From Terriglobia bacterium (GTDB taxonomy: Bacteria; Acidobacteriota; Terriglobia; Terriglobales; Acidobacteriaceae), in assembly GCA_020072585.1 (NCBI GenBank), contig JAIQGL010000040.1:1-49689 (forward strand): a stretch of DNA of 49,689 nt. Reading direction: 5' to 3'. Position numbers and translations under genes: made by a program. Shown in pieces: positions 1 to 49,689 of the stretch. The number at the start of each line of letters is the position of its first letter. Positions within the stretch are counted from its first letter, which is position 1. The notes under the pieces were generated by a model, which was given only the letters and a program-made list of their open reading frames with translations, did not search any database and was not told where the DNA came from.

Positions 1-3000
1 GCCAGAATTCATCCAGGGATTCCGATCCTGCAAAGCGCCCGCTCATTCCGATGATGGCGATCGGTTCAACTCCGACGTTGCCCGAGTTGTTCTCGTGCTT
101 CTGAACGAAATTCGTTTGTTGATCGGCTGCGGCAGGCAAGTCGGTTTTAAGGAAACGATGCTCCAGTCCTTGATCAGGCGCAACCGTTGCATCGGTAGAG
201 GCAGACTTCTGAAAAGTACTCTGGACTTGACCCAGTTGGCCGGCAATCACGCTCTGCCAGTTGGTCCAGATGTACTGTGCCAACTGATCGACGGTGCTGT
301 GCTCAAACAGGGCCATGGTTTCCAGCTCAATCCGCAGCGTCTCATTGATCGTGCGAATCAGGTCGACACCGATGATGGAATCCACTCCATACTCTGCAAC
401 CGGAGCATCATGACGGATTCTGTCGGCATCGATTTTCAGCGCCGCAGACAGCTTTTCGACCAGGACCCGCTTTATATAGTCATTTCCCATCGGCTCCGTC
501 AGCCCCGTCGAGCACGAAATCGGGGTCTCCTTTGGAGCGTTTTTGGTTCCTACCGAATTTCCTGCCTTCGCATCGTCCTTTTTAAGTCCCATAGACGGTT
601 GCAGGGGGAGCTTCTTAATTAGGGATTGCCGCACCCATCCGTTACTGCAGGCAACAACAACCTGCTGCCCTAACTTATGTGCCTCCTGAGCAGGAAAGAA
701 GATCGATTCAAATCCTTCTTCCGCCAGGACCTCGCGCCACTTCTCGGTAGACAACCCCGGGCTTCCGGGCAGACGCAACTCGGTATCCTCGTTCAACCAC
801 CATCCTTCCAACAAACCGAAGGTCAAATGGTTAAATAAAGACCACGTACTGATTTCGTTGAGCAGCAGCACACCTTGGTTCTTCAACACTGCTTTGGCAT
901 TGCGCAAGGTTTGTCTGATATTCGGCGTCGCATGTAACACATTAGCGGCTATGGCCACGTCATAGTGATCTGCCGCAATTGACTGGGCCGCCAAAGGCCT
1001 GGAAACATCAAAGATCGAGGTAGTCAGTGCGGGGAGTTGGGGCTTGTAGTGCTTCTCCGCGTACATCAGGAACGCTTTGGAGACATCTGTATAGCGGTAT
1101 TCCTCAATTGGAAACCGCTGCAATATGGGAAATAGCTTTGCAGTGGTGCCCCCTGTGCCCGCTCCGATTTCTACAATGCGAATCTTCTGGTTCTTGTCCG
1201 CCGCCAGTTGCTGCTCGATGCACGAGATCAACGTGTCACTGAGCGTTTCATTGAAATGGTCCGCCAGGACGTTGCCGCGGTAAATGCCTTCCACTAATTG
1301 CATTGAGGAGTTCGGGAAGATGGCATCTGTCGCGCGTTGTTTCCCGCTCAAGATCCCCGGCAGCGCCTTTAAACAAGCCTCAAATAAAGCAATCTGCGCC
1401 TGTAGATTAGGATTGGCAGCCCATACCGATCTCTTCTCTTCCCATTCAGCCCACAATCCAGCAAGTTCCCTGACTCCGCGGATGAACGTCAGATCGTCGG
1501 CAAGCAAACCCTGTTGCTGTAAATAGAAAATGCTGCTACTGAGCCAGCGCTCGTAATAGGGAGCTGGCTGTTTCTCCAGTGAAAGATCTGCAATCCTGTG
1601 GATTCCGTTGCTGAATAACCCCAATGACTTGAGACTGGACGCAAAAATTTCAGTCGCCAGCTCACTCATTTCCGCACTGGGCAATTCTTGTTCCAGGACG
1701 GCAATTGATTTGACCGATGGTCTTTTCGCCAGCGCTGCCTGCACCTCTGGCAAAACAGCTGGAGTTACTTTTGGATAATGCGTAACGGTTTCCGATAGAC
1801 GAAGGCCTGCGACGGCCTCACTATTGAGCGTCTTGATCAAAGCCATCTGGCTGACTTCTGAGTTGACCAGTGCCTGCAGTGACGCCATGCCTTCGTGCGC
1901 TTCGATCGAGCCAATGCCCATCCGCCGCATCAGTTCGTTGTGAGATTCATCCGCCACTATGCCCACGCTGCCCCAGTAACCCCAATTCATGATCTTGACC
2001 GGGTAAGCGCGCTCTTGCTGCAGCTTTTGCGCAAAGCTATCTTTGAAAGTACAGCCAGCCGAATAATTGGACTGCCCGGGGGATTTGACAAAAGACACTA
2101 TGGAAGAGAAGAAGAGCATGAAGTCCAGTTCCTGATTGCCGAAGACCCTATCCATATTCACGCTGGTATCAACTTTGGCAGACAGGCTGGCCCTGAACCC
2201 TGCTTCATCCATGCGGGCAATGCTCTGGTCGTTCAGCACGATAGCTGAGTGCACAACACTATGAATGGTGGGATAGGTTTCCCGAATCTCCTTCAATGCG
2301 TGCTCCAGCGAATCCAGGTTCGCTGCATCCGCCTGGATATACAGAGGAGCGTAGCCGAGACGGGCCATCGAGTTGATCTTCCCCTGAATTGTGGGATTGC
2401 ATTCACGTCGGCCGATCCAGACCAGCTTGGCTTGGTACTTTTCGATCATGAACCGGCTCCACACTTCGCCAACACCGCCGGCGCCACCAATCACGACATA
2501 AACCCCGTTTTGCCGATACACCGGCGGCCCCTGAGGCAGGGTCGCCATAAGGGCCAGCCCTTGCTGGAACCATTCGCCCTGACGATGCGCAAGCCCGTTA
2601 CCTTGCTTGTCCCAGGGTAGCGACAGACATTCCTGCACAGATACGGATGCCAGCGAATCCACGTCAAGCAGCCGTAAATCCCATTGGGGATATTCCTTCG
2701 CGAGGCTGCCTACCAGCCCGGCTACTCCCGCGTGGGCAGGTTGAATCCGATCATTCTCCAGCACTCGTTGTGTTTTGCTGGTGATGATTGTCCATTGAAG
2801 CTTCTTGCTGGCATGGCCTGATAGCAGCAGGGCTTTGATGATCCGGAAAACAGCCACCACTCCTTCTTCCTGCCGCTCAATCAGTTCATCATTTCTGCCG
2901 GCATTGGTATGTGCATCTGGCGCGATCCAGAGCAACTGGTCAAATGAGCCATTGCCAATCTCTTTCTCAATCAGCTCTACGCTCGCCTTTGGAGGCAACG

Positions 3001-6000
3001 ACAGAAGCTGGGAGTTTGGATAGGAGCTTCGGACCCAGCCCAACTGATTTTCATCACCGCCCAGCAGAAGTATTTTGGTTGTCTTTGCAGGAATGTCGCG
3101 CCCGCTCGTTTCCAGGCGAGCCCGATTCCAGACCGGCACTAAGGATTGCAAACCAGCCTCAATACCGCTGTCGCTGCCGGTTTTCTTGTGTTGGTCTGTT
3201 TCTTCTTTAGCGCTTCCCTTGGCAGAAGCTTGAAGAATCGGTTTAGCCGCAAAATCCTTCATCCGTACTAATACTGTGCCGTTTTTATCCAGAAAGCTGA
3301 TGTTTAGCTTGATGAAACTCTTTTCATCCTTAATGCTGTCGATGTCCCAAGCCGCATATGCATAACAAACATCTTTCAATGACTGGCGTATCTGCACTTC
3401 ACTCACTGAATAAGGAATGCTCCACGGTATGGAAGGCTTATTTCTCTTTACCATGCTGACGGCAGTATGTACCGCACTATCCAGCAAAACCGGATGCAGG
3501 CAAAATTGGTTTGCCTCACCCTTGAGATGTTCGGGTAGCTGCAACACGGCCAGACACTGTGTCTTACTGGTGTGTACTTTTTGGACGACCTGGAATGCTT
3601 TTCCAAGGTTTAGTCCTGCCGCATGTATAAATGCATATAGGTCTTTTCCCGCAACAGTCTCTGAACAACATTCTTGAATTTCGCCAATATTCAAAGCTTC
3701 AGGCCCTGAAACGGCCCCTGAATAACCCAGTTTCCCGCGGCAGTGAGTAATTGAATGCCCTTTGTCCTGGGTTTTTACTGCAAAGTCGATTTCATTCTTC
3801 AGGGGCGTAAGTGATACTTCTACTTCCTTGGCATCTTCTTCAACGATCAGCGGCGACATCCAAACCATGTCGCGAATGAATTGGACTTTTTGCTCTCCAG
3901 ATAATTCTCCGGCGGCAGCAACCATCTCTATATAAGCAACGGCGGGCAGGATTGCCTGGTTTGACGCCTTATGGTCTGCCAGGAAGAACTCTTGTCCCGA
4001 AAACCGCGAGGCAAATTTCTGTGTTGTCAGTGTCGAGACATTGCGATGGACGAGAGGATGCAGTTTTGCAATGTCTGCCGGACCGCGGTCCCTGCGCACC
4101 TGGAAGGTTTTGCCCTCTGCACCGGCTATCCAGTAACGTTCCCTTGCAAAAGGATACGTGGGGGCAGAGATGCGTTTGGGAGCATCCGACTTGTGAAGAG
4201 AGTTCCAGTCGATTTTTGTTCCGGATACCCACAGTTCCGCCAGCTTTGAAAGTTCTTTCTTCTCGATGAGATCCGAAACGAGGCTTTCTCCTCCGGAGCC
4301 CTCCGCTGTTTGCGGTTTTGTGGCCTTGTTTCTGATGTTGTCGCGGTAGCAGTCCTTTGGTGTTTCACCTTTAAGAATCTCAGCGAATTTCTGCTGCAAA
4401 TCTTCTGTGCTTGACGCGACCAATGCCAGCCTCTCGAGCATCTCATCTCTTCCAACTTGCAGCGTGTATGCGAAGTCGACGAGTTCAACACTCTCTTTTT
4501 CCAAATACGCATGCATGGATTGGACGTAGGCTTTGAGCCGGTCTTCATTTTTCGCAGACAGCACAATTAATTGTGGTTCCTGCGGCCGGGCCGGTGGGCG
4601 ACGTTCTGGAGAAACATATTCTTCCAGCACGATGTGGGCATTGGCGCCGCCAAAGCCAAAGGAGCTTACCCCCGCCCTGCGCGGAAGTGGCAACCCGTCT
4701 TCACCGATTGCGGCTTCCCATGGTGTGAGTTTGTCTGCGATATAGAATGGGGTTCCCTTGAGATTAATGTAGGGATTGATCTCTTCAAAATTGATGTTTG
4801 CCGGAATCTGCTTGTGCTTGAAGGCCAGCAAAGCCTTGAGCAAACTCGAGATGCCTGCGGCGGTTTCCAGGTGGCCAATATTGGTCTTGACCGAACTCAA
4901 ACCGCAGTGGGGGATTTCCGCGGGAGCGTGGTTGTGCTTTTTATACATTTCAGAAAACGCCTTGGTGAGCGCCTGAATTTCAATGGGATCTCCCAGACTG
5001 GTTCCGGTGCCGTGGCATTCGATATAGCCAACAGTCGCGGCGTCGATCTGCGCCTTTTCATAGGCCTCAACCAGCAGGGCCGCTTGCGCCGATGAATTCG
5101 GCGCCGTCATAGTCGTTACTCGTCCGCCATGATTTTCCGCCGTCGCCCTGATGACGGCGTAAATATGATTGCCTTCAGCCTCCGCAACTGATAACGGTTT
5201 GAGGAAAATTGCTCCGCAACCTTCGCCTCTTACATAGCCATTGGCCCGCTTGTCGAAGGTTTTGCATTTGCCATCGCCGCTCAGCATTCCGGCCATGCCA
5301 AACGAAATATGCCCGGCGGGACTCAGCATGATTTGTACGCCGCCCACGATCGCCATATCGCAGCTTCCGGTGTGGATGGACTCTATGGCCCGGTGCAGGG
5401 CTACGAGTGAACTGGAACAAGCAGTGTCGATGGGTGCGCTAGGGCCGCGCAAATTGAGCAGGAATGAAATTCTATTGGCCAATACGGAATGGGAGTTCCC
5501 CGAGGCCGAATATCCGTCCAGCGCAACTTCGAGATTATTCATTACATTGACGTAGTCCTGGTTGGCGACGCCCACAAATAATCCGGTCCTCGATCCGGAA
5601 AGGTCGGAGACTTTCTGTCCCGAATCTTCAATCGCCTTCCATACGGTCTCCAGGAAGAGACGCTGCTGCGGGTCCATCATCTGCGCTTCTCTTGGCGAGA
5701 TTCCAAAGAACAGCGGATCGAACTTGTCGATCTCCTTCATGAACCCGCCCCACTTGGAGTTCGACTTATTTGGTTCCTTCAGCGGATCGCCATAGTAGTC
5801 TTCCCACTTCCAGCGGTCCGGAGGAATCACCGTGATCATGTCCTTAGAGTTCTTCAGGTTCTCCCAGAACTCATTCAGGTCTTCTGACTGCGGCATCACC
5901 CCGCTCATGCCTACGATCGCGATGGGGTGATTTATAAAGCGCAGTTCTGGAGAGAAGCCTCCGCCGGAGATGGCCGGCGCGACCTCACGGTCCAGAGCGG

Positions 6001-9000
6001 AAGAGTTCCAGCCTTTACTAATCGCGAATGTAGGTTCTTGAAGATTCGCGGCAGGCTGCGCACCTGCGGGTGGACGGCTTGCCTGCAGCGGTGCGGCCGT
6101 CTGTGTTTTGCCCGCGGAGCCCTGATAGAACCGGAGAAGATCATTCTTCCGTTCCGCAGACAAATATTTCGCAATTTCCGCGATGGAAGGGTAATCAAAA
6201 AAGAGAACAGGCGTGATATCCAGTTGATACTTCTCGTTGATCGTATTCGCAAATGTCGTCAGGCCAATGGAGTCAAAGCCCAGGTCCAACAGGATCTTGT
6301 CCACTGCCACATCAGCCGCGTCAAGCTTCAGGAATTCCATCACAATCTTTGACAATTCCTTTTGCAGCCACGCGGCGAGGTCCGCGTCTTTTCCATCCGC
6401 TATCGGAGCTTCGGCTTGACTAGAAGATGCAGGAACGGATATTGCAGGCGCCGGCTCTTTCTTTCGCAGTCCCCAGGCCAGTTCCACTTTCTCCTGGACG
6501 CCTTCTACTACGGCAAACTGAGACCTTTCTGACGCAAGACCTTGAACAAATGCTTCAAGACCGGTTGCTGTGCTGAGGGGTTTGATCCCCAGGGTCTTCT
6601 TGAAGTAAAGCTCAGTCTGCTCATCCACCCTCATGCCGCCGTCAGCCCATAACGACCAATTGAGACTCAAGGTTTTGCCGGACCTCGCTCCCTTGGCGCG
6701 AAGAAGCTCTCGTGCGCCGGCAAACGAGTCCATGAAGTGATTCGCGAAGCTATAGTCACATTGGCCGGCGTTGCCCCCGACCGCCGCAACGGAGGAAAAC
6801 AATACGAAGAAATCCAGATTTTCATTTTGAATAGCTTCATCCAAATGAAGCGTTCCGTAGATTTTGGGAGCGAAAACCGCACTCATCTCCTCCGGCTTTT
6901 TATTTCTGACAAGCGAGTCCCTCAGGACGCCAGCGGCATGAATGATTCCGTTAATCTGGCCAAAACGGGCATTGCTCTCATTGACCAATTTGCTGACGTC
7001 TTCGCGGTTAGAGACGTCGGCAGTCAGGTAGATTACTTCTGCGCCTGACTTTCTAAGCTCGTCCAGCTTGGCTTCCCGCTCTGCAGACAATGTGGATCGT
7101 CCGGTGAGAACCAGCCTTGCTTTGTATTCCTTTGACAAAAACTCTGCGAAGATGAGGCCCAGACCGCCCGCTCCCCCCGTAATCAGGTAGACACCTTTTT
7201 CCCTGATGCTGACACTTTGGAAGGGAGACGAGCCAGCGGCCTCTTCAAAATTAAAGGTTCTTAGCTTCTTGATGTACCGCTCTTCGGCGTGATAGCGAAC
7301 GGCTGTGGCATCCTGCGTCTGCGCTTGAAGTTCCGCGGATATAGCGTTAAGAATCTGATCGTAGCCGGAACCATCTTGTCTGACTTCAAGGGTTTTGCAG
7401 AGTAGTTTCGAATGCTCCACCCTGAGGGCCTTGATGAACCCACTCACAGCTTCGTTGGAGGGCTGGATCTCATCCTGTTTCGTTGAATACAGATAAAGCA
7501 GTTGAACTTTGCTTTCCAGTTTTTGCTGAATGAGCGACTGGCAAATGAACAAGAAAGAGTAGACGCCATTGACCAGGGCCTCATCCAGACATTTTTCATC
7601 CAGCGGCGCAGGCTGGCCGAGCGTCCAGGCAAAGCAGATGTTTTCGATCGGGTACTTGCTCTCGGCGAGCGATTGGAAAAGCTTTGTGTAATCTTCCTTG
7701 TTTCGAGGATTGATTTTGTAAGAATATCCGCCGGCATCCTGGAAGCTGTCTCCGGGCTGGACCAGGACGATTTGATCAGAACTCTTTCCCTCTTGTCTTA
7801 ACCGCTCCCTGTACAAGTCACGCAGCGTTTCCTGAGTATCAAAAAGCACAATAGAGTGCGTACCAGGCCGTGGCGGGTTCTCCGGCATGAGAGGGGCCTT
7901 CTCCCACTCATAGGAATAATTGAGCTTGGAAAATCCATCCGCTTCCGCATCTGGTGCTGTCTTCTTGTGGACCTCGCGAAGAGGCACACCGACAGACTCG
8001 CGGATTTTGACAAGGACCTTGCCCGTTTCATCCACAATGAGCACATCGCTTTTTACTAGTCGCGTGCTCTCTCGATTTCCGTTTTTGCCCCCTTGCATCT
8101 CGGTGGCATAGCTGAAGCACTTGGATTGAAGGGGATGCAGGACTTCAACTTCACCGATGGAAAACGGAACAAACATTTCTCCAAGTTCCTCGCCAAGGTG
8201 CGCGCCCATGCCTGCTTGCAGCGATCCATCGATAAGCGAGGGTTGCAGAACCATGCTCTGCAGGTCGTTCTGCCGGAATTCCGGCAGCTTCAGAATCCCC
8301 AGAATTTCATTTTCATTTTTGTATACTTCCTGGAGGACCTGAAAACTGGGGCCCAGATTGAGGCCGAATGATTTAAACCTGGGATAAGCATCCTTGCCTT
8401 CAATAGCTTTCGCGCACCGGGCGCGGACGGATTGCAGGTCAATGAATTCCGGTTCCGCTGCTTCTTCCTGCTTGGTCGCATAAAGAAGAGTGCCTTGGGA
8501 GTGAGGTACTTTACCGCCATTCTTGTCGTAACTGAACACCTCAAACCGCACTGTGGCATCATTAGGTTTAAGTTCGATGAAGACTTCCTTCGGTGTTGAG
8601 TTTTGGACGGAAATCGGGCTTATCCAAACGATATTTTTGATCTTCTGTACTTTTCTGCCGGCGGCAATTTCTCCGGCCTTCCGCGCAAACTCGAGATAAG
8701 CGACACCAGGAAGGGTTGGGATGTCCGCAACATGGTGGTCATAGATAAAGAAGTCCCGATCATGGAATGTTTTCTTGAAGAGCTGGCGTTCGAAGGTCGA
8801 TTCATTGGTATCGACCATGGGATGGACCGCTACGGCCGGCTGCAAGAAAGACCGTGCTGGTGAATTCTTACCCGCCCAATGCCGTTTATCAGCAAAGGGG
8901 TAGGTTGGCAAAGAGACCCTCTTACACGAAGGGTTGGATTCAAATCCTCGCCAGTCTGCGAATAGGCCATCAACCCAAAGGTCGGCAAGTTCGTAAGGCC

Positions 9001-12000
9001 TCCGGCTCTGCGACAGCAGCTGGATGAATTCTTCTTTCTCTTTTCGATTCAGTAATCGCGTGATGCTTTCTGAATTCTTTACCTGGCCACGGGCAATTCC
9101 CTCAGACTTTTTTCCATTCAGGAAGCAAGCGAGCTTTTCCAGCAATTCTTCTTTTGTCGCGGCGCTGATTGCCAAACGATGCTCGAACGATTTGCGTCCG
9201 GCCTGGAGAGTATGAGCAACGTCCATTAACCTGTAGTTGTTTTCCCGGATGGCCTTTTCCAGGCGAACCGCTACCTCACGCAGCTGGTCTTCAGTTTTTG
9301 CGGAGAGCGGAAAAATCAGTTCGTTGGCAGGAGCAGGCCCTTCATCGACTTGCTGGAGCGGCTCATAGCTCTCCAGGACCACATGCGCGTTTGCCCCGCC
9401 TGCTCCAAAAGAGCTGACTCCCGCGCGCGGCGGCTCCTGCGCTCCATCTATTTCTCTACTTTTCCAATCCTCCAGACGCTGTACAACATAAAAAGGAGAG
9501 TTCGCAAAATCGATGAATTCGTTCAACTGAGAGGAGTGCAACGAAGGCGCAAGCTTCCGATGCTTCATTTGCAGAAGCACCTTGGACACGCTGGCGATGC
9601 CCGCCGCTGCTTCCAGGTGTCCTATATTGCTTTTTACCGAACCGATAGCACAGGTCTGGTTCTCTACAGCGTACGACTTGAAAGCACTGCTCAACCCGCT
9701 GATTTCAATCGGGTCGCCAAGCTCCGTCCCCGTGCCATGGGCCTCAATGTAAGAAATGCTCCGCGCATCGATCTTGGCTTTTTCCAGGGCCGACAAAATC
9801 AGGTTGGTTTGCGCCTTTGGATTCGGGATGGTATATCCGCTAGCGCGGCCGCCATGATTGACTACGGCGCTTTTGATCACGCCGTAAATATTGTCTTTGT
9901 CGCGAATTGCCTGGTCTAAAGGCTTGAGGAACACGGCTCCAACGCCCTCGCCAGCCACATAACCATTCGCGCCCTTTCCAAAACTACGGCATACACCGTC
10001 TTTCGAGAGGGCGCCGCCGCCCGCATTAATCTCCAGCTTGGTTTCGTGCAAATCCAGATTTACGCCGCCGACGATGGCCGCCGAACATTCGCCCGCATGA
10101 ATCGCTTCACACGCAAGATAGAGGGCCGTCAGACTGGAAGAGCATGCTGTGTCCAGAGTCAAGCTGGGGCCGGAGAGATTCATCCAGTAGGAAACGCGGT
10201 TAGCGATGCTCCAAAGAAAAGAATTGGGTGGTATCGTCTTGCCGGTTGGATCTTCTTCACCGTCGAACATCTGATACATTGCCCATACCGCGCCTACAAA
10301 AACCCCAACGTTTCGTGACCCGTCTTCGCTCGCCAGTATCTCCGGGTAGTAGCCCGCATCCTCAATTGCCTCCCAGGCAACTTCCAGGAAAAGCCTTTCC
10401 TGAGGATCCAACATTGCCGCCTCTCTTGGGGAAATGTTGAAGAACAGGGAGTCGAATTTATCCACACCGTCAATGAAGCCACCACGGTACTTGCTTGCAC
10501 TTCCTTGCTTCAGACGCATCTCATAACGGTCTGCGGGAATTTCCTCGATACAGTCTTTCCCCTGTCTCAAGTTTTCCCACAGCTCGCTCAAGTTCTTCGC
10601 CTTGGGATAACGACCAGCCATCCCTACAATCGCGACGTCTTGAGTTTTATGGGGTTTACCATTGCGATCACTGCGGTTGGATTCGGGGTCCCTGGAAGCA
10701 TGCGTTGCTGCTTGCAGTGCGCTTGGAGAGGAACTTTCTGACAACTTGGTTGACACTGGTACGGCGTGGAAATCCGATGAAGCCGCGCCGGCTATGTCCT
10801 TTTGCTGATCCGTACTGGTGAAGTCTGGGCCGGCCACCATCTTTCCCGCGATGTTGTGGTAATTGATTAGACGGTAATTGGCGTGGACGATGCCCAGTGG
10901 CTGCGGCACGCTGCTCTCCAGGACGATTTCGGGAATATTTATTTTCCTGTCGAATAACTGAAGCAGCCTGCCTATCATGTCATCAACCTGGTCCCGTTTC
11001 ATGCCGACAGGGATGGCAAGACGTACAAGATCGTTGATGCTCGTATGCCTCTGCATTCCCACGCTGTGTGCGGCGGCACGAATCCCGGTATTGACGTACA
11101 TCCAGGCCAGAAAGGACGCTACTGGATATTTGAAGTCCTTGAATTCCGGAATTTGTTTAACATCAATCAGAACACAGTGGCCCCCGGCGGGATGCACAAC
11201 CGGAACGCCATGTTCCCGCAGCGCGTGCCAGATCAGGCGCACACCTTCCATTCTTCGCAACACTTTGGCTTCAATGTGCTTCCGATTCTGCAATGACAAC
11301 GCAATCATCTTTCTATCGATCAAATCGACACCAGGTCCGGCCTCATGAACAACCTCTTCCAATCGATGAAACAGCTTGACGTCATTGGTGGCGATGATTC
11401 CACCTTTGTTTACGCAAAAATCCTTGGTCAGGCTGCCGATGACGGCATCTGCGAAGGAGAGTATTTCCCGGACAACTGTCCAGACACTCTTACCCGCACA
11501 TTCTCCGTCTTGTTCAATCAGAAACTGCGCATTTTCAACAACGCGCGTACCGTCAATAACGAGAGGTATGGAGTGCCGGGCAAGCAGCACTTTTACGTCC
11601 CTCAGGTGTTGCATCGAAACGGGAGATCCGCCGGCAGCATTGTTGCCCACCTCGACACAGACCAATGCAATCGCGCCAGGATCTTGCGCCACCTGCGCCT
11701 GTAGTGCTTCCCAGTCCAGGTTGGCCTTGTACTGGTCGTGCGAATTCAGATCAAATACCGCGCGATGAGGCAATTCCTTGCTCGTAAAATCTTTGTCGAT
11801 CTGATGAAAAATAGTGCTGGGAAACAGTAGATTCTGGAGTGCGACGCCTTTCTTCGGCCATGCTCTGAAGAAAATGTTTTCCGCCGCCTGCCCTGAGGCG
11901 GTCAGGACAAAATAGGAGAAGGGGAATACCAGTCTCAAACTTTCGTCAACATTTGCAGGCTGCTGAAGCTGCGCATGCAGGCCGCTCATTTGCGCGTCGA

Positions 12001-13663
12001 TCGATGGCATCTGTAGCTGGGCCCAGGAATCAGTCTTCAGATCGAACTCGACGTGCTCATGCGGCATATTGAGGGGATTGAAGCCGAAGTCTGCCAGAAT
12101 GCGCGATCGCTCATTGCCCTCAATCACCATCCTCTCCGGGCTTACTGATGAGAATTGGGCAGATGGAACTCGCTTCATCGGCTCCGGCAGTCCCGCAACC
12201 TGCGGAAAGGCTTTCGCGGCATTATGATTTTCTTCCTCTGAAGTCTGGTTCTTCACAGGGTCAGCAATCATCATGATGATGTCGATGACATCATCGGGAC
12301 TGCCGCTTCCGACAGGACGACAAAGGAATATGGGTTTGTTGTCAGGGCGAAATTTATTCTTGAATTGAAGATTGCCCTCGTCATTGAAAATATTCTGCTC
12401 ACGCAAATCATCCAGCATCTTGTCGATCTCAGGGTCTGCATTAGCGGAGGAACTGAGCTTGCATCCGAGGGTTGCACCCAGGCTCAGCACATCGCGTCCT
12501 TCCGCCGCCAGAACTTCAATGATCTTCACGATCGCAAATTCCAATCCTCCCAGGGGCATATCTGGAGGATAGAATTCCAGGTCCATCAAGTAACCGTTTT
12601 CTTCAGCGCACATTGCGGAAATGAGGATGGCATTCTGCAGAACATCATCGAGATAGGTCAGGAAGAGACGGTGCTCTGCTCCTAGTGTGCCGGCGAGAAT
12701 TTCCGCTCTAACCTCGTGAACCAACGGGTTGACCTTTGTTTTGGGTTCGCACCATCTATCGATGATCGCAACGATATTCCGGTCTATCTCCGGATTGGAG
12801 CCGCATTGATACTCTTGTGTCTTACATACGCCGCATTTCTCGAACTTGGATACCTGGTAGCGCAGACGGCGCATCGCTCCGCCTTCAAGGGTGAATTCCT
12901 TTAGATTCAGTATGCGCTGTGCCACACCAAACGGCGTCGCCGAAAAGACTGTGTCGCCGACTGGCGGGATTTCCCTGTCGCCCATGATGTTGAGCTGGAA
13001 CTTGTTCGCGGTGCAATATACGCACAATTCTTTCAGGAGAGCGGGAAAATATTCTTCCGGCCCGGTATAACCGTAGGCCATGACAATATTCCTGCTTCGT
13101 CCGTAATTGAAATAGCCGCGTCTTGCGCTGCCAATGAATAGGTTTGGCGCAATTATTCTTGTCCCGCGCGAAATGCTGCTTTCCCGCTTGTAGCGACTGA
13201 AAAGCGTTTGCACGAGTTCTCGTAGTTCAGGATTTACATAAGCCTCCTTTTCCGTTATGCGAATCGGGACTGCTTTTTCGGCAATCGGAGCTGTTCGATT
13301 TACGGGCGGCTTTGCTCTTTCAGAGACTTCAACCGGTTTCAGAGACCGGCCGTTGGTATGGGCCAAAGAATCGCCGTTCTGCAACTCTTTTGTGAACCTG
13401 GCAGCGAGCACCTGCTCGTGGTTGCACACAAAGTAATTTGCCAGATCACTGATGGTGAAGTATTCAAAGAGCAGGCTCTTGGGCAACGTGCCGAAGTCCG
13501 TCTCCAGTCTTCTGATGATCTTTAGCACGTAGAACGAATCAATCCCCAGCTCGCCGAATGGAGCAAGCGAGTCGAACTTTGAACTTGAAGCCCCGGAAGT
13601 TTCCGCAATAAGGGACTTAAGGTACGACTCGGTTAGGTCTTGTAGCAGTTCCTGATGAATCAT
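1..13663 (-). CDS. Giant trans-AT polyketide synthase with N-terminal ACP, GNAT-fold and PLP-lyase domains (3' end beyond left edge)
   Basis: Open from ATG at 13663 to the left edge, over 4550 codons; an in-frame TGA seven codons upstream fixes the start. Domains seen: ACP (about 5-80, LGIDS, Ser43); a GNAT-fold DUF2156/lysyl-PG-synthase-C-like domain (about 155-430, LEGGAMRRLR and PPDMPLGGLEF); a beta-eliminating-lyase domain (about 490-910) with VIDGTR, NNAAGGSPVS and the PLP lysine K747 in TKDF. Then KS1 (C1174, HGTGT), DH1, KR1, ACP (S2465); KS2 (C2749), DH2, KR2, C-methyltransferase (about 4000-4320, EIGAGTGG), ACP (S4429); and the start of KS3. There is no AT domain, so discrete ATs must load it. 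DH1 and DH2 keep the catalytic His and Asp but have Asp or Asn for the Gly of HxxxGxxxxP. KR2 has YSAGC where YxxxN is expected. The domain order is seen directly; the sulfur chemistry suggested by the lyase is inference. Confidence 0.95.
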   Translation of the reverse strand, partial: MIHQELLQDLTESYLKSLIAETSGASSSKFDSLAPFGELGIDSFYVLKIIRRLETDFGTLPKSLLFEYFTISDLANYFVCNHEQVLAARFTKELQNGDSLAHTNGRSLKPVEVSERAKPPVNRTAPIAEKAVPIRITEKEAYVNPELRELVQTLFSRYKRESSISRGTRIIAPNLFIGSARRGYFNYGRSRNIVMAYGYTGPEEYFPALLKELCVYCTANKFQLNIMGDREIPPVGDTVFSATPFGVAQRILNLKEFTLEGGAMRRLRYQVSKFEKCGVCKTQEYQCGSNPEIDRNIVAIIDRWCEPKTKVNPLVHEVRAEILAGTLGAEHRLFLTYLDDVLQNAILISAMCAEENGYLMDLEFYPPDMPLGGLEFAIVKIIEVLAAEGRDVLSLGATLGCKLSSSANADPEIDKMLDDLREQNIFNDEGNLQFKNKFRPDNKPIFLCRPVGSGSPDDVIDIIMMIADPVKNQTSEEENHNAAKAFPQVAGLPEPMKRVPSAQFSSVSPERMVIEGNERSRILADFGFNPLNMPHEHVEFDLKTDSWAQLQMPSIDAQMSGLHAQLQQPANVDESLRLVFPFSYFVLTASGQAAENIFFRAWPKKGVALQNLLFPSTIFHQIDKDFTSKELPHRAVFDLNSHDQYKANLDWEALQAQVAQDPGAIALVCVEVGNNAAGGSPVSMQHLRDVKVLLARHSIPLVIDGTRVVENAQFLIEQDGECAGKSVWTVVREILSFADAVIGSLTKDFCVNKGGIIATNDVKLFHRLEEVVHEAGPGVDLIDRKMIALSLQNRKHIEAKVLRRMEGVRLIWHALREHGVPVVHPAGGHCVLIDVKQIPEFKDFKYPVASFLAWMYVNTGIRAAAHSVGMQRHTSINDLVRLAIPVGMKRDQVDDMIGRLLQLFDRKINIPEIVLESSVPQPLGIVHANYRLINYHNIAGKMVAGPDFTSTDQQKDIAGAASSDFHAVPVSTKLSESSSPSALQAATHASRDPESNRSDRNGKPHKTQDVAIVGMAGRYPKAKNLSELWENLRQGKDCIEEIPADRYEMRLKQGSASKYRGGFIDGVDKFDSLFFNISPREAAMLDPQERLFLEVAWEAIEDAGYYPEILASEDGSRNVGVFVGAVWAMYQMFDGEEDPTGKTIPPNSFLWSIANRVSYWMNLSGPSLTLDTACSSSLTALYLACEAIHAGECSAAIVGGVNLDLHETKLEINAGGGALSKDGVCRSFGKGANGYVAGEGVGAVFLKPLDQAIRDKDNIYGVIKSAVVNHGGRASGYTIPNPKAQTNLILSALEKAKIDARSISYIEAHGTGTELGDPIEISGLSSAFKSYAVENQTCAIGSVKSNIGHLEAAAGIASVSKVLLQMKHRKLAPSLHSSQLNEFIDFANSPFYVVQRLEDWKSREIDGAQEPPRAGVSSFGAGGANAHVVLESYEPLQQVDEGPAPANELIFPLSAKTEDQLREVAVRLEKAIRENNYRLMDVAHTLQAGRKSFEHRLAISAATKEELLEKLACFLNGKKSEGIARGQVKNSESITRLLNRKEKEEFIQLLSQSRRPYELADLWVDGLFADWRGFESNPSCKRVSLPTYPFADKRHWAGKNSPARSFLQPAVAVHPMVDTNESTFERQLFKKTFHDRDFFIYDHHVADIPTLPGVAYLEFARKAGEIAAGRKVQKIKNIVWISPISVQNSTPKEVFIELKPNDATVRFEVFSYDKNGGKVPHSQGTLLYATKQEEAAEPEFIDLQSVRARCAKAIEGKDAYPRFKSFGLNLGPSFQVLQEVYKNENEILGILKLPEFRQNDLQSMVLQPSLIDGSLQAGMGAHLGEELGEMFVPFSIGEVEVLHPLQSKCFSYATEMQGGKNGNRESTRLVKSDVLIVDETGKVLVKIRESVGVPLREVHKKTAPDAEADGFSKLNYSYEWEKAPLMPENPPRPGTHSIVLFDTQETLRDLYRERLRQEGKSSDQIVLVQPGDSFQDAGGYSYKINPRNKEDYTKLFQSLAESKYPIENICFAWTLGQPAPLDEKCLDEALVNGVYSFLFICQSLIQQKLESKVQLLYLYSTKQDEIQPSNEAVSGFIKALRVEHSKLLCKTLEVRQDGSGYDQILNAISAELQAQTQDATAVRYHAEERYIKKLRTFNFEEAAGSSPFQSVSIREKGVYLITGGAGGLGLIFAEFLSKEYKARLVLTGRSTLSAEREAKLDELRKSGAEVIYLTADVSNREDVSKLVNESNARFGQINGIIHAAGVLRDSLVRNKKPEEMSAVFAPKIYGTLHLDEAIQNENLDFFVLFSSVAAVGGNAGQCDYSFANHFMDSFAGARELLRAKGARSGKTLSLNWSLWADGGMRVDEQTELYFKKTLGIKPLSTATGLEAFVQGLASERSQFAVVEGVQEKVELAWGLRKKEPAPAISVPASSSQAEAPIADGKDADLAAWLQKELSKIVMEFLKLDAADVAVDKILLDLGFDSIGLTTFANTINEKYQLDITPVLFFDYPSIAEIAKYLSAERKNDLLRFYQGSAGKTQTAAPLQASRPPAGAQPAANLQEPTFAISKGWNSSALDREVAPAISGGGFSPELRFINHPIAIVGMSGVMPQSEDLNEFWENLKNSKDMITVIPPDRWKWEDYYGDPLKEPNKSNSKWGGFMKEIDKFDPLFFGISPREAQMMDPQQRLFLETVWKAIEDSGQKVSDLSGSRTGLFVGVANQDYVNVMNNLEVALDGYSASGNSHSVLANRISFLLNLRGPSAPIDTACSSSLVALHRAIESIHTGSCDMAIVGGVQIMLSPAGHISFGMAGMLSGDGKCKTFDKRANGYVRGEGCGAIFLKPLSVAEAEGNHIYAVIRATAENHGGRVTTMTAPNSSAQAALLVEAYEKAQIDAATVGYIECHGTGTSLGDPIEIQALTKAFSEMYKKHNHAPAEIPHCGLSSVKTNIGHLETAAGISSLLKALLAFKHKQIPANINFEEINPYINLKGTPFYIADKLTPWEAAIGEDGLPLPRRAGVSSFGFGGANAHIVLEEYVSPERRPPARPQEPQLIVLSAKNEDRLKAYVQSMHAYLEKESVELVDFAYTLQVGRDEMLERLALVASSTEDLQQKFAEILKGETPKDCYRDNIRNKATKPQTAEGSGGESLVSDLIEKKELSKLAELWVSGTKIDWNSLHKSDAPKRISAPTYPFARERYWIAGAEGKTFQVRRDRGPADIAKLHPLVHRNVSTLTTQKFASRFSGQEFFLADHKASNQAILPAVAYIEMVAAAGELSGEQKVQFIRDMVWMSPLIVEEDAKEVEVSLTPLKNEIDFAVKTQDKGHSITHCRGKLGYSGAVSGPEALNIGEIQECCSETVAGKDLYAFIHAAGLNLGKAFQVVQKVHTSKTQCLAVLQLPEHLKGEANQFCLHPVLLDSAVHTAVSMVKRNKPSIPWSIPYSVSEVQIRQSLKDVCYAYAAWDIDSIKDEKSFIKLNISFLDKNGTVLVRMKDFAAKPILQASAKGSAKEETDQHKKTGSDSGIEAGLQSLVPVWNRARLETSGRDIPAKTTKILLLGGDENQLGWVRSSYPNSQLLSLPPKASVELIEKEIGNGSFDQLLWIAPDAHTNAGRNDELIERQEEGVVAVFRIIKALLLSGHASKKLQWTIITSKTQRVLENDRIQPAHAGVAGLVGSLAKEYPQWDLRLLDVDSLASVSVQECLSLPWDKQGNGLAHRQGEWFQQGLALMATLPQGPPVYRQNGVYVVIGGAGGVGEVWSRFMIEKYQAKLVWIGRRECNPTIQGKINSMARLGYAPLYIQADAANLDSLEHALKEIRETYPTIHSVVHSAIVLNDQSIARMDEAGFRASLSAKVDTSVNMDRVFGNQELDFMLFFSSIVSFVKSPGQSNYSAGCTFKDSFAQKLQQERAYPVKIMNWGYWGSVGIVADESHNELMRRMGIGSIEAHEGMASLQALVNSEVSQMALIKTLNSEAVAGLRLSETVTHYPKVTPAVLPEVQAALAKRPSVKSIAVLEQELPSAEMSELATEIFASSLKSLGLFSNGIHRIADLSLEKQPAPYYERWLSSSIFYLQQQGLLADDLTFIRGVRELAGLWAEWEEKRSVWAANPNLQAQIALFEACLKALPGILSGKQRATDAIFPNSSMQLVEGIYRGNVLADHFNETLSDTLISCIEQQLAADKNQKIRIVEIGAGTGGTTAKLFPILQRFPIEEYRYTDVSKAFLMYAEKHYKPQLPALTTSIFDVSRPLAAQSIAADHYDVAIAANVLHATPNIRQTLRNAKAVLKNQGVLLLNEISTWSLFNHLTFGLLEGWWLNEDTELRLPGSPGLSTEKWREVLAEEGFESIFFPAQEAHKLGQQVVVACSNGWVRQSLIKKLPLQPSMGLKKDDAKAGNSVGTKNAPKETPISCSTGLTEPMGNDYIKRVLVEKLSAALKIDADRIRHDAPVAEYGVDSIIGVDLIRTINETLRIELETMALFEHSTVDQLAQYIWTNWQSVIAGQLGQVQSTFQKSASTDATVAPDQGLEHRFLKTDLPAAADQQTNFVQKHENNSGNVGVEPIAIIGMSGRFAGSESLDEFW

Positions 13664-13863
13664 TTTTCGGGCCGCCTGAATTCAGATTAAATCGGGAAAA
13701 TTTGAAAGGTGAATCAACTGACGTGCAGTGTTTCTTGAAGATTTTTGCGCACCAAGACAAATCAACGTGCTCGCGCTTGACCCAATGCATCAGGACCGGC
13801 AGACGGCTGATGTGCGAGAGCAACGGGGGCAAGGCACTGACGAGCGCGCCACAGTGGACTGGT

Positions 13864-15243
13864 TCAAATCTTAATTGTCTTCCATCTGCCATCGATCCAG
13901 AGCCCGCTAATCAACACAGTCGCAAGCAGACTATATGCCACTTGAACGAACCACAGTTGCAAAAGACCATAATGTAAGTAAGGCCCAACAAACCACACTA
14001 TAGGTAGAAAAAGGAGCCATTGAGTAGTCAGAGAAATGATCATGATCCGCTTGCCATCACCGAGGCTATTTAACGTATAACCAAAGATATACATCAGGCT
14101 AAATATTCCAGCCGTTGCAGCCTCGAGCCGCAATGGAATATTGGCGATTGACATTGTGTGTGGATCAGAAAGAAAGATTGACAAAAACACTTTAGGGAAC
14201 AAAAGCATAGGAAGTCCCAGCGCGGTAATGCCAATGACTCCCAGTTTTCCTGCAGTCCATCCCCACTGGGTAGCTCCTTCAAGATCGCCCTCGCCTACGG
14301 TCCTGCTGACCAACGTTGCAGAAGCCCTGCCTAATGATGTTGCCAGGATACTTAATACCATTGTGACTCTAACCAGAACATTCGCAGCAGCCAACTCCGC
14401 CGTTCCCACCTGGCCAACCATCCGCAGAAAAACAACATAGCCACTCGCAAAGAAAAACGCCGCAATGTTGATGGGCAGCCCCAACCTGACAATGCGCATG
14501 ACCAGAACCCGCTCTGGTTTTGCGCTCAAGAACCCATCGTTTCGGAAACGGAAGTGGACAATCAAACAATGAATGATGACGCCTACATAAAGAGACAACA
14601 CTGTGCTGATGGCAGATCCCGTAGCTCCCAGGGCAGGAGCACCGAAATGGCCGAAAATGAAAATATAATTCAGGAAAGTGTTAAGGCAGGTCATGAGAAG
14701 GACTACTGACATGTATACGCGCGGCTTTTCGATTCCTGTCCAGTAACCGCTGAACGCGTATTGCATACCTACAGCGACAATGCCGAGGTTTAGAGTCCTA
14801 AGAAGGGGGATCCCTATTTTGGTTATATCGGGATCAGAAGAAATGAGGGAGAAGAAGAAGGGGCTTAGCAGGAAGCAAATAGCGGCAAGGGGTATTCCCA
14901 CAACAAGTGCGATCAATAGGCCTGCGGTGAGCGGTAAACATCGAGGCTCCGTGGAACGCTCGCCTCTTCTACGAGCCACAATACCTCGTATTGAAGACGC
15001 TAGTCCCTCCACTGAAGCCAGGATAAGACTATTACTAAAGACTGCCAGCCCCAGAGCTGCGACGGCTTTGTTTCCTAATCTTCCAACCATGGCAAGGTCA
15101 ATCAACCCCATTAGCAAGGTAGAGCCTTGAGCAAGGCTTATGGGAAGCGCCAGCCTGGATATCGCCGTCATTCGTTCTGAGGTAGATATCAGAGGACGGC
15201 TCTGTATCGGCAGTGATGCTGGAATTGTTTGCACTTGTGACAT
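13864..15243 (-). CDS. MATE-family efflux transporter
   Basis: A 459-residue polytopic membrane protein with the two-bundle layout and usual length of MATE (multidrug and toxic compound extrusion) exporters. The N-terminal half carries LALPISLAQGSTLLMGLIDL, a typical first helix with the ID motif, followed by MVGRLG. MATE proteins use proton or sodium gradients to export drugs. The gene sits between the START-domain gene and the giant PKS in the same orientation, so it probably exports the cluster product or gives self-resistance. The ATG at 15243 has no strong Shine-Dalgarno sequence. The fold is clear; the substrate is inferred from position only. Confidence 0.9.
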   Translation of the reverse strand: MSQVQTIPASLPIQSRPLISTSERMTAISRLALPISLAQGSTLLMGLIDLAMVGRLGNKAVAALGLAVFSNSLILASVEGLASSIRGIVARRRGERSTEPRCLPLTAGLLIALVVGIPLAAICFLLSPFFFSLISSDPDITKIGIPLLRTLNLGIVAVGMQYAFSGYWTGIEKPRVYMSVVLLMTCLNTFLNYIFIFGHFGAPALGATGSAISTVLSLYVGVIIHCLIVHFRFRNDGFLSAKPERVLVMRIVRLGLPINIAAFFFASGYVVFLRMVGQVGTAELAAANVLVRVTMVLSILATSLGRASATLVSRTVGEGDLEGATQWGWTAGKLGVIGITALGLPMLLFPKVFLSIFLSDPHTMSIANIPLRLEAATAGIFSLMYIFGYTLNSLGDGKRIMIISLTTQWLLFLPIVWFVGPYLHYGLLQLWFVQVAYSLLATVLISGLWIDGRWKTIKI

Positions 15244-15513
15244 TTGGCTTCATGCCCCTGCTTTTCGAGCAAGGCAAAGGCGGCCCTATTGTATGGCTTC
15301 AATCTATCGTCTGATCAGATTTACACTTGTGAGTTGTTTATCGGTGAACAAAGCCCTATAGAGAAGAATGAGCAGGCCAAAATTAAGGCAGGGTAGCTGG
15401 CGGTATTTTCTATGTGCCAAGTTTGGCCTGCCGCGCTCTACCGCTGCGCCAGGGCCGCCTGGATAGTAGAATCGGCGGAGCCTGGACCAGATGCACAAGC
15501 GACTTGGCGCCGC

Positions 15514-16299
15514 TCATGGCACCGAGTTGGCTTCGGTGAGACTGGCCGTCGAGTTGCTACTCTTCTCCTTGATGAAATCGAATTTCGCGTTTTGGTATCT
15601 CTCCGTCCAGCCTTGCAGGTGCGTGAGTATGTGATACATGCTTTTGGGTCGCTTCAGATTGAACGCCGCCATCGGTGCAAATCCACCAAAATCAAGATTA
15701 TTTTCGATCTCGACTTCGAGTTGTCCATTGTCCAGCGGCGTAAGTCGCCATTTGTTGTTCATGTCGGTCACCCGGAGAAAGCCTTCCTTGGGAGGGACTT
15801 TATCCGCGACCGCGGCTACAGTCAGCAGAACTTCTTTGGTATTCGGGTTTTGATAAAACTGTGACCTGATCACGAAGTCTCTTTTACCAAAAGGGGAGAA
15901 GTCATACTGAAAATAGTTATACTGAAGCAGTTCGCCTACTCGCTCTACTTCATATGATTCGGTGCAGCCCTGGACTTTGCACGTCTCCGGATTCTTCATC
16001 CAGGCTACGACGCCAGCTAGCGTTGAGTGGATTTTCCCGATGGCCTTGAACTGTACCACCTCTGTACCGGGAGTCTTCAAGGAATAGACTTTTATTCCGT
16101 CCTGCTCCAAGACCAACTCCCATTGATTAGAGCCGGAAAACTTCCAAATCAATTGTGCAAAAAAGATTAGCACCACGAGAGACACGCTCACACGAAACAG
16201 AATTCTGGCGAGCCTTTTGCCCCATGTTTTGGACTTAACTTCCGGACTTTCAGTTTTCTTTTCTTCCAATGCATCGATTTGCGCGGATGTTGCTGTCAT
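15514..16299 (-). CDS. Membrane-anchored START-domain lipid-binding protein
   Basis: About 261 residues from ATG 16299, chosen because GGAG lies six bases upstream; a TTG four codons earlier is possible but less likely. A charged N-terminus is followed by one transmembrane helix (about residues 33-50, VSLVVLIFFAQLIW). A START/SRPBCC-type domain follows, opening with WELVLEQDGIKVY and including FAPMAAFNLKRP near the end. START domains bind lipids or other hydrophobic molecules in a deep pocket. In a PKS cluster beside an exporter it could present a hydrophobic intermediate or protect the membrane. No catalytic residues are evident. The START call is by motif order; the role is inference. Confidence 0.75.
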   Translation of the reverse strand: MTATSAQIDALEEKKTESPEVKSKTWGKRLARILFRVSVSLVVLIFFAQLIWKFSGSNQWELVLEQDGIKVYSLKTPGTEVVQFKAIGKIHSTLAGVVAWMKNPETCKVQGCTESYEVERVGELLQYNYFQYDFSPFGKRDFVIRSQFYQNPNTKEVLLTVAAVADKVPPKEGFLRVTDMNNKWRLTPLDNGQLEVEIENNLDFGGFAPMAAFNLKRPKSMYHILTHLQGWTERYQNAKFDFIKEKSSNSTASLTEANSVP

Positions 16300-16567
16300 G
16301 TTCTTCTCCAAGCCTTGTGTAATCTAAAGATTTATTGGATCTGTTAAAACAGGTTTACGGGTAACTATTGGTGCTGCTGCGTGTTGATATTTGTTCTTAT
16401 TCCTGCTGAGCTACAACAGTTGTAAATTTTGGAGGCGGCGGAGAGAATTGCACTCCCGATTGTCTGCTTTGCTGGCAGACGCCTTGCTGTCTTGGCTACG
16501 CCGCCTTTTAACTTTGGGAATGAGTATTGGGGGCCGTACTAATGGAGAGGGGCCCCTTGCCGCGCCG

Positions 16568-17467
16568 TTATCTCCCCGCCATCGCGGGGACACTCTCGCT
16601 GTTTTCTTCTTGTTGAATTTGTTGCACTAATCGCGTCAACACATTTCCCGGACCCATTTCGCTGAATTGCGTGACGCCCTGACCGATGAGCAAGCGCATG
16701 CTCTGCGTCCATTGCACCGAATTCGTGATCTGACTCACCATTAGAGACTTAACGGACTCCGACGCATTGCAGGCCGGGTACAGTTGGGCGGTCGCGTTGG
16801 CAACCACCGGCGTTTGCGGCGCTGCAAAGGACATGGGCGCCAGAAAATCACCGAATGCTTTCGCGGCATCCGCCATATAACGCGAATGGAAGGCGGCGCT
16901 GACCTGAAGAGGCATATACATTCTCGCGCCTCCTTTTTCAAAGATCGGCGCTACGCGCTTGATGTCTTCGACCGGCCCCGATAGCACAATCTGCGACGGC
17001 GCATTGAAATTGGCGACATCGAGGCTCGCGAGTCCGTTTTCCTTGATCAGTCTTGCGACGGTGCTGGCGCTCAGGCCAATCACCGCAGCCATGCCGCCAT
17101 TCCTGGCTTGCGACATCAGTTCGCCGCGCTTCTTGACCAGGCGCAGGCCGGTCAGAAAATCAAACACGCCCGCTGCCAGCAAGGCATTATATTCGCCCAG
17201 GCTATGACCTGCCACGTAAGCAGGATGCGTGCCCTGACTGACAGCCTTATAGTAATGAAGCGCATTGACCACATAGAGGCAGGGCTGGGTGAACTGCGTT
17301 TCTTTCAAGCGATTCTCCGCATCCTCCAGACACAGCTTGCGTAAGGAATAGCCAAGAATCGCGTCCACGTCCTTCTCAACCGCGGCATATTCGTAGACTT
17401 CATCGAACAAACCCTGACCCATGCCACGTTTCTGTGAACCCTGACCGGGAAATACAAAAGCAATCAT
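16568..17467 (-). CDS. Discrete malonyl-CoA:ACP acyltransferase (trans-AT)
   Basis: About 299 residues from ATG 17467, which begins MIAFVFPGQGSQ and has AGGAGAG a few bases upstream; a longer ORF start is not supported. The AT motifs are FPGQGSQ, the nucleophile elbow GHSLGE and the specificity motif AAFHS, typical of malonyl-specific enzymes and of PksC/BaeC-type trans-ATs. It is the expected donor of malonyl extender units to the AT-less modules of the giant synthase at the left end. It is followed by the START gene and lies 10 bases downstream of the PPTase gene, so it is probably co-transcribed. Confidence in family and malonyl preference is high. Confidence 0.93.
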   Translation of the reverse strand: MIAFVFPGQGSQKRGMGQGLFDEVYEYAAVEKDVDAILGYSLRKLCLEDAENRLKETQFTQPCLYVVNALHYYKAVSQGTHPAYVAGHSLGEYNALLAAGVFDFLTGLRLVKKRGELMSQARNGGMAAVIGLSASTVARLIKENGLASLDVANFNAPSQIVLSGPVEDIKRVAPIFEKGGARMYMPLQVSAAFHSRYMADAAKAFGDFLAPMSFAAPQTPVVANATAQLYPACNASESVKSLMVSQITNSVQWTQSMRLLIGQGVTQFSEMGPGNVLTRLVQQIQQEENSESVPAMAGR

Positions 17468-17477
17468 TGAAACTCTC

Positions 17478-18341
17478 CTATTGTGATTGTTGTGCATAAT
17501 GCAAACGATCAAATGTTGAAAACCGCAGGAACTCGACAGGAATTTCCTTTTCGCTCAGCATCGGAACCGTCTCCCGAACGATCAGGGATGGCGATTCGAG
17601 GCAAATTCGGCCCGCGCAGACCGCCACCAGATATTCTGGCCTTGGCCGCAACTGCCAGAACTGCCATTGCCCCGGATCGTCGGCCAACTCGGGATTGATC
17701 GCGATCTCAACCGCTTGCTCATCGGGGTAGTGCAAGCTGAACTTGTCGAGGGGCAATGACAAACCCATGCCACGCGCCTTGATGTACGATTCCTTGAACG
17801 TCCAATACTCGAAGAATCGATACTGCTGTTGCTGCTGCGGCACGGCAGCAAGGTCCGCAACTTCTTGCGGCGCGAAATAATGGTCCGCGATTTCAATTGC
17901 CGCTGTGCGCGCGCGGAAATTCTCAACGTCCACCCCTAAAGCGCGGCCCTTCGTCACTCCCAGGACGATCAGGCTGTGCGTGTGGGAAATGTTGAACGAC
18001 AAACATAAGTCTCTTGCTTGCGCATTGACGATGTCGGGGCGTCCATAGGCATTCGCCGAAAAAACCCATTCCCTGGGCTGGATAGGCGCGTAGCGTGACA
18101 ACACAGTCCTCACCAGAGCCCGGGTCACCAGGTAACGGCGCCGGTCTCTGGCAAAATAGAACCGCGGTTCCTGTTCTCTCTCCACGTCGTTAAGCAGGTC
18201 CCGGTAGGCTGACAACAGCGGTTCTTCATTGATCTCGTCATAAAAAGCAAGCCACAAATGAATCTCGGAGGGCGTGAGGGAGATGGTCCGGTCCATTTTC
18301 ATTGGACCAAATGACGCGCGATCCGCGCTGTTAGCACTCAT
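17478..18341 (-). CDS. Sfp-type 4'-phosphopantetheinyl transferase
   Basis: About 287 residues. It attaches 4'-phosphopantetheine from CoA to the conserved Ser of carrier proteins, converting the cluster's ACPs from apo to holo form. Motifs seen are FNISHTHSLIVLGV, LGVDVE and WTFKESYIKARGMGL, the Mg/CoA-binding Asp/Glu and WxxKES signatures of the large Sfp class. ATG 18341 is chosen because it overlaps the stop of the metallophosphoesterase by 11 bases, suggesting translational coupling; an internal ATG at 18302 is the alternative. A cluster-specific PPTase fits the many ACPs here. Confidence 0.93.
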   Translation of the reverse strand: MSANSADRASFGPMKMDRTISLTPSEIHLWLAFYDEINEEPLLSAYRDLLNDVEREQEPRFYFARDRRRYLVTRALVRTVLSRYAPIQPREWVFSANAYGRPDIVNAQARDLCLSFNISHTHSLIVLGVTKGRALGVDVENFRARTAAIEIADHYFAPQEVADLAAVPQQQQQYRFFEYWTFKESYIKARGMGLSLPLDKFSLHYPDEQAVEIAINPELADDPGQWQFWQLRPRPEYLVAVCAGRICLESPSLIVRETVPMLSEKEIPVEFLRFSTFDRLHYAQQSQ

Positions 18342-19092
18342 GGATGCACATAAGGCGCTTCGACGTGATCCTGGTTTCGCTTGGGTAACCGAAAGCATTG
18401 TTGATATAGGAGACACCGTCGATTCGCACCTGACGGTTAACATGACTGTGTCCGTAGACGTGAATGTTTGGGTTGAACTGTCGCAACTGGAAATCCAGTT
18501 GGGCCGAACCCAGGATAGGGTAAAGAAACTTTTTCGCGTTCGGAATGAATCCCGGCATTAAATCGATGCGCGGTAAAAAGTGCGAGTAGGTGATGACAGT
18601 GCCGCCCGCCGGACTGATCTGTTTGTTATTGAACGCCGCAAAGTAGGCCGCAACGTCTTTTTCCGTGAACCCGCTCGGCCAACGGCAGGCCCGGTAATCC
18701 ATCCATATCGATTTCAGCTCTTCGCTCGGCTCGCCAAAGGAGTAGTCGTACCAGCCCAACACCGGAATGATCGATACGTCCTGCTCGCGAAACGCCTGCA
18801 TCGACGCGCCACTTGATTCAACCACTGCGCAAATGTCATCGAACTTCTGCAATGAATTCTTTTCGCAATCTTCGCGTACTACCCACAGGTCGTGATTGCC
18901 TGGCACAAATAACACTTTGTGAAAACGTTTTGCGAGTGTGCTGAGACACCAGTCGAGCAATCGTTGCGTATCAGTCACGTCCCCGGCAAGAATGAGCACA
19001 TCGTCTTGATATTCGGCAATGGATAGATTTGCGACCCACTTGGCGTTTTCGTCGTAGTCGATGTGAAGATCGGATAAGGCAAATATACGCAT
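18331..19092 (-). CDS. Calcineurin-like metallophosphoesterase overlapping the PPTase gene
   Basis: A 253-residue protein with every signature of the family in order: SDLHID, AGDVTD, PGNHDLW, TYSHFLPR and YGHSHVN, which bind a di-metal centre. It therefore hydrolyses a phosphomono- or diester. Its stop overlaps the start of the PPTase gene. In Mycobacterium tuberculosis the metallophosphoesterase PptH is encoded next to PptT and removes phosphopantetheine from carrier proteins, so this pair may be a functional parallel. That function is inference; the family is certain. It starts at ATG 19092, 24 bases after the upstream AT-like gene, with no clear ribosome binding site. Confidence 0.88.
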   Translation of the reverse strand: MRIFALSDLHIDYDENAKWVANLSIAEYQDDVLILAGDVTDTQRLLDWCLSTLAKRFHKVLFVPGNHDLWVVREDCEKNSLQKFDDICAVVESSGASMQAFREQDVSIIPVLGWYDYSFGEPSEELKSIWMDYRACRWPSGFTEKDVAAYFAAFNNKQISPAGGTVITYSHFLPRIDLMPGFIPNAKKFLYPILGSAQLDFQLRQFNPNIHVYGHSHVNRQVRIDGVSYINNAFGYPSETRITSKRLMCIHEC

Positions 19093-19116
19093 GCGGCTAG
19101 TCTTGGGTGCGACGCG

Positions 19117-20073
19117 TTAATTTCTGATCGACGCCAGCAAGGCCGCCAAATTCTTCTGATCGAGGCCGAAGGGCGTCAGAATCGTGTGCACCATCGACTT
19201 GGTGTTCGCAGGCATTCCGTACTTCAGGAACGTAGCCAAAGTACCCGATGGGCCGAGATCGATGTATCGGCGAGCACCTTGTTGCTCCAATCGCGCTGTG
19301 GTTTCGCGGAATCGAACCGGACGACGGGCGACACTCCAGAAATAATCGTCAGACAGGCCAGACAGAATGGCTGAATGATCGCAGCACGCCAACGGTAATC
19401 GGCCTTGCTTGCGCGGAACCGACCGCATGAACGATTCAAACGGAGCTTTCGCTTTGTCGATCCACTGCGAGTGAAAGGGGAAGGAAACCGGGAGCCGCTG
19501 ATAGCCTACGTTTCGCTGGTCCAAAACAGCCTCGATCTCCGCGAGTGCCGCACATCTTGCGGATACGACGAAATGAGAGGAGAAGTTTACTCCCGCTAAT
19601 TCACAGCGGCCACTCAAGAATTCCTCAGCAAACAGCGCCGGATCTGCCATTATGGCTGTCATCCCTCCAGGCTCACAATGTTCCTCGAACGCCATCGCCT
19701 GCCGCACCACGGAGCTCAAAGCGTCTTCGAGCCCAATGAAACCTGCCACCGTCGCCGCAGCGAAAGAACCTAAACTGGCACCCAAGACCATGTCCGGTCG
19801 TACACCCGCGTGAATCAAGGTTTCGGCCAGCGAATATTCCACCATGAATATCGCGGGATGCGTCAGCAAGGTGCGGTCGAATGGATCTCCCTTGCGGTAT
19901 AGATTGGAATAGAGAACCTCGACTACGGACTTGCCTGACAGCTGCCGTGGAATATCATCAAGGCGGATCATCCAGTCGCGGAAAGTCTTGTTTTTCTCAA
20001 AGAGCTCCCTCCCCATTTGGAAGTATTGCGATCCCTGGCCTGAGAACATGAATACAGTTTCGGGGGCTGGCAC
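19117..20073 (-). CDS. Discrete AT-like protein, candidate acyl hydrolase (proofreading) of the trans-AT system
   Basis: A 318-residue acyltransferase fold: FMFSGQGSQYFQMG at the N-terminus, nucleophile elbow GASLGS instead of GHSxG, and FPFHSQ at the specificity position. Trans-AT clusters often carry two AT-like genes; the one departing from GHSxG is often an acyl hydrolase that clears stalled chains (PedC type). The missing His of GHSxG fits this, but a transferase for another acyl unit is not excluded. The start is GTG 20073 with GAGGT about six bases upstream. It lies between the ACP-GNAT fusion and the metallophosphoesterase in one transcription direction. Confidence 0.85.
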   Translation of the reverse strand: MPAPETVFMFSGQGSQYFQMGRELFEKNKTFRDWMIRLDDIPRQLSGKSVVEVLYSNLYRKGDPFDRTLLTHPAIFMVEYSLAETLIHAGVRPDMVLGASLGSFAAATVAGFIGLEDALSSVVRQAMAFEEHCEPGGMTAIMADPALFAEEFLSGRCELAGVNFSSHFVVSARCAALAEIEAVLDQRNVGYQRLPVSFPFHSQWIDKAKAPFESFMRSVPRKQGRLPLACCDHSAILSGLSDDYFWSVARRPVRFRETTARLEQQGARRYIDLGPSGTLATFLKYGMPANTKSMVHTILTPFGLDQKNLAALLASIRN

Positions 20074-20133
20074 TATAGACCTCTTCTTACAGCATTCAAA
20101 TTGATTGGCGTCAGCATAGCTTTTATCAGGTGA

Positions 20134-20934
20134 TCAGATGGGACAGGTCTCAATATTAGGGAAAGATTCCTCAAATGGCGGCCAGCTTGACTCCCGGCGA
20201 ACCAACACATGGCATTTGCCAAATTCCGTTGTTAATAAAGGAGCTTCGGCAGTAAAACCAAGACTCCGGATCAGCATAGAAGAGCGCGCCTGGGCTGCTG
20301 GGTACAGGAGCCACCCCATGGCAAATCCGTTTGGACGAATGACTGTACTTTCAGCAGCTTCAATCAGCGTCTTGAAGATATCGCGTTTGCGATATGGCTT
20401 AAGTATGGCCAGCTGGGCATAACGGGCGACACGGTCATTTTTTTCGAAGCTCAGGCGGTAGCGTTGGTGGACCTGGCAGTCTCCAGTGGTGTCTACAACG
20501 CTTAGCGTTGCGATCGCATCGCGGTTGTCTCGTGCCAGAAAATGCCAGACTCCCGTCTCTCCCGGTCCGGGCAGAGGATTGTATGAGAACCCGCGCTCGA
20601 TCGTGAAAACTTGAGTCCGGATTCCCAGCATCTCAGACCACTGTTGATTCCTGGTCACTGTTTCGATTCGGATATTGGAGATCTCCTTCCGCACCGCTAT
20701 CAGCGAATACAAGTGGTCCACCGTCTCACCCACAGTATTGAGCCGCTCGCCCACCGTGTGCGGAATTTCCACCATAAATTCGTTCTCCACCGCCCGTGAC
20801 ATCTCCAGGCGGTCGAGCGAGTCTGCCCCCAACTGAGTCCAGGTGGATTCCTCGGTTATCTCCTCCTGCCGGACTCCCAGTTGTTCGCTGCTGATCTGCT
20901 GTAAGCGCGTCAGAAGTTCCTGCTTCGTGTCCAT
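20134..20934 (-). CDS. ACP fused to a GNAT N-acyltransferase-like domain
   Basis: A 266-residue two-domain protein. Residues about 1-80 form an acyl carrier protein with LGADSLDRLEM, where Ser39 is the phosphopantetheine site. Residues about 90-255 form a GNAT-fold domain that resembles N-acyl amino acid synthases of the FeeM/autoinducer-synthase group (LGIRTQVFTIERGF, then AQLAILKPYRKRDIFKTLIE). Such enzymes transfer an acyl group from an ACP to an amine. Here the donor ACP is covalently attached, so it could acylate a small amine or cap a chain from its own carrier. The reaction is inferred. ATG 20934 has GGGGG a few bases upstream. Confidence 0.85.
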   Translation of the reverse strand: MDTKQELLTRLQQISSEQLGVRQEEITEESTWTQLGADSLDRLEMSRAVENEFMVEIPHTVGERLNTVGETVDHLYSLIAVRKEISNIRIETVTRNQQWSEMLGIRTQVFTIERGFSYNPLPGPGETGVWHFLARDNRDAIATLSVVDTTGDCQVHQRYRLSFEKNDRVARYAQLAILKPYRKRDIFKTLIEAAESTVIRPNGFAMGWLLYPAAQARSSMLIRSLGFTAEAPLLTTEFGKCHVLVRRESSWPPFEESFPNIETCPI

Positions 20935-21131
20935 CTGGCCCCCAATCTGAGAGTGTCGTCGCGACCACGGGAACTGGCGCGGCGGCGGCTTCGCATCAAT
21001 GCTCTAAGCCGAGTTTCAGACACCCTCGCTCTAAAAAGTTGTTTCACCGATTGCATTGGCACCCAATCCGGCCCTCACATGACCCATCACGCTGATGCTT
21101 TGCCCGGTGATAGCGACGCGGGCAGAGGTTG

Positions 21132-21917
21132 TTACGGAACCGGAACGCTCTCGTGTTTCTCCCAGGGAAATAAGCCTTCTTCAACGTAACGAGTAATGGC
21201 CTGCAGATTATCGACGTCTGAGAACATTTCCCGATTGGCAGCGACCGCAGGCGATTTCATATCCTGCAACGGCAAACTGATGCTACGCATATACGTCTTA
21301 TATCGACGAACAGCGCCCTTCGAGAGTCGCCGCAACCGCTGCAAATGCCGCCGCAACAATAGCTCGCTTGTTGGTTCAAATGCATCTACCAGTCCCCATT
21401 CGCAGGCTTGCTTCGCAGAAATGGGCTGGGTCATCAGCGTAAGGTAGTGCGCCTTCTGAACCCCGATGCGACGTATCAGGAACGGCAGCACGCAGGCCGG
21501 GTAGAGACCAAACAGCAATTCGGACAAACTAAACTGTGCGGTCTCGTCAGCGAGAACGATATCACTCGCAGCAACAAAGCCTACGCCTCCGGCATTCGCT
21601 TTGCCGCGCACATGCGAGATCGTCACGTACGGCCCGGTTGCCAGACGCAGCCACAAGTCGTATAGCGGTCCGGGACCTTCATCATACTCATGAGCCTTCT
21701 TCGACGCGCTGGCCTTGGCCTTAAAATCGGCGCCAAAGCAAAACACTTCCGGTGAGCCGCTCAGCACCACAATATTCGCGGACTCCTCGCACGCAGCCAG
21801 GACATGATTGCACTCGGCAACGAGCTGACCGCTAATAGTATTGTTGGCCTCAGGCCGGTCAATCTGTAAGAAACAGGTCGACTCCTGAAACTGGACTTTG
21901 ATTGTTTCGTAAATCAC
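21132..21917 (-). CDS. Enoyl-CoA hydratase/isomerase family, ECH1-type dehydratase of a beta-branching cassette
   Basis: About 261 residues from GTG 21917, chosen because AGAGGA lies upstream at normal spacing and because the longer ORF reads into the preceding KS gene. Crotonase features: FCFGADFKAK and KANAGGVGFVAASD form the oxyanion hole, and SELLFGLYPA follows. The closest resemblance is to PksH/CurE-like ECH1 enzymes, which dehydrate HMG-ACP to 3-methylglutaconyl-ACP during beta-branching. The preceding ACP and Ser-type KS support this. The decarboxylating partner ECH2 and the HMG synthase are not in the window. Confidence 0.88.
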   Translation of the reverse strand: MIYETIKVQFQESTCFLQIDRPEANNTISGQLVAECNHVLAACEESANIVVLSGSPEVFCFGADFKAKASASKKAHEYDEGPGPLYDLWLRLATGPYVTISHVRGKANAGGVGFVAASDIVLADETAQFSLSELLFGLYPACVLPFLIRRIGVQKAHYLTLMTQPISAKQACEWGLVDAFEPTSELLLRRHLQRLRRLSKGAVRRYKTYMRSISLPLQDMKSPAVAANREMFSDVDNLQAITRYVEEGLFPWEKHESVPVP

Positions 21918-21945
21918 AGCGATCCTCTGGCGGTTATAAGAATGC

Positions 21946-23169
21946 TCATACCTGATGATGGTGTTGCCAGCACAGCGCCGTATTGATGCCACCGAAGCCC
22001 ATGCTCAAGGTCAGCGCGTTCTCAATGGCATGATCGACGGACTCATCTCTTACCCAATTCAATGTCGAGTCGATAGGATTTTCCAGATTGCGCGAGGGGT
22101 GCAACCGGCCTGCCCGCATCTGCAGCAGGGTTGCAATCACTTCCACCGTACCGGCGGCGCTCAATCCATGACCGATCAGGGACTTGGTCGCGTTCAGATA
22201 CGGGGCCGTCAATCCGCAGTTACGCAGTGCCTTCAACTCCGTTTCGTCACCTGCAACAGAACCTGTGCCATGCGGATTGACGTAATCAATCTGGGCCGGC
22301 GACAATCCTGCCGCATCCAGTGCGTTCTGAATCGCTTGCGTCTCTCCCTCAAGAGATGGATCAGGATTGCGGTTTCCGTCCATGACAATTCCCCAACCAC
22401 CGAGAACTGCGTAACGCTCCTGCCTCCGGCGCTCACTCGATTCCATCGACTCGAGGACCACAGCGCCGCAGCATTCACCAAAGATGAATCCGTCGTGGTC
22501 GCGATCGAAGGGACGGCAGGCCAGGGACGGCTCGTCCCCATAGCGGTCCGAACCCATCGCACCAAGCGCGCGCAGGCCCCGACACTCCCAATGTGACAAA
22601 TCCATGAGTGCGCCCAATGCAATGCATACATCCACTTGCTTCATGAGTACTGCCTGTGCAGCTTGAACAATTGCCAGTTGCCCGCTTGCTGATGCGCCGC
22701 CTACCGTGTAAGCCAGACCGCGAATCCCAAACTGCGCTGTGCAAAAGCCACACAGGTCCGAATCCATAAATGACAGCCCGTAAGTCGGCCGCAGGAACGC
22801 CGGCCGGGCGCGATAGGCCTCGTGATTCTGCACCAATTCGCGCTGCTGAACGTTCGAGCCACCAACGATCAGGCCAATACGGCAGGGATCGACATCAGAT
22901 AATCGCGCCTCAAGCCACGCTTCCTGTAACACGGCCAGGGCAGCCTGCGCAGAAAGAGAGGATGCGCGCAACGTTTGTTGGGTAATACCTGGAGAAAACT
23001 TGATTTCGCCGATTTCCGCTCCGATATAAGTGGATTCTCGCTGACGGCCCGGGCGCTGCATTACGCCGAAAGCATGCTTGCCCTCCAGCAAGGCGGTTAC
23101 AAACGCAGCTTTGCCTTGTCCTGTTGCCGCGATCACTCCTACTCCGGTAACAGCAGCTTTAGACAGCAT
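21946..23169 (-). CDS. Discrete ketosynthase with Cys-to-Ser active site (malonyl-ACP decarboxylase of HMGS cassette)
   Basis: About 407 residues from ATG 23169 (MLSKAAVTGVGVIAATG), overlapping the upstream ACP stop by 11 bases; the 59 extra N-terminal residues of the longer frame are out-of-frame ACP sequence. The thiolase fold is intact with PHGTGS and KSLIGHG, so both catalytic His residues are present. The nucleophile position reads GGASASG where DTACSSS is usual, aligning Ser with the Cys. Ser-type KSs in beta-branch cassettes (PksF, CurC) decarboxylate malonyl-ACP to acetyl-ACP rather than condense. Its neighbours match that cassette. Confidence 0.9.
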   Translation of the reverse strand: MLSKAAVTGVGVIAATGQGKAAFVTALLEGKHAFGVMQRPGRQRESTYIGAEIGEIKFSPGITQQTLRASSLSAQAALAVLQEAWLEARLSDVDPCRIGLIVGGSNVQQRELVQNHEAYRARPAFLRPTYGLSFMDSDLCGFCTAQFGIRGLAYTVGGASASGQLAIVQAAQAVLMKQVDVCIALGALMDLSHWECRGLRALGAMGSDRYGDEPSLACRPFDRDHDGFIFGECCGAVVLESMESSERRRQERYAVLGGWGIVMDGNRNPDPSLEGETQAIQNALDAAGLSPAQIDYVNPHGTGSVAGDETELKALRNCGLTAPYLNATKSLIGHGLSAAGTVEVIATLLQMRAGRLHPSRNLENPIDSTLNWVRDESVDHAIENALTLSMGFGGINTALCWQHHHQV

Positions 23170-23407
23170 CAAGTTTTTGCAGGAACAAATCGGCCAGTTC
23201 GCCGATGTTTTTGGGGCCGAACAACTCGACGCGTGGAATCGAGATGCTGAGTGACTCCTGTACCAGCATCGCGATTTCAGCACGGTCCACCGAGTTGGCG
23301 CCCAGGTCTGCCAGCCGGTCAGCCGCAACGAACTGATGCGCATCAAGGCCGGGCAGTATTTCGCGCGTATGCTGCGCGATCAGGTCAAGGAGTTTTGTCT
23401 TAGTCAT
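23159..23407 (-). CDS. Discrete acyl carrier protein of the beta-branching cassette
   Basis: An 82-residue acidic carrier protein with LGANSVDRAEI, where Ser is the phosphopantetheine attachment site. The GANSxDR form is typical of the stand-alone ACPs of HMG-synthase cassettes (AcpK/PksE-like). It would carry malonyl, then acetyl, for addition to a beta-keto intermediate on the assembly line. It overlaps the upstream hydroxylase gene by 8 bases and the downstream KS by 11 bases, so the three genes are probably translationally coupled. Confidence 0.93.
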   Translation of the reverse strand: MTKTKLLDLIAQHTREILPGLDAHQFVAADRLADLGANSVDRAEIAMLVQESLSISIPRVELFGPKNIGELADLFLQKLDAV

Positions 23408-24644
23408 GGCCAGCCGTTGACTTTGCAGCTTCTTGTTCCTTGGGCTGTTTCTTGGGGTTGTGATACTTCTCGTAGAGCATCTTTGTTCTCCGGAAAGTCG
23501 GGTTGTCCCATTTGAAGCCCAGCTTCAGGTCGAGTTTGACTGCGTTTCTCATCTCATCGGGAATCCAGCCAAAGTCATCCCCATCGCCCAGGTTGAAAGC
23601 AAAACCATATGGCTCAAGCGGTCCATAGTGGTGCGTCGAATGCTGGTGCCGCTCGATGGATCCTTCCGGCAATTTTGGAAATACGCCGGGAATGTACTGA
23701 TGCAAGTCCATATCAAACTTGATCTCAGTCGTGTAATACCAGAAAGCAACGAGTGGGTGATAGAACGGATTCGGCCACCCTATCGTGTGCCGGAAATAGC
23801 CTTCCAGAAAACCATTTTCTGAGACCGCGATCAATCCGGATGGAATCGCATCATGGTGCGTTCCGTGGAAATATACGAACTGCAGCTCAGAATTGTGCCC
23901 CAGCCAATGATTGCGATAGAACCACGAGTTGGTCACCTGCAACCACTTCAGATGAACAATGACGTTGAGCACGGAGACAGGCACAAGGAAAAGCACCGAA
24001 AAATTGCAATACTTAATGATCAGATACCAGGGGCCAAGCAGGACAATGTGCGACAGGATCCCGGTGAAATAAGCATGAAAGATCTCCAGGACCATGTTCG
24101 TCTTTTCCTTGACCGATCTCCGCCACGGAGTCTGCATCAGGATCTCGCGGACCATTTCCCTCTTCATTAAATGGTCAACCAGGCTGATGGTCCTGTATAC
24201 AGTGATGCCTGCAACATTCAGGTAAAACAGATAAAGCGCGCCCTGGCGGATCCAATCCGAGTGATGCGGGAGACCTGGCGTTAACCAGATCGCCACATTC
24301 TCCAGCACGAGCAGTCCAAGCGCAACGAAGTACACAGGCCTTAAATTCCGAAGCTTGTACACCCACACCCAGAAAAGTTCCGCCGGGTCCCTAAAGAGCA
24401 CGGGAACGATGATTTCAACGCCGTGCCTTATAGCAAATGCTACAACCATAAAGGCGCACAGGGCATATCCAGCGATCGACATGAAATGGCGAAAGCCATA
24501 AGACATACCGATGACAAGCGCGGTCAATACCATCATGACCGTGTAGTCAATAAAATCTTTTTTGTAGTAAACAGTTCTTGGTTTCCTCTGGGTTTTTGTT
24601 CCATATATCTTATGGTAAAAACCCGGATCAGTACTTACCTTCAT
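23400..24644 (-). CDS. Membrane di-iron hydroxylase/desaturase (fatty acid hydroxylase superfamily)
   Basis: A 414-residue protein with several hydrophobic helices (about 33-75, 105-150 and 200-230). Histidine clusters are NHWLGHNS, FHGTHHD and RHQHSTHHYG, matching the HxxxH ... HxxHH ... HxxHH pattern that holds the di-iron site in sterol desaturases and fatty acid hydroxylases. These use O2 to hydroxylate or desaturate alkyl chains. Within the cluster it is a candidate tailoring oxygenase for a lipid-like polyketide. It starts at ATG 24644 with AGGAG nine bases upstream. The family is clear; the substrate is unknown. Confidence 0.82.
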   Translation of the reverse strand: MKVSTDPGFYHKIYGTKTQRKPRTVYYKKDFIDYTVMMVLTALVIGMSYGFRHFMSIAGYALCAFMVVAFAIRHGVEIIVPVLFRDPAELFWVWVYKLRNLRPVYFVALGLLVLENVAIWLTPGLPHHSDWIRQGALYLFYLNVAGITVYRTISLVDHLMKREMVREILMQTPWRRSVKEKTNMVLEIFHAYFTGILSHIVLLGPWYLIIKYCNFSVLFLVPVSVLNVIVHLKWLQVTNSWFYRNHWLGHNSELQFVYFHGTHHDAIPSGLIAVSENGFLEGYFRHTIGWPNPFYHPLVAFWYYTTEIKFDMDLHQYIPGVFPKLPEGSIERHQHSTHHYGPLEPYGFAFNLGDGDDFGWIPDEMRNAVKLDLKLGFKWDNPTFRRTKMLYEKYHNPKKQPKEQEAAKSTAGHD

Positions 24645-24749
24645 GGCATTTCTCCTCTTGTCGTTAGCTTGATTTTGTGAATAGGAATCAGCAGATGTCT
24701 TTGTGGCTGGTCCGCCACAGGAAAACTTCGGGTGTCCGCGGAATGTAGA

Positions 24750-26024
24750 TCAGGGCGCCTTGAGTTGGTTCAGCATCTTAATGGAGTGGCCGTTCTTAGG
24801 GTCTATCTGGAGCGATTTTTGGCAGTTCAGAATCGCCTCCGGTTTGTCGCCATTGTTCATGTAAGCCTCCGCGAGGCTGTCATAGGCATTGCTGGAATTC
24901 GGATAGGCTTCCACGTTGAGCTGGAAAATGCGGATGGCTTCCTTGAACTTCTTGACCTTAAGAAGTTTGTAGCCCAGTTTGTCAAGCTGGCGTTCCTCGA
25001 AGTTGTATTTGGTGGGTTCGGTAACCTTCAAGTTGTAGTACTGCGTTGCCGCCTGGTCGATGCCGGCGGACTTGATCGTGAGGGCTAGCGTGTCGCCAAT
25101 CTGCTTGCGAGGGTCATGGACGGTTTTGGCGATCGGCGCCCACAACGCCACCCCGATGCCAGCAGTGCCAAGGAGCACAAGCAGGCCGGACGCGACTAGT
25201 CCGGATGACATGGCGAATTTCCGGCCTGGCCCACGGCTTTCCTTTACGCGCATGTAGATCTCGAGAACGGCAAGGGGTAGCAGGACGGAAGCAAAATCCC
25301 AGAAGACGATGAACGGGCCGTGGAAAGTTTCGGTGTTGATTCCAACCGGCCGCCCACCCCAGAGGAGAATCCAGCTGAAAACGCCGATACGCAGGAACCA
25401 TTGCCCGTTCGCCGCAATATAAGCACGTAGCGCCCAGCGGCGATGCGCGGCGATTTCATGCCCACGCGCCGTGCGCCAGGCCAGAATGGCGAAGATGATG
25501 ATAAGCACACCGTCGAGAGTGTGACCATAGGCGTCAATCTTGTATCCGGGGTCGCTGAGAATAAATTCCCATCCGCGAATCCATTTCATGTGAATGCCGG
25601 TGACGCTGGTCACCAGGGCCGTTACCATGAACACCCGCCCTGCCCACCGGTGGAAGGACATGGCGCGGGCCCGTATCTGCCGAACCAGCTGCAATGCTCC
25701 GCCGAAGGTCAGAATTGCTCCCAGCAAAGTGTGCACGCCAAAGGAGAGATTTCCAACCGTGTCACCAGCGATCCATCCCCCCCTGATGATGAAGACCTTG
25801 TTCCAGTCCTGGAGATTTCCCGTCAAGGTCGAGCCGTTATAGACAGCCATCATGTACGCTGCGAACGCCCACTGGCCAACGACGGCAGCCACCCACCAGA
25901 AGCCGACACCCCAATTCAAGGCGGTGTTGGCAGCGGAATTCAGCTTCAGCTTTTTGGTCGATACGGGGGCCGGCAATACGGACCTACCAGCGTGTGTGGA
26001 TTCAGGCAATACAGATGTGCTCAT
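24750..26024 (-). CDS. DUF2306 membrane protein with C-terminal TPR repeats
   Basis: A 424-residue protein. Residues about 35-290 hold roughly eight membrane helices with the DUF2306 signature FHRWAGRVFMV and a repeated His-rich pattern (HTLLGA, HRRWALRAY). After a last helix (about 283-303), residues about 335-424 form TPR-type repeats (AIRIFQLNVEAYPNSSNAYD and AILNCQKSLQIDPKN). DUF2306 proteins are uncharacterised and may bind haem. The TPR tail suggests docking to other proteins. The AAAGGA motif lies upstream of ATG 26024. Membership of the polyketide operon rests on position and orientation. Confidence 0.8.
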   Translation of the reverse strand: MSTSVLPESTHAGRSVLPAPVSTKKLKLNSAANTALNWGVGFWWVAAVVGQWAFAAYMMAVYNGSTLTGNLQDWNKVFIIRGGWIAGDTVGNLSFGVHTLLGAILTFGGALQLVRQIRARAMSFHRWAGRVFMVTALVTSVTGIHMKWIRGWEFILSDPGYKIDAYGHTLDGVLIIIFAILAWRTARGHEIAAHRRWALRAYIAANGQWFLRIGVFSWILLWGGRPVGINTETFHGPFIVFWDFASVLLPLAVLEIYMRVKESRGPGRKFAMSSGLVASGLLVLLGTAGIGVALWAPIAKTVHDPRKQIGDTLALTIKSAGIDQAATQYYNLKVTEPTKYNFEERQLDKLGYKLLKVKKFKEAIRIFQLNVEAYPNSSNAYDSLAEAYMNNGDKPEAILNCQKSLQIDPKNGHSIKMLNQLKAP

Positions 26025-26095
26025 GGATGTTCCTTTGTTCTATTCCTTCATTTGCATGGCTCACAGACTTGGTCTGGAGCGAGAATGAGTGAGCT

Positions 26096-29000
26096 TCAGG
26101 AGACCAGGGCCGCTGGGCTCGCGCTGGTAGATGAAGATAGCGCCGTCTCTTCACATAAATACTTGACGAGCAGCTCGATAGTTGGACAATTAATGAAGAT
26201 GGTTGAAGGCAAGTTCACGCCGAAGAAGCGATTCAAGGCATTCAGCAGATCGAGCGTAAGCAGCGAATCCACTCCGAGTGTCTCAAAGCGGGCATCGACG
26301 CGTACCGGCTCTGACGCCTCCATGCCCGTAACGCTCCGCACCAGATCTACAACGTGCTCCAGAACCGCAGCCCGGCGCTGATCGTCCGGCAGATCCTGCA
26401 ATTTGCTGGTTCCATTAGCAGCGGCTCTGCTTCTGGATGAAGGGATGTGCCCTTCCTGAGCACCCACCATCTCTGCCACCAAAGCCAGATGGGGAGATTC
26501 AGCCGAGCGCTTCTGCAAGAGATCGATATCCACGGGCGCGGCCCACACCTGTCCGCCACCAATATTCAGGAGCTGACCGAGCATCTCAACACCTTCCGCG
26601 GGATCAATGGCGAGTAGACCCCAGCGGCGGTACAAATCGTCCATGACATGGGCACTCATGCCGTCTCCCTGCCACGGCCCCCAATTGATACTTAGAGCTG
26701 GAGCCCCCCGCATCCGACGATGGTGTGCAAGAGCGTCAGCGTATGCGTTACCGGCAACATAAGCCGCCTGCCCGGGATTTCCGAGCAACGCCGTGACGGA
26801 AGAGAAGATCACCCAGAAATCAAGCGACCGGTCGGCTGTAAGCGTGTGGAGATTCCAGCTGCCTTGTGCCTTCGGCGCCTGCACTCTGGCAAAACTTGGC
26901 CACTCGAGTTTCGAAAAAACACTGTCGTCCAGGATTCCCGCAGCGTGCATCACGCCACGCAGCGGAGGCATAGTGCGGTCAAGCTGGACAAACACTTCAG
27001 CCAACTCCGCCATCACTGAAACGTCGGCCTGCAAAGTAAGGAGCTGAACGCCCTGCTCACTGAGTCCTTGCAGCCAGCAAGAGGCTTTGTCGTCCGGTGG
27101 ACGCCGGCTTACCAATGCGAGGTGGCGGGCGCCAGATGCAACAAGCCATTCGGCCACTTTGCGGCCTAATGCTCCAAATGCTCCGGTAATCAAGTAGCTG
27201 GCGTCACTGCGGGCGCGGAACCTGCTCCGGCTTCTTCCTCTGCCCAGAGGTTTAAGTCTCGGCACCACACGCTTCCCGGACCGATATGCGACTTGTGTGT
27301 CTGAGTCTTGCGCCCATAGCTCTTCCAGCAATTGGGCCGCATCCTCTTCATGGACCGCATGAGGGTCCAAATCAACCAGGCCGCCTAAAAGCGCGGAGTG
27401 CTCGCTGGCAAATACACGCCCCAGCCCCCACAACATTGCCTGGCCGATTGCACCCATCTTGCTCTCTCGCTGTGTGCGTTGCGCCCCGCGCGTAACCACC
27501 CACACAGGCGGGCAAGCAGCAACGTTGATCATCGCCTTTGCCAGGTTCAATAAACCAAGGGAGTCACATGTTTCATCGCCAGGCAGGCATTCTGTTGCCA
27601 GTTCGCCGCTTGCATTGAGGCCCCACAGGTAGACAATGCCTTGCCAGGATGGCCCGTAATCGGCTTGCATCTGAGCAAGTTGCCTGCTGAACTCAGACTG
27701 GTTCGCTGCATTCAGGCGCAAAAAATGGCCGTTCTTTATATGTTCTTGTGCCTTGTATACCATCACCGCATCTTGCCCATGGTCCCGCAGCCGCCCTGCT
27801 AATGCAGCGCCCGTTCCTCCTTCATCGGCGAGAATGAGCCACCGTCCTTGCCCGTTTGAGGATGAGGCAACCAGCTCAGAATCGGACCACACGATCCGGC
27901 GGAACGATTCGTCAAAATTAGCTGGCGTGCCACCCAGAATGTCATGAGAAGAGAGGCGCCGCAAATGCAGCTTAGCGATGGAAAAAACGAGATTGCCGGA
28001 CTGATCAAAGACTGACAACCTCAGGGGCATATCTTGTTCGTTGGGGCCGAGCCTGGAAATTCGGCAATATAAATGTCCTTGCAGCGCCTTCTCCACACGG
28101 TCCCCCAACAACCGGAAACCTGAAACCGCGGCTGGAACCAGAACACCTGCATCCTTCGCCTCTGGCGCAACATTTGCCACCCTGCTCGCCACCTGAATGC
28201 ACGAATCGATGAGGCCGGGATGCAAGCCGTGCCAGGTGCTGTTCGCCAACTCATAAGGCATGCGGAGCGTCGCCAGTACATCATCTTTGCCCAGCCACAC
28301 GCGCTCCAGCCAACGGAACGTGGGCCCCAAGTCATAACCTTTTTTCGCCTGAAGGGCGTAGAAATCTTCACCGGAAAACTGTTCCGCTGAAGGATCAACC
28401 TTGGAAATTTCCTCGGCAACAGTCTGGAAGACCGCGGTCTCCACTCCTTCGTTTTCGTCCTCTAATGCGAGGATGTGTCCTGTCGCATGCACACGCCAGC
28501 CGGAATCGTCTTCGTCCGCATGGGCGACGCTGGAGATCTTGAAGTCGTATCCGTCCTCAGCAGGAGTAAGTACCAACTGGGCAACACGGGCGTCGTCCTG
28601 ATCGCCCAGCATCATCGGCTCTGGAAATAAGGCATCGCGCAACTCCAGGTGACGTCGACCGGTCAGTTGCTCGGCCGCTGCCAGAACGCGCACGATATGT
28701 CCCGCGCCAGGCATGAGCAGCGTACCCAATATGCGATGGTCCTCCAGCATGGGTAAAGATGCCAGGTTCACGCGTGCCTCAAATTGAACCTCTTCTAATG
28801 GTGAGCGAAGCCGTTGCCCGAGGAGTTGAGTGTGACCGTCATTGCTTCCCAGGACTGGCGCAAACTGGGTCATTGTAGAAACTGGCTGCTGCGATTTTTC
28901 CGGCCAGAATGACCGTCCTTCGAAAATAGTGGTAGGAAGCGCAACTTTTCGTCCCGCAAAAGGCCGATGGAACTTCGCCCAGTCAACCTGAACCCCGTGC

Positions 29001-32000
29001 GTATAGAGGCGACCAAGGCTCTCCAGCATCTGTTCCTGGTCGTGCTTCTCCTTGCTCAACGACGCCAGCCAGGTGAGATCCGGAAACGGCAGGCACATCT
29101 CTCCCAAACGAATCAAGGTGTGCCTTGGTCCAATCTCCAGGAATATCCGGCATCCAGCGTCGTGCAGGACCTGCATCCCTTCGCGGAAGCGGACTTTGTT
29201 GCGAATCAGATCGCGCCAGTGTCGCGGATTACTTACGTCAGCGGGCGTCATCACTTGAGCGGTGCCCGTAGAAACCATTGGAATTGCCGGCGGGTTATAC
29301 GTCGCCATGGCAGCGATAGTTTCAAAGGTATCCAAGATGGGATCCATCAGTGGACAGTGTGGCCCGATCAAACCGATCATGGACCGCACTTCGATTCCCT
29401 TTGCCTTCAGCGCATCGCAGATCATCTGCAGATGCTTCTGCTCTCCCGCGATCAGAACGCGCTCGGGAGCATTATCGGCCGCGATCGCGACTGAGTCGCG
29501 ATAGGGTTCCACAAAGGGCCGCACAAAATCTTCGCTGGCAAAGACCGCTGCCGATCCCCCTGGTGTCTGGATTGACTGCATCAGACGGCCTCGGGTCACA
29601 ACCAGCTTTGCCGCCTGTTCCAGGGTCAAGACCTGAGCAGCCACCGCCGCAGTGTACTCACCCAGGCTGTGGCCCATCACCATTGCGGGTTCAACGCCCC
29701 AGGCACGCCATTGTTCAAACACCGCGTATTCCAGAGCGAAGAGTGCAGGCTGCGCAAACTGGGTCTGTTGTAGGATCTCCGGATTTTCATCATTAATAAC
29801 CGAGATAAGAGATCTTTGAAGCAGCGGATCAATGATCTGGGCACAGCGCTCAAGAGCAGCCCGGAAAACCGGTTCAGCCGCGAAGAGTTTGTGGCCCATG
29901 AATTGGTACTGCGCTCCCTGTCCGGTAAAGAGGAAGGCGATCTTCCCTGGCGATGACCCGGATGTGGCCGGCCGCACTACTTCCTCACCCGACAATTCCC
30001 CGAGTTTTGCCCGCAGGGCGTCCGCGCTCGCAGCAGTGATTGCGGCCCGAACTTCATGGTGAACGCGACCCGTATTGGCCGTGTAGCACAAATCGTCAAT
30101 ATCAACTGAGCGCCGCGACAGCATCCGGTTATATCGCCCCGCTAGCTCCTTTAAACCCTCTGGGCTCCGCGCTGAAAGCGCCAGCAACCGATGGACCGGC
30201 CGCAAGCCCGCTTGTTTTCCGGCAACTGCCTCTGGAGCCTCTTCGACAACTACATGAGCGTTCGTACCTACGAACCCAAAGGAACTGACGCCAGCTACGC
30301 GAGGCTTGCCGTTGCGCGCCCACGGAGTCAGCCGGGTCGGAATGGAAGCATTACTAGCACTGAGCGAGATATGCGGATTGACTTCCTGTAGATGCAGGTG
30401 CGGCGGAATCTCCTGGTTTTGAAGAGAGAGGATCACCTTGATCAGTCCGGCCACGCCCGCTGCTGATTCGAGATGGCCGATATTCGTCTTCACCGAACCC
30501 ACCAGGAATGGATGACGCGCATCTCGTCCCTCTCCGAGGACCTTACCCAGCGCCTCAAGCTCAATTGGGTCACCCAAAGCTGTACCGGTTCCATGAGCTT
30601 CAATGTAGTCGACTTCTGACGGGCGTATTCCCGCCACGTTCAAGGCCTGACGCACCAGCGCCTGCTGTGCGAGTCCGTTAGGCGCTGTCAGGCTGCTGCT
30701 GCGGCCATCCTGGTTCACAGCGCTTCCGCGAATGAGCGCCAGGATGTTGTCTTTATCCCGAACGGCGTCAGAGAGCCGCTTCAGAACGATCATTCCGCAA
30801 CCTTCGCCTCGCACATAGCCATCAGCCCGTGAATCGAAAGTCTTGCACCTGCCTGTCGGTGACAACATACGTGTCTTGCAGAAGGAGATGGTGATCTCAG
30901 GAGCAATAATGACGTTGACGCCTCCGGCCACCGCCATCCGGCATTCTTTTGAGCGCAAAGACTGGCAGGCCAGGTGAATGGCAACTAACGAAGAAGAGCA
31001 GGCCGTATCGATGGCCATGCTGGGCCCCTGGAACCCAAGAGCATAAGAGAGACGACCGGCGGCAGCCGAGGTTGCCTGCCCCGTACTGTCGTGGGCATTC
31101 ACCCGGGAGAGATCAGAGGAAGTCCTTTTGACGCTGACGAAATCATTATTGTTCATGATGCCCACGAACACGCCGCTATCGGACGTGTTTTGCGGGTCAG
31201 GAGCTTGACCAGCGTTCTCCAGAGCTTCGACGGTCACTTCAAGCAACAATCGTTGTTGCGGATCCAGGGCCGCCGCCTCACGCGGAGAGATTCCAAAGTA
31301 GGCGGCGTCGAAAAGATCGATCGAATCCAGGAAGCCGCCCCAGCGTGAATACATCTTCCCGGGAGCTTCGGGATTTGCATCGTAGAAATCATTGATGTTC
31401 CAGCGATCGGAAGGAACCTCGGTTATTACGTCAACACCGCCGCGAAGAATGCGCCAATAGTCCTCAGGATTTACAGCGCCACCAGGAAAACGACAAGCAA
31501 GACCGATGATGGCAATCGGCTCCACCAGTTCTGCACTATTGTCTTGACCGCCAGGCGCGCTCTCAGTGATGTGCATAGCGGGAAGCATTTCGGCAACGGC
31601 GGAATCAGGCGCAACCTCCCCACCAGATACCGCTTCCGGAGTTGAGAGAGAATTTGCGACACCTTCGGATAAGAGATGATCGGCTAACTTTTCTATGGTG
31701 GGATAGTTGAACACAAGCATGGCGGAGCAGGGACACTGCAAGGTGAGCTCGAGCTCCAATGCAAGCTCCGTCGCCATGAGCGACGTCAATCCCAACTCTC
31801 GTAGCGGCGCGCTGTAGCCCGCGGCAGCAGAATCTGGAAGCTTTAGAATCTGGCCTACCATTCCCTGGAGGTGATCCAGCAACAATTTTCGCCGTTGCCC
31901 TGAAGGCTGGCTTTTCAACTGGTCAAGGAAGCGGGTACGAGCGCCGGCTCTCGCCGTAGCTGGAGCAGGCGAATCCGATGTTACGGCCGTCATGGGGCGC

Positions 32001-34681
32001 TCACCTTGCGTCGCTTTGAACCAGCAGGGTTTGTCCTCCCAGCGATACGTCGGCAATGGCATAAACCGCCGGTCTTCCGCTCCGAACAGCGCTGCCCAAT
32101 TTGGGGAGATGCCCTGGACATACAGCGCACCGGCAGCTTTGAGCAATGCCTCGCGCTCTCCCTCTTCATGACGCAGGGAAGCAATGGCTTTAGCGCCGGC
32201 GCCGAAATGACGAATCGTTTCCCAAAGCGGGGTCCACGCTACCGGATGGGGGCTCACCTCAAGGAATGAGGTGTAACCATCTTGCAGGAGCCTTCCAATG
32301 CCGTTCATCTGGAGCACGGTTTGACGCAGATTGCGTGCCCAATAATCTGCGCCCAGTTCAGGCCCCGCGAGGTATGTGTCATCCACCGTGGATGCCAGCG
32401 GGATAGAACCCTTCCGCGGCTTCAGGCCAGCAAGCTCCGCCCGCAATTCATCCAGCAGCGGATCCATCTGGGCGCTGTGGCCCGCCACATCCGATTTTAC
32501 GAATCGGCAAGGAAGCCCGCGTGATTCAAGTTCGTCCGCCAACGCTTTCATGGCCGAAGGATCGCCGGAAAGAACGGTGGTCGTTGGACCGGCCACCACT
32601 GCTATCGACAATTGAGGACGGTGCGGAATGAGCACCTTCTCGGCCTCGGCAAATGACAAGGGAGTTGAGAGGATTGCGCCCTTTCCCCGCAAGCGTTTCA
32701 GAAGGCGTGCACGGCGGCACACCACGGCCATCGTGTCTTGTATGTCGAGCATGCCTGCCACATGTGCAGCGGCCGCTTCGCCCATGCTGAACCCGAGCAC
32801 TGCATTCGGCTCTATACCCCACGATTGCCATAGCTCTGCCAGGGCCACCATGACCGTGGTCAGTGTGGGTTGCAGGTAATCAATTTCATCCAAGAGAGCA
32901 TCCGGCGCCTCTCCTTGCAATAGTTCAAGGACAGACCAGCCGGCCTCTGCCCGGACGGCTTCATCGCAGAGCTCGACTGTGTAACGAAAAACTGGTTCCC
33001 GCACCAGCAGTTCCCGCCCCATTCCTACCGCTTGCCCGCCTTGACCGGGAAAAATGAACGCCAGCTTTGCGGTTTTACCTGGAACCAGGCATCCCTGGGC
33101 GCCAGGAGAAAGCTCACTGCCCTTGAGGTAAGCGCTTAACTGTTCACTCAGCTGCCGCGGGGATGAAGCAACGAAGCCAAGCCGGTGCGGATGGTGCTGA
33201 CGATGAACGCTCGCTGAGTAGCAAGCCCGTGCGAATAACTCCGGAGCCAATGGTCCTTCCAGCCAATCACGATAGGCCGATACCAGGGAATCCAGAGACT
33301 CAGGCGACCGGGCTGAGATAGGCAACAAATAGGCGGTTGGCTCCTCTGAAGATGCCGCGCCTTCAGGCTCACTGGGTGCAGCCTGTAGCACGACGTGCGC
33401 AATCGTGCCAGTAAGTCCGAAAGCACTTACACCCGCCAGAGCAGGTTTGCCATCGTTCACCGGCCAAGGCCCTGTCTCCGTCTGAACGCGAAGCCGGCGC
33501 TCCTCAAGAGTGAGTTCCGGGTTCTCATGTTCAAAGTGGAGACTCTTCGGGATCAGCCCGTGTCGAAGCGCAAGCGCAACTTTGATGACTCCCGCCATAC
33601 CACCGGCAGCTTCAGCGTGGCCAATGTTGGTTTTCACAGAACCGATCAGGCAGGGCCGGGCCATTGGACGATCTCCTCCGAGCACTGCTCCCAATGCCTC
33701 GGCCTCAACCTTGTCACCGACACGAGTTCCGGTTCCGTGGGCTTCCACGTAAAGCAGGTCACTTGCACTGACGCCTGCATCCCTGAGCGCCGCTCGCAGC
33801 AGAATCTCTTGTGCCTGCACTGAGGGACGCATCAATTCCATACTCGAACTGCCATTGTTGATAACGGCGCTTCCCCGGATGATGGCGTACACGCGGTCAT
33901 TTTCCTGGAGCGCGAGCGACAGGCGCTTCAACACCAGAACTCCACAACCTTCGCTTCGGGCAATGCCATCGGCGCGAGCGTCGCCAAATTTGCAGCGACC
34001 GTCAGAGGAGAGAATGCCGGAGCGGGAACAGGCGATCGAGAGTTCGGGACTAAGAATAAGATTGCACGCTCCCACCAACGCTACCGAGCACTCCCCAGAA
34101 CGCAGGCTCTGACACGCCAGGTGCAGCGCCGTCAGGGAAGAAGCTCTGTCAGAATCCACTACCAGGCTGGGTCCCTGGAAACCAAGCGCGTATGAAATAC
34201 GCGCCGCCGCCGCCCCGCGCGAGCCACCGGTGGCTATAGTGAGATCGAGATCGGAGCTGCGATAGGTATGGCGGAGATAATCATCGGACATCATGCCCAG
34301 GAACACGCCGGTCCCTGACATTCCCTCTTGGTCCGAAGGAAGTCCGGCATCCTCCAGCGCCTCATAAGCGACCTGGATCAGAATGCGCTGTTGCGGGTCC
34401 ATCGCCTCCGCCTCCCGCGGAGAGATGCCGAAAAACGCCGCATCGAAATTCTCTACATCAGCGATGAATCCGCCGAAACGGCTGGAAATCTTTCCCGCGG
34501 CGCCGGGAGTCGGGTCATAAAACGCATTGATGTCAAAGCGGTTGGCTGGGACTTCAGTAATTGCATCTACCCCGTCAGCGAGCAGCCGCCAGAACTCCTG
34601 CGGACTCTTCGCCCCGGGAAAGCGACAACCAATGCCAACAATAGCCATCGGTTCAGTATGTGGAATGTTCTTGTGGATCAC
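26096..34681 (-). CDS. Bimodular cis-AT polyketide synthase, KS(Cys to Arg)-AT-ACP-KS-AT-DH-KR-ACP
   Basis: A 2861-residue protein starting at GTG 34681, sharing GTGA with the stop of the upstream reductase. Module A: KS about 12-435 with Arg179 in place of the catalytic Cys (DSDRASS, not DTACSSS) but both His motifs kept; AT about 542-850 (GFSMGE, VAGHS); ACP with Ser near 965 (LGLTS). Module B: KS about 1050-1475 (C1228, HGTGT); AT about 1576-1870 (GHSLGE, and IGPH at the specificity position instead of HAFH); DH about 1941-2200 (HRILGTLLMP, LIDS); KR about 2300-2700 (TGAFGALG, YVAGN, LDD suggesting B-type); ACP near 2802 (LGVDS). No thioesterase. Module A looks like a loading module in which the KS cannot condense, comparable to KSQ. 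Chain transfer to another protein is implied. Confidence 0.96.
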   Translation of the reverse strand: MIHKNIPHTEPMAIVGIGCRFPGAKSPQEFWRLLADGVDAITEVPANRFDINAFYDPTPGAAGKISSRFGGFIADVENFDAAFFGISPREAEAMDPQQRILIQVAYEALEDAGLPSDQEGMSGTGVFLGMMSDDYLRHTYRSSDLDLTIATGGSRGAAAARISYALGFQGPSLVVDSDRASSLTALHLACQSLRSGECSVALVGACNLILSPELSIACSRSGILSSDGRCKFGDARADGIARSEGCGVLVLKRLSLALQENDRVYAIIRGSAVINNGSSSMELMRPSVQAQEILLRAALRDAGVSASDLLYVEAHGTGTRVGDKVEAEALGAVLGGDRPMARPCLIGSVKTNIGHAEAAGGMAGVIKVALALRHGLIPKSLHFEHENPELTLEERRLRVQTETGPWPVNDGKPALAGVSAFGLTGTIAHVVLQAAPSEPEGAASSEEPTAYLLPISARSPESLDSLVSAYRDWLEGPLAPELFARACYSASVHRQHHPHRLGFVASSPRQLSEQLSAYLKGSELSPGAQGCLVPGKTAKLAFIFPGQGGQAVGMGRELLVREPVFRYTVELCDEAVRAEAGWSVLELLQGEAPDALLDEIDYLQPTLTTVMVALAELWQSWGIEPNAVLGFSMGEAAAAHVAGMLDIQDTMAVVCRRARLLKRLRGKGAILSTPLSFAEAEKVLIPHRPQLSIAVVAGPTTTVLSGDPSAMKALADELESRGLPCRFVKSDVAGHSAQMDPLLDELRAELAGLKPRKGSIPLASTVDDTYLAGPELGADYWARNLRQTVLQMNGIGRLLQDGYTSFLEVSPHPVAWTPLWETIRHFGAGAKAIASLRHEEGEREALLKAAGALYVQGISPNWAALFGAEDRRFMPLPTYRWEDKPCWFKATQGERPMTAVTSDSPAPATARAGARTRFLDQLKSQPSGQRRKLLLDHLQGMVGQILKLPDSAAAGYSAPLRELGLTSLMATELALELELTLQCPCSAMLVFNYPTIEKLADHLLSEGVANSLSTPEAVSGGEVAPDSAVAEMLPAMHITESAPGGQDNSAELVEPIAIIGLACRFPGGAVNPEDYWRILRGGVDVITEVPSDRWNINDFYDANPEAPGKMYSRWGGFLDSIDLFDAAYFGISPREAAALDPQQRLLLEVTVEALENAGQAPDPQNTSDSGVFVGIMNNNDFVSVKRTSSDLSRVNAHDSTGQATSAAAGRLSYALGFQGPSMAIDTACSSSLVAIHLACQSLRSKECRMAVAGGVNVIIAPEITISFCKTRMLSPTGRCKTFDSRADGYVRGEGCGMIVLKRLSDAVRDKDNILALIRGSAVNQDGRSSSLTAPNGLAQQALVRQALNVAGIRPSEVDYIEAHGTGTALGDPIELEALGKVLGEGRDARHPFLVGSVKTNIGHLESAAGVAGLIKVILSLQNQEIPPHLHLQEVNPHISLSASNASIPTRLTPWARNGKPRVAGVSSFGFVGTNAHVVVEEAPEAVAGKQAGLRPVHRLLALSARSPEGLKELAGRYNRMLSRRSVDIDDLCYTANTGRVHHEVRAAITAASADALRAKLGELSGEEVVRPATSGSSPGKIAFLFTGQGAQYQFMGHKLFAAEPVFRAALERCAQIIDPLLQRSLISVINDENPEILQQTQFAQPALFALEYAVFEQWRAWGVEPAMVMGHSLGEYTAAVAAQVLTLEQAAKLVVTRGRLMQSIQTPGGSAAVFASEDFVRPFVEPYRDSVAIAADNAPERVLIAGEQKHLQMICDALKAKGIEVRSMIGLIGPHCPLMDPILDTFETIAAMATYNPPAIPMVSTGTAQVMTPADVSNPRHWRDLIRNKVRFREGMQVLHDAGCRIFLEIGPRHTLIRLGEMCLPFPDLTWLASLSKEKHDQEQMLESLGRLYTHGVQVDWAKFHRPFAGRKVALPTTIFEGRSFWPEKSQQPVSTMTQFAPVLGSNDGHTQLLGQRLRSPLEEVQFEARVNLASLPMLEDHRILGTLLMPGAGHIVRVLAAAEQLTGRRHLELRDALFPEPMMLGDQDDARVAQLVLTPAEDGYDFKISSVAHADEDDSGWRVHATGHILALEDENEGVETAVFQTVAEEISKVDPSAEQFSGEDFYALQAKKGYDLGPTFRWLERVWLGKDDVLATLRMPYELANSTWHGLHPGLIDSCIQVASRVANVAPEAKDAGVLVPAAVSGFRLLGDRVEKALQGHLYCRISRLGPNEQDMPLRLSVFDQSGNLVFSIAKLHLRRLSSHDILGGTPANFDESFRRIVWSDSELVASSSNGQGRWLILADEGGTGAALAGRLRDHGQDAVMVYKAQEHIKNGHFLRLNAANQSEFSRQLAQMQADYGPSWQGIVYLWGLNASGELATECLPGDETCDSLGLLNLAKAMINVAACPPVWVVTRGAQRTQRESKMGAIGQAMLWGLGRVFASEHSALLGGLVDLDPHAVHEEDAAQLLEELWAQDSDTQVAYRSGKRVVPRLKPLGRGRSRSRFRARSDASYLITGAFGALGRKVAEWLVASGARHLALVSRRPPDDKASCWLQGLSEQGVQLLTLQADVSVMAELAEVFVQLDRTMPPLRGVMHAAGILDDSVFSKLEWPSFARVQAPKAQGSWNLHTLTADRSLDFWVIFSSVTALLGNPGQAAYVAGNAYADALAHHRRMRGAPALSINWGPWQGDGMSAHVMDDLYRRWGLLAIDPAEGVEMLGQLLNIGGGQVWAAPVDIDLLQKRSAESPHLALVAEMVGAQEGHIPSSRSRAAANGTSKLQDLPDDQRRAAVLEHVVDLVRSVTGMEASEPVRVDARFETLGVDSLLTLDLLNALNRFFGVNLPSTIFINCPTIELLVKYLCEETALSSSTSASPAALVS

Positions 34682-35835
34682 AGGGCATTCACCGAATAGA
34701 CTGGAAAGTAGCCGCCCTCGCCGCGCCGGAAACTGTCAGCAAGTTGCGGGATCTCATCGAAGCCGTGGATGCGCTCGTCAACCTCGGGCATCCACCCATG
34801 TTCCTCGCCGTAGGCCACTGCTGCCAGCGCTTGCGAATAGCGCGCGTAGTGCGTATGAATCAACTGATGCCGTTCGATGCATTCGACGGCCCTGAGGTAA
34901 GTGATATTCATCCCTTCCTTCCAGCCGGCCGTAGTAATGATTCCCTGGCGGCTCAGCGCTTTGGACGTTGCACGGAAAACAGGGGAACCAATGTAGTCCG
35001 CAAAAATCTGCACGCGCTCACCACCCGTTCGCTCGTCGACTTCACGGAGAAATAACCGTTCAGCCTGAGCATAGGCCCGCCGGAACGAGCTATCTTCCGC
35101 GTAGAGTTTTTCGTCGAAGAAGAGCTGACCAAATGGCCGTCTGTCTAATGCCGTGATTCCAGCTCTCCTGATCTGCTCCAGGTGCGGAGAGTGGCCGGAG
35201 AGCATAACAGCGCGACAGCCCTGGCGTTGTGCGAGTTGCAGTTGAGCCAGAGTGGTTCCTCCGCCCCAGCCCCAAACGTGCGGATTTGGGAACTCGTCAA
35301 CTCCCACCAGGAGACGGAAGGTTCCAAGGGCGAGCTCCATGTTGGACCAGGCGGTAATATAGCGCACTGAAAATGCCGCCCATTGGGCCAGCGAATACCG
35401 CGTTCCCGCGGGAACGGGAACCAGTTCGCGCTCTTTTATCTTGATGCGGGTCGCCATGCATCCCATCGTTCCAGGCGCATCGTAGGCCAACATGCGCTCT
35501 GGATAACCAAAACGGTCGACAACAGACGATGCGAAAATAATTGCGTTCTGGCCAGGCTTCAGGCTGCGCACTTCTGCGCCGACCGCCGCGACCCGAACCA
35601 CCCCGGCATTTCCCAGAATGACCCGCTGCTCACCTCGCGCCCGGCAGATATCAATGGGACGGCGGGAAAGGCTGTGCTCCATGTTCCCTTCCCAACACCC
35701 GAACAGGGGCTCAGCTAACACTTCGTCCGTAGCCAGATCGGAGACTTCGAAATCTTCTTGCACCAAGTGCCCGCGCTGTCCGTTCTGGTCAGGCGCGGAA
35801 ACGTGCAGAAACCACCCTTTTGAGGAGTGCGGCAT
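34678..35835 (-). CDS. Medium-chain (zinc-free) dehydrogenase/reductase, possible trans-enoylreductase
   Basis: A 385-residue MDR-superfamily protein: an N-terminal GroES-like region (about 85-160, GNAGVVRVAAVGAEV then LVPVPAG), a linker resembling crotonyl-CoA reductase (YITAWSNMELALG), and a Rossmann segment (WGWGGGTTLAQLQLAQRQG). No structural or catalytic zinc cysteines are seen. The family reduces C=C or C=O bonds with NAD(P)H. The 4-base GTGA overlap with the large PKS gene points to tightly coupled expression, so it may act in trans as an enoylreductase, since the DH-KR module has no ER. The substrate is inferred. Confidence 0.8.
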   Translation of the reverse strand: MPHSSKGWFLHVSAPDQNGQRGHLVQEDFEVSDLATDEVLAEPLFGCWEGNMEHSLSRRPIDICRARGEQRVILGNAGVVRVAAVGAEVRSLKPGQNAIIFASSVVDRFGYPERMLAYDAPGTMGCMATRIKIKERELVPVPAGTRYSLAQWAAFSVRYITAWSNMELALGTFRLLVGVDEFPNPHVWGWGGGTTLAQLQLAQRQGCRAVMLSGHSPHLEQIRRAGITALDRRPFGQLFFDEKLYAEDSSFRRAYAQAERLFLREVDERTGGERVQIFADYIGSPVFRATSKALSRQGIITTAGWKEGMNITYLRAVECIERHQLIHTHYARYSQALAAVAYGEEHGWMPEVDERIHGFDEIPQLADSFRRGEGGYFPVYSVNAL

Positions 35836-36125
35836 GCCTTGACTTAACCTCGAGTTGCTTGGATAGATGAGACTTTCATCGGCTCGGCGATCTGCGCGCC
35901 TAAAACCGGAGAATGAACCGCGACCGGATGACCCATGGATTGACGGTTCACCCGCAGAAGCACCGTGAGAAGTTCGATTACAAAAGAAATAACGTTATGC
36001 GGTCAAAGACCCTAGTCTTGAGGGACCCGTCTGACGGCATTGAAATATACGTATCTAGAAAACGGTGAGGCCGTTCAATGCGCAAGGTTTGAAAGGAGGG
36101 CTATCCCAGCTGCGTGCCAGGGTAG

Positions 36126-38555
36126 CTACAGCTCGCGCTGCACTTTCAAAGGATCAATCGCCAGCGCGCGCTGCGCGGGAATCCATGTAGCCAGCATCCC
36201 CAGCAATCCCATAGCAACAACAACACCAGCCAATACCAGCGGATCTCGGGAAGTTGCCTGATACACAATGGAAGCCAGTACCCGGCTTGCCAAAATCCCC
36301 AGGACCAAGCCTGATACCGAGCCAAAGAGGAGCAACTTGACCGCCGGTCCCAACGCTGCTTGTAACACGTGCTTACGCTGCGCGCCCAGGGCCATACGAA
36401 TTCCCAGCTCCTTCATCCGTTTGCTGACGGCGTAGGCGGCTGTTCCAAAGATGCCAGTGATACTCAACATCGCGGCAATAATCCCAAGCACGCCCAGTGT
36501 CAACGTCGCCATGCGTGCGGCAAACAGAGTACGGTCCATCTCTTTGGTCCAGGTTTGGATGTAAACCGGCAGCCCGGAATCCAGGTTCAGCATTGTGCTC
36601 CGGATGGCTGGCGCCATCTGCTGCGAATCGCGGTTCGAACGCACCACGATCCAGGAGTCACTCGATGGCGATTGCAGGAATGGGAAAAACATGGCCGGCT
36701 TTGGTTCCTCAGTGACGCTCCTATATTTCCCCTGTTCCACAACACCCACTGCCTGGATGCGCGTTCCATCCTCCATTTTGTAGTAGCTGCCTATTGCGGC
36801 GGGTACGGAGCCAAAGATTTTGCGCGCGAACTCCGCGTTCACCACCGCTACACGCTGCGCACTCTTATCGTCATGCCATGTGACAGTCCTTCCGGCCAGC
36901 AAGGCAGTGCCCGCCGCGTGAAAATATTCGGGCGATACCTTGTACAAAAAGGACTGAGCAGCGGCATTCGCCGGCCTAAAATCTACCGTTTTGTCACTAA
37001 AGACAAACTCGTTGACCGAGCCCGCGTATAACGGCGCCGGGCTAACCAAGCCCACGGACTCTACACCCGGAACTGCCTGCAAGGCATCGAGCATGCGCCT
37101 TTCCATTGCGGGCACCTGGTCGCCGCGGTAACCACCCATGCTCAAATCTGTATTCGCGAGGATTGCGTTTTGCGGTTCAAAACCAAAATTGCTGTTCACC
37201 GAGCGCACCAGTCCACGCACAGCAACCATGGAGGAAGTGACCAACACCGAACAGATGGCAATTTGCAAGACCAGCAACAGGTCACGGAGGGTAATCCGCC
37301 GCCCAACGGGGCCGGTTGCTCCTGCCTTGATAACCTCATACGTATTGATGCGAAGTATCTGCCTCACCGGGACCGAGCCAAAAATGAGCGCACTTGCTAA
37401 AGCCAGCAGGAAAGCTACTCCATAAACATTTGCATCCGGAGTCACAGCAACATGGATGGGATATCTGGAGAATGGCTGCCACAGGCTCAGAGCGCGCAAC
37501 AACCCCACGCTGCCTATCAGCCCCACGCCGCCTCCAATTAGCGAAACCAGCGTTGCTTCAGTAAACAGCTGCCGCAAGATGCGGCTACGGCTTGATCCCA
37601 GCGCGAGCCGCAACGCAACCTCCCGGGCGCGGTCAGCAGCGCGTGCTGCAAACAGGCTGCCCAGGTTGGCGCATGCGGCCAGCAAAATCAACCCTGCCAG
37701 CACCATCAGTGCGGTTAGAAACGCTTTTATCGGAGGACCAAGGTAGTCGCCATAAAGACTTGGACGCGCCAGGGTAAACCTCATGTCGCTGTCTTCTTTG
37801 GGATAGCTCTTCTCCAGATCCGCCCCAATCGAGTTCAGGTCGGCAATCGCTTGTGCCGGAGCGACTCCCGCTTTCAGATGTCCCAGCACCGCAAAAACCC
37901 AGCGCTTCCCGCGGTCGTTCAAAAGGTTCTCGCCCTGTAGCTGTTCGTTATTAACCATCGGCACAAAGAAATCAGGGGAGAAAAACACGAGAGTTCCATG
38001 GAACTCAGCCGGCGCTACGCCCACAATCGTAAAAGGCTGCTTATTCACCTGAACAATGCGGCCTATCACGCCAGGATCATCGTGAAAATGGGCGTGCCAA
38101 TACGCGTGGGTGAGCACAATGTATGGAGCGCTGTTTGCGCCATGCTCATCGGAGGCGTGGAACAAACGGCCAAGATACGGTTGAAGGCGTAATGAATCGA
38201 AGTAGTTCCCACTCACCATCTCAACCCAGGCGCTGGATGGATTTGCGCCCGTATCAAGCCCTACTACACCCCCAACATACGCTGCCAGTTGATCGAAGCT
38301 GTGGTTGCGATCACGCAGATCGATATAGTCTGGATATGAATAATTGCTCGCCTTTTCCTTGCCGTGCTCGAGTTGGTAGAGGCTTTCCGACTCAGGCAGA
38401 TTCAGCGGGTGCAGTATCAGCGCATTGATCATTCCAAAGACAACGGCGTTTGCGCAGATTCCTATTGCCAGCGTCACGATTGCGACGATAGTAAAGCCAG
38501 GAGACTTGAGCAAGACGCGAAGGCTGTAGCGAAAATCCTGTCCTAAGAACGCCAT
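36126..38555 (-). CDS. MacB/FtsX-type permease of the acidobacterial duplicated orphan permease group
   Basis: An 809-residue protein beginning MAFLGQDFRYSLRVLLKSPG, with a first helix followed by a periplasmic MacB-like domain, three central helices (about 275-400), a second MacB-like periplasmic domain (about 460-650) and three final helices. This duplicated FtsX arrangement without an ATPase domain is very abundant in Acidobacteria and is the main taxonomic hint here. Such proteins are thought to transmit mechanical or transport work with a partner ATPase, which is absent here. GGGGGT lies just before ATG 38555. It heads the polyketide operon and may serve export or resistance. Confidence 0.9.
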   Translation of the reverse strand: MAFLGQDFRYSLRVLLKSPGFTIVAIVTLAIGICANAVVFGMINALILHPLNLPESESLYQLEHGKEKASNYSYPDYIDLRDRNHSFDQLAAYVGGVVGLDTGANPSSAWVEMVSGNYFDSLRLQPYLGRLFHASDEHGANSAPYIVLTHAYWHAHFHDDPGVIGRIVQVNKQPFTIVGVAPAEFHGTLVFFSPDFFVPMVNNEQLQGENLLNDRGKRWVFAVLGHLKAGVAPAQAIADLNSIGADLEKSYPKEDSDMRFTLARPSLYGDYLGPPIKAFLTALMVLAGLILLAACANLGSLFAARAADRAREVALRLALGSSRSRILRQLFTEATLVSLIGGGVGLIGSVGLLRALSLWQPFSRYPIHVAVTPDANVYGVAFLLALASALIFGSVPVRQILRINTYEVIKAGATGPVGRRITLRDLLLVLQIAICSVLVTSSMVAVRGLVRSVNSNFGFEPQNAILANTDLSMGGYRGDQVPAMERRMLDALQAVPGVESVGLVSPAPLYAGSVNEFVFSDKTVDFRPANAAAQSFLYKVSPEYFHAAGTALLAGRTVTWHDDKSAQRVAVVNAEFARKIFGSVPAAIGSYYKMEDGTRIQAVGVVEQGKYRSVTEEPKPAMFFPFLQSPSSDSWIVVRSNRDSQQMAPAIRSTMLNLDSGLPVYIQTWTKEMDRTLFAARMATLTLGVLGIIAAMLSITGIFGTAAYAVSKRMKELGIRMALGAQRKHVLQAALGPAVKLLLFGSVSGLVLGILASRVLASIVYQATSRDPLVLAGVVVAMGLLGMLATWIPAQRALAIDPLKVQREL

Positions 38556-38723
38556 ATTACCCCCGTTGACTGGCCAAGGCAGGCTATCTGGATCCTATTG
38601 CATTCAAAACGCCTTAAGTCCATTTCCGGAATAATACCCTTGCCGAACCACACCCTATCGCCTTTGGCTTTCAGTTGCACTTTTTACAAATACTGTCTTT
38701 AAGGTACACTAACCCTATTATAT

Positions 38724-38752
38724 ATAGTATCAGAGTAGCCAGACCGATGCAA
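38724..38752 (-). promoter_or_regulatory. Candidate sigma70-type promoter for the permease/PKS operon
   Basis: On the minus strand, TTGCAT (38752-38747) is followed after 17 bases by TACTAT (38729-38724), with an overlapping TATAAT at 38722-38717. It would give a leader of about 160 bases before ATG 38555. It lies downstream of the two-hairpin element, so transcripts carrying that element would need another start further upstream. Based on consensus match only. Confidence 0.4.
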
Positions 38753-38834
38753 GCCGGGTCTTGATAGAGGTCAGACTACGCATGCCGAACAACTTCAGTT
38801 CGGTTTCTATCGATTCACTACCGCAAATTGACAT

Positions 38835-38924
38835 AGCTTCGCTTTTCTCACTTGGAAAGAAAATTTCCACATACTCGAGGGGTCTAAGAGCGTACAAAGA
38901 AATGGTTTGTCACGCGGTCTTTAG
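38835..38924 (-). promoter_or_regulatory. Two-hairpin leader element, copy A (upstream of polyketide operon)
   Basis: A 90-nt element that matches copy B at 41302-41391. On the plus strand it opens AGCTTCGCTTTTCTCA; over the first 24 positions 22 are identical to copy B. The proximal inverted repeat is TGGAAA/TTTCCA (38853-38869), with a flanking outer CUC/GAG pairing in the RNA. The distal inverted repeat is GCGT-ACAAA with TTTGT-c-ACGC (38890-38915). It ends CTTTAG, also as in copy B. It lies between the NusG-linked genes and the permease/PKS operon. It may act as RNA in the minus-strand transcript or as a DNA operator. Confidence 0.6.
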
Positions 38925-39031
38925 CCGGGAAGCTTGCGCCTCCCTCCCCGAGCCTTTCAAGAGCGCTAAAGCATCAGCAAAGCTGTTCTATATCGAATAG
39001 GGCTAAAGATGTGTGGCTCTATCGGATTTTT

Positions 39032-40420
39032 CTAACAATTAAAACTGAACGCCGCATCAACCTTACAATGACATCGACATCGCGTCTCTTCCGGCGGGCG
39101 CGTGAGACGGACCAGACGCCACGCACGAGCAAAGGCGCCCCACCAGGACATCTGAAATCTGCGCTTGAAGGAGAGCGTCAAAATGGCGCGGGCTCCATCA
39201 ACGGAATTTGGAATGGGTGAAACCATGAGACCTAGTTGCCCGTTATTGAAGGACCGCACAACCTTTGAGGATTCGAACGCCTCATCAGCGTATGAGATCA
39301 GGTGAGTGCCAAGAAGCAGGTCGCCTTCCTCGTCTACGCCCCGGATTTCGATCAACTTAGCGCCCTCCGCAAGCTCAATCTGCATCTGGCCAGAGCCTGC
39401 CAGGTCAAATTGAGAGCGCTCCAGGCCATCTACAACAACGTTCACCGAACCAGGGCGTATTCTTTGGCGACGCGCCTTGGTCGCATTCAGTCGTCCTGCA
39501 ATCACAGCCTTTTCGTCCTCAGACAGCTTCGACGCTCGTGGTCCTTGTGTCTCGATGCTGTCATCTCCGCGCGTTTCATCTTTCATGGCAAACCTCGGTA
39601 AGGCCAGTCGTGCTTCAGGGGAAGAAAACGACAAAACCGCTGACAAGTTCTCCCGGCATACAGGTTCAATAAACATGTGACAGTAAATTGTTTCTTGCGC
39701 ATCTGGCCCCGCAGTTGCCCCGCCGACAGCTGGGAGACAGCTTTGCGGCATATCCTCCACTTTGGTTCTGAAGTGCTCGCACAACCCCTCGGTGCTCCAG
39801 GGAGAGAACATCGCAAGGCATTCATGGACCAGCCCGTGCCAGCGGCTTTGATCTTCTAAAGTCTTGAAGCGGATCTCTCCATGGCGCGTCCTGATTGTCT
39901 CCACCCGTTCGCCAAACCGTTCCCGCAGCTGGCTGGTCAGCATTTTCTTGGCTCGACGATATTGATCCGCCCCAGGGAAACGTTCTGTGATGAGTTCAAA
40001 AGCGGATTGCGTCTCCGAGGTTGAATAGCTGTAAAGGAGCCGGTTCATCCCGACACACACATAGAAAGAGGACATGGGCATCGTGATCTGAACCAGGTGT
40101 TTGATGTACCGGACCACCATGTCTCGTAGCGAATGACTGCCTCTCTGCTCCTGGGCCCTTTCGCATGGCTCAGACTCCAACATAATCAGCCACTGGAAAG
40201 CGTCCAGTTCCTGATGGGTGATCCGACGAATGGGCTGGCAGGCGTGGTTGTATCGCCAGTAGAACCGCCGCTTCTGGCGGCGGCATTGGGTAGACAGTTT
40301 ATCCATTGCGCCGGTCAGAACCTCGATTGCATTCGTCCGGTCCTGGGCAATGAAGTAGGCCAGCTCAAAGCCTTTTTCCAGTGCTTCACTTTGGTCCAGC
40401 TGCTCAATCTGGTTCTTCAT
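39032..40420 (-). CDS. Hypothetical protein linked to the NusG paralogue; N-terminus weakly sigma-factor-like
   Basis: A 462-residue soluble protein that I do not recognise with confidence. Residues about 1-60 are helical and basic (LEKGFELAYFIAQDRTNAIE, then RRQKRRFYWR), loosely like region 2 of an ECF sigma factor. About 60-170 is helical with ESEPCERAQEQR and MVVRYIKHLVQITMP. About 230-460 looks more beta-rich, with a short acidic linker near 290. There are no signal or membrane segments. It lies downstream of the NusG-like gene in the same orientation, so a regulatory or signalling role is plausible but unproven. GAAGGCGAG lies about nine bases before ATG 40420. Confidence 0.7.
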   Translation of the reverse strand: MKNQIEQLDQSEALEKGFELAYFIAQDRTNAIEVLTGAMDKLSTQCRRQKRRFYWRYNHACQPIRRITHQELDAFQWLIMLESEPCERAQEQRGSHSLRDMVVRYIKHLVQITMPMSSFYVCVGMNRLLYSYSTSETQSAFELITERFPGADQYRRAKKMLTSQLRERFGERVETIRTRHGEIRFKTLEDQSRWHGLVHECLAMFSPWSTEGLCEHFRTKVEDMPQSCLPAVGGATAGPDAQETIYCHMFIEPVCRENLSAVLSFSSPEARLALPRFAMKDETRGDDSIETQGPRASKLSEDEKAVIAGRLNATKARRQRIRPGSVNVVVDGLERSQFDLAGSGQMQIELAEGAKLIEIRGVDEEGDLLLGTHLISYADEAFESSKVVRSFNNGQLGLMVSPIPNSVDGARAILTLSFKRRFQMSWWGAFARAWRLVRLTRPPEETRCRCHCKVDAAFSFNC

Positions 40421-40682
40421 CCTGTTACTCGCCTTCTAAGTGTTCTTCTGCCAATCCTCCGACGGGACATGTCGGTGTGACGAGATTCGCAATGTGAGCT
40501 TTTGTCAAAAGACGAACGGCTGAAGCATTGAGTCACCCTGTTCAAGAGGTTTCGCCGCTCAGCTCTTCACGATTGATTCGATCAAGTGGTGAAGCCGGTA
40601 TTGCTCGCGCGAATCCACCGCAGACAAACGCGAGGCAATTGCTGTGATTGATCACTGTAATACTTAATTAGAAACAGATTGC
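40421..40682. other. Intergenic region with inverted repeats
   Basis: About 260 bases between the NusG-like gene and the following gene. It holds CCGAC/GTCGG with a seven-base loop near 40458-40474, and CTTTTG-T-CAAAAG near 40500. Neither is followed by a convincing T-run in the minus direction. They could be part of a leader or an attenuator. It does not contain the 90-nt element found on both sides. Confidence 0.35.
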
Positions 40683-41267
40683 TCAGGCACTGGCTGCAAG
40701 CTCGCTGACAGAGTCATGCGCCATCCGGGCAACCGGCTCGATATCATCCATCTCTACCTCAACTATCACGCTCTTCATAATCATCTCAACCGTAAGCACC
40801 ACGCGAAAATTGTTTTTCTTGCGGAGCAACACACCTTCCATGCCGGCCATTACCCCAGAGCGAATGCGGACCCGCGTTCCTACGGCGAGACATGGATAGG
40901 GCTCGATTTTTCCATGCCGTAGCCCCTCGCGGAGAAAATGGATATAAGAATCGGGGACCGGCATGGGCTGCGGCCCTCCACCCACAATCGATATCACGCC
41001 CGGAACTTTGAGGACAGGCAGGCGTTCGCGGATGCTGATCCGCACGAAAATGTAGGTTGAAAATAGGGGAAGTTGCAGCATCCCTTTCGAACCGTCTTTC
41101 CATTGGCGTTGTTTCTGATATAGAGGAAGAAAGTTCTCAATTTTGCGAAGATGCAGGTGCTGCTCGATCCGCTTCTCGTGTCGCGGTACGGTAAAGACCG
41201 CAAACCAGTTCTTTACCGTTTCGCCGCTGAAGTCCACATCAGGATGTGCAACAATCCGGTCATTCAT
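40683..41267 (-). CDS. Specialised NusG paralogue, transcription elongation/antitermination factor (RfaH/LoaP/UpxY-like)
   Basis: A 194-residue protein. The N-terminal NGN domain begins about residue 19 (KNWFAVFTVPRHEKRIEQHL) and includes FLPLYQKQRQWKDG and PLFSTYIFVRI, which bind RNA polymerase. The C-terminal KOW domain (about 128-180) contains GTRVRIRSGVMAGMEGVLLRKKN. Specialised NusG proteins bind elongating RNA polymerase at particular operons and let it read through terminators; LoaP does this for polyketide operons in Bacillus. Its position upstream of a polyketide cluster of nearly 40 kb in the same direction fits that role. One two-hairpin element lies about 35-125 bases upstream of its start. 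Confidence 0.92.
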   Translation of the reverse strand: MNDRIVAHPDVDFSGETVKNWFAVFTVPRHEKRIEQHLHLRKIENFLPLYQKQRQWKDGSKGMLQLPLFSTYIFVRISIRERLPVLKVPGVISIVGGGPQPMPVPDSYIHFLREGLRHGKIEPYPCLAVGTRVRIRSGVMAGMEGVLLRKKNNFRVVLTVEMIMKSVIVEVEMDDIEPVARMAHDSVSELAASA

Positions 41268-41301
41268 TGGCTCTGCCCCTTAACTGCCTGCGCCGGGATG
41301 C

Positions 41302-41391
41302 AGCTCCGCTTTTCTCAGTTGGAAAAGAAGTTTTCCACAGTCCTGAGCAATAGGTACAACCACACCGTGCAAAGCAGTGTGGTGACTTTAG
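41302..41391 (-). promoter_or_regulatory. Two-hairpin leader element, copy B (upstream of the NusG-like gene)
   Basis: A 90-nt match to copy A at 38835-38924. The proximal inverted repeat is TGGAAAA/TTTTCCA with a four-base loop (41320-41337), extended in RNA by an outer CUCAG/CUGAG stem. The distal inverted repeat is ACCACAC/GTGTGGT (41359-41383), unlike copy A in sequence but equal in position. The element ends 35 bases before the GTG/ATG region of the NusG-like gene, so it lies in that gene's 5' leader. Possible -35/-10 pairs upstream are weak. Suggests autoregulation by the NusG paralogue. Confidence 0.6.
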
Positions 41392-41469
41392 TTGTAGGGC
41401 TTATTTGCGGCAATCAGTTTCCGCTGGAATATTTGTCGGATTTTTGTGAGCCGCCTCGAATCTGGAATG

Positions 41470-41994
41470 CTACGCTTCAGCAAAAGCATCCCGGATGATG
41501 ATGAGTCCTGGATTTTCGTGCGCTATAAACTGTTGACTCTCCAAAAAGGACGCAACTGAGACTTGATGTTTCATGGTTGCGTGCTGTCCAAAACCTGCCG
41601 TCTGTAAAATAGAATCAAGTGTACGGTTGTCACTAATATCAAGAAAGCTACCCAGCCTGCGGAAATCAAATTCAGGCATGAGTATGATGCGAAGGACCCT
41701 GGTAAAGTCGCGAGCATGCCGCGGTTGGACATCAATCAACCGGCAACTCTCGCACAATGTCGTGTAGCTGACGCCTACCTGCCTTGCCCATATTGCCAGA
41801 GTCCTTGGATCTCTATCTGACTTGCATGCTCCAAGCACATAACTAGCCCATCGTTCCGCCATTGAAGTTGGATGAGCAATTTCCGGAATTACCAGTACCG
41901 TTTGATTTTCGCTTTGCACTGCTCTCGCCGTAGGTCTGGGCACTGGAGGGGCAGACAGATCCAGAGTCGGCTTCAAACTTGATAGCGTGGTCAT
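41470..41994 (-). CDS. Small HTH-like putative regulator
   Basis: About 174 residues from ATG 41994 (MTTLSSLKPTLDL), chosen because GGGAG lies nine bases upstream; an ATG at 42042 gives a 190-residue form. A Pro/Ser-rich N-terminus is followed by helical segments: WASYVLGACKSDRDPRTLAI, then ARQVGVSYTTLCESCRLIDV, which reads like a helix-turn-helix, then ARDFTRVLRIILMPEFDFRR. The AraC-like spacing suggests DNA binding, but I cannot name the family. It is the first gene of the minus-strand regulatory block that includes the NusG paralogue, so it may control the cluster. Confidence 0.65.
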   Translation of the reverse strand: MTTLSSLKPTLDLSAPPVPRPTARAVQSENQTVLVIPEIAHPTSMAERWASYVLGACKSDRDPRTLAIWARQVGVSYTTLCESCRLIDVQPRHARDFTRVLRIILMPEFDFRRLGSFLDISDNRTLDSILQTAGFGQHATMKHQVSVASFLESQQFIAHENPGLIIIRDAFAEA

Positions 41995-42693
41995 GACGAT
42001 TGTCTCCCATTCTTGCGCTTTAGAGTGCATCTGAAATGCCAAAGCTCATGCTCCCTAAGTATTTGAAATTGCTAAGGAACGGCCCCTTCAAAAGAAAGTT
42101 CCAAAAATAAGGCCTGTCCAGATGTGGAGATGCATGTCCACGGGTGAACATTCTTCAATTTGTTAATTAGGAAGATCTTGACATTCACGGATAGCCGGAA
42201 TGTAGCCACAACAGCCGGTTATTGCACTTTGTCGCCTCGTTCAAATGCCGAAGTGGCGGAATTGGCATCTTGCATGGTTCAGGTCCATGCAAGATGTGGA
42301 TCCTGCTTTGGCAGCAACTGATTCAATCGAATCACTGCCATGGGTTCTTAAGACTTCTTAAGGCAAAAAGTGCAGGAATTTTCACAGTATTTGGCTTGAA
42401 GGAAGGCCTACAACTCCAATTATTTTTTATAAACTATTGTTAACAAACAACTTCTACGATTGCTCCCGTGCCGCAGAGATGGCGGCTGAACTGCGCATAC
42501 CTTTTCCCAGTCCCCAGGGTAATCTGACATAGAGTGCGCTTGTTCGCGGCGAGCATTGGCACCACTCTGCACGGTCAGTCTCCGGGATTCTACAGCTTTC
42601 GGGTGGAAGTCGAACGGGTAATCCGCTGGGATTACGGAGGATGTGTTTCAGATTGATTGGGCTATCTAAAGCGACGGTTGAGGGTGACTGCCA
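41995..42693. other. Divergent intergenic region between regulatory block and ATP-grasp/flavoprotein pair
   Basis: About 700 bases, relatively AT-rich, with no credible gene. It contains GGAAC/GTTCC (near 42074-42100) and GTGGA/TCCAC (near 42124-42141) inverted repeats, a TTGACA at 42178-42183 on the plus strand with only a weak -10 partner, and a tRNA-Leu remnant at 42247-42294. Promoters for both flanking units probably lie here. Confidence 0.5.
42247..42294 (+). pseudogene. tRNA-Leu(CAG) remnant
   Basis: The first 21 bases, GCCGAAGTGGCGGAATTGGCA, read like the 5' acceptor strand and D-arm of a bacterial tRNA-Leu. A perfect 10-bp stem (42268-42277 with 42285-42294) then encloses the loop TTCAGGT, a correct anticodon loop with U33 and anticodon CAG. 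The D-stem 3' strand (GACGC) is missing. The T-arm and the closing acceptor strand CTTCGGC-CCA are not seen downstream. It is therefore a decayed or partial tRNA, perhaps left by integration at a tRNA-Leu gene, or a tRNA-derived structure. Confidence 0.5.
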
Positions 42694-43866
42694 ATGATTC
42701 CGGCTGTCGTGCTGGGCGGCAATCTGGGCGGCCTGGGTGTTGTGCGGAGCCTGGCGGACGGGGGCATGCCCATCTTTGTTGTCGATAAAGGACACAGTTG
42801 TCCCGCGGCCTGGTCCCGCTTCGCGCGATTCGTCAGCCTGCCCAGCGCAGGCGGCAGCGACCTTGTAAAAGAGCTGATCAACCTGTCCATACGAATCGGC
42901 GAGCGACCCGTTCTTATTCTGACGACTGATGCCGATGTCACTACAGTCTCAGAGTTTCGTAAAGAGCTGGAGCCTTTTTTCCGCTTCTCCTTGCCTGCTT
43001 CCGAGATGGTTCGAACTCTTTACGACAAAGCCCAGTTTCAATTGCTGGCAGAGCGCGAGGGGTTAGCGGTTCCCCGTGGCGTGATTCTGACAAACCCTTC
43101 TGAATTTCCCCTGATCAGGACACTGACGCCGCCGCTGGCCATCAAGCCCGCCGATAAAGCGCCGCTGGTTTCAAACAAGGAGAATGACCGTCCCGTACGT
43201 GTGGAAGACTGGGATGAAGCAATGGTCCGTGCTGCGAAGATGATGGAGAGAGCCGGGCGCCTTGCCGTCCAGGAGTGGATTGAGGGAGACGATAGCGACA
43301 TCTACTTCAGCCTGTTTGTCTGCTCCTCTGAAGGAGAGTTCCTCGCCAGTTTTTCGGGCCGCAAGCTGGTGTGTGCTCCTCCGGCCGTGGGCATTACCGC
43401 CGTGTGCGCCGCAGCCCCGGAGATGGACGAAGAGCTCACGCGGCTGACCCAGCAGTTCACGGAACGCGTCGGATACAAGGGAATCGGGAGTCTGGAGTTC
43501 AAACGGGACCGGCGAAGCGGGAAGCTTCTCATCATCGAACCGACGGTTGGCCGCATCGATTGGCAGGAGGAGATTGCGACGTTGTGCGGAGTCAACATTC
43601 CTCTGGTTGCTTACAGGGCGGAAACTAATATTGCGGTCAAGGAATCCGCCAGGCCGACATCGCGGGTGATGTGGCGTTCGTCCATCGTGTACCGCCTGCC
43701 GGCCAGGATTGCGCCACCGGGTGCGTCCCTGCGGGACGGCTACTTCCGGCTCAACGATCCACTACCAGGACTGTATTACTACGCCATTGAGTTGTTTCCG
43801 CTGGGCACCAACAAAATTTTCAGATGGATGCGCCTCAAGGGAAAGACGCCTGCGCAAGCTTACTAA
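42694..43866 (+). CDS. ATP-grasp carboxylate-amine ligase-like protein
   Basis: A 390-residue protein. The N-terminal pre-ATP-grasp Rossmann part begins IPAVVLGGNLGGLGVVRSLA. The ATP-grasp core follows with PLAIKPADKAPLVSNKEND, AVQEWIEGDDSDIYFSLF and a C-terminal metal/ATP region (GIGSLEFKRDRRSGKLLIIE, then PTVGRID). Relatives activate a carboxylate as acyl phosphate and join it to an amine or other nucleophile. GAGGGTGA precedes ATG 42694. It is followed 38 bases later by a flavoprotein gene and probably co-transcribed with it. It runs opposite to the PKS operon, so a role in the polyketide pathway is uncertain. Confidence 0.85.
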   Translation: MIPAVVLGGNLGGLGVVRSLADGGMPIFVVDKGHSCPAAWSRFARFVSLPSAGGSDLVKELINLSIRIGERPVLILTTDADVTTVSEFRKELEPFFRFSLPASEMVRTLYDKAQFQLLAEREGLAVPRGVILTNPSEFPLIRTLTPPLAIKPADKAPLVSNKENDRPVRVEDWDEAMVRAAKMMERAGRLAVQEWIEGDDSDIYFSLFVCSSEGEFLASFSGRKLVCAPPAVGITAVCAAAPEMDEELTRLTQQFTERVGYKGIGSLEFKRDRRSGKLLIIEPTVGRIDWQEEIATLCGVNIPLVAYRAETNIAVKESARPTSRVMWRSSIVYRLPARIAPPGASLRDGYFRLNDPLPGLYYYAIELFPLGTNKIFRWMRLKGKTPAQAY

Positions 43867-43904
43867 GCGGCGAGAAGAACAGAAACTAAGTTTGGAGTCA
43901 TAGA

Positions 43905-45086
43905 ATGTCGGTTGGCAACACAGTCATTGTCGGCGCCGGGCCGTACGGCCTATCCATTGCGGCTCATCTGAAAGCAGCGGGAATTCCATATCACCTTTAT
44001 GGGACACCGCTCGAGAGCTGGCGCAAGTTCATGCCCGTGGGGATGGTCTTGAAGTCGGAGCGATTTGCCTCGAATCTTTGGGATCCGAACGTGCGATTCA
44101 CCCTGGAGCGTCACCTGGCAGAGCACAGGATTCCCTATCAGCCTGCCGGCGACCCGCTTAGCCTGGCGGACTTTCTCAGTTATGCGGAATGGTTTCGCGA
44201 GCGAGCTGTCGGCGAATCCATCGACGCGAAAGTCACCAGCTTGCGACGCACCGGTGCAGGCTTTTTGCTTGATTTTGAGGGAGCACCTTCACTTGAGGCA
44301 CAACGTGTGGTCCTGGCCACGGGGCACATGGCATTCCGCGTGATCCCAGAGGAGTTGGCGAGCCTTCCTGAGCCATTGTGTTACCACAGCGCCAAGATCC
44401 ATGATCTTTCGGGATTTGCCGGGCGCGACGTCACATTGATTGGAGCAGGCCAATCTGCTCTTGAAACAGCAGCTCTTCTCGCGGAAGCAGGCGCCCGGGT
44501 CAGGTTGATCATTCGCGAGAGTCAGGTTCGCTGGAACGATACGCGCAATGGACATCGTTCACTGGCCCACAAGATCAGGAATCCGGAGTCCGGACTCGGG
44601 TTTGGGTGGGAAAGTTTCGTTGTGTCGGAAATGCCGCAATGGTTCCGGCGGCTTCTCCCAGTGGATCTGCGCCACCGCTATGTGGCCAAAACGTGGGGGC
44701 CTTCCGGGGCCTATTGGCTGAGACAGCGCGTTGAAGGTCGAGTTGAGATTCTCCTGAATTGCAAGGTGCGTCAAGCGAAAGCAGAACAGGGACGGGTCTG
44801 TCTGGAAGTTCAAGGACCGGATGGGACAAAAACGGTCTGGACTGATCATGTCATTGCGGCCACGGGCTACAAAGTTGATCTTGACCGCTTAGGCTACCTG
44901 GGCCCGGACCTAAAGCAGAGCATCGCGCGCGAAGGCAGCGCTCCGGTTCTCGACTCGCAATTCGAAACCTCAGTTCCCGGACTTTTCATTGTGGGAATGG
45001 CCAGCGCTCCAACGTTCGGTCCGGTGATGCGTTTCATGTTCGGTGCAAAACACGTTGCCCCGGTTCTCACGCGGCGCCTGCGCTAG
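43905..45086 (+). CDS. FAD-dependent monooxygenase/oxidoreductase (flavin-containing monooxygenase-like)
   Basis: A 393-residue two-dinucleotide-binding protein. The FAD motif is VIVGAGPYGLSIAAHL near residue 8. The NAD(P)H motif is VTLIGAGQSALETAALLAEA near 178. An ATG-type motif (VLATGHMAF and VIAATGYK) is also present. The family includes flavin-containing monooxygenases, Baeyer-Villiger enzymes and N-hydroxylases. GGAG lies seven bases before ATG 43905. It is paired with the ATP-grasp gene, which suggests modification of an amino-acid or carboxylate substrate and its ligation. The specific substrate cannot be inferred. Confidence 0.87.
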   Translation: MSVGNTVIVGAGPYGLSIAAHLKAAGIPYHLYGTPLESWRKFMPVGMVLKSERFASNLWDPNVRFTLERHLAEHRIPYQPAGDPLSLADFLSYAEWFRERAVGESIDAKVTSLRRTGAGFLLDFEGAPSLEAQRVVLATGHMAFRVIPEELASLPEPLCYHSAKIHDLSGFAGRDVTLIGAGQSALETAALLAEAGARVRLIIRESQVRWNDTRNGHRSLAHKIRNPESGLGFGWESFVVSEMPQWFRRLLPVDLRHRYVAKTWGPSGAYWLRQRVEGRVEILLNCKVRQAKAEQGRVCLEVQGPDGTKTVWTDHVIAATGYKVDLDRLGYLGPDLKQSIAREGSAPVLDSQFETSVPGLFIVGMASAPTFGPVMRFMFGAKHVAPVLTRRLR

Positions 45087-45827
45087 TCTGAGCGCGCGCT
45101 TCCCGGCTCGCCCGTTCGATGCTGGCAGAGCAGGTCCTTTCGCCTCAAGTTTGGAGCGAAGCGACTCAAGCAACGACTTTGAGGGAGAAGCCGACCACGC
45201 GCTGAACCCGCTGCCACAGGGCTAAATAAGCTCAAGCTGAGAAGACTGCTTAAGCGGTTTGGAGCGTAATGACAGAATTTTGGTGCCGAAGAAGGGACAA
45301 GGGTCTCAGACACCCCTTGAGCACGAACCTGCTGTCGTACACAGCCTGGGCTGTGATCCCGCTTTCCCACCCCTGTTTGCCCTGCCTGGTGGTTTTTGCC
45401 TGAAATTAGTCAAAAAGAGTCGAACTCTATGTCCCTCCGGCTGTCCTGGTTTTTTGGTAGCGAGGGCTTCGGTCTGTTTTGTAACCTCACTCCCGCCCTT
45501 TTAGGCTATGCGAGGGCTTTCAAGACCTTCAAGTGAATAAGACGACCAGCTGGAGAGAAACTTGAGACCTTGCTCCTCACGAAGTTTCTCCCCTGCTTTG
45601 CGGCTTTCTCTCTCAGCGTCGCGGGCTACCCTGATCTCGCGACGATGGGCCTTTTGCTCCCGCGTTAATCTTCTTTTCGACATAAACCTAGCTTACAACG
45701 GAGACACCAGCTCACCGAGGCCACTCGGCTCGAATTTCTCCCAGAAAGTTCGTGTCTCGCAACATCCCCCTTTGAAATAAATCTCTCTCGGATTCGGCTG
45801 AGGCCGACATTCAAAAGGAGATTTGCC
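45087..45827. other. Gene-poor stretch downstream of the flavoprotein gene
   Basis: About 740 bases containing only one short minus-strand ORF (45501-45683). No strong terminator, tRNA or mobile-element ends are seen. Sequence composition becomes less GC-biased here, consistent with the boundary between the biosynthetic region and accessory DNA. Confidence 0.4.
45501..45683 (-). CDS. Small basic hypothetical protein
   Basis: A 60-residue, highly charged ORF (MSKRRLTREQKAHRREIRVA at the start) rich in Arg, Lys and Glu, probably forming one long helix. AGG lies about five bases before ATG 45683. There is no recognisable domain. Such small basic proteins are common in accessory DNA, and random open frames of this length also occur, so this is a tentative gene. 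Confidence 0.4.
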   Translation of the reverse strand: MSKRRLTREQKAHRREIRVARDAERESRKAGEKLREEQGLKFLSSWSSYSLEGLESPRIA

Positions 45828-46208
45828 ATGAAACAGACATCAGGACTGGATAGCAAAAGGCGCGCAGCGGGTGAACGCAACGACGAAGGGCCAAACAAGG
45901 GGCAGGGCGTAACAGTGGGCTTGATTGACGAAAGCGAAGTCCCAACAGTCGCCAGGGCTGGCAAAAAGAGCGTCCTGCTCGAAACACCGGAGTGGAAACA
46001 GGCGTGTGAACTTCTCAACAAAGGTCTGCCCGATAAGAAGGTGCTCCAGATACCGCTGTCCGCAGAGACCTTAAAGACAGGGAAAACGCCCAAGCATGCC
46101 GCCATCGGATTCAAGCGTCAGCTTATGAACCACGCAAAACGAATGAACTGGAGGGTGGACATTTCCCTGAAAGGGGAGTCGCTGTTCGTTAAGAACAAAA
46201 AGAAGTAG
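45828..46208 (+). CDS. Hypothetical protein, 126 residues
   Basis: A clear ribosome binding site (AAAGGAG, about seven bases before ATG 45828) and a terminator-like inverted repeat directly after the stop argue for a real gene. The N-terminus is polar and probably disordered (about 1-45). The remainder (about 50-126) is a basic helix/strand region with ETPEWKQACELLNKG, GFKRQLMNHAKRMNWRVDIS and a Lys-rich end (NKKK). No family is recognised; nucleic-acid binding is possible from the charge. Confidence 0.65.
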   Translation: MKQTSGLDSKRRAAGERNDEGPNKGQGVTVGLIDESEVPTVARAGKKSVLLETPEWKQACELLNKGLPDKKVLQIPLSAETLKTGKTPKHAAIGFKRQLMNHAKRMNWRVDISLKGESLFVKNKKK

Positions 46209-46211
46209 CCC

Positions 46212-46257
46212 AATCGCCTTCAGTACGGAACTTCCCTGTTTCCCGCTGAAGGCGATT
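46212..46257 (+). terminator. Terminator-like inverted repeat after the 126-residue ORF
   Basis: A perfect 12-bp inverted repeat AATCGCCTTCAG / CTGAAGGCGATT separated by 22 bases starts three bases after the stop TAG and is followed by CTGTTTCT. The stem is strong, the loop is long and the T-tract is imperfect. Confidence 0.6.
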
Positions 46258-46268
46258 CTGTTTCTGGA

Positions 46269-46589
46269 TGTCGCCAGCTGTTCAGTGGCCGAGAGTTCGC
46301 TCCCTATGGAGCGACCTTTTTACACTGGGATTCACCCCACAAAATATTGCCTCGCTCGACTCCGCTGGGCTGAACAAGATCGCCTTCCCAATCTGCTCTC
46401 CGCTGTCCACTTGGGGATTTGTCCGCGTGAACTCTACGAAGCAGCGGTGAAAGAACATCCCAAGGTCATCGCTGAACTCCGCGAGGCTCTCGGTAGAACT
46501 GCCGTATGGGAGCTGGATCGCTACGGGTGTTTGCTTTTGCCGAAGCGACTGCCTCTCAGCTAAAAAGTCCTTGCTGTCGCCAGCTGTTC
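46269..46589. repeat. Short direct repeat flanking a small ORF
   Basis: The 15-mer TGTCGCCAGCTGTTC occurs at 46269-46283 and again at 46575-46589, each time upstream of a small plus-strand ORF. It may be a shared regulatory motif or the trace of a duplication. Only two copies were seen. Confidence 0.5.
46285..46563 (+). CDS. Hypothetical protein, up to 92 residues
   Basis: A plus-strand frame starting at GTG 46285, with an ATG alternative at 46306. The C-terminal half has natural amphipathic composition (LYEAAVKEHPKVIAELREAL) and a WELDRYG segment. There is no clear ribosome binding site and no known domain. It lies in line with two better-supported small genes downstream, so it is probably part of the same accessory group. 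The opposite-strand frame over this area looks like a shadow. Confidence 0.45.
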   Translation: MAESSLPMERPFYTGIHPTKYCLARLRWAEQDRLPNLLSAVHLGICPRELYEAAVKEHPKVIAELREALGRTAVWELDRYGCLLLPKRLPLS

Positions 46590-46632
46590 CCTTCTCCACA
46601 ATTTCCGGTTTTTCAAACCACCAGGAGGGGAT

Positions 46633-46851
46633 ATGGCAACTGGCGACAAAGTTTTTACCAAAGGCGTTCAAGGCAAAACCGTGGAACGCATTGTCCTGGG
46701 CGACGACAACGAAGAAGTGGAAATCGAGGTTCGATTTACCGATAACACTTCTTTCCACGTGCGACTTGCTCCGAGCCAGATTCAGGTGATGGGTGTGGAC
46801 ATCTTGGGCTGGAAGAAGGGCAACAGCCGAGTCATCCGAGTGCTGCTGTGA
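46633..46851 (+). CDS. Small hypothetical protein, 72 residues
   Basis: A strong ribosome binding site (AGGAGG, five to six bases before ATG 46633) and GTGA overlap with the next gene support it. The sequence looks like a small beta-barrel (GDKVFTKGVQGKTVERIVLG, then VEIEVRFTDNTSFHVRLAP, then KKGNSRVIRVLL). No family is named; small SH3-like or DNA-binding folds are possible. It is translationally coupled to the downstream 91-residue gene. Confidence 0.7.
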   Translation: MATGDKVFTKGVQGKTVERIVLGDDNEEVEIEVRFTDNTSFHVRLAPSQIQVMGVDILGWKKGNSRVIRVLL

Positions 46852-47123
46852 AGCGAACGTTCTTGCTGGGTAAATTAGTCGCGACGCCAGCAGCACTTGC
46901 AGCTTGCGAGGCCAATGGAAAGAATCCGTTCAAGTTCATCTTTCGCCATGCGAAAGGCGATTGGGGCGACCTTTCCGTTGAAGATATCCGAGCTAATGAG
47001 AGAGCGGCCGAGGATGGCTCCCGGCTGCTCTCCGCTTACCACCTGAGGGACGGCACCAAGATATGGGTTATCACCGAAGCAGACCGCAGCAGCACATGCA
47101 TTCTGTTACCCGAAGAATACTAG
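46848..47123 (+). CDS. Small hypothetical protein of a type common in plasmid/integrative-element DNA
   Basis: 91 residues from GTG 46848, overlapping the preceding stop in GTGA. It reads MKRTFLLGKLVATPAALAAC at the start, then FRHAKGDWGDLSVEDIRANE, and ends with TKIWVITEADRSSTCILLPE. I recognise this pattern (GDWGDL ... ITEADRS ... LLPEEY) from widely scattered small uncharacterised proteins on mobile elements, but its function is unknown. Its presence supports the view that this end of the window is accessory DNA. Confidence 0.75.
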   Translation: MKRTFLLGKLVATPAALAACEANGKNPFKFIFRHAKGDWGDLSVEDIRANERAAEDGSRLLSAYHLRDGTKIWVITEADRSSTCILLPEEY

Positions 47124-47140
47124 TCTCTTAGTCCAACTCC

Positions 47141-47157
47141 ACCAGGGCTGGTTTTTA
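47141..47157 (+). terminator. Weak hairpin with T-run after the 91-residue gene
   Basis: ACCA-GGGC-TGGT followed by TTTT, about 17 bases after the stop. The stem is only four base pairs, so termination is doubtful. Confidence 0.25.
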
Positions 47158-47195
47158 ACTCGGCAAGCACTCCCAACACTATTACTCGATGAGTA

Positions 47196-47942
47196 TTAGC
47201 CTATCCCAACCGCTTTCACCCTCTTAGCAATCTTCCGCTTGGCTGCGGCCAAGCCTTTTGAGATGGGCTGCTGTCGAATCTGGAATCCCCAAGCCGCAAG
47301 GCTGTGCTTTATCAGATGCTCGGCAGCATCAACGAAATCCGCCGTAAGTTGTCTGGTACTGAGCATTAGCTTATCCAGACTTTCGTAAAACTTTTCAGAA
47401 TTGTTGGCCGCGTGTCCTACGAAATACTCCATTGCGAGGACATCCGCAAAAGTGTAGTACCTTTGCGCGCGGTCATTTCCCAAACCCGCCACAAAGGAAC
47501 ACATTGACTCACCCGGTATGTTGACAATCTCTCCAAAGGACTCCGGGGCAAAATGGAAGACCATGTGATTACGAGCACGTTTCAAGTGCATACCGCGAAG
47601 TTTTTGTGCCGTCTGATCTTTGAGGATGCTTTTGAGCTTAGCGAACGTATTGTCAGTATGAAAATTCTTGTTCATCTTCTCTACGAGCAACAATGCCTCA
47701 TAGAGCGCAGCACACGTGAAGAAGAATAAATTTGTGCGTGTACGCTGCCCATGCAAAGAGCGGTCTTCCCAGAAAGGAAGCACTGACCAATGTGCGAAGC
47801 TGAGAACATTAATCGAGCGTGCCAGTGCAATTATTTGCCAAAATTTCTCTTCGGTTTTCAATTTTTCTAAAATCGGTGGTTCACACAGAACATCCCATGC
47901 AAAGTTATCCGTTCCATTGCGTTTTTGGACGACCTTCTTCAC
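47196..47942 (-). CDS. Hypothetical protein, 248 residues
   Basis: A soluble, mostly helical protein without a recognised domain. It begins MKKVVQKRNGTDNFAWDVLC, has an alpha-helical core (ALARSINVLSFAHWSVLPFW, RARNHMVFHFAP) and a basic C-terminal tail (AAAKRKIAKRVKAVG). Its composition resembles HEPN-type or RNA-binding helical proteins only in a general way. It lies on the minus strand, downstream of a group of three further minus-strand genes, separated by 37 bases, and may belong with them. Confidence 0.65.
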   Translation of the reverse strand: MKKVVQKRNGTDNFAWDVLCEPPILEKLKTEEKFWQIIALARSINVLSFAHWSVLPFWEDRSLHGQRTRTNLFFFTCAALYEALLLVEKMNKNFHTDNTFAKLKSILKDQTAQKLRGMHLKRARNHMVFHFAPESFGEIVNIPGESMCSFVAGLGNDRAQRYYTFADVLAMEYFVGHAANNSEKFYESLDKLMLSTRQLTADFVDAAEHLIKHSLAAWGFQIRQQPISKGLAAAKRKIAKRVKAVGIG

Positions 47943-47979
47943 TGCAAGCTCCTCAAATTTATTCTTGGTTCTTTTTGCG

Positions 47980-48363
47980 TTAGGAGACTGCTGATGGTTT
48001 TCGAAGTGTCAAGCATCTATCCGTGTGTTGACCGGCCAGCAGGCCGCAGAGGGCACAACCATTTCGTAGTTTCAGTATTACTGACTTGGCCCGCTGCTGA
48101 CCGGGAGTAAGGGTTTGCTTGTTTACCAGAAAATTGTAGGCACCATCCAACAGCTTGCAAATTTCAAAAAAAGCATTTCTGATTTCATTATTGTGATGTT
48201 GAAACACTTCCATTGTTTGAAGCGTTTCTTCCAAATCATCTATCCTGCTTTTGGTGTACTCACCTTGACCACCCAAGAACATACAGCAATTAACAAACGG
48301 TTTTTTAGGGTTATTATCGAGCCTCATTGGAACCCCATACCGATATTCCCACTTGTCAAGCAC
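47980..48363 (-). CDS. Hypothetical protein or 3' part of a frameshifted gene
   Basis: A 127-residue frame from GTG 48363. It overlaps the upstream ORF by 40 bases in another frame. Near its start it reads LDKWEYRYGVPMRLDNNPKK, and it contains a helical region (ETLQTMEVFQHHNNEIRNAF) and CALCGLLAG near the end. The GTG has no properly spaced ribosome binding site, and the frame stays open with natural composition upstream of it. It may therefore be joined by a frameshift to the 85-residue ORF. No family recognised. Confidence 0.5.
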   Translation of the reverse strand: MLDKWEYRYGVPMRLDNNPKKPFVNCCMFLGGQGEYTKSRIDDLEETLQTMEVFQHHNNEIRNAFFEICKLLDGAYNFLVNKQTLTPGQQRAKSVILKLRNGCALCGLLAGQHTDRCLTLRKPSAVS

Positions 48364-48581
48364 TCCAACAGACCAGTTATTTTCGCTTCGTCCACCAGAC
48401 CCCTGATTGTTGAGGCCATCTCTGAATCTGACATTCCCTCAATCTGAGAAATTGGAACTAAGATGCAAGGGCCGTTTGTATCGCGCGAAAAACATTCGCT
48501 CAGGTGCCCCATCTCCGGCCACTGGCAACCGTGTGCTCTCTTGAAACTGTCATGGTGGATTTCTAAATGCCTCCGCAACAC
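48324..48581 (-). CDS. Hypothetical protein, 85 residues, coupled to the SEC-C gene
   Basis: Begins MLRRHLEIHHDSFKRAHGCQ and contains PCILVPISQIEGMSDSEMAS. Its start lies inside the last 19 bases of the SEC-C-motif gene, suggesting translational coupling. It ends in a different frame inside the next ORF (48363), so the two may be one interrupted gene. No domain is recognised. Confidence 0.5.
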   Translation of the reverse strand: MLRRHLEIHHDSFKRAHGCQWPEMGHLSECFSRDTNGPCILVPISQIEGMSDSEMASTIRGLVDEAKITGLLECLTSGNIGMGFQ

Positions 48582-49336
48582 TTTTTGAATTTCTTTCCGC
48601 TCTCACACGGACATGGCTCGTTTCGGCCAGTGCGATTTAATTGTTTTATTAATTGGGCTATATCAGAACATCTTTCTGTAAGCTTAGGATTCTTGGCGAG
48701 TATCTTTGCCGCAGGGGTGAATTCAATTATTTCTGGTGCACTTCGTCCGGCAGTCGAGGTATCTTGTCCGTTTTCTGTATCGAACGGATCTGATTCAGCC
48801 CACTCCTCCAGCGCATTTTCTAGCTTGTCAGACCCCGCAAACAGCACCCGCGCAAATTGCACATCAACTCTGCACATCTGGCCTCGACTCTTGTCCATTG
48901 AGGCCTCTTTTCTCGAATAGGCAAGCCAACGAAGGATGTCGATCTCTTCAATGCCGTCCTCAAGTAAAGGTAGAAGCTTCTCGCTTAATTCACGTTCTCC
49001 TTCCTCATCAGTAAGTTCAGACCTAGAAGGGTTTTCGGAAGTAATGCTTGCGTTAGCTGCCTCCAGCCCAACCTTTTCTAGTTCTTTGGCCGTTTCTTCC
49101 AGTATTGTTGCTCTTATCTGATCAGCTTCAGCCTCGTCACAATCAAAGTCATCCCCTTCGGCTAGTTTCCGTCGATAATCAGCCAGCCATATCAGAATGT
49201 CCCATTCGACAATTCCTTTGCTGGCGAGTTGGAGGATGTTATCGGCAATGACTCTATCTTCCTCGGCGAGAACTTCCCAAGCCTGTTTAGGTTGTGCCAT
49301 GCATTCGATGATTCTCTCGTCACCATAAAAATGCAA
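48563..49336 (-). CDS. SEC-C motif-containing protein
   Basis: Up to 257 residues; an internal ATG at 49300 (MAQPKQAWEVLAEED) is the alternative start, as neither has a strong ribosome binding site. Most of the protein is acidic and helical. The last 20 residues, GRNEPCPCESGKKFKKCCGG, are a SEC-C zinc-binding motif like that at the C-terminus of SecA. SEC-C proteins occur as accessory proteins of unknown function, often in variable DNA. It heads a minus-strand group with the two short genes to its left. Confidence 0.8.
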   Translation of the reverse strand: MHFYGDERIIECMAQPKQAWEVLAEEDRVIADNILQLASKGIVEWDILIWLADYRRKLAEGDDFDCDEAEADQIRATILEETAKELEKVGLEAANASITSENPSRSELTDEEGERELSEKLLPLLEDGIEEIDILRWLAYSRKEASMDKSRGQMCRVDVQFARVLFAGSDKLENALEEWAESDPFDTENGQDTSTAGRSAPEIIEFTPAAKILAKNPKLTERCSDIAQLIKQLNRTGRNEPCPCESGKKFKKCCGGI

Positions 49337-49413
49337 GAGGTTTTGGCTTGTGGGAAACTTTTTAGGCTGTGGAAAACAGGGGACGATTCGAGATCGTTTG
49401 GCCGAGAGGATAT

Positions 49414-49566
49414 TTATCTAATCCAGAATTCTGTCAGTCCTAGTGAGCGGAGCAACCGCTCCCCATCAGGCGAGATCGGCCACTGTACCCCCAATGGTTT
49501 GTTTTCTAATTTTCCTATGAATTCAGTCAACAATTTCTTTCCGATTCCTCTTGACCTGCCCCCCAT
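49414..49566 (-). CDS. Possible small protein, 50 residues
   Basis: A short frame starting MGGRSRGIGKKLLTEFIGKL and ending GLTEFWIR. It is overlapped at its start by a 22-codon frame with a good AGGAG site (MSHYEWTKDGGQVKRN), so the two may be coupled or frameshifted relative to each other. Composition (VQWPISPDGERLLRSLGL) looks protein-like. No family recognised and length is short, so confidence is low. Confidence 0.35.
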   Translation of the reverse strand: MGGRSRGIGKKLLTEFIGKLENKPLGVQWPISPDGERLLRSLGLTEFWIR

Positions 49567-49634
49567 CTTTAGTCCATTCGTAGTGAGACATTCTCCTGGT
49601 TTGGGGTTTCGAGCATATCACTTTTAAGTTGAGG

Positions 49635-49683
49635 CCCGCAGCCGTCGAGGCTGTGGGAAAGTGGGAAACGCGCAGCGTTTTCC
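49635..49683. repeat. Tandem intergenic hairpins at the right edge
   Basis: CCCGCAGCC / GGCTGTGGG (nine pairs with one G-T, loop GTCGA; 49635-49657) is followed by GGAAACGC / GCGTTTTCC (49664-49683, one bulge). They resemble intergenic REP-like palindromes; a genome-wide count would show whether they are repeated. Confidence 0.45.
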
Positions 49684-49689
49684 AAGGCG

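Follow-up and report, generated by a model that had tools for sequence, protein, structure and literature searches.

Cysteine tRNA genes beside DUF-SH polyketide synthases outside the actinobacteria suggest a cysteine donor for sulfur incorporation

The window, the whole 49,689-nucleotide stretch of DNA analyzed here, carries a trans-AT polyketide synthase (PKS) gene and a set of associated genes (Table 1). The contig starts at window base 1, and the PKS gene is open for 4554 codons and runs past the contig edge. A second PKS gene (26096-34681, minus strand; 2861 aa) with a built-in AT sits upstream of the trans-AT cluster genes and has matches to two KS, two AT, DH, KR, and two ACP domains. 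The source genome (G000) and genome G001 belong to one genus, Candidatus Angelobacter, which NCBI places in the Acidobacteriota.

Table 1. Features of the PKS cluster in the window
Feature	Coordinates	Strand	Remarks
trans-AT PKS gene	2..13663	-	ACP-DUF-SH, then KS/DH/KR/ACP, then KS/DH/KR/MT/ACP; truncated by contig end
SH domain, PLP-dependent beta-lyase	10931..12106	-	residues about 520-911; K747, D704, R707, H866, R881
DUF domain, MprF/LPG-synthase-type GNAT	12218..13258	-	residues 136-482 as aligned; Pfam PF09924 183-448
ACP	13433..13624	-	residues 14-77, Ser43; Pfam PP-binding 14-77
MATE-type efflux protein	13864..15243	-	
tRNA-Cys(GCA)	16430..16505	-	ARAGORN; A33 instead of U33, U73 and CCA kept
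Stand-alone acyltransferase (trans-AT)	16568..17512	-	63 bp upstream of tRNA-Cys
4'-Phosphopantetheinyl transferase	17478..18443	-	
Calcineurin-like phosphoesterase	18331..19092	-	same Pfam family as the gene after CysRS in the Steroidobacter cluster
Second stand-alone acyltransferase	19117..20073	-	
ACP-containing protein	20134..20934	-	beta-branch cassette candidate
Enoyl-CoA hydratase-like protein (ECH)	21132..21992	-	beta-branch cassette
Stand-alone KS-like protein	21946..23346	-	beta-branch decarboxylase candidate

Pfam was used to define the domain order of the PKS protein. LPG_synthase_C matches residues 183-448 (E = 2.7e-16), Beta_elim_lyase matches residues 571-853 (E = 1.2e-26), and a KS starts at residue 1008, downstream of which lie more KS, DH, KR, ACP, and methyltransferase domains. 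This order bears out the ACP-GNAT-PLP beta-lyase block that a first-pass annotation had placed at the start of the PKS, and the residues named there are all correct (ACP Ser43, NNAAGGSPVS from 674, VIDGTR from 702, and K747). The leinamycin-family arrangement, a terminal KS-ACP-ACP-DUF-SH-TE module with LnmK/L/M genes, was not found; ACP-DUF-SH opens the protein and the KS comes after it. Pfam detected neither LnmK nor HMGS in the window.

The DUF domain scores 59.9 bits against PF09924 (curated cut-off, 27.5) and has the fold of MprF synthase domains. Its best structural matches are aminoacyl-tRNA-dependent transferases. Whether the leinamycin DUF is also a GNAT fold had been left open; it is the same GNAT domain, with 41-45% identity to the window DUF.

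The best PDB sequence match of the window lyase is 9cen, annotated as 'Polyketide Synthase Protein' (E = 1.4e-58), with weaker matches to tyrosine phenol-lyase (TPL, 1e-46) and tryptophanase (4.4e-36). A 26-row lyase tree, from which row rel_G036 was left out and in which row rel_G010b is genome G007 (locus L072), splits the SH rows from the six TPL/tryptophanase-type rows with 100/100 support. In 94% of bootstrap trees the 15 nonactinobacterial SH rows stay together as a group (support 93/99); the five leinamycin-type rows, including 9cen on a long branch, fall on the SH side. The first pass had asked for a tree to see if the lyase grouped with TPL and had not assigned it to the SH clade; the window lyase joins the leinamycin-type SH domains, 100/100 from TPL/TnaA. 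By its place in this tree, the window lyase is an SH domain of the PKS thiocysteine lyase clade, and in the window protein and its relatives it follows ACP-DUF within a PKS. The PLP lysine K747 and its partners D704 and R707 are conserved across the aligned SH, TPL, and TnaA rows. At the site aligned with TPL Arg381, every one of the 19 SH rows with data has His, against Arg in 2/2 TPL rows and Ile in 4/4 tryptophanase-type rows. Arg881, in the column of the Arg that holds the free carboxylate in TPL, is kept in 19/19 SH rows with data. A broken SH reading frame in the Acidobacteria MAG AA63 produces gaps at two of the sites counted. Given the SH clade of the lyase and a GNAT domain shared with the leinamycin DUF, putative entry of cysteine-derived sulfur into the polyketide is a fair inference.

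One scan of a genome collection returned 14 loci encoding relatives of the window ACP-DUF-SH: Angelobacter AA117, a Thermoanaerobaculia MAG, an Acidobacteria MAG, four Aquimarina, two Fulvivirga, two other Bacteroidota MAGs, two Massilia, and Steroidobacter. The match to the window protein begins at residue 1 or 2 in all 14, and the AA63 match is in two pieces with the frame broken (locus L020, about 8624-11300), through sequencing error or decay. Four Streptomycetaceae plasmid records also encode DUF-SH at 37.5-42% identity, and LnmK-type, ACP, and HMGS genes adjoin the PKS in the three that are annotated. Passages of PMC8479088 already describe DUF-SH beyond the leinamycin family, in three further cluster families.

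The beta-branch cassette reported by the first pass is present in part: the window holds the ECH, KS-like, and ACP genes, and HMGS lies outside it. The F. imtechensis HMGS has a sole match in G000, on a different contig (G000:C28), beside a PKS that ends in KS-DH with no space for an ACP past the DH. The F. imtechensis PKS beside HMGS also ends in KS-DH with no space for an ACP. Since these KS-DH ends lack room for an ACP, ACP-DUF-SH may complete a split module, KS-DH//ACP-DUF-SH, with an enoyl or beta-hydroxy chain on the ACP. The block is at the head of its gene, as first described, and may not be at the head of the assembly line as a whole. Metallo-beta-lactamase-fold hydrolase genes lie directly 3' of the KS-DH PKS in G000 (L226, 11296-12021) and next to the tRNA-Cys block in F. 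imtechensis (L144, 19101-19826).

ARAGORN identifies one tRNA in the window, a tRNA-Cys(GCA) on the PKS strand, 2.8 kb upstream of the PKS and inside the cluster. It folds as a cloverleaf and is absent among the 70 Rfam tRNA matches listed for G000. The first pass overlooked this gene, which is a pointer to a possible mode of action of the DUF. Elsewhere in G000, contig C6 has an ordinary tRNA-Cys, an array of 25 tRNAs on C43 includes another, and C58 holds a near-copy of the window gene (L065, 18612-19481), about 300 bp upstream of an open frame. By eye, the start of this frame, at the contig end, resembles the ACP-KS part at the C terminus of the window PKS. In AA117, two tRNA-Cys copies precede the DUF-SH gene by 1.4-1.5 kb. 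Three genomes of the genus have arrays with 19-25 tRNA genes (L066, 7653-11665, on G000:C43; L142 on G001:C122; L143 on G008:C192). The array tRNA-Cys, which has U33, is the nearest relative seen of the Angelobacter cluster tRNA-Cys, and this close likeness means that the array may be its source.

The 14 relative genomes and the four plasmid records were searched with a tRNA-Cys model, R2, and for most strong matches the surroundings were inspected. PKS-linked tRNA-Cys genes are present in 10 of the 15 nonactinobacterial DUF-SH genomes: two copies each in G000, AA117, AU58, A. atlantica, A. megaterium, the Bacteroidia MAG, and Steroidobacter, one in A. muelleri, and four each in F. imtechensis and Bacteroidales Cfx3-06, the last with a fifth copy on a contig without a visible PKS gene. 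Six of the 10 have a copy on the DUF-SH contig itself. In the other four, the tRNA-Cys is on a separate contig beside a KS-like gene, with AT, ECH, and HMGS genes as well in three of these. In AU58, KS and KR matches are spread between SH (542.6 kb) and HMGS (627.8 kb), and beyond them lie tRNA-Cys (632.5 kb) and a KS-like gene (633.9 kb); a similar layout, with KS-free gaps of up to about 13 kb, is present in A. atlantica and F. imtechensis. The only tRNA type inside the clusters is tRNA-Cys, present as one to four full-length copies in tandem and in at least two sequence types. PKS-linked copies were not found in 5/15 genomes (two Massilia, F. kasyanovii, AA63, and Thermoanaerobaculia), and the four Streptomycetaceae plasmid records, three with leinamycin-type neighbors, have no cluster tRNA-Cys. 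Extra tRNA-Cys genes of the two Massilia were not counted, with no PKS match within 10 kb. About 4 kb upstream of the F. kasyanovii DUF-SH PKS are two adjacent tRNA-like genes (L022, 1606-1759) to which ARAGORN assigns four-base anticodons (cttc, ctgg).

Copy number was compared with 79 Flavobacteriaceae without DUF-SH, of which 73 have one tRNA-Cys, three have none, and three have two (E<=1e-12); the extra copy is in a tRNA array in two of the last three and in a tandem pair in the third. At least two tRNA-Cys genes were found in 12/15 DUF-SH genomes at E<=0.001, where ARAGORN served to read most copies. This contrast is overstated by its Fisher p (4e-10) because the DUF-SH limit is looser, several phyla are mixed, and the Aquimarina rows are closely related.

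U33 is needed for the anticodon-loop turn in decoding, and the GCA anticodon and U73 are the charging determinants of tRNA-Cys; of these bases, U33 is the one related to the ribosome. U33 is replaced by A or C in 14 of the 24 PKS-linked or cluster-type tRNA-Cys genes, a count that includes the fifth Cfx3-06 copy, and is kept in 10. Among the other tRNA-Cys genes read, it is kept in 43/44 and missing in one; this comparison set of 16 plus 28 more genes covers every tRNA-Cys in 228 loci and replaces a narrower one (14/24 versus 0/16). The lone exception is C33 in the second gene of a tandem tRNA-Cys pair (L204, 9959-10178) in G106, one of the Flavobacteriaceae without DUF-SH; G106 has no DUF-SH match, no PKS gene was recognized by eye in its ORF list, and the copy is perhaps another nondecoding tRNA-Cys with another use. 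Within Angelobacter, U33 is changed in the cluster copies and kept in the three array copies. Base 33 is A or C in the Angelobacter cluster copies and C in Bacteroidota, so U33 was probably lost more than once. The GCA anticodon and U73 stay in the cluster tRNA-Cys, as in the A33 window gene. This pattern suggests that the cluster tRNA-Cys is a dedicated nonribosomal tRNA, often in a form seemingly unsuited to the ribosome. T-loop G55 (UGC for TPsiC) and an odd D-loop were considered as further nonribosomal marks of the window tRNA and rejected. The array tRNA-Cys with U33 have the same T-loop in 3/3 genomes, and the nonribosomal argument therefore turns on base 33.

In a PF01406 search of the 15 DUF-SH genomes, 12 have a single CysRS match, each Massilia has two, and Steroidobacter has three. 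The second Steroidobacter CysRS (L017, 4886-6397), 2.2 kb upstream of ACP-DUF-SH, is intact, with the catalytic domain, DALR, and CysS_C, and has a stop that overlaps the start of a phosphoesterase gene. A CysRS fragment with stops (L209, 5415-6062) is located beside the Steroidobacter cluster tRNA-Cys, apart from the intact cluster CysRS. The second, divergent CysRS-like genes of Massilia (L207, 9695-11074; L208, 10006-11346) are 35-36% identical to the Steroidobacter CysRS; they have no PKS match nearby and were not counted as PKS-linked.

We consider it likely that ACP-DUF-SH is a sulfur-installing half-module with Cys-tRNA(Cys) as the cysteine donor. For the donor, the order of steps, and the product, we infer the following. 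CysRS would charge the tRNA-Cys, which is cluster-encoded in many clusters, and loss of U33 in many of these tRNAs would keep them from being used by the ribosome. The chain is probably handed to the ACP by a KS-DH half-module located on a different protein. The DUF, as a GNAT transferase within the PKS, would bind the charged tRNA and pass cysteine, possibly CysSSH, to the ACP-bound chain; one guess for the new C-S bond is beta-hydroxyl acylation, elimination, and thia-Michael re-addition. SH with PLP would then cleave cysteine at its C-S bond, so that the chain keeps -SH or -SSH and aminoacrylate (pyruvate, ammonia) is set free. With Cys-tRNA or CysSSH-tRNA as the substrate of a GNAT transferase, the MprF-type fold, the tRNA genes, the loss of U33, and the presence of a CysRS would have one common explanation. 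SH domains cleave the thiocysteine adduct 50-106-fold better than the cysteine adduct, and the adduct-forming role of the DUF is given as a hypothesis only, in the sections of Meng et al. consulted (PMC8479088). E. coli CysRS makes CysSSH-bound tRNA, according to extracts of PMC5660078. A wider proposal is put forward tentatively and with more doubt than conviction: the DUFs of all DUF-SH PKSs, leinamycin's too, would be Cys-tRNA-dependent transferases, clusters in at least two phyla would have evolved dedicated tRNA-Cys off ribosome service with one adding its own CysRS, and CysSSH-tRNA would be the thiocysteine source for S-S bonds.

The published leinamycin model gives the tRNA genes no chemical part: the DUF or no enzyme adds free L-thiocysteine or L-cysteine, which SH cleaves. 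Passages of PMC8479088 identify SH domains as thiocysteine lyases and report that cystathionine gamma-lyases of the producers make thiocysteine, and the leinamycin-type plasmid records agree with the model in having no cluster tRNA-Cys. The MprF-type fold, PKS-linked tRNA-Cys, U33 loss, and cluster CysRS are left unexplained, and for the clusters described here we judge this model unlikely. Could the tRNA genes instead be insertion scars of mobile elements, or have strayed from tRNA arrays? Insertions often occur at tRNA genes, and the likeness of the Angelobacter cluster tRNAs to the array tRNA-Cys of G000, G001, and G008 fits such an origin. The exclusive presence of tRNA-Cys, its full-length tandem copies of more than one sequence type, and a base 33 that changes in the Angelobacter cluster copies and not in the three array copies make this reading scarcely credible.

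Spare target genes are common in antibiotic clusters, and the product or its chemistry might hit cysteine charging, with the extra tRNA-Cys and CysRS serving as spare copies. Steroidobacter, with both, fits self-protection of this kind. Copies without U33 would be poor spares because bad service in translation is presumably to be expected of them, the CysRS duplication is found in 1/15 clusters only, and the MprF-type DUF is unaccounted for; self-protection is thus very unlikely. We give similarly little credence to starter loading, in which the DUF would put cysteine from Cys-tRNA on the ACP thiol and SH would convert it to an aminoacryl or pyruvoyl starter, leaving no sulfur in the chain. 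In its favor, moving an aminoacyl group onto a thiol is simple chemistry of the MprF kind, the ACP is N-terminal, and no KS match precedes DUF-SH in the stretches read (AU58, F. imtechensis, and Steroidobacter). Against this stand the invariant Arg881, aligned with the Arg that presumably binds carboxylate in TPL, and the PKSs ending in KS-DH without an ACP, which suggest an upstream half-module. Leinamycin-type DUF-SH, moreover, works at the end of the line (PMC7618002, in part).

New here are the tRNA-Cys genes inside DUF-SH clusters, the U33 loss, the Steroidobacter CysRS, and the structural likeness of the DUF to aminoacyl-tRNA-dependent transferases. Among open PMC papers, no title or abstract start ties leinamycin or DUF-SH to aminoacyl-tRNA, and none of the matches listed combines a cysteinyl-tRNA term with a leinamycin or trans-AT term. 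Words for leinamycin or DUF-SH and for aminoacyl-tRNA do co-occur in PMC4849084, PMC10342363, and PMC6256058. In the accessible text of PMC12945691, a 2026 review of aminoacyl-tRNA-dependent enzymes, the words 'polyketide', 'leinamycin', and 'cysteinyl-tRNA' are absent. Much of the leinamycin literature is available by subscription only, so the idea may already have been published. Cysteine loading onto the chain and the origin of the second sulfur are the least understood steps of the leinamycin family, and the cluster tRNA-Cys and CysRS suggest a concrete, testable cysteine donor. If Cys-tRNA is the donor, the cell's tRNA-charging system would be tied to modular polyketide synthesis. A tRNA-Cys beside DUF-SH could serve as a genomic marker for finding sulfur polyketides outside the actinobacteria.

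Staphylococci have nonribosomal tRNA-Gly dedicated to peptidoglycan with conserved bases altered, for another amino acid and pathway. The MprF, L-PGS, and A-PGS enzymes of lipid aminoacylation (PF09924) have the sequence family and fold of the DUF in common; their acceptor is a membrane lipid, whereas the DUF is part of a PKS protein, with an ACP on one side and a PLP lyase on the other. VlmA, DhpH, DhpK, PacB, and Orf11 are likewise GNAT-fold biosynthetic enzymes and take an amino acid from tRNA; by their description in the available part of PMC12945691 they differ from the DUF in being FemABX-like, and none is a PKS domain or uses Cys-tRNA. The TglA pathway to 3-thiaglutamate also employs cysteinyl-tRNA as a sulfur amino acid donor for a natural product, but the acceptor is a peptide C terminus and the enzyme class is not that of the DUF (PMC9016710, in part). 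The leinamycin-family DUF-SH of LnmJ, GnmT, and WsmR (PMC8479088, in part) shares the ACP followed by an MprF-type DUF at 41-45% identity and the SH clade; the published DUF-SH set of 109 clusters in the same source may already include the loci described here. PMC7618002 describes DUF-SH modules outside the leinamycin type as having a single ACP and no TE. In contrast to leinamycin, the window DUF-SH is N-terminal in its PKS with one ACP and no TE in the block, and it belongs to a nonactinobacterial group with tRNA-Cys in many of its clusters.
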